Assembly (NCBI GenBank): GCA_943737045.1
Contig: CALSFV010000236.1
Location: 248,001-312,000 of the forward strand
DNA: 64,000 nt
Reading direction: 5' to 3'
Source: Parapristionchus giblindavisi
Taxonomy: Eukaryota; Nematoda; Chromadorea; Rhabditida; Diplogasteridae
The notes under the pieces are model-generated. The model saw only the letters and a program-made list of their open reading frames with translations. It ran no database searches and was not told the origin of the DNA. Numbering within the stretch: the stretch's first letter is position 1; each line of letters starts with the position of its first letter. Shown here piece after piece: positions 1 to 64,000 of this stretch. Both the position numbers and the translations under genes were made by a program.

Positions 1-3000
1 ATCGCCAACATCGGTGATACCATCGGATAGGCTTATGGGCTTTGGAGATGGCAGAGTGGGATAGGAGTCGTCGAAATGAGGAGAAGATGTAGACGAATAT
101 GATTGATACGGATCGAGATGATGTTGAACTTCAACGGGGTTGGAGGAAGAGAATGGAGCAGAATCAGAATCATGAAGACGGCATACGAGTTTTCTCTGAA
201 AAAAAGAGATAATATAATAATGCTGCTTTTTAATACAAATCACGAGAAGAAAAGAATAGTGGAAAATATTTCATCTTTTAACGCACTCATTTCGCTTTTT
301 TAGTCGTTTTTCTATTAGTTTTTGCTATTTCTGAACATTGCGAAAGTGATATGCTGTGTTACAAGTGGTCGAATAAATATCATATTTCAAATGATCTATT
401 CTCCGTGCCATGCGACATTTCACTGAAGATCAAATATATAATGCATGAGTACACGGCAAAAAGGGCAGTACGACATTTTGGAACGGCCGTTTTGGAACAC
501 CGCCGTTTTGGAACGGGACGTTTTGGAACGGGACATTTTGGAACACGGACGTTTTGGAATACGGACGTTTTGGAACGGGACGTTTTGGAACGGGACGTTT
601 TGGAACACGGCCGTTTTGGAACGGGACGTTTTGGAACCGGACGTTTTGGAACACGGCCGTTTTGGAACGGGACGTTTTGGAACGGGACGTTTTGGAACAC
701 GGACGTTTGGGGGGGGGGGGTGACATTTCAGCAACCGCATTTCGAAAACCGACATTTCGGCAACGGGGCATAACTCGGTTAGTAGGGTCATAGAAACATG
801 AGATGGGTATCAATGTGATCAGCATCAGCAACACGGGAGTAATCTACCGTAATCCGGTTCGGTGGATCAGATTTGACTAAAAATGGTCGGAACAACCACT
901 ACTTGTGCGAAATCCTTATCAGCTATTGCAAACTACAGTAATCTACCGTAATCCGGTTCGGTTGGTCAAATCAAGTTCGGTGGGTCAGATTTGACTTAAA
1001 ATGGTCGGAACAACCACTACTTGTGCGAAATCATTATCAGCTATTGCAAACTACAGTAATCTACCGTAATCCGGTTCGGTGGGTCAGATCAAGTTCGGTG
1101 GGTCAGATTTGACTAAAAATTGTCGGTATGGCCACTACGTGTGCGTTATCATTATGAGCTATTACAAAATACCGTAATCTACCGTAATCCAGTTCGATGG
1201 GTCAGAACAAGTTCGGTGGGTCAGATTTCGCTAAAATTGTGTGTGTCAGATTAGAGTAAGCATAACTGTAACTAACAACAGGGGTATGCGGTAAATGACG
1301 TTAAAAATATCAAAATTTAAAAAAATTTCAATTTTCAAATTTTATTTGAAAAAAATTGCTAGTACCCGACAAGCTAGTTATGTAACGTTACCGGAATGCC
1401 CGTTGGGTTATTACTAAAATTTGACCCATTGCACTTGATCTGACCCACCGAACTGGGTTACGGTAGATTACGGTAGTTTGCAATAGCTCATGATGATATC
1501 ACACACGTAGTGGTCATTCCGACAATTTTTAGTCAAATCTGACCCACCGAACTTGATGTGACCACCGAACCGGATTACGGTAGATTACGGTAGTTTGCAA
1601 AAGCTCATGATGATATCACACACGTAGTGGTCATTCCGACAATTTTTAGTCAAATCTGACCCACCGAACTTGATCTGACCCACCGAACTGGGTTACGGTA
1701 GATTACGGTAGTGTTGCTGATGATGATCACATTGATACTCATATCGTGTTTCTATGACCCCTACGAACCGAGCTATGCCCTGATCTGACCCACGGAACTT
1801 CATCTGACCCACCGAACTGGATTACGGTAGATTACGGTAGTGTTACTGATGCTGATCACACTGATACCTATCTCATGTTTCTATGACCCCTACGAACCGA
1901 GTTATGCCCCGTTGCCGAAATTTCGGTTGCCGAAATGCGGTTGCTGAAATTTCACCCCCCCCCCCCAACGTCCAAAACGTCCGTGTTATAAAACGTCCCG
2001 TTCCAAAACGTCCGTGTTCCAAAACGTCCCGTTCCAAAACGTCCGTGTTCCAAAACGTCCCGTTACAAAACAAAATGTCCCGTTCCAAAACGTCCGTGTT
2101 CCAAAACGGCCGTGTTCCAAAACGTCCCGTTCCAAAACGTCCCGTTCCAAAACGGCCGTGTTCCAAAACGGCCGTGTTCCAAAACGTCCCGTTCCAAAAC
2201 GTCCGTGTTCCAAAACGTCCCGTTCCAAAATGTCCCGTTCCAAAACGTCCGTGTTCCAAAACGTCCGTGTTCCAAAACGTCCCGTTCCAAAATGTCCCGT
2301 TCCAAAACGGCCGTGTTCCAAAATGGCCGTGTTCCAAAACGTCCCGTTCCAAAACGGCCGTTCCAAAATGTCGTACTGCCGCAAAAAGATTCAAAAAGAC
2401 AAAATGCAAAAAGACAAAAGGCAAAAAGACAACAGCGAATGTTCACCTTTGCGATTCCTTTCCCTTTCAGATCGAAATTCTTGCGCTTTCTACTAGGACG
2501 GACCGAGGGCTCCTCCTGTAGTGGCTGCTCACGTTCGACAATAGCCTGGATATGACATAATGAATTCACCGTATGCACATATTATAAATATGTACCAGTT
2601 TTCAAAATGAAGAATATACGGTGTGTGCAAGTTCGTTATTCACCAAGAAAGAAAGACAGAAAGAAGGAAAGTTGTCGCTTACCAAAATCAATTCCGGGTC
2701 AGGCATGGATTCGGATAGATTGTGTTGATGTCTATCGATTCCTTCTCTGATGGACAGAAATATCTGTAAAGAGACTGTTTAATGATTCTTTTATTTCAAA
2801 TAAAGTGCACACCCCAGATTCAGCCCACACTGCATAGTTAATATTTAGAAAGAGTTTACATCATTAACTGTAACTTTAAACTACGAAATACTACAGTCAA
2901 AATGCAATAAAGTGAATGATTTGGTCTACCATAGACCACCATGGTCTAAAACTGTCTAAAATGGTGGAGCACCTGTTTAAATACTACTATTTATCTTGAA

Positions 3001-6000
3001 AGTGAGGCTTTTGATGTTCTGAGGTGTGTTGAGTTGATAAAGTAAAAATTAAATTTTGAAAAAATCTCTATCGATCGGTTTTAGCCGACAGTAAAAATTG
3101 CAAAGCAACAATGGTGCGACGTGGTACCGTACATACGTTACGTGTCGTGTTGGTGTGACGCAATGTGCAGTGTCATTTCCCCTTTGCCAGATTTTGCGCG
3201 AACAGTGCACGGCCCAGACAGTCTCTCTGTCATCTCTTCTCTATTTCGTAGCGCTTACTGGTTGTTTCTGTCATTTTTGTTGTTATATCGCTACAATGTA
3301 TATTGCTACCCCACGTGATTGAGCCCATTTCAGGTACAGACGTGATTATCGTTCTTTTTCTATGCTACTCTGTCTGCTGGTCGAAGTTTTTCCTCTGGAC
3401 TAGTGTGCCCCTCACTCCCTCTGGATGACTTAGACTCTCACCTTCTCAGATAAGTGATTATATTCAAGGTTTACTCGTTGAATTGAATGGGAGGTTGCTT
3501 GTGGTTACGTTTTGCAGGTTTCCTGCTCGTTTTTGATGTCGAATCTTCGAAGATTGCTCCGTGAATCTGCTTGACGAACAGTCTGTTCAGGTTGGCATTA
3601 CATTGTTAATTTGAGAAAGCTCTCACACCCGATCTATCAACTGTTATTTTTAGTCAAGAAGTTCTGTAAATTATGAACCAAATCGAAACTAATCCCCTAT
3701 TTTACAGACTTTCTGGTCTTTTCCTCGTTCCTACTTGAACTACGATCAGATCGATTACAGGTAATTAATGTTTGTCGATTCTCATACAGATGTACATTAA
3801 TCAGCACTTGTGATATCTCGTACCGTATTCAAGTAGTTTCTAGTTGTCCATCATAATACACTTATCACACTTTTGTTGCCGATATCACAGATAGCACATG
3901 TAAAATAAATAAAATTGTACAAATTCCAGGTGCCGTATTGCCTATCCCTACTTCTTCAAAGGACAGCGACATCCTTTTTACTTGTCTGTTTCTCTTTTGT
4001 ATAAAGACCACGTTGTTCTGTTTGTTCCGATAAAATGACATGTTTATTGAAAGCATCGGTGATAAACCAAAAAAAGGAGAGGACGAAAGGCCTTGCAGCG
4101 AATCGATCGGTGACAACTGAAATTGTAATTATTGATTTGCAATTATTGATTACAAGATGAGCCAAAGGCTGGAAATATCAGCCCTGTTCTACTTTACAGG
4201 TATCATGGAAGTTTCTTGATTCAATAGATGTTCACTGGTCCTAGCATTGAACTCAGTCGGGCCCAGAAAGTTTGAAACATGTAAGAGCTGTGAATGCCTC
4301 AAAATATAAATACAAATGAATTTAGTTGGGGATCTCTTTAAATGCGGATTTAAGCTGGTAGTTCCCCACAATTTATGTGACAAGTAGTTTATTTACTAGG
4401 ACAAGCAAACTTCTATGGAACCAGGAAAGTAGAATATAGTATAAATATCGATTACCGAGAACTATTAGAAGACCAGAATCCGGGCAGAAAGTTAAGAATT
4501 CTGTAAAATATAGGATTAGTTTCGATTTGGTTCATAATTTACAGAACTTCTTGACTAAAACTAACAGTTAATACACAGAGAATTTGGTGCAAGCTTGCCG
4601 CAAGTATCGGTCGAACTTACGGGGAATGTCGCCGCAATCTTACCCAACCCTTGCCGCAAACTTGCCCGACACAAAACAAGTAAAATATAATTTGCCGGCA
4701 ACTTGTTTCATCCTTACTCCATAAACAGAGCAAGGATGAAACAAATAACCGGCAATTAATCCTAAACAGAGCTCTAAAGCAACAACGAAGCAAGTGGCGA
4801 GTAAGTTGCTTTGAAACTGTGTCGTGAAGGCAACAACGGAGCAATTTATTCGCAATTCGCTAAACTTTTGAATGTTTGCGGCAAGCTTGCACCAGATTCT
4901 CTGAGTAGATCGGGTGTGAGAGCTTTCTCAAATTAACAATGTAATGCCAACCTGAACAGACTGTTCGTCAAGCAGATTTTTAGCAATCTTCGAAGATTCG
5001 ACATCAAAAACGAGCAGGAAACCTGCAAAACGTAACCACAAGCAACCTCCCATTCAATTCAACGAGTAAACCTTGAATATAATCACTTATCTGAGAAGGT
5101 GAGAGTCTAAGTCATCCAGAGGGAGTGAGGGGCACACTAGTCCAGAGGAAAAACTTCGACCAGCAGACAGAGTAGCATAGAAAAAGAACGATAATCACGT
5201 CTGTACCTGAAATGGGCTCAATCACGTGGGGTAGCAATATACATTGTAGCGATATAACAACAAAAATGACAGAAACAACCAGTAAGCGCTACGAAATAGA
5301 GAAGAGATGACAGAGAGACTGTCTGGGCCGTGCACTGTTCGCGCAAAATCTGGCAAAGGGGAAATGACACTGCACATTGCGTCACACCAACACGACACGT
5401 AACGTATGTACGGTACCACGTCGCACCATTGTTGCTTTGCAATTTTTACTGTCGGCTAAAACCGATCGATAGAGATTTTTTCAAAATTTATTTTTTACTT
5501 AAATCAACTCAACACACCTCAGAACATCAAAAGCCTCACTTTCAAGATAAATAGTAGTATTTAAACAGGTGCTCCACCATTTTAGACAGTTTTAGACCAT
5601 GGTGGTCTATGGTAGACCAAATCATTCACTTTATTGCATTTTGACTGTATGGTCTTGCTTCTTTTCACCTAGCAAAAAGTGACTCCAACAAATGTCATGA
5701 TGTCAAAATGTCATGAGTCCTATAAAAGTCCTACAAAATATCTGACTTCCCACCAGGGTTGGGCGTTAAATCAAAATTTAACGGATCCGTTAAAAAGTTA
5801 AATTAACGGTTTAAAATTCCGTTAAATTCCGTTAAATCCGTTAAATCGGTTAAATTTTCAAAGAAATAGTGTAAATCGACTAATTTCGAACTTTAACCAT
5901 TTTTTATTATTCAATATTAGAAGTAGTTACATCACATTTCCGAAAACAAAATAAAATAATCATTATAAAGCATTACGCAAAAAAATGCGAAAACTAAAGA

Positions 6001-8201
6001 AGAAGAACCGGAGACGAAAGTGGTGTTTTCGATAATCAATTCGGATATAGTACTTGTATAACGCTATAGTGAGAACAGAGTAGTCGAAAAATAAATTTTA
6101 AAAGCGTAAAACATATATAACATATTTTCTACTTTTTTAACTTCAAAATATTAAATCTGTTTTTAACGGATTTAACGGAAAAATTTTAACGGATTCCGTT
6201 AAAAATTAATTTAACGGTTGAATACCGTTAAATCCGTTAAATTCGTTAAAACCGTCAACGTAAACATGTCAATATACAAAATTCAATCCACATACTCCCT
6301 GGTACACACTTCCAAAATCATTCACTTTTTGTTAACAAAAGTTGTCACACCTTTTGGATGCATGATAGATTAAATAAATTTAAAAAAATAACCTTGGCCT
6401 TATATTCAGGGACAATTCCCCATATGTAATAAATCCGCCCGCTGAATCTCGCTCGTTGCTCTTCCTTGTAGAAGGCTTTGGTCTTACTCAGACAGTGCCT
6501 TACCGAGTTTTGCCAACAGGACGGAGCTCTTGCACTAGCAAAGTGGGGCCACTGTTTTCTGCAAATGGTAATTAGAAATTAATTACGTAAATAAAGATAT
6601 GGTCTGTTTATCAATTGAAAATCAAACCATCACAAAGTAAGAACATACTATAGTTATACTTAACTACTAATTGTAAGAGAATTCTCAATTTCATAGAATT
6701 GAGATTCAAAACGTGGTTACATATAAAGAATGTAACACTTTTGTAACCACTAGCGCCACAAACAAAATCTCCCTAGTACAAAAACAAACTGATGTAGCAT
6801 CATAAAAATGATCAAAAAAGGAGAGTTTTCTCTGCTTTTATTTTCTTAGATTTTGAGCTGACAAGGGAATCCTTTCAGCTCGCGGAAAGCAATCCAGATG
6901 AAAAATTGCAGAAGCATTGTTGAAGTCGATAGAAAAAGATATGTGAAGTCGAAAAATGCAGCAGGGCAATACCCTAGCCGCAGCATCTATCCAAACTTGG
7001 TCAAACTTAGTGCGCATTCGCCGCATTCTGAAGCAATGATTGAAACCTTATTGGTGGCGCAGTTCCTTCGTACAACAGCTTTGATGTTATCTTTTCGGAA
7101 TCTTTTTGTATGTAATGTACGAGATACTTTCCAATGCATTCACCAATCAAATTGATATCATTCTTCAGAGATAGGGACAATAAATTCAAATTATTGGCGG
7201 CGAATGTGCACCAAGTTTTGACCAAGTTTGGATGGATGCTGCGGCTCGGGTATTGCCCTGCTGCATTTTCCGACTTCACATATCATTTTCTATTGCTTTC
7301 AACAATGCCCGTGCAAATTTTCATCTGGATTGCTTTCCGCGAGCTGAAAAGATTCCCTTGTGAGCATTATAGGGCGAACTTACGTTATGAAGTCATAGAT
7401 GTCGCAGACTTGAAGACGACGATCCGGACTGTTCTCGAGGGCCAATAGGATGAGCATTGAATAGGAAAACGGTGGTGGCTCATAGTTCTTCTTTTTTAGT
7501 TCGATCGTCTTCTGAAAATATGAGATATCTACGAGTGTGAGGACGTTACAATCCGACAGCCTTCTTCACTGAATAATGGATCTTTTTGATAAATTTCTAT
7601 CACAATTAATGAGCTTTCGCAGGTCTAGTTTTCAAAGAATTATGGCTACTAAACATGAAAATTGGAAAAAAATGAAATTGCAGTTTCTGTTCCAGTAAAT
7701 AAATAGCTGCAACCCAAACAACACAGCCCTATGATAAAAATAAGATGAAAAAAAACAAATTCGTACTTGTCTGAAAGGCGGAAGGAGCTGTCCCATAGGC
7801 CGGTGAGGTTCTGATTCTTCCCGAGGTCCACTGATCTCGTCCTGCTCCAAGCACTCTTCGTATTGTGGAGATGGAGCAGAGTATCGATCGGTTGCAGACT
7901 GTAAATAATATTGATTATTTTTTTAACTGATTACTCCAGTCTAGCTGCACTATTTTATGAGTGCGAGAAGTTACGACACAGCGGTCGATACAGCCGAATT
8001 TGAATGAACCCCACGAGATCTAATAATAAGTGCAACATCGTTGAAAAGTTTTGCCAGAACGAATATGTTTCACAGTATATTGTTACATGTCCAAAAATAT
8101 ACCTCTGTTGATACCTGAACTATATCGGAGTCGACATTGTAGTAATTCGTGTGAGGATCACGACCCTGATGCTCATGAATTGATGAAAACCCGAAATTCA
8201 T
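1..8201 (-). CDS. Forkhead-domain protein, single-domain gene A (3' end beyond window)
   Basis: Spliced model, all exons open: E1 8201-8103, E2 7898-7767, E3 7511-7384, E4 6558-6393, E6 2763-2683, E7 2545-2447, E8 195-1 (cut by the window edge). That is 300 aa before the edge. E3+E4 encode a forkhead winged-helix domain: PPPFSYSMLILLALENSP, then IYDFI, then the recognition-helix segment WQNSVRHCLS and a final WGIVPEY, matching the family pattern (P-P-Y-S-Y..L...AI..SP, GIY.FI, W.NSIRHNLS). E8 is rich in Ser/Pro/Tyr, as in transactivation tails. The ATG lies two bases after an acceptor at 8204 (TTTTCAG) with no upstream exon needed, which suggests spliced-leader trans-splicing. Likely a nuclear DNA-binding regulator. 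Introns carry elements at 464-2380, 2894-5647 and 6862-7360. It is the copy closest to canonical forkhead; no orthologue is assigned. Confidence 0.82.
464..2380. mobile_element. Foldback element FB1 with minisatellite arms
   Basis: Inserted between E8 and E7 of gene A. An exact 8-bp duplication GCAAAAAG flanks it (456-463 and 2381-2388). Ends are inverted, beginning GGCAGTACGACATTTTGG. Each arm (about 464-710 and 1975-2380) is a tandem array of a roughly 15-bp unit of the type TTTTGGAACGGGACG. The core (720-1960) is itself inverted and holds repeats of the CTACCGTAATC and GGTGGGTCAGATC type, flanked by G or C runs. Long repetitive ORFs in the arms (FWNG/GRFGT on one reading, VPKRP on the other) are by-products of the minisatellite. 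No transposase seen; the 8-bp duplication is hAT-like. Confidence 0.88.
2894..5647. mobile_element. Long-hairpin TA-flanked element (Tc1/mariner-type ends)
   Basis: Lies in the E6-E4 intron of gene A. Inverted ends start CAGTCAAAATGCAATAAAG, with TA on both sides (2892-2893, 5648-5649). Near-identical arms of roughly 0.8 kb (2894-3710 and about 4496-5647, the right one interrupted by 4574-4905) flank a unique centre of about 0.8 kb. No transposase is recognisable in the centre. Both arms contain the same 74-codon ORF (3098-3322 plus and its mirror 5442-5218), which I treat as arm sequence and not a gene. Confidence 0.85.
4574..4905. mobile_element. Nested 332-bp MITE
   Basis: Inverted ends of about 28 bp (CACAGAGAATTTGGTGCAAG and its imperfect mirror) flanked by TA (4572-4573 and 4906-4907). 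It interrupts the right arm of the 2894-5647 hairpin; the uninterrupted left arm near 3640-3660 shows the empty site. Confidence 0.8.
5754..6260. mobile_element. Relic element made of TTAAATCCG-type repeats
   Basis: Starts CAGGGTTGGGCGTTAA and is dominated by inverted clusters of TTAACGG and TTAAATCCG (5765-5855 and 6140-6255) around an AT-rich centre. A related end occurs at about 41817-41860. The CAGGGTTGGG start is typical of hAT ends; the right boundary and target duplication are not clear. Confidence 0.5.
6393..7511 (-). CDS. Forkhead domain of gene A (exons E3 7511-7384, E4 6558-6393)
   Basis: Together 98 codons; E3 ends in phase 2 (donor GTAAGT) and E4 completes the codon. Helix 1 and strand region PPPFSYSMLILLALENSP, helix 2 IYDFI, recognition helix WQNSVRHCLS. 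The Asn-Ser-x-Arg-His core that touches DNA bases in forkhead proteins is kept here, unlike in all other modules of the window. E3 is six bases shorter than the 134-base form elsewhere. Confidence 0.85.
6862..7360. mobile_element. CAAGGGAA-ended element with TGA target duplication
   Basis: In the intron between E4 and E3 of gene A. Ends CAAGGGAATC and GATTCCCTTG, flanked by TGA (6859-6861, 7361-7363). Long imperfect inverted repeat over its whole length. One of four family members here (see 33995, 34960, 53555). A 3-bp TNA duplication is of PIF/Harbinger type by size; no transposase is present. Confidence 0.85.
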
Positions 8202-8203
8202 CG

Positions 8204-8915
8204 CTGAAAATGCATTACTTTAAACGCCAATGCATGACAAAGCTGACCAACATCAAGAGAACGGATCAGTAGATATGAAACTAATATGAACAAAGAAATA
8301 TGTAAAGAAAAGCGAAAATAATAAACGTTTCTTCAAGGCACATGCTAATTAGACTCTCCACATACTCTCTCGTAGACCAAGAAAGCGAGAGAGTGTGGCT
8401 AGAGCGGAGTGTCGCAAATTTGCTTGGTATATCACGTTAAACTGTGTTGGACAGATTAGAAAGGCGCGATCAATAGCATGACTCTTCCGTTTCTAGACAT
8501 GGGAAGGGGTCATTGATTGGGTAACAGTTGGATGGAGATCAGCTAGAGGGCGCGATGTCGTTTCCTAAAGATTCCCTATAATTCCTTCCTCTTTTATGGT
8601 ATCATCTCTACGAAATCAGTACAATACGGGGATTACGGTAGATTACACTTACATTGAATAATACATTAATGTAAGTAACGCCAGATGAAAATGAACCGGA
8701 CAGTTCGCTAATAAGTAATGTTAACCAACAGACACTCTCTAATTGTCTATTCCCATGTCTGATCGATATATTATATCCTCCTCCCCTCCTCCCGGTTAGG
8801 ATTATTCTCAATAAATGTACTTCAATCAATGTCTGATGCAGTTTAATTGTAAGAGTGTATCGCTCATCCACTTATTATATCTCTACATGTCACATGTACA
8901 GGTTGTACAAGTTAA
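8204..8915. promoter_or_regulatory. Conserved upstream region of forkhead gene A
   Basis: No gene seen. Immediately 5' of E1 on the minus strand; similar sequence lies upstream of E1 of array 2 (43647-44340) and array 3 (61097-61900). Contains a short hairpin of ACTCTCTCG and CGAGAGAGT (about 8367-8396) shared by the copies. It is a candidate promoter only by position and conservation. Confidence 0.4.
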
Positions 8916-9255
8916 AGGTGGTGTCCGAGCAATATTTTCGTGAACAAACTGTGAAGACAGAAAGATAGCAAAAGTTATTCTGCATACCTTACATAAATTA
9001 GTTTAGCTAATTTCGCTTATTGATCGCTAGAATCACGAATGAATCCATGCTTGATGTACAGACAAAGGCGCGAAATTTTGAAAATAGGAAAGTTCAGCAA
9101 TAGGTTTCGAACCCGCGACGTTACGCTTACTAGTGAGCACTTTTACCACTGCGCTACGGGATTGATGAATGGTCGTGCTAATTTCTTGCATATCACTTGT
9201 CACGTGCATAATAGATATGTTATACATAGGCATAGACATTCGAGGGCCTCCATCT
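8916..9255. mobile_element. TTAA-flanked 340-bp element containing a tRNA-like segment
   Basis: Starts AGGTGGTGTCC after TTAA (8912-8915) and ends before TCAA (9256-9259, one change from TTAA). The paralogous spacer 2 lacks it (empty site about 44340-44352). A second copy at 62709-63047 has a perfect TTAA on both sides, so the 4-bp duplication is credible; TTAA is the piggyBac-type target. Confidence 0.75.
9092..9161 (-). other. tRNA-derived segment with A and B boxes
   Basis: On the minus strand TAGCGCAGTGG fits the Pol III A box and GGGTTCGAAAC fits the B box, about 40 bases apart. The acceptor-stem halves do not pair, so this is not a functional tRNA. The same arrangement is present at 62885-62954. 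Confidence 0.6.
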
Positions 9256-9457
9256 TCAAGCAGGTTACATAAATGTCATATTGTTAGATCCTCTATCGAT
9301 TTATGATATTACCCTATGATGTCATAGAATTGTGACATAATAATTTATATGTACTTATGATACATTTTATTGCATTAAAGTTTCGCATTGAAACCACACA
9401 GAGATGAAAGATACAAGAACAATCGAATAGAGCCAGATCTCATTTATCGGAAATGAT

Positions 9458-12400
9458 TCAGACGGAGAATGGACCACGGCTGATGGAGATGTCATCTATG
9501 CCTGATCGAGGTCCACGAGAACTGGTCCAGTCGGTGCCGACAGCGTGCTGTACCTGTAAAGACAATTTAGAGATAATTTGCTATAGTATTGCTTGTAAGG
9601 TAGTGCGGAGGTTTGGATTCTTGGGCAGGATTCTCACAAGTTTCATTTTTTCGTTTCGTTTCATTTTCAAAGTTTTATCTGATCTGATAGGTTTTGACAA
9701 TGCAAATACTATTTTTGAAACCTTATTGTTCTTATCGAGAATGAGCAGACTGCTTCCGTCTATGTTTCGATCGATATAGATCTGAATACGGTAGAAATGA
9801 GCAGTGATAACCAGTGAGAAGGTACGGTACCGATTCTCCAGAAAACATCTTGAGGTGCATCACACGGGACTGAAAAGAATTCATTGAATTTTTAGAAAAA
9901 TGCTTGGTCCAGCAGAAAACACTGACAAGAAAGATCATAAAAGATGGGACTGATGGTAAATCGTCTAATAAAGGAGCCCCTGGGTTGCGTATATACGATA
10001 CAATTCAAAGAAAAAATCTGCTAATCATCAAAGATGAGCCAGCATAATTTTACTTCGGATTGTGCCGTATTTACGCAACCCAAAGGCTCCTTCACTAAAT
10101 TCTCATCAGTCTCTCGCTTTTATGATCATTGTCGAAATTCACTATCGATCTAGGAAAAGGTAAAAAGTCAAATATCAAATATCACTATTTTTTCTACCAT
10201 ATCGGGCCTCTTAAGGATAGTGAGGGTGGATCCATCATTCTGCTTGTATACCTCGACCGAGTCATCCTGAAGGGAATTACGGGAGTTGATGGAATTAACA
10301 ATGGATTTTATCTTGTAGAGCAATGAAATAAGTTATTTCTTAAATTGTTTTTTACTAATTGATTGACCTCATTAGCGTGCATGGACGGGCAGACTTCTGA
10401 GAACTTGCTCATGCCAATGGATGTCTCCTGGAATAAATAGCGATTTTTGATATTTGATCTTTAATCTCTGATCTTTATAGTATGGAATGCATGTCTCTCC
10501 ATGGCTTGCGCAGAACAGAGAAATAGCATGTGCAATAGAAATGTTGTGAACAGAAATATGCAAAGTCCTTCGGCAATCGCTCCCCTCCCAATTAGTTCTT
10601 TCTCCCCCCAAACCCTTCCGTGCAGGGTTATCAAATCGCCCCTCCAACCTCATCGTTAAAGATTCTCGTATTCGTCCCTAAACCCCCATTCTTTAAAAAC
10701 TGCCACCGAGCCAAAACCGAAATCGCCTTATGCGACGGAAATCCATCTATCCCTCTTCTGATCCTATACATATCACCTTTTATTATTATATTTGATGGAA
10801 TAAAGAAATAAATAAATAAATAAATAAATAAATGGACTAACCGAAGCAGATCTTATGGAGTGCATGTCACCCATGGTGCTGGTGGCCACTGTGGACGAAG
10901 TGAGACGAGTGGGAAGATCAGCGATCTGGATTTGCATAAAGTCACACCTCGAACTAATTCGAAACTCTCGTTTTCTTTGTCAAAGAGAGTATAGCCAATG
11001 CGGAGAGTAAAATTATCTTGTGGTGTGCATACCGTGGAGGTAACCGTGGATGTAGTTAATCCAGTCGGTAGATCAGAGATCTGAATTTGCGTTAAAAGTT
11101 GACAAACTAAATATTTTCGAAATTTTGTGGAGCGGATTATAAATTTTTCAACGCTTATCAACGCATATGTTTTTTTTAATCTTGTGAAATACCGCTATAT
11201 ATCGTACACTCAACAAAATTCGACCCATCGTAGAAACATTTACTGCTAGTCACAAAATGTCAGTAAATGTTTGTGAATTTTACAAACACGATTTGAGCAT
11301 GCGATTATTTGCTATTTTTATAAATTTTCATTATCATTTCTATGTTTCCCATGTTTAGTTACCTACTGGGGCACAAAATAAAACCGAAATAACGTCTTTT
11401 GAATACTTTGTCGAATTTCGGTCGGCCAAGAAGAGTCAGTTTGCGATTCTCCCAACTGTTTATGGAGACTACAAACTACAATTTCATTTTCCTTGACTTC
11501 CGCCGTCGTACTGCATTTCTTACGCTTATTTCATGTATTTGTTATGTTAGTCGTTCTATTTTTCTTTGAAAATTATTGTACTTCATCTCCTTCAGGTGCT
11601 TGATCGTCGACTGACCCAAGGGACCTTGTCGAAGCCCTTTTAAACATGGATATAGTCAGCCGTTCAATTAGAGAAGTTTTATTCCATTGTTTTCTTTCTA
11701 TTTGCATGTATTTCCTTTATTCCTTTAATAGGACGAATCTTTACGAATGACACTTTATGTGCTATTCAGGTTCAGTTGATACTGGACGAATGAAGTGCCA
11801 AAACAAGGAACGAAGATCAAGAGCACCAAGGATTTATCAACGACAACATAAAAGGTGAGAAAACGTCGTTAACTCCAGTTAGACGACGCACAATCAGCAA
11901 GAAGATCACTTGCTTCGATCAAACTAGAAAGAACTGACTTTTATGAATGAGAATGCCAACTAGAACTAGGTAGCAGTTCACAGCTACAGTAATTCGTTAA
12001 ATATCAACTACATTGCTCAATTACAGAATAGAGTTCATCTGCGATCGATTACGACAACAACAATCAAGCCAATGCATATACAGTCCTGCAGAATCGCGGC
12101 CTTAACAGGCGTCACGCCACGTCACGCGACGTGACGCCTTGATCGCCATGCAGTTTTGTGCTCAACTGTAAGTGTTTTAGGTGTCTCAAATACGTTTTTA
12201 ATAAGCTATTCGGTCATATGCATGCAATGCACATAAGCAAAGAATAGAAAAATATTCTAAAATTAATGAAAATTAATTTTTTAAAATATGGCACGGCAAT
12301 TCAGTGGTGTGGTGTATATACCGATAATACCGAAATTCTCAATTATCGATTGGGAAAATGAAGAATTACGGTATAACACCACAAAACGGTATTGCAGTGC

Positions 12401-13657
12401 CATATTTTTAAAATTGATTTTCATTAATTTTAAAATAATTTTCTATTCTTTTCTCATGTGCATTATATGCATACGACCGAATAGCTTATCAAAAACGTAT
12501 TTGAGACACCTAAAACACTTACAGTTGAACACAAAACTGCATGGCGATCAAGGCGTCACGTCGCGTGACGTGGCGTGACGCCTGTTAAGGCGGCGATTCT
12601 GCAGGACTGTATGCTATGTGGAGGTGGACCTTCTCACCTTTTGGGTTGTCGTTGATAAATCCTTGGTGCTCTTGATCTTCGTTCCTTGTTTTGGCACTTC
12701 ATTCGTCCAGTATCAACTGAACCTGAATAGCACACAAAGTATCATTCGTAAAGATTCGTCTTATTAAAGGAATAAAGGAAATACATGCAAATAGAAAGAA
12801 AACAATGGAATAAAACTTCTCTAATTGAACGGCTGACTTTATCCATGTTTAAAAGGGCTTCGACAAGGTCCCTTGGGTCAGTCGACGATCAAGCACATGA
12901 AGGAGATGAAGTACAATAATTTTCAAAGAAAAATAGAACGACTAACATAACAAATACATGAAATAAGCGTAAGAAATGCTGTACGAAGGCGGAAGTCAAG
13001 GAAAATGAAATTGTAGTTTGTAGTCTCCATAAACAGTTGGGAGAATCGCAAACTGACTCTTCTTGGCCGACCGAAATTCGACATATTTTTCTTGATAGCT
13101 CCAATAATATTTTGCTATTAAAATAATCTATCTATCATGAAAAGGTGATTTGTTAGCTGACAATAAAACATCATTGTGAAATGAAAGGTCCCTTCCCTTG
13201 CAGGAGTACAAATTAAAATTAACTCATTTTGAGCGATGTTAGCATTATTTTTGTCGCATCTTATGGGCTGGTTGTCTGAGCTACTAACCGATGAAGATCT
13301 TCTGACCGTACCACCTACGTACGTGGATGTCGTGAGACGTGTGGGGAGATCATCAGCCTGAATTTGCATAATCTAACATCATATTACAGTAAATTCGCAA
13401 TAAATTCCATATTTTCTATATATAGACACGGCAACACAGTGTCAACACCTATAACAACAGAAGGCGATACAATTGTATTTCCAGACGATGAGGATGAAGT
13501 CGATGTAGTCTGAAATTAAAGATCAAAGATCAAATGACAACAATCGAAGCTCGAAGGACCAAATATTAAAGATCAAAGTTCAGAGATCAAAGATCTAAGA
13601 TGTTACCGTTGTTGTTTGAGAACGTCTGTTGGCAGGGCGTCGATAACGGGGCAACAT
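9458..13657 (-). CDS. Unknown nine-exon Ser/Thr-rich protein, spacer gene 1
   Basis: Exons: 13657-13607, 13509-13471, 13357-13289, 11080-11033, 10925-10842, 10427-10368, 10266-10198, 9869-9831, 9553-9458 (stop 9460-9458); 184 aa. Every intron is in phase 0 and every exon is 39-96 nt. The same nine exons, with their splice sites and open frames, recur in spacer gene 2. Start MLPRYRRPANRRSQTTT; the ATG follows an acceptor (exon start 13694), consistent with trans-splicing. Exons 3, 4 and 5 each begin with a repeated module: ADDLPTRLTTST, ISDLPTGLTTST, IADLPTRLTSST. No signal peptide, membrane segment or known domain is seen. Intron 3 holds the 11409-13083 palindrome. Some introns carry GATCAAA repeats. 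Function unknown. Confidence 0.7.
10801..10832. repeat. Tetranucleotide microsatellite (AAAT)n
   Basis: Run of AATAAATAAATAAA in intron 5 of spacer gene 1, also present at about 45885-45921 in spacer gene 2. Confidence 0.9.
11409..13083. mobile_element. Palindromic element inserted in intron 3 of spacer gene 1
   Basis: Inverted ends TGTCGAATTTCGGTCGGCC and mirror, arms of roughly 0.65 kb (to about 12070 and from about 12615). The paralogous intron in spacer gene 2 (46170-46300) lacks it, so it inserted after the duplication. Target duplication not resolved. It contains the nested element at 12081-12609. Confidence 0.8.
12081..12609. mobile_element. Nested TA-flanked palindromic element
   Basis: Ends CAGTCCTGCAGAATCGC and mirror, TA on both sides (12079-12080, 12610-12611). 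Nearly its whole length is an inverted repeat (arms about 240 bp). Includes clustered ACGT-type sites (GCGTCACGCCACGTCACGCG) near both ends. It interrupts the centre of the 11409-13083 palindrome. Confidence 0.85.
13516..13605. repeat. GATCAAA-type short tandem repeat in intron 1
   Basis: Loose repeats of AGATCAAAG between exons 1 and 2 of spacer gene 1; the equivalent intron of spacer gene 2 has a longer version (46697-46790), and a short run occurs at 62560-62590. Confidence 0.7.
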
Positions 13658-14034
13658 CGTCAGTGGCTAGAGAAAAGACGATTGGAGAGAACCGCTGTGA
13701 AGATGGAAAGATACGAAAATGAAATGGTTGGGATGAGAATATAATTTGCACTGCATGCATGAAAATGTTCTTCTTTCATTATTCATATTGGGGTGGACAT
13801 AAGTGCAAAAATATATAACATAGTATGCGAAAAGATGGAAAATTACTGCTTTTATGTTTGCAACATAGAAAAAGCATGCGAAAGGGCTGGCGTTCAATTG
13901 CCATGTCTCCAGAACTTTTTGCATAACACAACAATTCAGTTCAGCTCATCTTACTGGCTAGATTTATTTTATTATCTCTTTCTTCTTCCGTTTTTTCAGC
14001 ATTGTAAATTTTCAGATTCATTCACAAGCAAGTT

Positions 14035-14183
14035 GGCACTAGGTCGGATGAGAACCGAGAATAATAACCGACTGAATGATAACTATTTGCATATGAGAGA
14101 CAAGTGGTAATGAATAGACAAAGTATGTAAATGGTTATCATCCAGTCGGTTATTATTCATCGGTCCTCATCTGTCCTAGTGCC
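14035..14183. repeat. 149-bp hairpin MITE
   Basis: Inverted repeat starting GGCACTAGGTCGGATGAG with arms of about 60 bp. Present at the same place in the duplicated spacer (47437-47585), so it predates the duplication. Confidence 0.75.
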
Positions 14184-14860
14184 ACAAGTTGTGAAAATGT
14201 TACTGGAAAGATTCTGAAGTTTTAAAGGGCACGCGTACAATTAAAAATTGTCTTATAAATAAAAATTGCAATCGTTAAAAAATATGCCTTTTAGTACAGT
14301 GTGACGTTTGCCTTACGTGCCTCGCCGTAACGTCAACATAATCTATGCTGAATGCAAAATTTGAACGAAATTTTAGCATAAATTCAAAATAAATGTAATA
14401 AATGTAACCTTATTTATATATCTCTACAGCTCTTTCAACATTATGTAACGATTTGCTTTGTCATTCCACCATAATCGAATATAATTTTTTTATAATAAAA
14501 TTACATTTATTCAATCATAGAAGTTATTATTCGGAGAAATAGTAAGCAAACCGAAATGTCTCAATCACAAACGGATTCTTAGCCAGAAAGGATGTAATAT
14601 GATAAGATCATAGAAATTTCATTTAAAATGGAACAGGACTGGAGATTCGAAAAGAAAATGACAAACTCACATACGAAAGTGAAAAAAAAAGAAATTATTA
14701 CACATAATAAAAATGAACAGATTTGCACATTGAGTTCAAGATGTCTCTATTATGATAATTATTTTCAAAAACCATATTTGAAAGACGAAAAAATAATGGC
14801 TAAATGAAAACGAAAAAATATGAAAACTTATTGACACTGATGCAGAATAAACCGAAACGT
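14184..14860. other. Gene-free stretch between spacer gene 1 and array 2
   Basis: AT-rich sequence downstream of the E8 stop codon of array 2. The same sequence follows array 3 (49940-50508). No ORF, RNA gene or insertion is supported. It presumably holds the 3' UTR of array 2 and the upstream region of spacer gene 1. Confidence 0.5.
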
Positions 14861-16114
14861 TCACAAGTGAGTAAAGTACGGTTCAGGCGACAAATTTCGA
14901 GGTAGATTATAAAGAGAATCAACAACAAACGGGACAGGCTGGGGCGGATAGAACCATTGTGTCATATCACTACCATAGGTGATACCATCTGACAGTCTTA
15001 TGGAATTCGGAGATTGCAGAGTGGAGTAGGACTCATCGAAAAGAGGAGAAGGTGTAGATGAATATGATAGATAAGGATCGAGATGATGTTGAACATCAAC
15101 TGGATTGGTGGAAGAGAATGGAGCAGAATCAGAATTAGGTGGACCACAGATTCTCTGAAAATGGGATTTAATAATGTTGTTTATATAAATCAGGAGAATA
15201 AAAGCAAAGAGAAGAAATCTATCACATTATCATGCCCTTTTTTGTTTCTTTTCTTTTTCGGATTTTTGAACATCGCGAAAGTGACATGAAGTGTTACAAG
15301 TGGAAGAATAAATATGTAATACATGAGGACAAGGCGAAAAAGATTGTGTAAAATAACAGCAAATTGTTCACCTTCGAGGTTACATTTCCTTCCGAGGTTG
15401 AATTCTCGCGCTTTCTAGTAAGCTGAGTCGTTGGCTTCTCCTGTAGTGGTTGCTCACCCTCGACAATAGCCTGGATACCACATCATGAATTCACCGTATA
15501 ACATAACCTATTTTTTCAGGAGTCGCAGAGTTGCGCTGATCAGGCTTTACTTATTCACCGTATGCACATCAGTATTCAAATGAAGAAAAGCAGAAAAGTT
15601 ATACAAGCTTAAATTTCAAGAACCAAATCCCTGTTTTTGTTATTCACAAAGAAAGGAAAAAAGTTGTCGCTTACCAAAATCGATTCCGGGTTAGGCATGG
15701 ATTCGGATAGATTGTGTCGATGTTCCTCGACTGCTTCTCTGATTGACCGAAATATCTGTAAAGAAAAATCCTTTTTTCTCAAATATATGCCAGATTCAAT
15801 GGTCACAAAGTTTTTATCTTGATATAATGTGATTAACAGTAACTGCAATTGAAAGCCACAAATTGTTATGGTGACGCCTTACATCTTTTCACCTAGCAAG
15901 AAGTGATTTACATTCATGACGTATTGTCCTATCTAATATATAACTTCCCAGGTACACTGTCTTTCTTGTAGTAACTTCTCTACATCGAATAACCTTCTAC
16001 TGTAAGTATAAATGAGCATATCAATAAACCCTTTGACCCGCACGCCCATTTACGTTTACAAATGTCACATATTTTAGATGTATGGCAGGGAAAATAAATA
16101 TTTAAAAATCTAAC

Positions 16115-16558
16115 CTCTGTCTTATATTCAGCGACAATTCCCCACATGCAAAATTTAATCCTATGAAGACTCTCACATCGCTCCATCTTATAGAAGGCTG
16201 CGTACGTACACAGACAATTTCTTATCGCGTTCCTCCACTTTGATGGAGCTCTGGTGCTAGCGAAGTGGGGCCACTGCGTTCTGCAAATGATAATTAGAAC
16301 AAAATACGTAAATAAGGATAACAGACTCTGATCAAAAGTAAAAGAAAAGTAAAAGGGACGAAATAGTCTCCGCTTTTCTTTTCTTTTCGTGGCTTCTGAA
16401 CGGAGCATTAAAGGGCGAACATACATTATGAAGTCGTAGATGCCACGGACTTGAAGACGACGATCCGGACTGTTCTCGAGGGCCAATAGGATCATCATTG
16501 CATAGGAAAACGGTGGTGGCTCGAAATTCTTTATCTCACTTTGTAGTTCGATCGTCTT
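16115..16558 (-). CDS. Forkhead module B (E3 16558-16425, E4 16280-16115)
   Basis: Open, 100 codons. E3 has PPPFSYAMMILLALENSP and GIYDFI; E4 has WRNAIRNCLCTYAAF and ends WGIVAEYKTE. Almost identical to module F (52220-52684), which marks arrays 2 and 3 as duplicates. No E2 lies directly upstream; E6 of module C (16694-16614) abuts it. Confidence 0.8.
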
Positions 16559-16747
16559 CTGAAAATATTAGTTAATAGTGTTACATTCCTACAAGAAAAA
16601 CGTTGTCACTTACCAAAATCAATTCCGGGTTAGGCATAGATTCGGATAAATTGTGTTGATGTTTCTCCATTACTTCTCTGATTGAACGAAATAACTACGA
16701 AATAAAGAAAAATCCTTTTTTTCCAAATATACGCGAGATTCAATGAT

Positions 16748-16748
<1 letters not shown>

Positions 16749-16781
<33 letters not shown>
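16749..16781. repeat. (AT)n microsatellite
   Basis: Uninterrupted alternating AT of about 32 bases at the point where the left end of the enclosing foldback remnant is missing. Confidence 0.95.
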
Positions 16782-16786
<5 letters not shown>

Positions 16787-18075
16787 GCCATTGTTACTAG
16801 CAGGAGTGTATGGTATTGGGCTACCGTAACCATTTTTTTCATTCGACATACATAGCTCATAATGATAACGCACACGTAGTGGCCATTTCGACAATTTTTG
16901 TTAAATCTGACCCACCGAACTTGATCTGACCCACCGTACTTGATCTGACCACCGAGCCGGGTTGCGGTAGTTTACTGTAGTTTACAATAGCTCATAATGA
17001 TATCGCGCACGTAGTGGCCATTGCGACAGTTTGTAGTGAAATCTGACCTTCAGAACTTGATCTGACCCACCGAACCGGGTTACGGTAGATTACTGTTGTT
17101 TGCAATAGCTCATAATGATAACGCACACGTAGTGGCCATTCCTTCAATTTTTGTGAAATCTGACCCACCGAACTTGATCTGACCCACCGAACTGGTTACG
17201 GTAGATTACGGTAGTGTTGCAGATGCTGATCACATTGATACCCATCTCATGCTTCTATGACCCCTACGAACCGAGTTATGCCCCGATCTGACACACCGAA
17301 CTTGATCTGACCCACCGAACTGGGTTACGGTAGATTACGGTAGTGTTACTGATGCTGATCACAATAATACCCATCCGAAGTTTCTATGACCCCTACGAAC
17401 CGAGTTATGCCCCGTTGCCGAAATGTCGGTTGCCGAAATGTCGTTTGCCGAAATGCGGTTGCTGAAATGCCACCCCCCCCCCCCCCCCCCCCCCCCACTG
17501 ATTCTCAACCAGGATCCGGGTTGACAACGGCCGAAGTCGAAAAAGTTACGGTTGTCCGAGACCAAATACTGGTTGCCATTATATCAGCAGTGAGCCAACT
17601 TGTATCTTCATGGATACCGTAACCCGAACTACCGTAAGCGCAACGGGATTTGCGTTAACTTAGCAACAAAATCATAAGGTACGGTATCTAGATTACGGTA
17701 ATTCGAGTTATGGTATCCAGAAAGATAAAAGTTGGCTCACTGTTGATATAATGGCAACTAGTGTTTGATCTGCGGTCATCATGAATTTTTAGACCTCGGC
17801 CATTCTCAACCATGAACATGGGACGGATGAAACAAATCAGTTCGCGATTCCCGATGGTCACTTTAGCCCAATACCGTACACTCCTACTGATAGAAATTGT
17901 AGAACATTTGTTGTCTTATTGTTAGGCCACCTCCAAACCGATTTATGATCCGTTGCCACTCACGTCGTTTTCAATAGTCAAGAGCGGTCGTCTGTTTTAT
18001 CGTCCGTCTTTTACTCGTTTCTGACTTGATCCTCCCAACACGGAACTGGCCAGCCGTGGGAGTACGGCCCATACC

Positions 18076-18933
18076 ATGGTTCTTCAATTCTTCATGGCAA
18101 CCATGAACGTCCTTTCCCTTGCCACCGATGGGAGGACCGTTCTATTCGATCAAGCAACTAAGAAGATAGGAGCTGATATCATTGGTCTCTGCGAAGTTCG
18201 TAAGAAGGAGGAAGGCGCAATCGATCTCTCTGGATCAGGAGGGATACTTTACCACACCGGTCGCTTGGATAACCGTTCAGCAGGATGCGGGTTCTTCGTG
18301 CATCGGAGGACAAAGTCGAGAGTGGTACGTTTCTTGAGCATTTCGCCCCGTATCGCTGTTTTGGATTGCCGCATGCCTCATAACGTCTTACTAAGAATCG
18401 TTCAGTGCTATGCTCCTTGTTCGAATCATTCTGATGATAAGTACGATGACTTTCTATGCCAATTAGAATCAATATTTCGAGAGAAAGTGCCAGAGCAACG
18501 GAGTTTTCGAAAAGTTTATAAGATTATCATGGGCGACATGAATGCGCGAGTTGGTGACAGGAAGCCAGGGGAAAACTCAGTGGGAAAATTCGGATTTGGG
18601 GATCGAAACGATAGAGGGGAGAAGGTTGTCACTCTTTGTGAAAATCTGCGCTTGCGCATAGGAAACACTATGTTTAAAAAGCAGATTAGCCGTTGTTACA
18701 CTTGGGTTTCTCCCACAGGTACCGCTGCAAATAGGATAGACTATATATTCTACCCTAAGGACTTCCCCGTTACTGATGTCGATGTGGTTAAAAAACTGGA
18801 CTTTACAAGTGATCATTTCATGGTGCGAGCTTCGGTTACACTGGGAAGTAGACCGCGCGATAGTCACGGAGGGAGGACAAATGGTGGCGTTCTGGATCGG
18901 GATTTGTTCAAAATAAATTTGAGAAGAGAAGTG
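18076..18933 (+). pseudogene. Endonuclease domain of the RTE element, cut by an insertion
   Basis: Reads ATMNVLSL at the N terminus, IIGLCEVRK (the catalytic Glu motif), IIMGDMNARVG (the GD.NA.VG motif), RIDYIFYPKD and LDFTSDHFMVRA (the SDH motif). This order is the apurinic-like endonuclease of RTE/L1-type elements, which nicks target DNA. The frame is open to position 18933, where a transposon begins; the native frame continues at 24076. Confidence 0.88.
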
Positions 18934-19903
18934 CACACAGAGAAAAAGCTGTAAATTCGAAAAGCTGTAAGCTCATTTACGACACAGGGGGTGTTAAAAA
19001 GTGCACTCATCATGTTCATTTCTGAACACTTTTTCGGGTATACTGTAGAGCACTCAAAAGGCTGTTGTTCACGGAACGCGCAAGCAGTTTTCCTTGGCGC
19101 GTTAAAAATGTCGCTTAGCTGACGTGCTTTGTGCACAGTTATTTCGAATCATTTTTTCCCTTTTATTTGTTTATTTCTGATATAGTTATGCTTTTCCGAG
19201 AACTGGAACCGATTTTGAGTAACGCGTGCATTATATTTTACCGATGGGTTGTCCTACTTATCCGTATACCGCATTCATTTTGTTTGTTTTACTTGTTTTC
19301 TTGTTTTTCGCACTTTCGTTTCCCCAAGCATCCTTCCCCTTCTTTTCCCGTTACCCTCCTTTGCTAGTCTATTTCTAACGCAGCTTTCTCTTTCTCTTGA
19401 GTACGCAAAGCAGTGATCTGCTACATGACTTTATCTACCTTCAATAACGGGATTTACCTTTACCTTTTAATTTTACCTTTATGTTCAGGACTGTTTGAGC
19501 ATAGCTCGAACCTCAAGCACCAAAATGGAGGTCGGAAAGATGTCTCTGTCGATGAAGGATGTCTATCAGGATACGGTACTAGTTATTTATTCGTTGTATG
19601 TTGCTCTAGAAGCGAGTTGATAACTCACATACATATCAATAAGAGTTCAATATCTGTTGTGGCTCCATGCATAGGTAGAATATCTAGGTTGCAGATTTCC
19701 ATAATGTCGTGCTTTTGAGAAAGACAAAAGATCCCAGAATGCGACCAGGCTTTGTAGTTTGAAACGTACTTTTCGATCTATTTTTTCATTATGAAAAAAA
19801 TTATTGATTGATTGATTTAAAGTGGATTCATTGGCTGAGTTACTGATCAATTATTGATTGAAATATTGATCGATTATATATTTTATTGATTGAATTATTA
19901 CAG

Positions 19904-19965
19904 ATGAGGGCGCCGGGGAGGATATCGAGATCGAATTGGCCGAGGATGATCCAGACTTCCTAAGA
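19904..19965 (+). pseudogene. Possible exon fragment of a DHX8/PRP22-like helicase
   Basis: Between a TTACAG acceptor and a GTTAGT donor lies GEDIEIELAEDDPDFLR. Proteins of the DHX8 splicing helicase family carry a very similar acidic motif just upstream of the helicase core. Only about 20 residues, so the match is tentative. It may instead be an unrelated acidic exon. Confidence 0.35.
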
Positions 19966-20225
19966 GTTAGTTATATAGTTATTTAAGTAATTATGATACA
20001 TGACATGGCTTTACGGTCATACATTTTCGGCGCAATCGCAGGATTTTTTTTTGCATAATTGTTCGATTTTCGAAATATCGATCCCCACATTATGAGGAAT
20101 GAAAATGTATGCTCACCCAATTTGTCTTATCGATCTTAAAACATGCATTGGCTATTTCTAGGTCAAAGGTTGTGATGACAACAATGCATACTCGGTCAAA
20201 TGTGCAATCTTGCGTGTACTTGCAG

Positions 20226-21067
20226 CATGAGACGTTTTGAGGCTCGCAACGCGCTCGACATGCCGGACCGTGCGCTTCTCGACGCGGACTACCTGAGCTG
20301 GATGGTGAGGAGGCGGATCTCCAGGGAGTTTGACAGGTACGGTAGATTTGGGGTTACGGTAGTTGCTTGAGGTTAGGATAAGCCATAGGTCGAATAGCTA
20401 GGTTATCGATTTTCACAATGCGGTCAGGGTTTTCGATTTTTGGCAAATTTTGCTCAAAATGCGGTCAGGTTTCTCAATTTTTGTGAAATTTTGCCTTAAA
20501 ATGCGGTCAGGTTTTTCGGTTTTTGGGAAATTTTTAGTTCAAAATGCGGTCAGGCTTGGTACCCTGTAACATACTTTTCGATCTATGGGATAAGCTCAAA
20601 TGAGTACGCTAAAGAGATGATGCACAACTATTCGAAGGTACAGTACTACTGTAGGGTGACTACTGAATACGGTAGGTTTGGGCAGGATTATTGATTGATT
20701 CCTTATTCTAGATGAACATGATTGTGGTGGAGCTCAAGTCGGAGGCGCTCAAGGATGAAGGAGCTGCGGGTGAACTGGAACCTGCCGAAGCTCACGCTCG
20801 GACAGGTACGGTAGTCTGTCTAGTCAGGAACCTCATCATCGATTGATGGTGGAATTATTAATTGACATTATTGATTGATAGCGGCAGTATGATTTTGTAA
20901 TTATCGATTTGAATAGTTTTGGCCATGTTTAGTGATTGATCTGTGTCCCTGAATATCTTTTGCCTATCCAGGTCTGGGACGCGGGCATCCAACGTCAAGA
21001 GCACTCTATCAAGCAGATTCTGCTCGTTGCTCAGGGAGAGCTCGCACTGAAAATGTTCTTCAAGCAG
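20226..21067 (+). pseudogene. Cytoplasmic dynein heavy chain fragment (tail/linker region)
   Basis: Three exons with intact introns beginning GTACGG: 20226-20336, 20712-20805 and 20972-21067. The second reads MIVVELKSEALKDE and, in another frame, ELRVNWNLPKLTLGQ; the third reads VWDAGIQRQEHSIKQILLVA and then QGELALKMFFKQ. Order and sequence match the segment of dynein-1 heavy chain that contains LKSEALKDRHW, LTLGQIWD and LLVAQGEMAL. A deletion between the two parts of exon 2 removed about 8 residues and shifted the frame. Genomic (intron-containing) capture, non-functional. Weaker exon-like pieces follow at 21384-21488, 21899-21953, 22327-22391, 22627-22700 and 23617-23684. Confidence 0.85.
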
Positions 21068-22740
21068 GTACGGTAGGACCCTATTTTCTGATCGCGAACT
21101 GACTTTAAGATGCGCGAGTACTGGCAATGGTAGGCTAATCAATTACAAAAAATTTCGTGAGAGGATGCCGCTATTTTAGTTAATGATTTTACCTTCGTTC
21201 CGGGAGAGTAGTTGCAACCTACATAGTGGTTAAATAACATAGTGGTTAAATAAAACCAATATATAGTTTGAGCAGTAAATTCGCGAAAAGAAAAAAATCC
21301 GAGAGTTAAAAATGTGGAGAGTTTTCTCCAATTTTATTTTCTTTTCGTAACTTTTGAACATCACGTAATGATGCCATCTTCCAGGTAGTTCCTCTCCCGA
21401 AGGCCCTGTCGTCTGTGGTGGCTACGGTATGACGACATCGGGCGAGCATCGACTCCTTATTGAACTATTCTTCGTTCTCCATCGAAGGTACGGTACTTGA
21501 TATTTATTGATTGGTTTATGCGAAAGATAAGCTAATACTTCGAACTCTTTTGTAATGACAGAGAAGTGATTGTTTACAGAACGAAGTACATTCAACCCTT
21601 TTCTTTCTGAGTTGATGGTAGATCAACAGTAGATATTCAGTGGCTTGTTAGCTAAAATCACATATTTTTGTCTTTCTTTCACGAAATCTGCAAAAGTGCC
21701 CTGTATTTATAAGCCAACCAATGTCTGAACTGACCCGTACTCACAGTGTGGATACTCGAAAATGTACGTGGTTTATTGTTGCTTACGCTAAAGGAATATG
21801 TCAAAATTAGTTTAGTTGGAACTGTGCTGATTGGGTGTGTACAGTGATGTTACCGTACTCCTAGGACATACTTCTACCGTAACCTTGACCCATTGCAGGT
21901 CCGCACTACTGTGGCGTCGGCTCGGACACCATGAGATAGCTGGGCGGATATCCGTAAGTCAACTCAATTCGGCATTTTGTGTGTAACATTTTGAAATCTT
22001 GGAAAGATTTCTGGGTGATGATTAGATTACGATATTTGACAAAAGTTTCTCTCACTTTAAGTTTTTTTTATTTCTTGCTGTCACATTTACTCAATATATA
22101 AATAAATAAATTATTGCTTTAGTCATAGGTGGGCGCGTGAAAACGAATACTTTTTGCACACAGCCTTTCCTTCCCACGCGGGGCCTTGCGCATAGCTTTG
22201 CCTCACAAAAAATGACAAATTTCAAGTCAAATCTGCAAAAAAATGGCCATGCGCATAGCCTTGCCTTACAATTCTCCGGTTTGCGCACAGCCTTTCCCCC
22301 AGCGTGCCCACCTATGGCTTTAGTTGTCTGAGGTGCACAATCAGTCCGTTTCCTACTACGATCCGCACGGAGGACGCGATAATGAGAGGTACGGTACAGT
22401 ATCAGTGGTGGAGTTACGGTAGGAGGGATACTGTAGATATGGTATATGTTGGCGTGAACTGAAATGAGTGCAGTAGGGGGGATACTGCATGCATTTTAAG
22501 TGTTGTACGTATAGGAATCTGAGATGGTAGGATTGATTATATGTATCATTAATCGTACGGTGGTGTGCGGCATATCGATTGGCTTATGACATTTAATAGT
22601 TGATTTATTGATTTAATTTTGTTCCAGTGCTCACTCGGCTAGTGCACTCGTCTACACAGATGACGTATCGTCGGTTCATATGGTGGGAGGCGCGAGGGTG
22701 AGTATCGATTTATTTATTTATCGAGACCATAGCCAAGGTT

Positions 22741-23560
22741 ATAAGTATAACGAAAAAATGGAGGGGGGTATGGATTCGGCAACGAATCTTAAATCGGTTG
22801 TGAGATGGCTTGTGGAAACGAAAGTTTTACCACTGTTACCATTATGAGTGTACGGTAATGAGCTACCGTAACCGTCAGGAATCGAGAACTGATTTTTTCT
22901 TTCGATCAATGAGCCGGGGTTCATGGTTGAGAATTAGCCGAAGTCGAAAAATTCATTATTGTCCGGGACCAAATACTATAATCAGTGAGCCAACTTAAAT
23001 TTTTCTTTTTACCGTAACCCAAACAACCGTAATCCAGCTACCGTACCCTATAGTATTGTTGCGAAGTTCACTGCAAATGCTGGTGCGTGCATTGTAAAGT
23101 CTGGGGGAGAGGTGGACCGACCTGCATACCGTACTCCGCTTACAGTAACATTAGTTACAGTGATCCTGAATGTAGTGAACTGACTTTATTTTCGAAATTC
23201 GTTTTAAATTTCCGTTTTTTTGTATATTCATGCTCAGCTCGTCGGAGATATTTTATTTATATATTTTACAATTCCAAAAAGTGCACGCACCGGAATTTGA
23301 AGTGAACTTTGCCACAATATTATGGGCTACTGTAGGTAGATTACGGTAGTTCGGGTTAAGGTATCCACACAAATAAAACTAATCGTGAAATTTTCTACCT
23401 CGTCCAATTCTCAAGGGTTGAATGAAAAAAAAAGTTAACGATTCCTGACGATAACCCAAAATCGTACAGTCATGCTGATAACAATAGTGCTTGTTTTTTT
23501 TGTTATCATTTGCCATCTCCCATCCGATTTATTATCCGTTGCCGAATCGATCGCCCCTGG
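22741..23560. mobile_element. Degenerate copy of the CGGCAACGG-type foldback
   Basis: Aligns by eye with 52985-53550 and 17503-17957: ATTCGGCAACG, AAATCGGTTGTGAGATGGC, the CCGTAACCGTCAGGAATCG block, GCCGAAGTCGAAAAA, and the mirrored CCGATTTATTATCCGTTGCCG at the far end. More diverged than its relatives, so it is older. Confidence 0.6.
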
Positions 23561-24075
23561 CAAAATGTACTAGTTAAAGCTTGATTTATCGATTGATTTG
23601 TATCATATGATTACAGATTCTTCTTCATCCAATGTTTGCGAGCACTCGGGCAATAGGCAGGCCACTCTACAGACAGAAGATGAAGGTTATTGATTGCAGC
23701 CGGAGTTTTTGCACTATTTGTTGTAACTAAAACCTGTTTATGGATGTTTATTACCGCTCAATTGTTCTGATAATTGTGATGATAAATTCATATTTTATAC
23801 TATGATGATTATAGTTAAACTGGCATAATTTTCTACGAAATAAATGCTATGAACAACTGAAAGGAACAAAAATATGGGAAGGATCCAGCCTGCCGGGGGG
23901 GGGGGGGGGGGGGGGTGAGGGGCTATTTACAGCCATTTGAGTGCTTCATACAATACCCACGCGCGTTATCACAATAACACTCATTTTGTCTGTTTCTGTG
24001 AACACCCGGGTGATTCAATCTAATGAGGATAAGGCCGAACGAGTGCTCCCAGTAACAGCTTTTTCTCTGTGTGTG

Positions 24076-27000
24076 TATGGTACCCCAATCAATGGTGATT
24101 ATGGTAGACTGGTGTCATTAATTCAATCAGCGGGTGACTCCTCTACAATACCTATAACCGCTGTTCCCCGGTATTCTCATAGAACCATTAGATTGTTTTC
24201 GGAAAGATCAAAGATCAAACCGACCGCACAGGGAATGTCTCGGGTGCAGTGGGTAGCTGTAAATAAGGCGCTTAGAGGAAGCATCCAACAAGATGCAGTT
24301 GATCGTATGACTAGGATGGTTGAGAAAGCAGTGGAAGAGGGTAGAAATTATGGGAAAGCAGTCGGTGATCAAAGAGTGGGAAGGGAGAGAATCATTAAGA
24401 TGCAGGGAAACGGCGGTATGGTCAGTTCACAAGCTGAAATTGAAGGAGTATTTAGAGATTATTACAATAATCTGTACCGAGGTGATGGTGGGCGCAATTA
24501 CCAAGTGAAAGAGACTGAGGAGGAATTTGTTCCTATTGGAAGAGACGAAATAGAGAGAGTGCTAAGTAATTTCACTTCAGGTAAATCACCCGGTGAGGAT
24601 CGAATTACGGGGGAAATGCTAAAAATTGGCGCGGAAATCCTTTCCCCTTATCTGGCGTCTATATTCAATAGGATTCTCAAAGACGGTATTATTCCACCTG
24701 GTTTCGGGGACAGTCGCACAATTCTTTTACACAAGGGCGGGGACAAAACAACACCCAAAAATTACCGCCCTATTTCTCTCCTACCGGTTATTCAAAAAAC
24801 CCTCACATCGGTAATTAATAGTCGAATCGGCCGATCATTAGATGCTCAAAGATCACGTGAGCAACAGGGATTCAGGGCTGGTCATTCAACCGCAGAGGGA
24901 ATATTTATACTAAATACTCTCATTGGGAACTGCAAGGAGTACAACCGCCCCATCTACCTCCTTTTTCTTGATGTTAGCAAAGCTTTCGATTCGGTGCTGT
25001 GCGATTCCGTCTTTTCTGCACTCGAACGGGATGGGGTTCACTCCACATTCATTCGATTTTTGCAGTCACTCACAGTGCAGAGTAAGAGTTCTATTGTGGT
25101 CAACGGAAAAGGAGTAGACGTTGCAATAGGGAGAGGTGTTCGCCAAGGGGATGGTCTAAGCCCGCGACTATTCGTTTCGGTACTTGATGCAGTTTTCAAA
25201 GGAGTAAACTGGGCTAGGAAGGGAATACGGATTGATGGGGAGTACTTATCACACCTTTTGTATGCTGATGACTGCGTCCTTATTTCTCACGACTCGCGCC
25301 AAATTCAATCCATGGTGCGAGAACTCGAAAAAGAGTTGTTGAAGGTAGGGTTGCGGTTAAATGGTACAAAAACGGAAGCTCTCACAAATAACCCCAATGG
25401 TAGACCAGTGGTTGTTGGAGGAGAGATAGTAAAGGTAAGGGAAAAGGTTGTATATCTGGGGCAGGAAATCACACTTGGAGATGGAAGATTTACGGGTGAA
25501 CTTCATAGAAGGATTAGAAGCGCGAACTGGGCATTCTCCAAATATGCGGAATTTTTTCGTAAAAAGGGGGTTCCTATGTGCTTGAAGAAACGGCTATTTG
25601 ACGGAGTTGTTCTCCCCGCATTCCTATATGGCGCCGAAACATGGTATCTTACTAGACAACAAAAACACAAACTCTCCGTTGCTCAGCGCAGACTCGAACG
25701 AAAGATACTTGGCGTCACTGTGCTTGATCATATTTCGAGCGAGCGTATGCGTGGCATGATGAGACTAAAGGACGTGGTGAGAGAGGCGGTGATTCGGAAA
25801 TGGATGTGGGTCGGGAGGCTCTCGAAATCGTGTTGTGATCGATGGAGTCTAAAAGTGCTCGAATGGGTGATAAGACATTTCGGAAAAAAAATTTGGGAAA
25901 ATAACAAATGGGAGAAGTCCAAATGGGAAAAGCCAAATGGGAAAATACTATTTGGGAACATCAATCTCGGAAAAGGACATTTCGGAAAGTTTTTTTCGGA
26001 GAAGGACATTTCGGAATAGGACATTTCGGAAAGTTCTTTTTCGGAGATTCAATTCCGGAAAAGGACAATTCGGAAAGTTTTTTTCGGAGAAAGACAGTTC
26101 GGAATAGGACATTTCGGAAAGTTCTTTTTCGGAGAAGGACATTTCGGAATAGGACATTTCGGAAAGTTCTTTTTCGGAGATTCAATTCCGGAGGGGGGGG
26201 GGTGACATTTCAGCAACCGCATTTCGGCAACCGACATTTCGGCAACAGGGCATAGCTCGGTTCGTAGGGGTCATAGAAAAATGAGATGGGTATCAATGTG
26301 ATCAGCATCAGTAGCACTACCGTAATATACCGTAACCCAGTTCGGTGGGTCATATCAAGTGCGGTGGGTCAGATCGGGGCATAACTCGGTTCTTAGGTGT
26401 CATAGAAGCACGAGATGGGTATCGATGTGATCAGCATCAGCAACACTACCGTAATCTACCGTAACCCAGTTCGGTGGATCAGATCAAGTTCGGTGGGTCA
26501 GCTTTCACTAAAAATTGTCGGAACAGCCACTACATGTGCGAAATCATTATGAGCTATTGCAAACTACAGTAATCTACCGTAACCCAGTTCTGTGGGTCAG
26601 ATAAAGTGCGATGGGTCAGATTTGGCTAAAAATTGTCGGAATGGCCACTACGTGTGTGATATCATCATGAGATACTGCAAAGTACCGTTATCTACCGTAA
26701 CCGAGTTCGGTGGGTCAGATCAAGTGCGGTGGGTCAGATATCGCTAAAATTGTGTGTCAGATTAGAGTAAGCATAACTGTAACTAACAACAGCGGTATGC
26801 GGTAAATGACGTTAAAAATAGCTAAATTTAAAAAATTCAATTTTCAAATTTTATTTGAAAAAAATTGCTAGGACCCGACAAGCTAGTTATGAAACGTTAC
26901 CATAATGTCGGTTGTGTTATTACTAAAATCTGACCCACCGAACTGGGTTACGGTAGATTACGGTACTTTGCAATAGCTCATGATGATATCACACACGTAG

Positions 27001-27800
27001 TGGCCATTCCGACAATTTTTAGTCAAATCTGACCCATCGCACTTTATCTGACCCACAGAACTGGGTTACGGTAGATTACTGTAGTTTGCAATAGCTCATA
27101 ATGATTTCGCACAAGTAGTGGCTGTTCCGACAATTTTTAGTGAAAGCTGACCCACCGAACTTGATCTGACCCACCGAACTGGGTTACGGTATATTACGGT
27201 AGTGCTACTGATGCTGATCACATTGATACCCAAAAAAAAGAACCGAGTTATGCCCCGTTGCCGAAATGTCGGTTGCCGAAATGCGGTTGCTGAAATGTCA
27301 CCCCCCTCCAGAATTGAATCTCCGAAAAAGAACTTTCCGAAATGTCCTATTCCGAAATGTCCTTCTCCGAAAAAAACTTTCCGAAATGTCCTATTCCGAA
27401 ATGTCCTTCTCCGAAAAAAACTTTCCGAAATGTCCTTTTCCGGAATTGAATCTCCGAAAAAGAACTTTCCGAAATGTCCTATTCCGAAATGTCGTTCTCC
27501 GAAAAAAACTTTCCGAAATGTCCTTTTCCGAGATGAAACTTTCCGAGATGTCCTTCTCCCAGTTGGATTTTCCGAAATGTCCTTTTCCGAATATTCGTCT
27601 CCCAAGTGGTATTTTCCCAAATTTTTTTTCCGAAATGTCTTATCACCCTCGAATGGACTCCGCGTGGAAAAAGGAAGCGTGGAAAGCCGGCAATGCGATG
27701 GAGAGATGAATTCGTAAAGGTCGCTGGTCCTCAATTCATGCAAATAGCAAGACACGATCGGACTCGATGGAGAACCCTAATGGCGACCCAGCTAGAATAA
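24076..27800 (+). pseudogene. Reverse transcriptase of the RTE element, split by FB2
   Basis: Two parts: 24076-25865 and 27656-27800. Motifs in order: KNYRPISLLPVIQK, LFLDVSKAFDSV, GVRQGDGLSPRLF, LLYADDCVLIS (the YADD catalytic box), LYGAETWYLT, and after the break KRGKPAMRWRDEF with a final RTRWRTLM. This is the standard RTE/CR1-like series. The 8-bp duplication CTCGAATG of FB2 falls inside the ORF, and the frame is continuous once FB2 and one duplicate are discounted. Confidence 0.9.
25866..27647. mobile_element. Foldback element FB2 with minisatellite arms
   Basis: Flanked by CTCGAATG (25858-25865 and 27648-27655). Perfect inverted ends starting GGTGATAAGACATTTCGG. Arms (to about 26190 and from about 27305) are tandem copies of GGACATTTCGGAAAG and TTTTTTTCGGAGAA units. 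The inverted core (26200-27300) shares with FB1 the GTGACATTTCAGCAACCGCA block and the CTACCGTAACC/GGTGGGTCAGATC repeats. No transposase. Inserted into an already resident RTE. Confidence 0.9.
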
Positions 27801-28098
27801 CCTCCAAATGCTGATAAAGTTGTTTAAATGTAAAATGTAAAAATGCCGAAATGGGCGTTGCCGAATTGTCCACCCCCCCCCCCCCGGATTCATGACGCAT
27901 TGTCTTATTAACTATATAACTTCCCAGGTACTGAATTTCTTCCATTAACTTCTCTACAACAATCCCTGTTTCTCCTGTACGCATACCTTCTACTGTATGT
28001 CAATAAATCCTATGACACGCACACTTACTTACTTGTAGTTAACAAATATCAAATATTTTATATGTATGAAAGGTAAAATATAAATATTAAAATCTAAC

Positions 28099-28835
28099 CT
28101 CGGTCTTACGTTCAGGGACAATTACCCATATGAAATATGTATTCCCGTGGAGACTCCCATGTCGCTCCTCCTTGTAGAAGTATTTGGTCTTAAACAGACA
28201 ACTTATTATCACGCTCTACCAATTTGACGGAGCTCTGGTGCTAGCGAAGTGAGGCCACTGCGTTCTGCAAATGATAATTAGAAAAAATACGTAAAGAAGG
28301 ATAAAAGAATCTGATCAAAAGTAAGAGAAAAGAAAAGAAAGGGACGAAATAGTACGTAAAACGGGGAGAGTTTTCTCCGCTTTTCTTTTCTTTTCGTGGC
28401 TTCTGAACGGAGCATTAAAGAATGTGACCCTTGAGTTGGCATGACTGACTCTCGCCACAATAAGCATGTTGGCTATTGTTTATATTATATGGTAATTGGC
28501 ATAAGGGATAATGAGAAAATGAGAGAGTCAAGTATGAAAATCGGATGGGCACTCTCTACATGCCTGCGCATGGTGAGCTTTAAACATATCGGGAATCAAT
28601 ATCAGATGTCTTTCGATTCGTGTGATGAATCTCTATCATTCTATCCGAACAGTCTCATTACGAAAAAACTCGAGGGTCTCCTTCTTTAAAGGCGAACATA
28701 CGTTATGAAGTCGTAGATACCACGGAGTTGAAGACGACGATCCGGACTGTTCTCGAGGGCCAATGAGATCATCATTGCATAGGAAAACGGTGGTGGCTCG
28801 TACTTCTTTATCTCATTTTGTAGTTCGATCGTCTT
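28099..28835 (-). pseudogene. Forkhead module C (E3 28835-28702, E4 28264-28099), in-frame stop
   Basis: E3 is open (PPPFSYAMMISLALENSP, GIYDFIT). E4 has TAG at 28218-28216 right after the conserved Trp of the recognition-helix region, where module G (54522-54687) has AAG. The intron carries a 0.27-kb insert (about 28418-28690) also present in module G. E2 of this module is at 29193-29062 and its E6 at 16694-16614. Confidence 0.8.
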
Positions 28836-30190
28836 CTGAAAATATGAGTTATTAGTGTGACATTCCCACAGTTTCTCGTCACTAAACAATCGATTTTTTT
28901 GAAATTACTATCACAATTAGTGCACCCTCGCTTGTCTTTCTTTCAGAGAATAATAAAAAATGGAAAGAAATAATTGTGCGTGTCTGGTCCCGTAAGTAAA
29001 TAGCCGTAATGCAAACACATCGGCCTTGTATTAAAACAAAAGATGCAGAACAATTTCGTACTGGTCTGAGAGGCGGAAGGAGCTGTCCCATGGGCCGATG
29101 AGAATCAGATTCCTCTCGAGGTCTACTGAGCTCGTCCTGCTCCAAGCACTCCTCCAGTTGGGGAGATGGAGTAGAGTAACGATGAGTTCCAGACTGAAGA
29201 TAATATTTGATAATATATTAAGAGAGATGGCCGTTAAGATTCGACCAAATATACGCGAGATTCAATGATCATATTGTTTTTTTATCTTGATATGAGGCCG
29301 TTTTCGTAAGAGTCGAATAAAATATTTGAAATCTGGCACAGTCAAAAAATTAAATTTTGGGGATCGGGGTTCTCAATGGTGCTGATGACGATGGTCATGT
29401 TCATTTTTCACCAAAACCCACCGTTGAGGCCAGACGACGTCGCGTTGAAATCGCGTTTTCAGTTTTTTTCTCCTCAACCGATTACACTAAAATTTGTATA
29501 CGATGTCACCAGGGGCAGAATTTGATGACGATCACGCCTGTCTAATTCATTTTTCATGAAAAATTATTAGAAATTTTAAAAATTTGAATTTCTCTCAAAG
29601 GCAATTTTTAGCGAGATGCATAGATCGGACCGTAATGGCTTCAGTATTCCATGGAAAAATTTTTAGCCAATTTGTCCACTCTCTCGTCCACTTCCCTTCC
29701 TTCCTATGTCGGTCGCCTCACCTGCCTCTCTGCTCTCTCGTACCACCACACTCTCTCGCCTCTTGCCTCCACTCCAAACGGCAAAATGACTACACTAAAA
29801 GTTGATTTTCTCGAAAGTACCTACCACAAATTGGCTAAAAAATTGTCCATGAAATCCTGAAGCCATTACGGTCCGATCAATGTATCTCGCTAAAAATGCA
29901 ATTGCCTTTGAGAGAAATTCAAATTTTTAAAATTTCTAATACTTTTTCATGAAAAATGAATTAGACAGGCGTGATCGTCATCAAATTCTGCCCCTGGTGG
30001 CATCGTATGCAAATTTTTGTGCAATCGGTTGAGGAGAAAAAACTGAAAACGCGATTTCAACGCGACGTCGTCTGGCCTCAACTGTGTAGCGACTTGTCGC
30101 TACTTTCATTCATAATCAGTTTATCCCACAACAATACTATTCAAATTGGTATAATCCAATTACCAATCATTCTTATCATCAAGCCACTAG

Positions 30191-30844
30191 GATGTTCGGA
30201 TGCGAGACATGGACGCTGAGGGAAAGTGAGAAGGAAAGACTGCGTATAGCACAAAGAAAGATGGAGAGAAGAATGATCGGAATAACGAGACTTGATAGAT
30301 GGACGAATGAAAGAGTAAGAAGGAAGACTGGTGTTCGGGATTGGGAGATGGAAGCGAAGAGAAGAAAATGCAGATGGGCAATGAAATTGAGGAATATGGA
30401 AGAACAAAGATGGGCTAGGAAGTTGACTACATGGATACCTTACAACCATATTAAAAGAAGACAGCCTGGACAACCTCCTCTACGTTGGCGAGATGAAGTG
30501 AGAAGAGTCATAGGATCGTTTTGGTGGTCTATACCAATGGATGACGCTAATCGCGTCATTACTCATCTGACCTAAGTCTGTCTGATATGATAAATGAATT
30601 TGAATATAAGACCATTCCATCATCAACCACTTCACCTTATCGGTCCGATCCAGAGAGTCGTCAATCTCGTATTCAGTCCCCCAATATCAAGTGGTTAAAC
30701 CCCACACCCCAATATCAGTGGTTAAACCCCACACCTCAATCCCTCAAGTGGTTAAACCCCACACCAACCTGTACGATCCCCAATCATTTTAATTATAAAT
30801 AAATATATTAATATATCCTTTGTATTACACACTACCATTGTACC
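30191..30844 (+). mobile_element. 5'-truncated non-LTR retrotransposon end inside the 5' LTR
   Basis: ORF 30192-30575 is the C-terminal tail of a reverse transcriptase: FGCETWTLRESEKERL, AQRKMERRMIGI, WAMKLRN, PGQPPLRWRDEV. A 3' region follows with three copies of GTGGTTAAACCCCACACC (about 30695-30765) and an AT-rich end. It is a different family from the 17958-27843 element. Confidence 0.75.
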
Positions 30845-31072
30845 AAATAAGGGCAAGGGTAGTTCTCCTCCGTTGTATTCCATAGTCAGACAACACTCCC
30901 GTCGGGAGTCGTTACATGGTGCACGGTCAAATCAAACAAGTCCCGCGGGGCAGCAAGCATTCAATCCACATAAATTCATTCAAATTCATCAATCAATCTA
31001 TATCACATTTCCATTCAATCATTGAAGTTCAATTTCATTTCATCCAATCAATTCAATCCATTCAAGCTCACC

Positions 31073-32140
31073 ATGAGTGAGCATAATCACACAACTACTA
31101 CTCAAAGATCTCAGTCAAATGCTGGTCCAACTAGACCTCCACGTATGCGAGATCTACTATACCCATCAATTGATATTATCATAAATTCAATTAACGATAT
31201 CAATCAAACTATTCCTCTTTTAGAATTTCTACTGATTGGAGTTGACACTTATGAGGAACTCATACCTCTTCGTAGTGAAGCTAATCAAACAATCTCAAAA
31301 CTCAATCAACTTCTCGATGAGTTCAATACAGTAACATCTCAATCAACTTCCAATTCAAACAAATCTACAATGGAAGTCTCAAATATCTCGCATTCAATAT
31401 GGAAAGAGGACGTGAACACTCATGTCAAATGGTTAATCCATGAAATAAAAGATGCCATCAAATTGGGTGAAGATTCAGTAGTGCTTAATAAACTATTCAG
31501 TACCCCACAAAGACAAATTGATCGTAATGACACCATCCCGTACACACATGGGAAATGTCAACCTTCTCTCCCTCCTCTTCCCCCAATTGATATTCAGTCA
31601 TTCCAAGAAAATGATCAATCTCAATATCGATCATTCAACACTCTATCCAATACTACTCATGAAGACGAGATGGATTCAAATAATCCGTCCGTCAATTCCA
31701 ACTCATATCATCCTCGTCAAATGAATGATAAACCAGAGGATATTCTCCCAAATGGTCTCCAACGTCAATCATCTGACCTAGGAAATATCCTTGGTGGTTC
31801 ATCTATATCAATCAACAACACTGATCAGACTTTCAATTGTAATTATATTGCAATAACACATGATCAAACTACTGATAATCATCAATCATTCCACCAAAAG
31901 GTGGTTGCATTAGATCCAGTAGAATATGTTGACTCTAAAGCAGACACTAAATCTCGACAAGACGATGCAATCATAGAGAATCGTTTCATGAACACCATCC
32001 AGAATACTCATCAAGAGTACATCTCTCACATTGATCCATCTCATACTATCAATCCCGTCATTGATCTATCAGAAACTCAATCAGATCATAACTTTGCTGC
32101 GGCAGGTGTTATAAGAGAAGATCAGAGTGATATTGCTTAA
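31073..32140 (+). CDS. Gag-like ORF of the LTR element
   Basis: 355 codons from an ATG in good context (MSEHNHTTTTQRSQSN). Ser/Asn/Thr/Gln-rich, with a short hydrophobic helix-like stretch (IPLLEFLLIGVDTYEEL). No zinc knuckle or protease site is visible. By position it is the gag-equivalent of a non-autonomous element; the assignment rests on context only. Confidence 0.5.
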   Translation: MSEHNHTTTTQRSQSNAGPTRPPRMRDLLYPSIDIIINSINDINQTIPLLEFLLIGVDTYEELIPLRSEANQTISKLNQLLDEFNTVTSQSTSNSNKSTMEVSNISHSIWKEDVNTHVKWLIHEIKDAIKLGEDSVVLNKLFSTPQRQIDRNDTIPYTHGKCQPSLPPLPPIDIQSFQENDQSQYRSFNTLSNTTHEDEMDSNNPSVNSNSYHPRQMNDKPEDILPNGLQRQSSDLGNILGGSSISINNTDQTFNCNYIAITHDQTTDNHQSFHQKVVALDPVEYVDSKADTKSRQDDAIIENRFMNTIQNTHQEYISHIDPSHTINPVIDLSETQSDHNFAAAGVIREDQSDIA

Positions 32141-33052
32141 TTAGTCACTATCAAAGAAGATAAAGCTATGTGCCCTCGTGAATTCAGAGATCATACTCTA
32201 TCTCGATTACGAGAACTAGAAACTCATAATCATCTCTGTCATTCTAATATGATTCATAATAAAATCTCAAATTCACACATATCGCTATCATCTCAACATA
32301 CCCTACCCGTCTCTGTTCTCGTTGAGGCGGGAGGAAGTCATTCTTCCTTCAATTTAATCAGTCAACTAAGTAATTATCTACATCCCACTTACTCAATCAA
32401 TATAGATCATCATCAATTATTCTTATTCATATTCCAACCAATTACAAATGTGAAAAATCCATCCAATATCAATCTCCCCCCAATGACAAGACTCCCATAT
32501 CTCATATTGTTCCTGATTGCTTGTACATCTATTCTACTTCTGTTCCCTCAATCTATACTTAGTCTTATTTATATTTCAGCCTATTTCGAAGGTGAACAAT
32601 CCGTCCGATGCCTATCTACACGTTATAAGAAGACACACGATCTACATCTACATCTACAATAATTCCCTAAGTCCCCAATTCCTCTTGCTACGCCCGGAGT
32701 GTAGCGACTTGTCGCTACTTTCATTCATAATCAGTTTATCCCACAACAATACTATTCAAATAGGTATAATCCAATTACCAATCATTCTTATCATCAAGCC
32801 ACTAGTAAATAAGACCAAGGGAAGTTCTCCTCCGTTGTATTCCATAGTCAGACAACACTCCCGTCGGGTGTCGTTACAAAAAAAACAACTGAAAACGCGA
32901 TTTCAACGCGACGTCGTCTGGCCTCAACGGTGGGTTTTGGTGAAAAATGAGCATGACCATCGTCATCAGCACCCTTGAGAACCCCGATCCCCAAAATTTA
33001 ATTTTTTGACTGTGCCGGCACTTGGTCGTTTCTTACACAAACGGCCTCATAT

Positions 33053-33570
33053 AATGTGTTTAAAGTAACAGCAATCGAAAGCCACATATTGCCATGGTGA
33101 CGCCTTACATCTTTTCACCTAGCAAGAAGTGATTTGCATTAAAGGGAAAGTTACCTTTGTCAAAAACCCCACTTGAACGACAAGTCTCTCACAGCTAAAT
33201 CGGGCATATGGTAGATTGTTAATAGATTAAGAAAAAAATTAGGGCCCAAGGAGTAGCCCAAGGAGACCCATAAAGTGGAGTGGCCTGAATCAAAATTCTT
33301 GGCGCGATGTCCGGACTATGCTCGAGTCTTACAGATCCGGTCTCTTAATAGTGTGACATTCACACAGTTTCTCGTCACTGAACAATCGATTCTTTTGAAA
33401 TTTCTATCACAATTAGTGCACCCTCACTTGTCTTTCTTTTAGAGAATAATAGCTACGAATCATGAAAATTGGAAGGAAATGATTTTGCATTTCTGGTTCC
33501 GTAAGTAAATAGCCGTAACGCAAACACATCGGCCTTGTATTAAAACAAAAGATGCAGAACAATTTCGTAC
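33053..33570. other. Rearranged stretch between modules C and D of array 2
   Basis: Begins as the E6-E4 intron sequence found in other modules, switches at about 33150 to unique sequence (to about 33345), then resumes as the E3-E2 intron. E3 and E4 expected here are gone, leaving E2 33702-33571 as an orphan exon. Confidence 0.6.
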
Positions 33571-33954
33571 TGGTCTGAGAGGCGGCAGGAGCTGTCCCAT
33601 AGTCCGGAGAGGTTCTGATTCTTCACGAAGTCCAGTGAACTCGTCGTGCTCCAGGAACTCTTCGTTTGGTGGAGATGGAGTAGAGTATCGATGAGTTCCA
33701 GACTGAAGATAATATTGATCATTGTTTGAATGATTCCTGCTCTCTGTCTTTCTCTGAATACAAAAAGTAATGGCACATTTGTTGGTACATCCCAATTTGA
33801 GTGAAACGAGATCTAGTGATGAACGTTCATCATCGAAATAAGAGAAAAGCGATCTCAATCGCGAAAGTGACATAAAGTGTTACAAGTGGAAGAATAAATA
33901 TGCAATATATGAGGACAAGGCGAAAAAGATTGTGTAAAATAACAGCAAACCATT

Positions 33955-34469
33955 TCCTTCCGAGGTGGAATTCTCGCGATTTCTGGTAAGCTGACAAGGG
34001 AATGGCCTCAGTTCGCGGAAAGCAAACTGGATAAAATTTTGCATAGGCATAGCTAAACGTATTGTAAGAGCATCGGTAAAATTCAAAAATCCTGGCGTGC
34101 AAAAGCCGACTCAGAAAATCGTTCCAAAGCTTGGTCACATTTGTGAAAATTCCGCCTCAAAGCGATTTTTCGACTCATATTCTGTTCCTGAGTGAAGAGA
34201 ACAAGTGGAACGGTGGCAAAGTGGCCAGTATCTTGGGAATCTTAGCGAAAAATCGTTTTGAGGCAGAATTTTTAGGCGTGTGACCAAACTTTGGACCAAT
34301 TTTTTGGTACGGCTATTGCACGCCAGGATTTTTAGACTTCACCAATGATCTTACAATACGTTCAGCTGTGCCTATTCAAATTTTCATAAAGTTTGCTTTC
34401 CGCGAGCTGAGACCATTCCCTTGTGAGTCGTTGGCTTCTCTGTAGTGGTTGCTCACCCTCGACAATAGC
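33955..34469 (-). pseudogene. Exon E7 of module D, split by a CAAGGGAA element
   Basis: E7 sequence resumes on both sides of 33995-34423. Compared with E7 at 40411-40313 it also lacks one base in the TTCTCCTGTAG stretch and has lost the donor (the GTTCACCTTCGCGG block is deleted). Because neighbouring exons are in phase 0, skipping it would keep the frame. Confidence 0.8.
33995..34423. mobile_element. CAAGGGAA-ended element with TGA target duplication
   Basis: Ends CAAGGGAATG and CATTCCCTTG, TGA at 33992-33994 and 34424-34426. Empty sites in the same E7 exon at 15420, 40365, 51072 and 59195 read AAGCTGAGTCGTTGG or close to it. Arms share the CAGCTCGCGGAAAGC block with 6862-7360. Confidence 0.92.
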
Positions 34470-34594
34470 CTGGATACCACATCATGAATTCACCGTATAA
34501 CATAACATAATTTATCAGGGATCGCATAGTTGCGCTGATCAGACTTTAGGTATTAACCGTATGCACAGCAGTATTCAAAATGAAGAAAGATTGT

Positions 34595-34689
34595 GGGCAC
34601 TTCTTCGGTTTCTGGCCACCGATTGAAAAGATTGAAATGGGGCTGGGGTGAGGTGGGGTGGGGGTGGCCAGAAAACCGAAGAAGTGCCA
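34595..34689. repeat. GGCACTTCTTCGG short inverted-repeat MITE family
   Basis: Ends GGCACTTCTTCGGTTTCTGG and mirror, about 95 bp, in the E7-E6 intron. Relatives at the same intron position: 51247-51340, 55834-55925 and 59374-59465. A longer member lies at 39030-39395. Confidence 0.8.
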
Positions 34690-34764
34690 GACTGTGTATA
34701 CAAGTTTAAATCTCAAGAACGAAATCGCTGCTTTTGTTATTCACAAAGAAAAGAAAAAAGTTTT

Positions 34765-35935
34765 GGCTCTGTTCTACTTTACGGGTCCCATGGAAGTTTA
34801 CCGGTCCCAAGAAAGTTTACGGGTCCCATGAAAGTTTACCGGTCCCAAGAAATTATAACGGTCCCAAGAAATTTTAACGGTCGCATAAAACTTTACCGGT
34901 CCCATAAAACTTTACCGTTAACATACGAGTAGAAAATTCAGGAAAAGTAAGCGCTCTAACAAGGGAATGTTCTCAACTCACCATGGAGTTATGACTAGAG
35001 ACATATACCATTCGAACCGTCATGTGATTCTGTCTGGAAATCCGTTGAGTCTACTTGCCACGAGCTTCTGGTATTCGAAAAAATCGATAATGAAATGTTG
35101 TTTTTCGAGATTTAGCAGGCCTACATAAAATTCACTTCACTGCTTAATGAACCTTCTAGTGTAGTGCGATTAAAAATATATATTTTTGGGGAAAAAGCTG
35201 AAATAGACTTTGACTTAAATTTTATAAAATGTTTGCAAAAAATTGGATGTAAGGTGGGAACGAACCAATAACCAATTATAATACATGCATGCGCCTTGTA
35301 CACTACACCAGATGGTTCATTGAGAAGAGAAGTGAATATTAAGTTTACCTACAAAGCCTCGAAATACAACATTTCATTATCGATTTTCTCGAAAACCAGA
35401 AGCTCGTGGCAAGTAGACTCAACGGATTTCCAGACAGAATCACATGACGATTCGAATGGTATATGTCTCTAGTCATAACTCCATGGTGAGTTGAGAACAT
35501 TCCCTTGTAAGATTTTCATAACTTCATTCACTACGCTGTGCCAGTAATAGGATGAATGAGTACGTTTATATGACCATATCAGCATTTGTCATGTAATCGA
35601 GAGATTGAAGATGCAATGTGTTGTTCAGAAGTAGATATAGCACCCCACCTCTCTTTATCAATTAGCCGTTATCTCCTTTATTACACGATAAACTCTAATG
35701 AGTAATTGAGTTTTTACTATCAAAATGCAATGAAAAAAATAGAATGCAGAAAAAAAAACTAATTATTTCCGATTCATGGGACCGGTAAAGTTTCATGGGA
35801 CCGGTAAAGTTTTATGGGACCGTTAAAATTTCTAGGGACCGGTTAAATTTCATGGGACCGGTAAACTTTCATGGGACCCGTAAACTTTCTTGGAACCGGT
35901 AAACTTCCATGGGACCCGTAAAGTAGAAAAGAGCC
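34765..35935. mobile_element. Foldback element FB3 with minisatellite arms
   Basis: Exact 8-bp duplication AAAGTTTT (34757-34764 and 35936-35943). Inverted ends begin GGCTCTGTTCTACTTTACGG. Arms (34765-34920 and 35775-35935) are tandem units of the type GGTCCCATGAAAGTTTACC. It lies just outside the donor of E6 of module D. Contains the CAAGGGAA element 34960-35507. A weak relic of the same end is at 4189-4230. Confidence 0.88.
34960..35507. mobile_element. CAAGGGAA-ended element nested in FB3 (TAA duplication)
   Basis: Ends CAAGGGAATGTTCTCAACTC and mirror, TAA at 34957-34959 and 35508-35510. Both arms (about 190 bp) are nearly identical. No coding sequence. Confidence 0.9.
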
Positions 35936-36211
35936 AAAGTTTTCCCTTACCAAAATCATTTCCGGGTTAGGCATGGATTCGGATAGATAGTGTCGATGTT
36001 TCTCGATTACTTCTCTGATTGACCGAAATATCTGTGGAGAAAAATCCTTTTTTTCCTCAAATATATGCCAGATCACACTGTTTTTTCTTGATATAATGTG
36101 ACTAACAGTAACAGTAATTGAAAGACACAAATTGCTATGGTAACGCCTTACATCTTTTCACCTAGCATGAAGTGATTTGCATTCATGACGCATTGTCCTA
36201 TCAAATATATA

Positions 36212-37430
36212 CAGTAGACGACACAATTATATCATATTTCAGTATTTCCGTCATAAAATGCATAAAAGTGGGCAAATCTTTCCCAATTTTTTACAGGTAA
36301 TAATCCGTCTATGTATGGTTCTTTGGGCAATTACTTGTTGAAATACCACAAAAAGCAAAATTTTAAAAATTATTTTGCCAAAATTGTGAAATTGACGTTT
36401 TTCTGTTTTATTTTATAACAATTTTTATTTTATACTTGTTCTTTTTAATTCATGTTACCATTCATTATTTTATGATTTAGAGTATGGGTAGGCTTCGTGG
36501 AGCAGCCCGTTTAACATGGCAACATCAAAATACGATGGTATGAGGAGCCCAAAGAGGAGACACACAAGTGCAGCTTTCGCAGCAATTCAACTTGTCCCAA
36601 TCAACGATTTTCCAGGAGCAATTATTGGAACACGTAAACCTCACTGACTCGCCATGTCATCGATTGCAACCTCCTGCGGGCACTACGAAATAACACCCAA
36701 ATGTCGACAGTCATGATCAAATCGATCTCCCAGCCATCTGGAGAATCCAACTTGTCCCTCCACACTACTCAACGTAGTAAGAATGATGCTAGAGTCCATA
36801 CACGTTGCCCGGCTAAGAAGCCCTTCATCAGTCCAAAGAATCATGCATGAGAAAGTGGAGTGTGCATTCGCGTATCGACACCGGGGACCAGCAGAGTAGC
36901 GAAATGTGCCAGACTGCATGAATTTGACACTTTAGATCAAAAATCGATGACATGGCGAGTCAATGAGGTTTACGTGTTCCAATAATTGCTCCTGGAACGT
37001 TTCCAGGTCTGTAACGGGTAAGGAACTTGGAAAATTGTTGATTGGGACAAGTTGAATTGCTGCGAAAGCTGCACTTGTGTGTCTCCTCTTTGGGCTCCTC
37101 ATACCATCGTATTTTGCTGGTGCCATGTTAAACGGGCTGCTCCACGAAGCCTGCCCATACTCTAAATCATAAAATAATGAATGGTAACATGAATTAAAAC
37201 GAACAAGTATAAAATAAAAATTGTTAGAAAATAAAACAGAAAAACGTCAATTTCACAATTTTGACAAAATAATTTTTAAAATTTTGCTTTTTGCGGTATC
37301 TCAACAAGTAATTGCCCAAAGAACCATACATAGGCGGATTATTACCTGTAAAAAATTGGGAAAGATTTGCCCACTTTTAAGCATTTTATGACGGAAATAC
37401 TGAAATATGATATAATTTTGTCGTCTACTG
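36212..37430. mobile_element. TA-flanked palindromic Tc1/mariner-type element
   Basis: Ends CAGTAGACGACA and mirror, TA on both sides (36210-36211, 37431-37432). Empty site in the same intron elsewhere: TATATAACTTCCC. Arms of about 0.4 kb. The arms read MRSPKRRHTSAAFAAIQLVP in both orientations, and 36790-36840 reads CPAKKPFISPKNHA, resembling the Tc1-family stretch before the catalytic core. A transposase remnant folded on itself, not functional. Confidence 0.75.
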
Positions 37431-37642
37431 TAACTTCCCAGGTATATAACTTATAAGGTAAGATATATAACTTTCTTCCATCAACGTCTCTACAACAATC
37501 CCTGTTTCTACTGTACGTATACATTCTACTGTACGTATAAATGAGCATGTCAATAAACCCTATGACACGCACACTCATTTACTTAACAAATGTCACATAT
37601 TTTGAATGTATGGTAGGTAAAACAAATATTTAAAAATCTAAC

Positions 37643-38082
37643 CTCGGTCTTACATTCAGGGAGAATTCCCCATATGCAATTTCTCATGTTGTGAAGACTC
37701 TCATGTCGTTCTTCCTTGTAGAATGCTTTGTTCATACACATACAGTTTCTTATCCCTCTCTTCCACTTTGACGGAGCTCTGGGGCTAGCGAAGTAGGGCC
37801 ACTGCGTTCTGTAAATGATAATTGAAAAAAAACGTAAATAAGGATAAAAGAATGTCCTCAAAAGTAAAAGAAAAGTAAAAGGGACGAAATAGTCTCCGCT
37901 TTTCTTTTTTTCGTTGCTTCTGAACGGAACATTAAATGGCGAACATACTTTATGAAGTCGTATATGCCACGTAATTGAAGACGACAATTCGGACTGTTCT
38001 CGAGGGCCAATAGGGTAAGCATTACATAGGTAAATGGTGGTTTCTCGTAGTTCTTTATCTCCTTTTGTAGTTCGGTCGTCTT
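37643..38082 (-). CDS. Forkhead module D (E3 38082-37949, E4 37808-37643)
   Basis: Open, 100 codons. KPPFTYVMLTLLALENSP, GIYDFIK, then WKRGIRNCMCMNKAFYKEER and WGILPECKTE. KPPFTY is closer to the canonical KPPYSY start than the PPPFSY of modules A-C. Its E2 is at 38445-38314. Confidence 0.82.
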
Positions 38083-38445
38083 CTGAAAATATGAGTTAAT
38101 AGTATGACGTTCCCACAGTTTCTCGTCACTGAACAATCGATTTTTTTGAAATTTCTATCACAATTAGTGTGCACCCTCACTTGTCTTTCTTTTAGAGAAT
38201 AATAGCTACGAATCATGAAAATCGGAAGGAAATGATTTTGCGTGTCCGGTCCCGTAAGTAACATAAACACATCGGCCTTGTATTAAAACAAAAGATGCAG
38301 AACAATTTCGTACTGGTCTGAGAGGCGGAAGGAGCAGTCCCATAGGGCGATGAGAATCAGATTCCTCTCGAGGTCCACTGAACTCGTCCTGCTCCAAGTA
38401 CTCATCATGTTGTGGGGATGGAGTAGGGTATCGATGAGTTCCAGA

Positions 38446-40312
38446 CTGAAAATAATATTTGATAATATATTAAGAGGCATGTTCTCTAACACTCGATCAT
38501 ATTCGACCACCCCCTGACGCGTGCGCTAGATTTGAGAACTGTGGGTCCATACTTGGGTGTTAAGAGTGTCACCGGCACTTATTCCACAAAACAGAAAATT
38601 CATAAAATTCAATTTGAGTGCCTACTTTCACGGTAAATTTCTGAATTATTGCAGTTTGTCGACTCGAATGCTGCGACAATGAGCAAACGACAATGACAAT
38701 GTGAAGTTTCAGCATAGTAGAACTGAAATCCCGGCATTCGGCTCACTTTTGAAAAATCGATTTCCATGTCCCAGGGGTAATGGTAAAAAAAATAAATTTT
38801 CCGAAATAAACGATTTTCATATTGATTATGTACATTGCAAGGCACTAAGACAGAATGTTACAGAACGCAAATTGGAAACTGATTCAAACACAATTCTGAT
38901 TTTTCGCACGCATTCAGCACGAAAATTTTCGAAAAATGGTTGAAAGGAGAGATCAGCCATTGAGCATTGGCTGAATATTATTCACATCATTAGTACATCA
39001 CAATAAGCCGCAGAAATGAAAACATTACGGAACTTCTTCGGTTTCTGGCCACGCCCCCCCCCTCAACCCCCTACCCCTCCATTTCGATTTTTTAGATCGA
39101 GGGAGGACGATGTCCACAGGGGCGAAATGCTCCCCGAGCTCTCCTCAAAATGGGAGAGCTCTGAGAAGGAATCGAGTGTTTTTATAGGGAAATGGGGGGT
39201 GATATGAAAATGAAATTTAATTAGGATGAGAGAGCATGGGAAAAGAGGACACAAAACTCTCATTTCATCAGTCTATCAATCGTGATGCGGTTGGTTTTAC
39301 CACAACCGAGAAGAGGGTCGGTTACTACGTGAAATGATTGCGAGAGGAGAGAGGAGGAGGGGGGGGGGGGCGTGGCCAGAAACCGAAGAAGTGCCAACAT
39401 TTAAAACTTGAGAAATTTTGAATTCTTCGGTCCATGACCGTGAAAATCGAAATTTTCAAACTCATCCAAGTGATGGGCTTCTTGTTTCATTTTACTCGTC
39501 TCGCCTCAAAACTTTGAGTTGGCCACAATTCCGCACCAATCGTTTGGAAAATACAACATTTGTTCGCTTACCCCATCGCTGACGGAAATTCTAGCGAAAA
39601 ATTCGGCAACTGGGTCTAACGTGGAGAACCCAGTTTTAAGTGAAATCAAAGCAGAATTGCTTAGGCTACAATACCTGGTCGGTAAACTGGAGCAAACTAC
39701 AACAAGGGATGATGTGTCCGAAAAAAGCCAAAATTTTGAGTCAAAAAAGTGGTTCAGGAATCAACGCGCATTCGATGCTAATATTAAATTAGCATCGAAT
39801 GCGCGTTGATTCCTGAACCACTTTTTTTTACTCAAAATTTTGGCTCTGTGCACTCTAGACGCATTGCAAATGGTAGTTAGACTTCATCTCAGCAATTCGA
39901 GAATTATGATTTTTTAAACTTTTCGCAATTAAATTAATTTTTCTAATAGCCTGAGGGCAGAAACAGAAAATTTCAGCTGTTTTGTGTAATAAGAATCGGA
40001 ACATCATCTGGATTCGAGGTAGAGAATGAAGCAGAGTCATGTAGACTATAGATGACTTTCCGAGGTTGAATTCTCGCTTGATTAGGAATATCTCATCTTT
40101 TTACGCACACTGTCCTTTTTTGTTTCATTTCTTTTCTTTCGTTTCGACTTGAAAATCGAAAAGTGATGTTCAGTGAGTGTAGCAAGTGGTCGAAAACTAT
40201 TATATTTCAAACGAACAATTCTCCGTACAGGGTAATATTTCGAAGAATAAATAAGTAATAAATGAGGGCACGGCGAAAAAGATTATGCAAAAAATAACAG
40301 CAAATTGTTCAC
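38446..40312. other. Insert-rich stretch between modules D and E
   Basis: 38450-38840 matches 58215-58615 in array 3, so it predates the array duplication. It is followed by the MITE at 39030-39395, a perfect-looking hairpin at 39727-39844 and a short relic of E8 (about 40003-40045, matching the GGAAGAGAATGGAGCAGAATC region). No complete gene is seen. Confidence 0.6.
39727..39844. repeat. Near-perfect 118-bp hairpin
   Basis: GCCAAAATTTTGAGT through GCATCGAATGCG pairs with its mirror over about 55 bases with a short loop near 39785. Confidence 0.85.
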
Positions 40313-41017
40313 CTTCGCGGTTACATTTCCTTCCAAGGTGGAATTCTCGCGATTTCTGGTAAGCTGAGTCGTTGGCTTCTCCTGTAGTGGTAGCTCACCC
40401 TCGACAATAGCCTGGATACCACATCATGAAGTCACCGTATAACATAACATATTTTACCAGGGATCGCGTAGTTGCCTGATCAGGTACTCAACGTATGCAC
40501 ACCAGTATTCAAAATGAAGGAAAGAAGAAAAGGTATACACGACTTAAATTTCAATAACCAAATCCCTGTTTTTGTTATTAAAAAAAGAAAGGGAGAAAAT
40601 GTCGCTTACCAAAATCAATTCCGGGTTCGGCATGGATTCGGATAGATTGTGTCGATGTTCCTCGATTGCTTCTCTGATTGACCGAAATATCTGAAAAGAA
40701 AAATCCTTTTTTCTCAAATATATGCCAGATCACACTGTATTTTTTCATGATATACTGTGATTAACAGTAACAGTAATTGAAAGCCACAAATTGTTATGGT
40801 GACGCCTTACATCTTTTCACCTAGCATGAAGTGATTTGTATTCATGAGCATTGTCTGATCAAATTTTTTCCCAGGTATATAACTTATAAGGTAAGATATA
40901 TAACTTTCTTCCATCAACGTCTACAACAATCCCTGTTTCTACTGTATGCATACCTTCTACTGTACGTATGAATGAGCATATCAACAAAAACTTTGAATAA
41001 ATATTTAAAAATCTAAC

Positions 41018-42989
41018 CTCGGCCTTAAATTCAGGCAAAATTCCCCATATGCAAGATGTCCTCCCATGGAGACTCTCATGTCCCTCCTCATTGTAGAAGG
41101 CTTTGTTCATACACAGACAGTTTCTTATCGAGTTCTTCCAGTTTGACGGAGCTCTGGTGCTAGCGAAGTGGGGCCACTGTGTTCTGTAAATTAGAGTTGG
41201 CTATTCGGGGGTTGCGGGGACCGCAATGGCTCGTAAAATCATTGCGGGCCCGCAACCTCCAAGAGAGGCGAGGTGGAGCGATTGCGGTCGCTAAAAGTTT
41301 CGTAACGTCACTTCTGTAATATATATATGTGCGCGGGCAACACCAGACGGGTTTGAACTCGCGGCAGAGGTGATGAGAATGGGGCGTGGTCTCTATGCGG
41401 GCCCGCAATGCGACGCCGGCCCGCATTCACGTTGCGGGCCATTGCGGGCCCGCATCCCGAAACCCGAATACTCTCGTTTTTTCTCCCAGTAGGGCCCCAA
41501 AGTGGGCGTGGTCTAGCTCCCCCACTAGGATTCTAGGACAGGAGAGATGGCAAAGTGGTCGGATCTCTTCCTACTAGTTTCCTAAAAGATTTCCTAGTTG
41601 GATCCTAGACAAAAGCATGCGGCCGCCCGCATAAAACTGCGCATTTGATGCGGTGCAGCTTTTGCCGAGCGCGTTGCGGCCGACGCCGTTCACAAGTTTC
41701 TGTGTTTTTATATCCCTACATTTCTCAATTTGTTTTTGGTTATTCAATATTATACTATAATTACTTATATTGTTTCGTGATGCGTAGGCTTCAACTGCTA
41801 TAAATGTTACAAAAATAATTTAACGGATGAATCCGTTAACGTTCAATCCCAACCCTGATACACATGTACATATTCATATCTGTCTTTATCCATAATTATT
41901 ACAGGAAGGTGGAAGGCGTATGACGAATTATCTATTTTCCGGCCCCAGATCATCTTACAACTTAACAACTTTACTTGTTAGCAATTTAGAAACTACTTTT
42001 AGACATCCCTCACCTACCCGTACATGCGCGTATGGGTCGATTTCGGAATCTCCTCCGTAAACTTTGGCGTTTCCCTTGTTAGTAAAAACCAATTACATAA
42101 CATATTTAACATAACATAGTTTATATAATAGGGTGATTACTGTAACATTCCAGGAACGAGTACGCGTATCGCAATACAGTTGATATTCATCGTCCGCAAC
42201 CGCCTCAGAATGAGGCCGACGACTATTCTCCCAAAAATCCTTCATCTAATGCAATCCTATATTCTATAAAACTTTGTATGATTCTCTAGATCCCTCTAAT
42301 GCAGACATTTCGACCCTGTAATACTTTGATATAAGAATTTGTTTGATATTACTTTTAATGATTTACTTTTTACACTGTTATACCGATTTGTGTCAGTTGA
42401 TACGGTATTGATACTATACGTTTTCTCCTTCGTTGTTTGGAATATTGATATCATGCACTCTTGAATAAAAAAGTCATTTTACGATAATTCTCGCATCTAC
42501 AGCATCACATAGCAAGACCACGCCCCTCCCCCACTAGTTTCCCAGGACTATCTACTAGTGGTATCCTAGGAACAGAAGGGTTCCTAGTGGGGAACTAGGA
42601 AATCTCCCAAAAGTTTCCTAGCTAGCAACACACTGGGAAATATGCTGGGGCCCCACTGGGAGAAACAAACGAGAGTAGGCAACTCTACTGTAAATGATAA
42701 TTAGAAAAAATAAGTAAATAAGGATAAAGGAATATGCTCAAAAGTAAAAGAAAAGTAAAAGGGACGAAATAGTGCGTAAAACGGGGAGAGTTTTCTCTTC
42801 TCTCTTTTCTTTTCTTTTAGTGGCTTCTGAACGGAGCATAAAAGGTCGAACATACGTTATGAAGTCGTAGAGGCCACGGACTTGAAGACGACGATTCGGA
42901 CTGTTCTCGAGGGCCAATGAGATCATCATTGCATAGGAAAACGGTGGTGGCTCGTACTTCTTTATCTCATTTTGTAGTTCGATCGTGTT
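41018..42989 (-). CDS. Forkhead module E (E3 42989-42856, E4 41183-41018)
   Basis: Open, 100 codons although the intron holds a 1.5-kb hAT-like element. E3: PPPFSYAMMISLALENSP, then LYDFIT. E4: WKNSIRNCLCMNKAFYNEE, which keeps the NSIR of the canonical recognition helix, then WGILPEFKAE. First module of array 2, directly after E1 and E2. Confidence 0.82.
41192..42687. mobile_element. hAT-like element that duplicated a splice acceptor
   Basis: 8-bp duplication CTGTAAAT (41184-41191 and 42688-42695), ends TAGAGTTGGCTATTC and mirror with two mismatches. On the minus strand the duplicated 8-mer is ATTTACAG, the acceptor of E4. GC-rich ends contain repeated GCGGGCCCGCA and CCACTAGG motifs; an AT-rich middle includes an older relic (41817-41860). 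No transposase ORF is seen. Confidence 0.9.
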
Positions 42990-43646
42990 CTGAAAATATA
43001 AGTTCATAGTATGACGTTCCCACCGTTTCTCGTCACTAAACAATTGATTTTTTTTTGGAAATTTCTATCACAATTAGTGTGCACTCTCGCTTGTCTTTCT
43101 TTCAGAGAATAATATAAGAATCATGAAAATTGGAAGGAAATGATTTTGCGTTTCTGGTTCCGTAAGTAAATAGCCGTAATGTAACCACATCGGCCTTATA
43201 TTAAAATAAAAGATGCAAAACACTTTCGTACTGGTCTGAGAAGAGGAAGGAGCTGTCCCATCGGACGATGAGAATCAGATTCCTCTCGAGGTCCACTGAA
43301 CTCGTCCTGAACCAAGCACTCTTCGTGTGGTGGAGATGGAGTAGAGTATCGATCGGATACAGACTGTAAATAGTATTGATTATTATTTACTATTATTACT
43401 GCACTCTGGCTGCACAATCCCACTTTCCCTGACCATGAGTATGAGAAGTAATGGCACAGCGGAAGGTACAAAAATCTTATTTGCATGAACACGACGGAAG
43501 ATTTTTCGTAAATGAATAGGTAATGTGACATGTCCATAAATATACCTTCGTTGATACATTCACTCTATCGAAGTCGAGATTGTAGTATTTATTGTGAAGA
43601 TCACAATCCTGATACTGATGAATTGATGAAAACCCGAAATTCATCG

Positions 43647-44545
43647 CTGAAAATGCATTATTTTAAACGCCAAAGCTGATCAACATCAAGAGAACGGATC
43701 AGTAGATATGAAACTAATATGAACAAAGAAATATGTAAAGAAAGGCGAAAATAATAAACGTTTCTTCAAGGCACATGCTAATTAGACTCTCCACATACTC
43801 TCTCGTAGACCAAGAAAGCGAGAGAGTGTGGCTAGAGCGGAGTGTCGCAAATTTGCTTGGTATATCACGTTAAACTGTGTTGGACAGATTAGAAAGGCGC
43901 GATCAATAGCATGACTCTTCCGTTTCTAGACATGGGAAGGGGTCATTGATTGGGTCAACAGTTGGATTGACAAGATCAGCCAGAGGGCGCGATGTCGTTT
44001 CCTAAAGAATCCCTATAATTCCTTCCGTTTTTATGGTGTCATCTCTACGAAATCAATACAATGGTGGGATGAGTGTAGATTACATTTACATTGAATAATA
44101 CATTAATGTAAGTTGCGCCAGATGAAAATGAACCGGATAGTTCACCAATAAGTACAGACAACAGACACTTTCTGATTGTCTATTCCCCGTCTGATCGATA
44201 TATTATATCCTCCTCCCCTCCTCCCGGTTAGGAATATTCTCATTAAATGTACTTCAATCAATGTCTGATGCAGTTTAATTGAAAGAGTGTATCGCTCATC
44301 CACTTATTATATCTCTACATGTCACATGTACAGGTTGTACAAGTTAAGCAGGCTACATAAATGTCATATTGTTAGATCCTCTATCGATTTATGATATTAC
44401 CATATGATGTCATAGAATTGTGACATAATAATTTATATGTACTTATGATACATTTTATTGCATTAAAGTTTCGCATTGAAACCACACAGAGATGAAAGAT
44501 ACAAGAACAATCGAATAGAGCCAAATCTCATTTATCGGAAATGAT
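43647..44545. promoter_or_regulatory. Upstream region of array 2
   Basis: Counterpart of 8204-9457 without the TTAA element. No gene seen. E1 starts at 43644 two bases after the acceptor, and conservation with the other two copies continues throughout. Confidence 0.4.
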
Positions 44546-45885
44546 TCAGACGGAGAATGGACCACGGCTGATGGAGATGTCATCTATGCCTGATCGAGGT
44601 CCACGAGAACTGGTCCAGTCGGTTCCGACAGCGTGCTGCACCTGTAAAGACAATTTAGAGATAATTTGCTATAGTATTGCTTATAAATTAGTGTGGAGGT
44701 TTGGATTCTTGAGCAGGATTCTCACAAGTTTCATTTTTTCGTTTCGTTTCATTTTCAAAGTTTTATCTGATCTGATAGGTTTTGACAATGCAAATACTAT
44801 TTTTGAAACCTTATTGTTCTTATCTAGAATGAGTAGGCTGCTTCCGTCCATGTTTCGATCGATATAGATCTGAATACGGTAGAACTGAGCAGTGATAATC
44901 AGTGAGAAGGTACAGTACCGATTCTCCAGAGAACATCTTGAGGTGCATCACACGGGACTGAAAAGAATTCATTGAATTTAAAAAAATGCTTGGTCCAGCA
45001 GAAAGCCCTGACAAGAAAGATCATAAAAGATGGGACTGATTGTAAATCGTCTAATAAAGGAGCCCCTGGGTTGCGTATATACGATACAATTCAAAGAAAA
45101 AATCTGCTAATCATCAAAGATGAGCCAGCATAATTTTACTTCGGATTGTGCCGTATTTACGCAACCCAAAGGCTCCTTCACTAAATTCTCATCAGTCTCT
45201 CGCTTTTATGATCATTGTCGAAATTCACTATCGATCTAGGAAAAGGTAAAAAGTCAAATATCAAATATCACTATTTTTTCTACCATATCGGGCCTCTTAA
45301 GGATAGTGAGGGTGGATCCATCATTCTGCTTGTATACCTCGACCGAGTCATCCTGAAGGGAATTACGGGAGTTGATGGAATTAACAATGGATTTTATCTT
45401 GTAGAGCAATGAAATTAGTTATTTCCTAAATTGTTTTTTTACTAATTGATTGACCTCATTAGCGTGCATGGAGGGGCAGACTTCTGAGAACTTGCTCATG
45501 CCAACGGACGTCTCCTGGAATCAATAGCGATAATTGACATTTGATCTTTAATCTCTGATCTTTATAGCATGGAATGCATGTCTCTCCATGGCTGGCGCAG
45601 AACAGAGAAATAGCATGTGCAATAGAAATGTTGTGAACAGAAATATGCAGTCCTTCGGCAATCGCTCCCCTCCCAATTAGTTCTTTCTCCCCCCAAACCC
45701 TTCCGTGCAGGGTTATCAAATCGCCCCTCCAACCTCATCGTTAAAGATTCTCGTATTCGTCCCTAAACCCCCATTCTTTAAAAACTGCCACAGAGCCAAA
45801 ACCGAAATCGCCTTATGCGACGGAAATCCATCTATCCCTCTACTGATCCTATACATATCACCTTTTATTATTATTTTTGATGGAA

Positions 45886-45920
<35 letters not shown>

Positions 45921-46848
45921 ATGGACTAACCGAAGCAGATCTTATGGAGTGCATGTCACCCATGGTGCTGGTGGCCACTGTGGACGAAGTTAGACGAGTG
46001 GGAAGATCAGCGATCTGGATTTGCATAAAGTCACACCTCGAGCTAATTCGAAACTCTCGTTTTCTTTGTCAAAGAGAGTATAGCCAATGCGGAGAGTAAA
46101 TTTATCTTGTGGTGTGCATACCGTGGAGGTAACCGTGGATGTAATCAGACAAGTGGGTAGATCAGAGATCTGAATTTGCGTTAAAAGATAACAAAATCTT
46201 GTGAAATACCGCTATATACTCCAGAATTTTTTTGAATTTATAAATTTTTCAACGCTTTTAAATACATATTTTTCTTGATGGCTCCAATAATATTTTGCTA
46301 TTAAAATAATCTATCTATCATGAAAAGGTGATTTGTTAGCTGATATTAAAACATCATTGTGAAATGAAAGGTCCCTTCCATGCAGGAGTACAAATTAAAA
46401 TTAACTCATTTTGAGCGATGTTAGCATTATTATTGTCGCATCTTATGGGCTGGTTGTCTGAGCTACTAACCGAAGAAGACGTTGTGACCGTACCACCCAG
46501 GAAGGTGGAAGTGGTGAGTCGAGTGGGGAGATCATCAGCCTGAATTTGCATAATCTTACATCATATTACAGTAAAATCGTAATAAATTTCATATTTTCTA
46601 TATATAGACACGGCAACGCAAAAGTGTCAACATCTATATCAACAGAAGACGATACAATTGTATCTCCGGATGAGGATGATGAAGTCGATGTAGTCTGAAA
46701 TTAAAGATCAAAGATCAAATGACAACAATCGAAGCTCGAAGATGAAGGACCAAAGATCAGAGATCAAGGATCAGAGATCAAAGATCAAATATGTTACCGT
46801 TGTTGTTTGAGAGCGTCGAGGAGCATGGAGTCGATGACGGGGCAACAT
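44546..46848 (-). CDS. Unknown nine-exon Ser/Thr-rich protein, spacer gene 2
   Basis: Exons: 46848-46798, 46694-46656, 46539-46471, 46169-46122, 46014-45931, 45514-45455, 45352-45284, 44957-44919, 44641-44546; 184 aa, identical in every exon length to spacer gene 1, all introns phase 0. Start MLPRHRLHAPRRSQTTT. Substitutions are mostly conservative, while intron lengths differ (intron 3 lacks the 1.7-kb palindrome). Retention of nine small exons with open frames and donors in two copies argues that this is, or recently was, a real gene. No known domain. Confidence 0.7.
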
Positions 46849-47697
46849 CGTCTGTGGTAAGAGAGCAGATGATCGGAGAGAACCGCTCTGGAGATGGAAA
46901 GATAAGAAAATGAAATGGTTGAGATGAGAAAATAATTTGCACTGCATGCATGAAAATTTTCTTCTTTAATAATTAATTATTCATAATGGGGTGGACAAAA
47001 GTGCAAAAATATATAACACAGTATGTGAAAAGATGGAACATTACTGCTTTTATGTTTGCAACATAGAAAAAGCATGCGAAAGGGCTGGCGTTCAATTGCC
47101 CGATGTGCGATTTTGGCCCAATCAAGTAGCTAGGCCTTCTCATGACCTCCAACCACATCTACCAAAAGACTTTCATCGAAATCGGAGACAAAAAATTTTT
47201 CCTAGTGGCAAAGAGGGCCGAATTTGCTACACTTTTACAGGAGAACCGTGTTATGTTTGCAACTTGGAAAAAGAATGCGAAAGGGCTGGGGTTCAATTGC
47301 CCATGTCTCCAGAACATTTTGCATAACAAAACAATTCAGTTCCGCTCATCTTACTGGCTAGATTTATTTTATTATCTCTTTCTTCTTCCGTTTTTTTCAG
47401 CATTGTAAATTTTCAGATTCATTCACAAGCAAGTTGGGCACTAGGTCGGATGAGAACCGAGAATAATAACCGACTGAATGATAACTATTTGCATATGAGA
47501 GACAAGTGGTAATGAATAGACAAAGTATGTAAATGGTTATCATCCAGTCGGTCATTATTCATCGGTTCTCATCTGTCCTAGTGCCGCAAGTTGTGACAAT
47601 GTTACTGGAAAGATTCTGAAGTTTTAAAGGGCACGCGTACAATTAAAAATTGCTCTTATAATTAAAAAATGCAATCGTTAAAAAAAATATGCCTTTT
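46849..47697. other. Upstream region of spacer gene 2 with hairpin MITE
   Basis: Counterpart of 13658-14300. Holds the hairpin at 47437-47585. A 0.17-kb tandem duplication (about 47050-47310, GAAAGGGCTGGCGTTCAATTG twice) is absent in the other copy. No gene is supported. Confidence 0.5.
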
Positions 47698-49939
47698 AAA
47701 ACGCACTCTCCGTAACAGCGGAGGGGTAGCGACAGGGAGAGGGCACAAAGTTTCAAAATCATCCTAGACCATTCATATTTGGTGGTTAGAGTCCCTAGGG
47801 GTGGGATACACTTCAGCCAAAAAATTGGCTCGAATTATCGATTTTTGATCTACCAAAAGTGAAAAAATCAACTTGATTTTTCCAATCGTGTCATATATCA
47901 TTCGAAAGAGCGTTGAAAGTTATGTAAACATGATAAGTTTCAAAAGATTTCGTTCATTGGTTTTTGAGAAAAATCCGATTTTTCGAAATATAGCCAGATT
48001 CTTTTCCTTTCGTTAAATAGCAGACAACATTCCCATCATTTCTTGTCTCTGGGCAGTTGATATATTATGTAAAAAGAGATGGGCTATCCGAATATCACAA
48101 CTATTTTTACCATCTCCGTTACGGAATATGACATATTGGCAAAAAACCATCCTTTTTTAGCGTTACAATCGTCGACGAGGGTTTGAATCCTGCCACGGGT
48201 GAAAATTTTTGCAAACTTTTTTCAATTACTTTTTTGCTTTTAATCATCTTTTTTTCGATTTTAGGACTGCTTTAAGTGATTTTCAATTGCGATATTACAT
48301 GATTTCAATCCATTTTTTATTTTGCTGGTACGAGAACTTATTTTCTAAAGGAGATCACTTAAATGTTAGTGAAAGTAAGATCATTTCGTAAAAAACGAGA
48401 ATGTGACTAGTACCAAATGCCACGGTTTTGATTTTTTGATTTTTGATTTTTAGTACTTCATAACAAGCCACATAAATGAAAACATCGCTTAGTGTTAGAG
48501 AAGAGATTTTTTTCGTACACTCGAGAAATTAATCACATTGCAAATGTTCCCCTTTTCTTCTTCACTACCGCTTATTTTTTAGTTCTCTTGAAGTATTTCT
48601 TGTTTTATCAGATTAATTATTTATTTATCGTTCTTGTTGCAATTCAGGAAGATGTTCAAGATAATTATCTTCTTTCTGCTACTTCTTTCCGCTCACTGTC
48701 GACCACCTTCCCATGAAGTGTCTTATGAGGCTCAAGCAGGAACCGTAAAGGTAAGTTATGCAGTTAATGCTGATGAGCACTGTTCTTTTTAGTTCTAATA
48801 AATATTATTGAAGCGTCCTGCTGGAAATGGTGCTGAGGATGCCAAGCGCATCAAGCTGGACGAGAAAGATGGCGAACTGAAACTACAGTCGCATTCATGC
48901 TATTTTAGCATTGAAAGGAAGAGCAACCTCGAGAACAAAGAACGGAAACCATTCGCACAAGTCTCACCCGATTGTACTGGAAAACTGGAGCAGTAAGCAA
49001 AAAGATTAATTCTCGACATGTATATAGCTTAATTTTCAGAATAGAGGAATGGAGGAAAAAGAATGGAGAAAAAAATACAGAATGGAGGAAATTGTTGATT
49101 GAATTGGATACGAGCGAAGTTGATGCAATTGATGATGAGGCATTGCTATCTGATGACGAGCTTATAGTCACTTCCATCAGAAACAACATGAATGAAATTT
49201 TCAACATTGAAGAAACGATTGAATTGATGTATGGAGAACTTAACGATGTTAATTCTGTTGTGGAAGATGATTCAAATGACAACGATGTATGTGCTTGATG
49301 TATCCATTGATAAAAAATGTTTAAAATTGGCTACTTCCATTTTCAGAACATTGCATCGATCTCGAAATCACTTAAAGCAGTCCTAAAATCGAAAAAAAGA
49401 TGATTAAAAGCAAAAAAGTAATTGAAAAAAGTTTGCAAAAATTTTCACCCGTGGCAGGATTCGAACCCTCGTCGACGATTGTAACGCTAAAAAAGGATGG
49501 TTTTTTGCCAATATGTCATATTCCGTAACGGAGATGGTAAAAATAGTTGCGATATTCGGATAGCCCATCTCTTTTTACATAATATATCAACTGCCCAGAG
49601 ACAAGAAATGATGGGAATGTTGTCTGCTATTTAACGAAAGGAAAAGAATCTGGCTATATTTCGAAAAATCGGATTTTTCTCAAAAACCAATGAACGAAAT
49701 CTTTTGAAACTTATCATGTTTACATAACTTTCAACGCTCTTTCGAATGATATATGACACGATTGGTAAAAATCAAGTTGATTTTTTCACTTTTGGTAGAT
49801 CAAAAATCGATAATTCGAGCCAATTTTTTGGCTGAAGTGTATCCCACCCCTAGGGACTCTAACCACCAAATATGAATGGTCTAGGATGATTTTGCAACTT
49901 TGTGCCCTCACCCCTCCGCCCTTACAGAGAGCGCGTTTT
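47698..49939. mobile_element. Hairpin TIR element enclosing a host-like gene
   Basis: Absent from the paralogous spacer (empty site at 14290: CCTTTTAGTACAGTG). Inverted ends AAAACGCACTCTCCGTAA and a diverged mirror; arms of about 0.6 kb (47698-48290 and 49365-49939). The exact ends are ambiguous because TTTTA occurs at both. The enclosed 48300-49360 contains a spliced plus-strand gene and no transposase. Confidence 0.82.
48652..49403 (+). CDS. Predicted small secreted protein, carried inside a hairpin element
   Basis: Exons 48652-48750, 48814-48992, 49040-49286, 49347-49403 (stop TGA); 193 aa. The first exon encodes a clear signal peptide: MFKIIIFFLLLLSAHC with a likely cleavage near the Cys/Arg. 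Donors GTAAGT, GTAAGC and GTATGT and two TTTTCAG acceptors are good; the acceptor before exon 2 (TTGAAG) is weak. The mature part is acidic and Lys-rich (IKLDEKDGELKL; IDDEALLSDDELIV) and ends basic (KAVLKSKKR). The ATG follows an AATTCAG acceptor by four bases, again trans-splicing-like. The last exon lies in the right arm of the element, and its mirror is present in the left arm. No family recognised. Confidence 0.65.
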
Positions 49940-50508
49940 AATACAGTGTGACGTTTGCCTTACGTGCCCCGCCGTAACGTCAACATAATCTATGCTGAAT
50001 GCAAAATTAGAACGAAATTTTTTTCATAAATTCAAAATAAATGTAATAAATGTTACCTTATTTTTATATGTTTACAGCTGCTTCAACATTATGTAACGAT
50101 TTGCTTTGTCATTCCACCATAATCGAATATAATTTTTTTACAATAAAATTACACTTTATTCAATCATAGAAGTTATTATTCGGAGAAATAGTAAGCAAAC
50201 CGAAATGTCTAAATCACAAATGGATTCTTAGCCAGAAAGGATGTATTATGATAAGATCATAGAAATTGCATTTAAAATGGAACAGGACTGGAGATTCGAA
50301 AAGAAAATGACAAACTCACATACGAAAGTGAAAAAAACAACGAAATTATTACACATAATAAAAATGAACAGATTTGCACATTGAGTTCAAGATGTCTCAA
50401 TTATGATAATTATTTTCAAAAACCATATTTGAAAGACGAAAAAATAATGGCTAAATGAAAACGATATTAAATGACTTATTCACACTGATGCAGAATAAAC
50501 CGAAACGT
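49940..50508. other. Gene-free stretch downstream of array 3
   Basis: Counterpart of 14300-14860; presumably 3' UTR of array 3. No feature is supported. Confidence 0.5.
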
Positions 50509-53500
50509 TCATAAGTGCGTAAAGTATGGTTCAGGCGACAAATTTGGAGGTAGATAATAAAGAGAATCATGAACAAACGGGACAGGCTGGGGCGGATAGG
50601 ACCATTGTGTCATATCACTACCATAGGTGATACCATATGATGGGCTTATGGAATTTGGAGATGGCAGAGTGGAGTAGGACTCATCGAAAAGAGGAGAAGG
50701 TGTAGATGAATATGATAGATAAGGATCGATATGATGTTGAACATCAACTGGATTGGAGGAAGAGAATGGAGCAGAATCAGAATTAGGTGGATCACAGATT
50801 CTCTGAAAATGGGATTTAATAATGTTGTTTATATAAATCACGACAATAAAAGCAAAGAGAAGAAATCGATCACATTATCATGAACTTTTTTTGTTTCTTT
50901 TCTTTTTCGGATTTTTGAACATCGCGAAAGTGACATGAAGTGTTACAAGTGGAAGAATAAATATGCAATACATGAGGACAAGGCGAAAAAGATTGTGTAA
51001 AATAACAGCAAATTGTTCACCTTCGCGGTTACATTTCCTTCCGAGGTGGAATTCTCGCGCTTTCTAGTAAGCTGAGTCGGTGGCTTCTCCTTTAGTGGTT
51101 GCTCACCCTCGACAATAGCCTGGATACCACATCATGAATTCACCGTATAACATAACATAATCTATTAGGGATCTCATAGTTGCGCTGATCAGACTTTACT
51201 TATTCACCGTATGCACACCAGTATTCAAAATGAAGAAAAGATTGTGGGCACTTCTTTGGTTTCTGGTCACCAATCGAAAAATCGAAATGGGGGACGCCCC
51301 TCTTGAGGGGGTGAAGGGTCCAGATACCGAAGAAATGCCAGACTGTGTATACAAGCTTAAATTTCAAGAACCAAATCCCTGTTTTTGTTATTCACAAAGA
51401 AAGTTGTCGTTTACCAAAATCATTTCCGGGTTAGGCATGGATTCGGATAGATTGTGTCGATGTTTCTCGATTACTTCTCTGATTGACCGAAATATCTGAA
51501 AAGAAAAATCCTTGTTTTTTTCTCAAAAATATTCCAGATTCAATGGTCAAACAGTATTTATCTTGATATAATGTGTTTAAAGTAACAGTGCTTGACAGCC
51601 ACAAATTGTTGTGGTGACGACTTGCATCTTTTCACATAGCAAGAAAACATTAGTTCAAAATGCGAAAGAGATGGGAATAGCGGGTCAGAAGGGATGCGGA
51701 AGGCGACTTTTTCCAAATCTGTGGCGCGCGGCTTGGTGTGTTTTCATAATCTCATTGTTATGAGACTGCAGTTCATTAGTCAGAGCGGCGCACCTCAGAC
51801 AGGTTTGGTAGCGCGGTGGAGAGTGCGACAGAGAGAATCATTGGATCCCATCGCGCACGCACATCCGCTCTAATGCACCCCACCAAAGCAGTCTGGCATC
51901 CGCCGCGCCATCTTTATATTCAATCTTTTTTTTAAAACCTCATCCAGAGGTGGAAAACTCGAATTTATTGTTGTCCTGCTATTACAGAGGCTGAACTAAC
52001 GTGAGAAGTGATTTGCATTCATGACTCATTGTCCTATCTAATATATAACTTCCCAGGTACACTGTCTTTCTTGTAGTAACTTCTCTACATCGAATAACCT
52101 TCTACTGTAAGTATAAATGAGCATATCAATAAACCCTTTGACCCGCACGCCCATTTACGTTTACAAATGTCACATATTTTAGATGTATGGCAGGGAAAAT
52201 AAATATTTAAAAATCTAACCTCTGTCTTATATTCAGCGACAATTCCCCACATGCAAAATTTAATCCTATGAAGACTCTCACATCGCTCCATCTTATAGAA
52301 GGCTGCGTACGTACACAGACAATTTCTTATCGCGTTCCTCCACTTTGATGGAGCTCTGGTGCTAGCGAAGTGGGGCCACTGCGTTCTGCAAATGATAATT
52401 AGAACAAAATACGTGAATAAGGATAGCAGACTCTGATCAAAGGCAAAAGAAAAAGAAAAGGGACGAAATAGTACGTAAAACGGAGAGAGTTTTCTCCGCT
52501 TTTCTTTTCTTTTCGTGGCTTCTGAACGGAGCATTAAAGGTCGAACATACGTTATGAAGTCGTAGATGCCACGGACTTGAAGACGACGATCCGGACTGTT
52601 CTCGAGGGCCAATAGGATCATCATTGCATAGGAAAACGGTGGTGGCTCGAAATTCTTTATCTCACTTTGTAGTTCGATCGTCTTCTGAAAATATTAGTTA
52701 ATAGTGCGACATTCCTACAAGAAAAACGTTGTCACTTACCAAAATCAATTCCGGGTTAGGCATAGATTCGGATAGATTGTGTTGATGTTTCTCCATTACT
52801 TCTCTGATTGAACGAAATAACTGTAGAGAAAAATCCTTTTTTCCCGAATATACGCGAGATTCAATTATCTTATATTTTTTTTATATATCTTATAATGTAT
52901 TTAAAGTAACAGTTATTGTAAGCCACAAATTGATATGGTGACGCATTACATTGTTCCACCTACCAAGAAGTGATTTTCATCAATGGGGGGGGGGGGGGCA
53001 ATTCGACAACGCCCATTTCGGCAACGGATCATAAATCGGTTGGGAGGTGGCCTACGACGACAAAAGTTGTGTCATTGCTACCAGCAGGAGTGTATTGTAT
53101 TGGGCTACCGTAACCATCAGGAATCGCGAAGTGATTTTTTTTTTCATTCGACCCATGATTCTCAACCATGACCCGGGTTGACAACGGCCGAAGTCGAAAA
53201 AGTTACGGTGGTCCGAGACCAAATACTGGTTGCCATTATATCAGCAGTGAGCCAACTTGTATCTTCATGGATACCGTAACCCGAACTACCGTAATCGCAA
53301 CGGGATTTGCGTTAACTTAGCAACAAAATCATAAGGTACGGTAGCTAGATTACGGTAATTCAAGTTATGGTATCCAGAAAGATAAAAGTTGGCTCACTGT
53401 TGAAATAATGACAACTAGTGTTTGATCTGCGTTCATCATGAATTTGTAGACCTCGGCCATTCTCAACCATGAACATGGGACGGATGAAATAATCAGTTCG

Positions 53501-56500
53501 CGATTCCCGATGGTCACTCCTACTGATAACAATTGTAGAACTTTTGTTGTCTTACAAGGGAAGCACCAGTTGCGACGGAAACGATTTTGAAAGTGAACCA
53601 TATGGGTAGTTAGGGTTGGGGGGGGGGGAGGGGACCGACAAATCTGTTTTCAAAAGCTGCACCGCGGACCTACTAATCGATAATTTCGACTATTGATTGT
53701 CCACCACCCTCAAGAAATCACTGCCCCAAGGCCTACATATTCGGAAAAGGCAGCGATTATCCATGTGAATGATGCAAGGAAGAAGGATGCACTCCTTGTC
53801 CCAAGTTTGAGAAGCCGTTCTGCTTATGTTTTTGAAGATCTTGCACCAATACTGATTATTTAGGTGTAGTTCCCCTTGTGTATATCTTCATTCACCGTAT
53901 TCTATTTGAATGATAAAGCTCTGAAATGTTGATAAAACAATGAAATTGAAGTTGAGGAAGTTTGTAAAAATCAGCAAAAGAATAATGACCTGGACGGGAA
54001 TCCAAACAAGGGGTACGGGAGTGCTAGTGTGATGCGTTCCTGGTTGAGCCGCCGAGGCACTTGTGCACTCTACGTTGCATCTCCTTGAGTATTTAAGCGG
54101 CGCGTGTATCGATCGATATTATCGATTAGTAGGCCCGCGGTGCAGCTTTTGAAAACAGTTTTGGCGGTCTCCCCCTCAACTCTAACTACCCATATGGGTC
54201 CCTTTCAGAATCGTTTCCGTCGCAACTGGTGCTTCCCTTGTTAGGCCACCTCCGAACCGATTTATGATCCGTTGCCGAAATGGGCGTTGCCGAATTGTCC
54301 ACCCCCCCCCATTCATGACGCATTGTCTTATCAACTATATAACTTCCCAGGTACTAAATTTCTTCCATTAACTTCTCTACAACAATCCCTGTTTCTCCTG
54401 TACCCATACCTTCTACTGTATGTCAATAAACCCTTTGACAAGCACACTTACTTACTTGTAGTTAACAAATATCACATATTTTATATTTATGATAGGTAAA
54501 ATATATATATTAAAATCAAACCTCGGTCTTACGTTCAGGGACAATTCCCCAAATGAAATATGTATTCCCGTGGAGACTCTCACGTCGCTCCTCTTTGTAG
54601 AAGTATTTGGTCTTAAACAGACAATTACTTATCACGCTCTTCCAATTTGACGGAGCCCTGGTGCTAGCGAAGTGGGGCCACTGCGTTCTGCAAATGATAA
54701 TTAGAAAAAATACGTAAAGAAGGATAAAAGAATCTGATCAAAAGTAAGAGAAAAGTAAAAGGTACAAATTGGGCGTAAAACGGGGAGAGTTTTCTCCGCT
54801 TTTCTTTTCTTTTCGTGTCTTCTGAACGGAGCATTAAAGAAGGTGACCCTTGAGTTGGCATGACTGACTCTCGCCACGATACGCATGTTGGCTATTGTTT
54901 ATATTATATGGTAATTGGCATAAGGGATAATCAGAAAATGAGAGAGTCAAGTATGAAAATCGGATGGGCACTCTCTACATGCCTGCGCATGGTGAGCTTT
55001 AAACATATCGGGAATCAATATCAGATATGTCTTTCGATTCGTGCGATGAATCTCTATCATTCTATCCGAACAGTCGTGTTACGAAAAAACTCGAGGGTCT
55101 CCATCTTTAAAGGCGAACACACGTTATGAAGTCGTAGATACTACGGAGTTGAAGACGACGATCCGGACTGTTCTCTAGGGCCAATGAGATCATCATTGCA
55201 TAGGAAAACGGTGGTTTCTCGTAGTTCTTTATCTCACTTTGTAGTTCGATCGTCTTCTGAAAATATTAGTTAATAGTGTGACATTCCCACAGTTTCTCGT
55301 CACTGAACATTTTGTTTTGAAATTTCTATCACAATTAGTGCACCCTCGCTTGTCTTTCTTTCAGAGAATAATAAAAATGGAAGGAAATAGAAAAGAAAAG
55401 GAAAAAGAAAAGAAAAGAAATAGAAAAGAAAAATAGAAGAAATAGAATTTGAAAAGAGATATTCCGTTTTTACACTGCGTCAATAATTAATCCCCACCCT
55501 GTAATTAACCGTAACGCAAACACATCGGCCTTGTATTAAAACAAAAGATGCAGAACAATTTCGTACTGGTCTGAGAGGCGGAAGGAGTTGTCCCATAGGC
55601 CGATGAGAATCAGAATCTTCCCAAGATCCACTGGGCTCGTCCTGCTCCAAGCACTCCTCCAGTTGGGGAGATGGAGTAGATCGATGAGTTCCAGACTGAA
55701 CATAACATTGATTATTGTGTTAAATGATTACTGCTCTCTGTCTTTCTCTGAATCAGGGATCGCATAGTTGCGCTGATCAGGCTTTAGGTATTCACCGTTT
55801 GCATAGCAGTATTCAAAATGAAGAAAAGATTGTGGGCACTTCTTCGGATACTGGACACCGATCGAAAAGATTGAAATGGGGTTGGGGTGAGGGGTGTGGG
55901 GTGGCCAGAAACCGAAGAAGTGCCAGACTGTGTATACAAGCTTAAATCTCAAGAACCAAATGCATGTTTTTGTTATTCACAAAGAAAGGAGAAAGAAATT
56001 GTCGATTACCAAAATCGATTCCGGGTTAGGCATGGATTCGGATAGATTGTGTCGATGTTCCTCGATTACTTCTCTGATTGACCGAAATATCTGTAAAGAA
56101 AATCCTTTGTTCCTCAAATATATGCCAGATTCAATGGTCACAAAGTTTTTATCTTGATATAATGTGATTAACAGTAACTGGAATTGAAAGCCACAAATTG
56201 TTATGGTGAGGCCTTGCATCTTTTCACCTAGCAAGAAGTGATTTGCAGTCATGACGCATTGTCTTATCAAATATATAACTTCCGAGGTATACAGGGTGGG
56301 GATTAATTATTGTAACACCGTAAAAACGGAATTTTTTTTTCCAAAAAAAATTTTGCTCCGCTCAAATATTTACCAGATAATCCTCAATCATCTAGGAATA
56401 CAATAAAACAATCATTGCTCGATTCTTCCTCCATTGGTCTTGATGACGTCCTTGAGACGGGAGGGGTACGACTCTCTCACTGTACGCAGGTAGGTGGTGT

Positions 56501-59500
56501 TCATCTTCGACCACTCCTTTTCCAAGGATTTCTTCAGGGACTACAGCTTTGGGTGGGGAGTAGTGCAGGACCTATCCTCCAAGGTGCCCCAAGCTGAATA
56601 GACCAGGGGCTGAGGTCGGGCTAGGAGGCAGCCAATAATCTCCTCGGATGAATTCGGAAAACTGTTCCTTCCGCCACGTCTTAACGATCTTTGCCTTATA
56701 AACTGGCGTTCCATCCTGCTCGGAGGTCCACGAGCAGTTTCCGACGTGGGAACGGATTCAGGGGTGCTATGCGTCCTTGACTATTTTCCCTTCACAAAAA
56801 ACCATTAGGGAGGTGGAAATCCCTGCCCAAACCATTAGTTTTTAGGGTTTGGAGGTGGTATGGACAATCCGACCATTGCAGTTAGCAACCTGGGGGTCCG
56901 TAGTAAGCACTCGGTGACTCTGGGGGTTATAGGCGGCTTGCACGATGAACAGATTCTGATCGGAGAACATGATCATAAGGGTCTGCCCTACCTGCTTACA
57001 GTGAGAGATCCGTACCCCTCCCGTCTCAAGGACGTCATCAAGACCAATGGAGGCAAAATCGGGCAATGATTGTTTTATTGTGTTCCTAGATGATTGAAGA
57101 TTATCGGGTAAATATTTGAACGGAACTCGATTTTTTTGAAAAAAAGATATTCCGTTTTTTACGGTGTGACAATAATTAATCCCCACCCTGCATAACTTAT
57201 AAGGTAAGATATATCCATCAACGTCTCTACAACAATCCCTGTTTCTACTGTGCGCATAAATGAGCATGTCAATAAATCCTTTGACACACACACTTATTTA
57301 CTTCTCGTTAACAAATGTCACATATGTTGGACGTATGGTAGGGGAAATAAATATTTAAAAATCTAACCTCGGTCTTACATTCAGGGAGAATTCCCCATAT
57401 GAAATAAATCCTCCCGTTGAGACTCTCTCGTAGCTTCTCCTTGTAGAAGACTTTGTTCATAGACAGACAGTTTCTTATCGCTTTCTTCCACTTTGACGGA
57501 GCTCTGGTGTTAGCGAAGTGGGGCCACTGCGTTCTGCAAATGATAATTGAAAAAAAAAACGTAAATAAGGATAAAAGAATCTGCTCAAAAGTAAAAGAAA
57601 AGTAAAAGGGTCGAAATAGTGCGTAAAACGGGGCGAGTTTTCTAATCTTTTCTTTTCTTTTCGTGGCTTCTGAACGGAGCATTAAAGGTCGAACATACGT
57701 TATGAAGTCGTAGATGCCACGGACTTGAAGACGACAATTCGGACTGTTCTCGAGGGCCAATAGGGTCAACGTTAAGTAGGTAAACGGTGGTTTCTCGTAG
57801 TTCTTTATCTCATTTTGTAGGTCGATCGACTTCTGAAAATATGAGTTCATAGTATGACGTTCCCACCGTTTCTCGTCACTGCACAATCGATTTAAAAAAA
57901 ATTTATATCACAATTAGTGCACCCTCGCGTATCGTTCTTTCAGAGAATAATATCTACGAATCATGCAAATTGGAAGGAAATGATTTTTCGTGTCCGGTTA
58001 CGTAACAATAAGTACATAAATAGCCGTAACGCAAACACAGCCTTGTATTAAAACAAAAGATGCAGAACAATTTCGTACTGGTCTGAGAGGCGGAAGGAGC
58101 TGTCCCATAGGGCGATGAGAATCAGATTCCTCTCGAGGTCCACTGAACTCGTCGTGCTCCAAGTACTCTTCGTGTTGTAGGGATGGTGTTGGGTATCGAT
58201 GAGTTCGAGACTGAAAATAATATTTGATAATATATTAAGAGGCATGTTCTCTAACACTCGATCATATTAGACCACCCCCAGACGCGTGCGCTAGATTTGA
58301 GAACTGTGGGTCCATACTTGGGTGTTAAGAGTGTCACCGGCACTTATTCCACAAAAAAAAAGAAAATTCATAAAATTCAATTTGAGTGCCTACTTTCACG
58401 GTAAATTTCTGAATTATTGCAGTTTGTCGACTCGAATGCTGCGACAATGAGCAAATGACAATGACAATGTGAAGTTTCATGATAAGTTAACATAGTAGAA
58501 CTGAAATCCCGGCATTCGGCTCACTTTTGAAAAATCGATTTCCATGTCCCAGGGGTCATGGTAAAAAAATGAATTTTCCGAAATCAACGATTTTCATATT
58601 GATTGCAAAGCACTAAGCCCACCCTGTAAATAGCCGTATCGCAAACACATCGGCCTTGTATTAAAACAAAAGATGCAGAACAATTTCGTACTGGTCTGAG
58701 AGGCGGAAGGAGTTGTCCCATAGGCCGATGAGAATCAGATTCTTCCCAAGATCCACTGAGCACGTCCTGCTCCAAGTACTCTTCGTTTGGTGGAGCTGGA
58801 GTAGAGTATCGATGAGTACCAGACTGAAAATATTATTGATCATTGTTTTGAATGATTCCTGCTCTCTGTCTTTCTCTGAATACAAAAAGTAATGGCACAT
58901 TTGTTGGTACATCCCAATTTGAGTGAATCAAACGAGATCTGGTGCGTTCATTTGAAGGAATAAAATATTATTATTATTTTTATTATTATTATTATCTAGT
59001 GATGAACGTTCATCATCGAAATAAGAGAAAAGCGATTTCAATCGCGAAAGTGACATAAAGTGTTACAAGTGGAAGAATAAATATGCAATATATGAGGACA
59101 AGGCGAAAAAGATTGTGTTAAATAACAGCAAATTGTTCACCTTCGCGGTTACATTTCCTTCCGAGGTGGGATGCTCGAGCTTTCTGGTAAGCTGAGTCGT
59201 TGGCTTCTCCTGTAGTGGTAGCTCACCCTCGACAATAGCCTGGATACCACATCATGAATTCACCGTATAACATAATATCATAACATAACATAATTTATCA
59301 GGGATCGCATAGTTGCGCTGATCAGACTTATTAACCGTATGCACAGCAGTATTCAAAATGAAGAAAAGGTTGTGGGCACTCCTTCGGTTTCTGGCCACCG
59401 ATCGAAAAAGATTGAAATGGGGCTGGGGTGATGGGGGTGGGGTGGCCAGAAACCGAAGAAGTGCCAGACTGTGTATACAAGTTTAAATCTCAAGAACGAA

Positions 59501-61094
59501 ATCGCTGTTTTTGTTATTCATAAATAAAAGAAAAAAAGTTGTCTTTTACCAAAATCAATTCCGGGTTAGGCATGGATTCGGATAGATAGTGTCGATGTTT
59601 CTCGATTACTTCTCTGATTGACCGAAATATCTGTGGAGAAAAATCCTTTTTTTCCTCAAATATATGCCAGATCACACTGTTTTTTTTTCTTGATATAATG
59701 TGACTAACAGTAACAGTAATTAAAAGCCACAAATTGCTTTGGTGACATCTTTTCAACCAGCAAGAAGTGATTTACATTCATGACGCATTGCCCTATCAAA
59801 TATATAACTTCCCAGGTATATAAATTATAAGGAAAGATATATAATATAACTTTCTTCCATCAACGTCTCTACAACAATCACTGCTCCTACTGTACGCATG
59901 CCTTCTACTGTAAGTATAAATGAGCATATCAATAAATCCAATGACACGCATACTCATTTACTTAACAAATGTCACATATTTTGAATGTATGGTAGGTAAA
60001 ACAAATATTTAAAAATCTAACCTCGGTCTTACATTCAGGGAGAATTCCCCATATGCGATTTCTCATGTTGTGAAGACTCTCATGTCGCTTCTCCTGGTAG
60101 AAAGCTTTGTTCACACACAGACAGTTTCTTACCCCTCTCTTCCACTTTGACGGAGCTCTGGGGCTAGCGAAGTAGGGCCACTGCGTTCTGCAAATGATAA
60201 TTGAAAAAAACGTAAATAAGGATAAAGGAATGTGCTCAAAAGTAAAAGAAAAGTAAAAGGGACGAAATAGTCTCCGCTTTTCTTTTTTTCGTAGCTTCTG
60301 AACGGAGCATTAAAGGGCGAACATACTTTATGAAGTCGTAGATACCACGTGCTTGAAGACGACAATTCGGACTGTTCTCGAGGGCCAATAGGGTCAGCAT
60401 TACATAGGTAAATGGTGGTTTCTCGTAGTTCTTTATCTCCTGTTGTACTTCGATCGTCTTCTGAAAATATGAGTTTATACAAGCAACAGCGTGACCTTCC
60501 GTCACAGTCTTATCTTCTTTGAACTATCAATTTATGCAAAATTTTTATCAACTTTTTTTAAATTGTCATTGTTATATAAAGTTATGCCAAAATTAATGCA
60601 CTCTCGCTGGTTCGGCTTTCAAAGAATTATGAAAAAAAGTAAATCAGTTCAAAAAAAGATGAAAATATTTCGTACTTGTCTGAAAGGCGGAAGGAGCTGT
60701 CCCATAGGTCGATGAGAATCAGATTCCTCTCGAGGTCCAATGAACTCGTCCTGAACCAAGCACTCTTCGTGTGGTGGAGATGTAGTAGAGTATCGATCGG
60801 TTACAGACTGTAAATAGTATTGATTATTGTTTATTATTATTACTGCACTCTGGCTGCACAATCCCACTTTCCCTGACAATGAGTTTGAGAAGTAATGGCA
60901 CAGCGGAAGGTACAAAAATCTTATTTGCATGAATACGACGGAAGACCTTTCTCAAACGTAAATGAATAGGTAATGTGGCATGTCCATAAATATACCTCCG
61001 TTGATACATTCACTCTATCGAAGTCGAGATTGTAGTATTTATTGTGAAGATCACAATCCTGATACTGATGAATTGATGAAAACCCGAAATTCAT
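50509..61094 (-). CDS. Forkhead array 3: intact gene with four forkhead domains
   Basis: Transcript order: E1 61094-60996; E2 60807-60676, E3 60460-60327, E4 60187-60022, E6 59630-59550, E7 59239-59141; E2 58823-58692, E2 58210-58079, E3 57832-57699, E4 57533-57368, E6 56090-56010; E2 55695-55567, E3 55256-55123, E4 54687-54522, E6 52820-52740; E3 52684-52551, E4 52385-52220, E6 51495-51415, E7 51119-51021, E8 50802-50509. All twenty exons are open, junctions are GT-AG, and phases agree, giving 879 aa. Starts MNFGFSSIHQYQDCD two bases after a TTTTCAG acceptor. Each domain has the forkhead helix 1, GIY.FI and W....RN.L signature. E8 is a 97-aa S/P/Y-rich tail. Likely a nuclear DNA-binding protein. 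Alternative: separate transcripts, but only one E1 and one E8 exist. Confidence 0.75.
51645..52004. mobile_element. 0.36-kb insertion in the E6-E4 intron of module F
   Basis: Interrupts AGCAAGAAGTGATTTGC, which is continuous in other modules; AGAA is duplicated at the edges. Short inverted ends share TTAGTTC. GC-richer interior with GGCGCGCGGC; no coding sequence. Absent from module B. Confidence 0.65.
52220..52684 (-). CDS. Forkhead module F (E3 52684-52551, E4 52385-52220)
   Basis: Open, 100 codons. PPPFSYAMMILLALENSP, GIYDFIT, WRNAIRNCLCTYAAFYKME, WGIVAEYKTE. Last of the four domains of array 3, followed by E6, E7 and E8. Confidence 0.83.
52985..54310. mobile_element. CGGCAACGG-type foldback element with G/C runs at the ends
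   Basis: Left: a G run, then CAATTCGACAACGCCCATTT; right mirror ends GCCGAATTGTCCACCCCCCC. Inverted arms also contain AAATCGGTTGGGAGGTGGCC. Inserted in the E6-E4 intron of module G at ATTCATGACG. It encloses the CAAGGGAA element 53555-54240. Relatives at 16785-27886 and 22741-23560. Confidence 0.78.
53555..54240. mobile_element. CAAGGGAA-ended element nested in a foldback (TTA duplication)
   Basis: Ends CAAGGGAAGCACCAGTTGCG and mirror; TTA at 53552-53554 and 54241-54243. Arms of about 150 bp with a G-rich or C-rich run; unique centre of about 0.4 kb without a gene. Confidence 0.9.
54522..55256 (-). CDS. Forkhead module G (E3 55256-55123, E4 54687-54522)
   Basis: Open, 100 codons; counterpart of the broken module C. 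KPPFSYAMMISLALENSP, SIYDFIT, WKSVISNCLFKTKYFYKEE, WGIVPERKTE. The Arg of the RH/RN pair is Ser here, so it is the most diverged recognition helix. The intron has the same 0.27-kb insert as module C (about 54836-55108). Confidence 0.82.
56292..57190. mobile_element. Mariner-like composite with two inverted 3' ends
   Basis: Both termini read CAGGGTGGGGATTAATTATT, followed by the same 3' coding end in opposite directions: minus strand near 56410-56540 (TVRESYPSRLKDVIKTNGG) and plus strand 56995-57066 (TVRDPYPSRLKDVIKTNGG). The middle, minus strand, keeps MFSDQNLFIVQAAYN and a TSEQDGTPVYKAK stretch, mariner catalytic-region motifs. The transposase N terminus is missing. TA-type target. Solo end relics at 55463-55505 and 58612-58625. 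Confidence 0.82.
57368..57832 (-). CDS. Forkhead module H (E3 57832-57699, E4 57533-57368)
   Basis: Open, 100 codons. KPPFTYLTLTLLALENSP, GIYDFIT, WKKAIRNCLSMNKVFYKEK, WGILPECKTE. Preceded by two successive E2 exons (58823-58692 and 58210-58079), both open and phase 0. Confidence 0.83.
58211..58691. other. Stretch between the two E2 exons of array 3
   Basis: 58215-58615 matches 38450-38840 upstream of module D; then a relic of the mariner-like end (CCCACCCTG) and the E3-E2 intron sequence. Suggests the E2 doublet arose when this block joined two module copies. Confidence 0.55.
60022..60460 (-). CDS. Forkhead module I (E3 60460-60327, E4 60187-60022)
   Basis: Open, 100 codons. KPPFTYVMLTLLALENSP, GIYDFIK, WKRGVRNCLCVNKAFYQEK, WGILPECKTE. 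First domain of array 3. Its E1/E2 side resembles module E while E3 to E7 resemble module D, as expected for an unequal exchange product. Confidence 0.83.
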
Positions 61095-61096
61095 CG

Positions 61097-61909
61097 CTGA
61101 AAATGCATTATTTTAAACGCCAATGCATGACAAAGCTGATCAACATCAAGAGAATGGATCAGTAGATATGAAACTAATATGAACAAAGAAATATGTAAAG
61201 AAAAGCGAAAATAATAAACGTTTCTTCAAGGCACATGCTAATTAGACTCTCCATATTGGCAATACTCTCTCGTAGACCATGAAAGCGAGATAGTGTGGCT
61301 AGAGGGGACAATTTCAGATTAGCACGAGGTGTTAAAGTGTGTTGAAAGATTGGACAGGTTAGAAAGGCGCGATCAATAGCATGACTCTTCCGTGTCTAGA
61401 CATAGGAAGGGGTCATTGATTGGGTCAACAGTTGGATTGACAAGATCAGCCAGAGGGCGCGATGTCGTTTCCTAAAGATTCCCTATAATTCCTTCCGTTT
61501 TTATGGTGTCATCTCTACGAAATCAGTACAATACGGGGGATTACGATAGATTACATTTACATTGATCAATACATTAATGGAAGTCGATGACAATGAAAGT
61601 ACCCGCCGGACTGCTTCCTAATACGCGATATTGACTAACATATATCGTACATCGAAAAATTGTTGGATCATGATTCGTTTGAACCATTCTGAATGGTTCA
61701 AACGAATCATGATCCTATAATTTTTCGATGTACGATACTCTGACTTCTCTATTCCGATGTCTGATTAATATACGCCTTCCCTTGTCTTGGTTAAGATTAT
61801 TTTCCATCAATACTTCATTTAATGTCTGAGTCAGCTTAATTGTAAGAGTACATCCACGCATTATCTCTCCACATGTCACATGTACAAGTTGTACAAGTTT
61901 AGCAATTTA
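61097..61909. promoter_or_regulatory. Upstream region of array 3
   Basis: Counterpart of 8204-8915 with a hairpin insertion at 61643-61737. No gene. Candidate promoter by position only. Confidence 0.4.
61643..61737. repeat. 95-bp near-perfect hairpin
   Basis: TATCGTACATCGAAAAATT at the left pairs with AATTTTTCGATGTACGATA at the right; arms of about 46 bases with one small irregularity and a 2-4 base loop at GAATGG. Absent from the two paralogous regions. Confidence 0.88.
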
Positions 61910-62678
61910 CAGTATAGGTCAAAAGTCATGGGACACTTTTTCATTTTTTTATAACTTTTGATCCAGGAAAGCAATCAAGCTCATTTTTTGAGACAATGTA
62001 CAGAATTTATCAAGGAATAATACCATGATGTGTTGGTGTAATTAAATTAGTTCACTGATGCGTAGTGATGACGCAACCGAAGTACACTTCTTTTGAAAAT
62101 TCCCATTTCTTTAGTGAAAAGCCCTGCTCTTCAGGAACACTGTGAGAGTGGAGACCCCCACTAGGGCTGTACAGTCAAACAATCCGGAATGGCTCCGACT
62201 CCGATTTCAAGCTGTAGCAGGGTCACAACTTTGACCCCCAAAATTTATAACTCAGCTTCTAGATGTGCTAACAACCCGTTCTAAGTGCTGAAATGATGCT
62301 AGTGGCGAGTAAAGTTTATCCCCAGATTACGGTAGTCATGGCTCGCCATTTGCCCTCAGGGCATAAAATAAATTTTTTTTGGGGAGGACCGATTTTGATA
62401 CCCTACCATTCAGAGGGCGGGTCATCCTAAAATTATGGTTCCTGTGCAAGCAGCTTTGTAATGTATCATATATGTATTTCCCTTATTTTGGTTAAGTTCA
62501 GATTCCTTTCAGACCCGCAGCAAACGCTCTGCTGAGATCTACTCGGTTGTAGCTACTAAAGATCAAAATACAAAGATCAAAGATCAAAGTTCAGAAATAG
62601 TGCAAAAACTTTTATGAACATCTCTAACATACATTGGTGCTTTGCAAATAAGAGATTTCATCAATAGAGGCCCAGGCT

Positions 62679-63225
62679 CTGGTATTTTGCCACTTAAAGT
62701 CTACTTAAAGGTGGTGTCCGGGGAATATTTTCGTGAACAAACTGTGAAGACAGAACGATAGCCAAAGTTATTCTGCATACCTTACATAAATTAGTTTATG
62801 CTAATTTAGCTTATTGATCGCCAGAATCGTGAGTGAATCATGCTTGATGTACAGGCAAAGGCGCGAAATTTTGAAAATAAGAAAGTTCGGCAATAGGTTT
62901 CGAACCCGCGACGTTGCGCTTGCTAGACAGCGCCTTTACCACCACACCAAGGGATGCACGAATGGAAGTTCTAATTTCTCTCATATCATTTAGCCCTTGA
63001 ATAGCCGATATGTTATATATTTGCATAGCATTCGAGGGCCTCCATCTTTAAACTACGTCACAGACTTTAAGTAGACTTTAAGTAAACTTTAAGTGAAAGA
63101 ACATTTGACGAAATGCATTACAGTATACCACACCACTTTAAGTAGACTTACGTCTCACTTTAAGTTTACTTAAAGTCTACTTAAAGTGGGAAAGTTTAAG
63201 TTGACTTTAAGTGGCAAAATACCAG
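62679..63225. mobile_element. Nested MITE made of ACTTTAAGT repeats
   Basis: Ends CTGGTATTTTGCCACTTAAA and mirror. Interior right part (63055-63215) is a run of CTTTAAGT and AAGTAGACTTTAAG units in both orientations. It is interrupted by the TTAA-flanked element. Confidence 0.75.
62709..63047. mobile_element. TTAA-flanked element with tRNA-like segment, second copy
   Basis: Perfect TTAA on both sides (62705-62708, 63048-63051), 339 bp, same start AGGTGGTGTCC and end GAGGCCTCCATCT type as 8916-9255. The tRNA-like segment is at 62885-62954 on the minus strand (B box GGGTTCGAAAC; A box weaker, TTGGTGTGGTGG). Confidence 0.82.
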
Positions 63226-63900
63226 AGGGGATGAGAGCAGTGAGAGAGAAAGCACAAGAGCGCGCACCGAATAGACCTCAGCATAAATTTTGCTACGGGT
63301 CTGAAAGGAATCGGAACTAAACCAAAATAAGGGAAATAAATATATGATACATTACAAAGCTGCTTGAACAGGAACCATAATTTTAGAAGACCCGCCCTCT
63401 GAACGGTAGGGTCTCAAAATCGGTCCTCCCCAAAAAAATTTATTTTATGCCCTGAGGGCAAATGGCGAGCCATGACTACCGTAATCTGGGGATAAACATT
63501 ACTCGCCACTAGCATCATTTCAGCACTTAGAACGAGTCGTTAGCACATCTAGAAGCTGAGTTGTAAATTTTCGGGGTCCAAGTTGCGACCCTGCTGCAGC
63601 CTGAAATCGGAGTCGGAGCCATTCCGGATTGTGTGACTGTGCAGCCCTAGTGTGTGTCTCCACTCTCACAATGCTTCAGAAGAACAGGACTTTTCACTAA
63701 AGAAATAAAAATTTTCAAAAAAGTGTACCTCGATTGCGTCATCACTACGCAGCAGTGAACTGATTTAATTACACTACCACATCATGGTTGTATTCCTTGA
63801 TAAATTCTGTACATTGCCTCAAAAGATCAGCTTGATTGCTTTCCTGGTTCAAAAGTTATAAAAAAATGAAAAAGTGTCCCATGACTTTTGACCTATACTG

Positions 63901-64000
63901 TACATAAATGTCATTTTGTTAGATCCTCTATCGATTTATGATATTACCCTATGATGTCATAGAATTGTGACATAATAATTTATATGTACTTTTGATACAT
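63901..64000. other. Start of a third spacer copy
   Basis: Matches 9264-9375 and 44354-44460 almost base for base, so a third spacer gene would be expected just beyond the right edge (on the minus strand, its last exon first). Confidence 0.7.

What the first reader, a model, noticed from the sequence alone, without database searches (positions are those of the whole stretch)
50509..61094. A single gene that appears to encode four forkhead domains
Seen: twenty open exons on the minus strand with GT-AG junctions, one first exon (E1), one last exon (E8) and four E3+E4 forkhead pairs. E1, E2, E6 and E7 are phase 0 at both ends, and E3+E4 together are phase 0, so modules chain in frame to 879 aa. 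Known: forkhead proteins normally carry one such domain; I know of none with four. Inference: a poly-forkhead protein that could bind several sites or long arrays of sites.
Basis: partly seen in the sequence, partly recalled or inferred. Interest (0 to 1): 0.95.

Follow-up and report, generated by a model that had tools for sequence, protein, structure and literature searches.

The report
Nematode gene encoding four forkhead domains
A roundworm gene appears to have been built by repeating the middle exons of an ordinary one-forkhead gene, so that one message could encode a protein with four slightly different DNA-gripping domains; no RNA evidence was available.

Summary
On the minus strand, 61094-50509, 20 open exons and 19 GT-AG introns join in frame to 879 aa; Pfam finds four forkhead domains.

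The array is one of four genes in a tandem cluster. Two are one-forkhead genes (E1-E2-E3-E4-E5-E6-E8). Gene II also has four forkhead modules and the same fused intron between modules 3 and 4, but one module has an in-frame stop. The layout therefore probably predates the gene I/II duplication.

No second first or last exon was found between modules. Modules 3 and 4 are 55 nt apart, a short intron with 5' splice site GTAAGT. E3-E5 lack the indels of nearby introns. Eleven orthologous blocks of genes I and II, pooled, give omega 0.57 (p=0.022); among gene I modules omega is 1.1.

All four modules lack the canonical helix-3 histidine that the one-forkhead genes keep.

Expression is untested: alternative splicing or decay remain possible. 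Two searches showed no paper naming a multi-forkhead protein. Nearest precedent: C. elegans CEH-100, 12 homeodomains.

The parts
60996..61094 (-). E1, first coding exon; ATG two bases after an AG splice acceptor (ttttcagcgATG)
   Evidence: 99 percent identical to gene II E1; same acceptor-ATG arrangement in genes II-IV
60676..60807 (-). E2 of module 1
60327..60460 (-). E3 of module 1 (forkhead first half)
   Evidence: Pfam
60022..60187 (-). E4 of module 1 (forkhead second half: helix 3, wing 1)
   Evidence: Pfam; alignment to FOXN3
59550..59630 (-). E5 of module 1
59141..59239 (-). E6 of module 1
58692..58823 (-). E2, first copy, module 2
58079..58210 (-). E2, second copy, module 2
57699..57832 (-). 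E3 of module 2 (forkhead first half)
57368..57533 (-). E4 of module 2 (forkhead second half)
56322..57159 (.). inverted-repeat element inserted in the E4-E5 intron of module 2 (arms of 173 nt)
   Evidence: I1; no Pfam match in the 151-aa frame 56845-57297
56010..56090 (-). E5 of module 2
55567..55695 (-). E2 of module 3 (one codon shorter)
55123..55256 (-). E3 of module 3 (forkhead first half)
54522..54687 (-). E4 of module 3 (forkhead second half)
52986..54310 (.). nested inverted repeats inserted in the E4-E5 intron of module 3
   Evidence: I2, I3, I4, I6
52740..52820 (-). E5 of module 3
52685..52739 (-). 55-nt fused intron joining module 3 (E5) to module 4 (E3), 5' splice site GTAAGT; gene II has it at 16559-16613 with two differences
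52551..52684 (-). E3 of module 4 (forkhead first half)
52220..52385 (-). E4 of module 4 (forkhead second half)
51415..51495 (-). E5 of module 4
51021..51119 (-). E6 of module 4
50509..50802 (-). E8, last exon with stop codon; Ser/Pro-rich tail; AATAAA at 50160 downstream
14861..43644 (-). gene II, sister gene: E1, four forkhead modules, E8; module 3 E4 (28099-28264) has an in-frame TAG and one E6 is a fragment
1..8201 (-). gene III, one-forkhead paralogue (E1-E2-E3-E4-E5-E6-E8), last exon crosses the window start

Best explanation
A single nematode transcription unit encodes a multi-forkhead transcription factor of up to 879 aa with four forkhead domains. Steps shown by sequence: beside one-forkhead genes (III and IV, taken as the ancestral exon plan) stands a version in which the E2-E6 block is repeated between one E1 and one E8. 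The joints lie inside introns: E6-E8 intron sequence runs into E1-E2 intron sequence at module 1/2, and at module 3/4 a 55-nt intron has an E5-type start and an E3-type end. The blocks keep the reading frame. Inferred steps: the joints arose by unequal crossing-over; the message starts at E1, all modules are spliced in, and the protein holds DNA through several diverged helix-3/wing surfaces at once, reading a composite site, while the Ser/Pro-rich E8 tail acts as the effector region.
For: One E1 and one E8 bound the array, and no E1- or E8-like piece was found between modules (tblastn E<=0.01; blastn E<=0.05). 20 of 20 exons open and 19 of 19 GT..CAG introns. Four Pfam forkhead stretches. 55-nt intron with 5' splice site GTAAGT between modules 3 and 4, also in gene II. 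E6-E8 intron sequence continues after E6 of module 1 (97 percent over 100 nt), and the end of the E1-E2 intron (48 nt, 77-79 percent) precedes the first E2 of module 2 and the E2 of module 3. Module order shared with gene II: I1=II2, I3=II3, I4=II4, support 99-100. In E3+E4+E5 zero indels in 381 nt against 10 in 356 nt of flanking intron (p=0.0007), and zero stops where 4.9 are expected (p=0.007). Eleven orthologous blocks of genes I and II pooled: omega 0.57, p=0.022. ATG of E1 two bases after a splice acceptor in all four genes; 335 exact SL1 copies in the genome.
Against: No transcript or protein evidence; protein-database searches returned no member of this family. Among gene I modules omega is 1.1, not different from 1 (p=0.69), so average constraint is weak. 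None of the seven blocks with more than two changes differs from omega 1 on its own. No significant positive-selection class (M2a vs M1a p=0.58). The indel and stop tests could partly reflect selection before the modules were joined. The helix-3/wing-1 concentration of differences is also seen between the one-forkhead genes III and IV (7 of 30 against 3 of 70, p=0.007), so it is not special to the array. Sister gene II has an in-frame stop. Four of the six AATAAA between 61200 and 50100 lie in gene I introns, one of them (58984) between modules 1 and 2. The structure prediction was uninformative.
Confidence: 0.6

Rival explanations
1. Alternative splicing of modules: one pre-mRNA, but each message takes one (or few) forkhead modules between E1 and E8, giving a set of one-forkhead isoforms with different DNA specificity, as in FOXP1 exons 18/18b.
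For: The modules are frame-keeping cassettes, so any subset stays in frame. The one-forkhead relatives III and IV have exactly E1+one module+E8. E4 carries helix 3 and wing 1, the region that differs most. FOXP1 swaps mutually exclusive exons in its forkhead domain and changes DNA preference (passages of PMC11701043). PMC9013439 (passages) links tandem exon duplication with mutually exclusive splicing and cites a hypothesis that duplicated intronic RNA structures make it an inevitable consequence; I did not test intron RNA structures.
Against: Modules are irregular (two E2 in module 2, none in module 4, E6 missing in modules 2 and 3), so a one-of-four choice would need several exons switched together. 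The 55-nt intron joins modules 3 and 4 directly.
Confidence: 0.22
2. Neutral by-product: recent unequal crossing-over in a tandem cluster made an array that is not expressed or is decaying, and the exons are open only because there has been little time.
For: Omega about 1.1 among gene I modules. Gene II has an in-frame stop and a fragment of an E6. Inverted-repeat insertions in introns.
Against: 105 substitutions (parsimony, assumed tree) in E3-E5 with no stop and no indel in gene I, against 4.9 expected stops and about 10.7 expected indels. All 19 splice-site pairs kept. Pooled omega 0.57 between orthologous blocks of genes I and II, p=0.022.
Confidence: 0.13
3. Each module is a separate message (own start or own end inside the array), i.e. 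a cluster of small genes.
For: AATAAA occurs at 58984 between modules 1 and 2 and at 60835, 57079 and 51969 in other introns.
Against: No E1-like or E8-like exon found between modules. The 55 nt between modules 3 and 4 leave no room for an end and a start.
Confidence: 0.03
4. Assembly artefact: collapsed haplotypes or misjoined repeats created the array.
For: The region is repetitive and raw reads were not available.
Against: Gene I modules differ by 15-21 percent in E4, and gene II repeats the order with its own divergence, on a 926-kb contig.
Confidence: 0.02

Closest known systems
C. elegans CEH-100 and CEH-99 (12 and 4 homeodomains) and other multi-homeodomain genes (PMC4448998, passages seen)
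   Same: Several copies of one DNA-binding domain in one protein, restricted to one lineage, related by recent duplication, divergent domain sequences
   Different: Homeodomains, not forkheads; the 12 homeodomains of CEH-100 are described as tightly packed, while here the modules are separated by linker exons E2, E5 and E6
One-forkhead FOX proteins (Pfam PF00250); the best solved match of module 1 is FOXN3 (6nce)
   Same: Forkhead domain; 68-75 bits per module
   Different: Four domains instead of one; helix-3 contact residues changed; the PDGW motif described for FHL-specific members is not present (APSxW instead)
FOXP1 exon 18/18b switch (PMC11701043, passages seen)
   Same: An alternative exon within the forkhead changes DNA preference
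   Different: Mutually exclusive choice of one exon; here whole modules, with no evidence of exclusive choice
Zinc-finger array proteins (recalled, no call)
   Same: Duplicated modules whose DNA-contact residues vary most
   Different: Forkhead modules of about 100 aa, only four, no demonstrated positive selection

Membership tests
Forkhead (FOX) family | Match to PF00250 above the curated cut-off | tested here: met
   Four of four gene I modules, 67.8-75.3 bits, cut-off 27; modules III, IV, II1, II2 and II4 at 74-79.4 bits; II3, which has the stop, was not scanned
Forkhead (FOX) family | Canonical helix-3 contact residues N-S-x-R-H (FOXN1 Asn317, Ser318, Arg320, His321; passages) | tested here: not met
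   Alignments: I1 R,G,R,N; I2 K,A,R,N; I3 S,V,S,N; I4 N,A,R,N. Genes III and IV: N,S,R,H, met. So membership by profile stands, canonical recognition does not
Forkhead (FOX) family | Winged-helix fold | tested here: inconclusive
   Only an exon-intron-exon reading was folded; mean pLDDT 42, no meaning
Multi-DNA-binding-domain transcription factor (CEH-100-like) | Several copies of one domain in one continuous coding sequence | tested here: met
   At gene-model level only:
Multi-DNA-binding-domain transcription factor (CEH-100-like) | All domains present in one message | not testable with these tools
   No RNA data held
Mutually exclusive exon cluster (FOXP1- or Dscam-like) | Exactly one alternative per message, exons of equal make-up | tested here: inconclusive
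   Modules unequal and modules 3/4 joined by a 55-nt intron; usage itself not testable
FOXN-type FHL-specific members | PDGW motif before helix 3 (passage) | tested here: not met
   APSxW in all four gene I modules
C. elegans FKH-3 / FKH-5 (bind a CTGTTTCA probe in vitro according to PMC3597512, passages) | Orthology by sequence tree | not tested
   Those sequences were not returned by any protein search

The most novel reading that the evidence does not exclude
A poly-forkhead transcription factor whose four modules carry different recognition helices and together read a long composite DNA site, with modules gained, lost and re-coded by unequal crossing-over, so that forkhead domains evolve in this nematode in the way zinc-finger arrays do elsewhere.
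Probability: 0.3. Interest if true: 0.85.

Novelty: new variant of a known kind. Interest (0 to 1): 0.62.

Why it matters
Forkhead factors are known as one-domain proteins (recalled); two phrase searches of the held library showed no paper naming one with two or more. If transcribed as modelled, this gene shows that a forkhead domain can be serialised within one protein. The cluster holds the one-domain form, an intact four-domain form and a degenerate four-domain form side by side, so the steps can be tested directly.

Tried and rejected
Homologue search in the large protein set: gene IV protein, none at E<=0.001 among 1220 candidates; 879-aa chain, 3 hits among the 7992 candidates that were scored; alignment A1, one hit among 3159 candidates. 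Each of these 4 hits has a single forkhead stretch. So no multi-forkhead protein and no member of this family was reached; these searches need shared 5-residue words.

Pfam also reported PF01947 (Rv2949c-like) for the 879-aa chain at 42.2 bits, over its cut-off of 22, but with no stretch passing on its own; its best stretch lies inside the third forkhead, so I took it as added-up weak matches of a repeat.

Positive selection: M2a no better than M1a (p=0.58), so I do not claim it. M1a lies 8.2 log units above M0, so sites differ in constraint. The enrichment of variable residues in helix 3 and wing 1 (23 of 30 against 23 of 70, p=7e-5) used borders that I set after seeing the alignment; genes III and IV show it too (7 of 30 against 3 of 70, p=0.007).

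Structure: the spliced domain is not read letter for letter from the DNA, so I folded only the exon-intron-exon reading of I4 with those of I2 and II4 as alignment; mean pLDDT 42, useless. No fold search was made.

SL1 RNA family search found nothing and its control genomes rang nothing either; an exact 24-base SL1 pattern found 335 copies, reversed control 0. The Ruby-motif/piRNA lead from PMC3597512 was dropped because relation to FKH-3/5 could not be tested. NCBIfam, a library for bacteria and archaea: no match for gene IV. Rfam (gathering scores) and ARAGORN: nothing in the window.

The indel test used three flanks only (E3-E4 intron of I1, I2 and I4; 100 nt after E4; 100 nt before E5); flanks before E3 and after E5 were left out because they align poorly. 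The pooled omega used the 11 blocks that I judged orthologous; module I2 forkhead and E5, its first E2, E6 of module 1, E5 of module 4 and the unmatched gene II exons were left out. II4 was left out of the site models because it is nearly identical to I4.

Full report
WHAT IS THERE. The minus strand of 61094-50509 holds 20 exons, every one open, which join in frame to 2640 nt, 879 aa plus stop. All 19 introns start with GT and end with CAG. Pfam PF00250 matches the 879-aa chain in four stretches with 257 bits, and each of the four E3+E4 modules alone with 67.8-75.3 bits against a cut-off of 27. Among solved structures the best sequence match of module 1 is FOXN3, E=1e-13.

CONTEXT. The window is part of a 251-Mb assembly of 703 contigs, contig C236. 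The family search of that genome gave 43 exon-level forkhead matches at E<=0.001, 17 of them on C236 between 245 and 309 kb. With the exons of gene I as queries on 124 kb around the array, four genes appear, all on the same strand. Gene I is the array of the finding. Gene II (43644-14861) has one E1, one E8 and four forkhead modules. Gene III (8201 to beyond the window start) and gene IV (just outside the window, in L011) have one E1, one each of E2, E3, E4, E5 and E6, and one E8. A lone E8-like remnant lies further on, in L010. In all four genes the ATG of E1 follows an AG acceptor by two bases, which suits a trans-splice site (inference).

HOW THE ARRAY AROSE. Genes III and IV show the one-forkhead plan. 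In gene I the intron after E6 of module 1 matches the E6-E8 intron (97 percent over 100 nt), and the 48 nt before the first E2 of module 2 and before E2 of module 3 match the end of the E1-E2 intron (77-79 percent). The intron between module 3 and module 4 is 55 nt long: by eye its start is like the start of other E5-E6 introns, its end like the end of other E2-E3 introns; its 5' splice site is GTAAGT, and gene II has the same intron with two differences. Such joints are what unequal crossing-over between introns of tandem genes would leave (inference). The codon tree pairs I1 with II2 (100), I3 with II3 (99) and I4 with II4 (100), and the longest matches between the flanks of genes I and II have 90-96 percent identity. 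So a gene with several forkhead modules probably existed before genes I and II separated. Module turnover went on: I2 and II1 have no clear partner in the forkhead tree, and I4 and II4 differ by one base in 300, which suggests later exchange.

IS IT A WORKING GENE? For: in gene I, E3, E4 and E5 have 105 substitutions by parsimony on an assumed tree, and no indel and no stop; the flanking intron pieces would predict about 10.7 indels (p=0.0007 by the ratio test), and 4.9 stops would be expected (p=0.007). E2 of module 3 has lost one whole codon. Over 11 orthologous blocks of genes I and II (1947 nt), omega is 0.57, different from 1 at p=0.022; none of the seven blocks tested singly is. Against: among the four gene I modules omega is 1.1, not different from 1, while FH+E5 of genes III and IV give 0.28, p=0.001. 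Gene II carries an in-frame TAG in its third E4 and a fragment of an E6. Part of the frame-keeping may date from before the modules were joined. Divergence is patchy: between modules 1 and 2 the E3-E4 intron is 94 percent identical, E4 85 percent and the stretch after E4 79 percent, which suggests gene conversion and weakens any simple rate comparison. No transcript was available.

WHAT THE MODULES SHOULD DO. The four modules agree best in the first half of the domain and in E5, and differ most in helix 3 and wing 1: 23 of 30 residues vary there, 23 of 70 elsewhere (Fisher p=7e-5; borders set after seeing the alignment). The one-forkhead pair III/IV shows the same tendency, 7 of 30 against 3 of 70, p=0.007, so it belongs to the family and not to the array alone. 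In FOXN1 the bases are contacted by Asn317, Ser318, Arg320 and His321 (passages of PMC7062188). The matching residues are N,S,R,H in genes III and IV, but R,G,R,N in I1, K,A,R,N in I2, S,V,S,N in I3 and N,A,R,N in I4. The fold is likely kept, and the DNA preference likely changed, differently in each module (inference). A significant class of positively selected sites was not found.

MECHANISM. Most likely (0.6) the message runs from E1 to E8 with all modules, and the protein is a transcription factor with four DNA-binding domains and one Ser/Pro-rich tail. The 55-nt intron makes joint use of modules 3 and 4 the least doubtful part. The main rival (0.22) is alternative splicing of modules, for which FOXP1 exons 18/18b are a precedent (passages of PMC11701043). 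Decay or no expression gets 0.13.

COMPARISON AND NOVELTY. Of twelve phrases for a protein with more than one forkhead domain, eleven occur in no paper of the held library; 'double forkhead' occurs in one, a yeast paper whose abstract speaks of two Fkh binding sites (listing and start of abstract only, PMC5308776). Such searches miss subscription papers and other wordings. The protein searches reached no multi-forkhead protein: 4 hits in all, each with one forkhead stretch. C. elegans has genes with several homeodomains, up to 12 in CEH-100; of the listed divergent ones none apart from ceh-79 has an obvious orthologue in other Caenorhabditis species (passages of PMC4448998). Multi-domain factors of this sort are therefore a known kind in nematodes; the forkhead version is a new variant as far as these searches go.

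CHECK. I left the odds as they were.

Noticed in passing
window 14861-43644: Gene II, a second four-module forkhead array with an in-frame TAG in the E4 at 28099-28264, an E6 fragment near 33952-33999 and an extra E2 at 33571-33702.
   Followed up: yes
window 18025-26019: Endonuclease (PF03372, 18025-18951) and reverse transcriptase (PF00078, 23941-26016) open frames on the plus strand inside the 11-kb intron between E4 and E5 of gene II module 3; they look like parts of non-LTR retrotransposon(s).
   Followed up: partly
window 44000-47700 and 8560-14290: Stretches of 90-96 percent identity on the downstream sides of genes I and II, showing that the gene I/II duplication included intergenic DNA.
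   Followed up: partly
L015 4704-5001 and L016 3693-4121 (contig C15, 211.7-221.1 kb): Two divergent forkhead domains 9 kb apart on the same strand; either two tandem genes or another two-domain gene.
   Followed up: partly
L019, L020, L021, L023, L024: Further divergent forkhead loci on five other contigs, with varied helix-3 sequences; perhaps a larger fast-evolving forkhead group.
   Followed up: no
window 57534-57698 and 52386-52550: The E3-E4 introns of modules 2 and 4 are both 165 nt and open in frame, so a retained intron would add 55 aa inside the forkhead.
   Followed up: no
window 57368-57832 against 60022-60460: Between modules 1 and 2 the E3-E4 intron (94 percent) is more alike than E3 (90) and E4 (85) beside it; gene conversion or faster change of E4, not resolved.
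   Followed up: partly
contig C145, about 26-90 kb (part listed): Tandem array with an exact SL1 sequence about every 1.16-1.17 kb, a few steps 1.37 kb.
   Followed up: no
window about 380-800 and 1870-2440: Low-complexity repeats read as FGTGRFGTRPFWN on one strand and VPKRPVPKRP on the other, in the E6-E8 intron of gene III.
   Followed up: no
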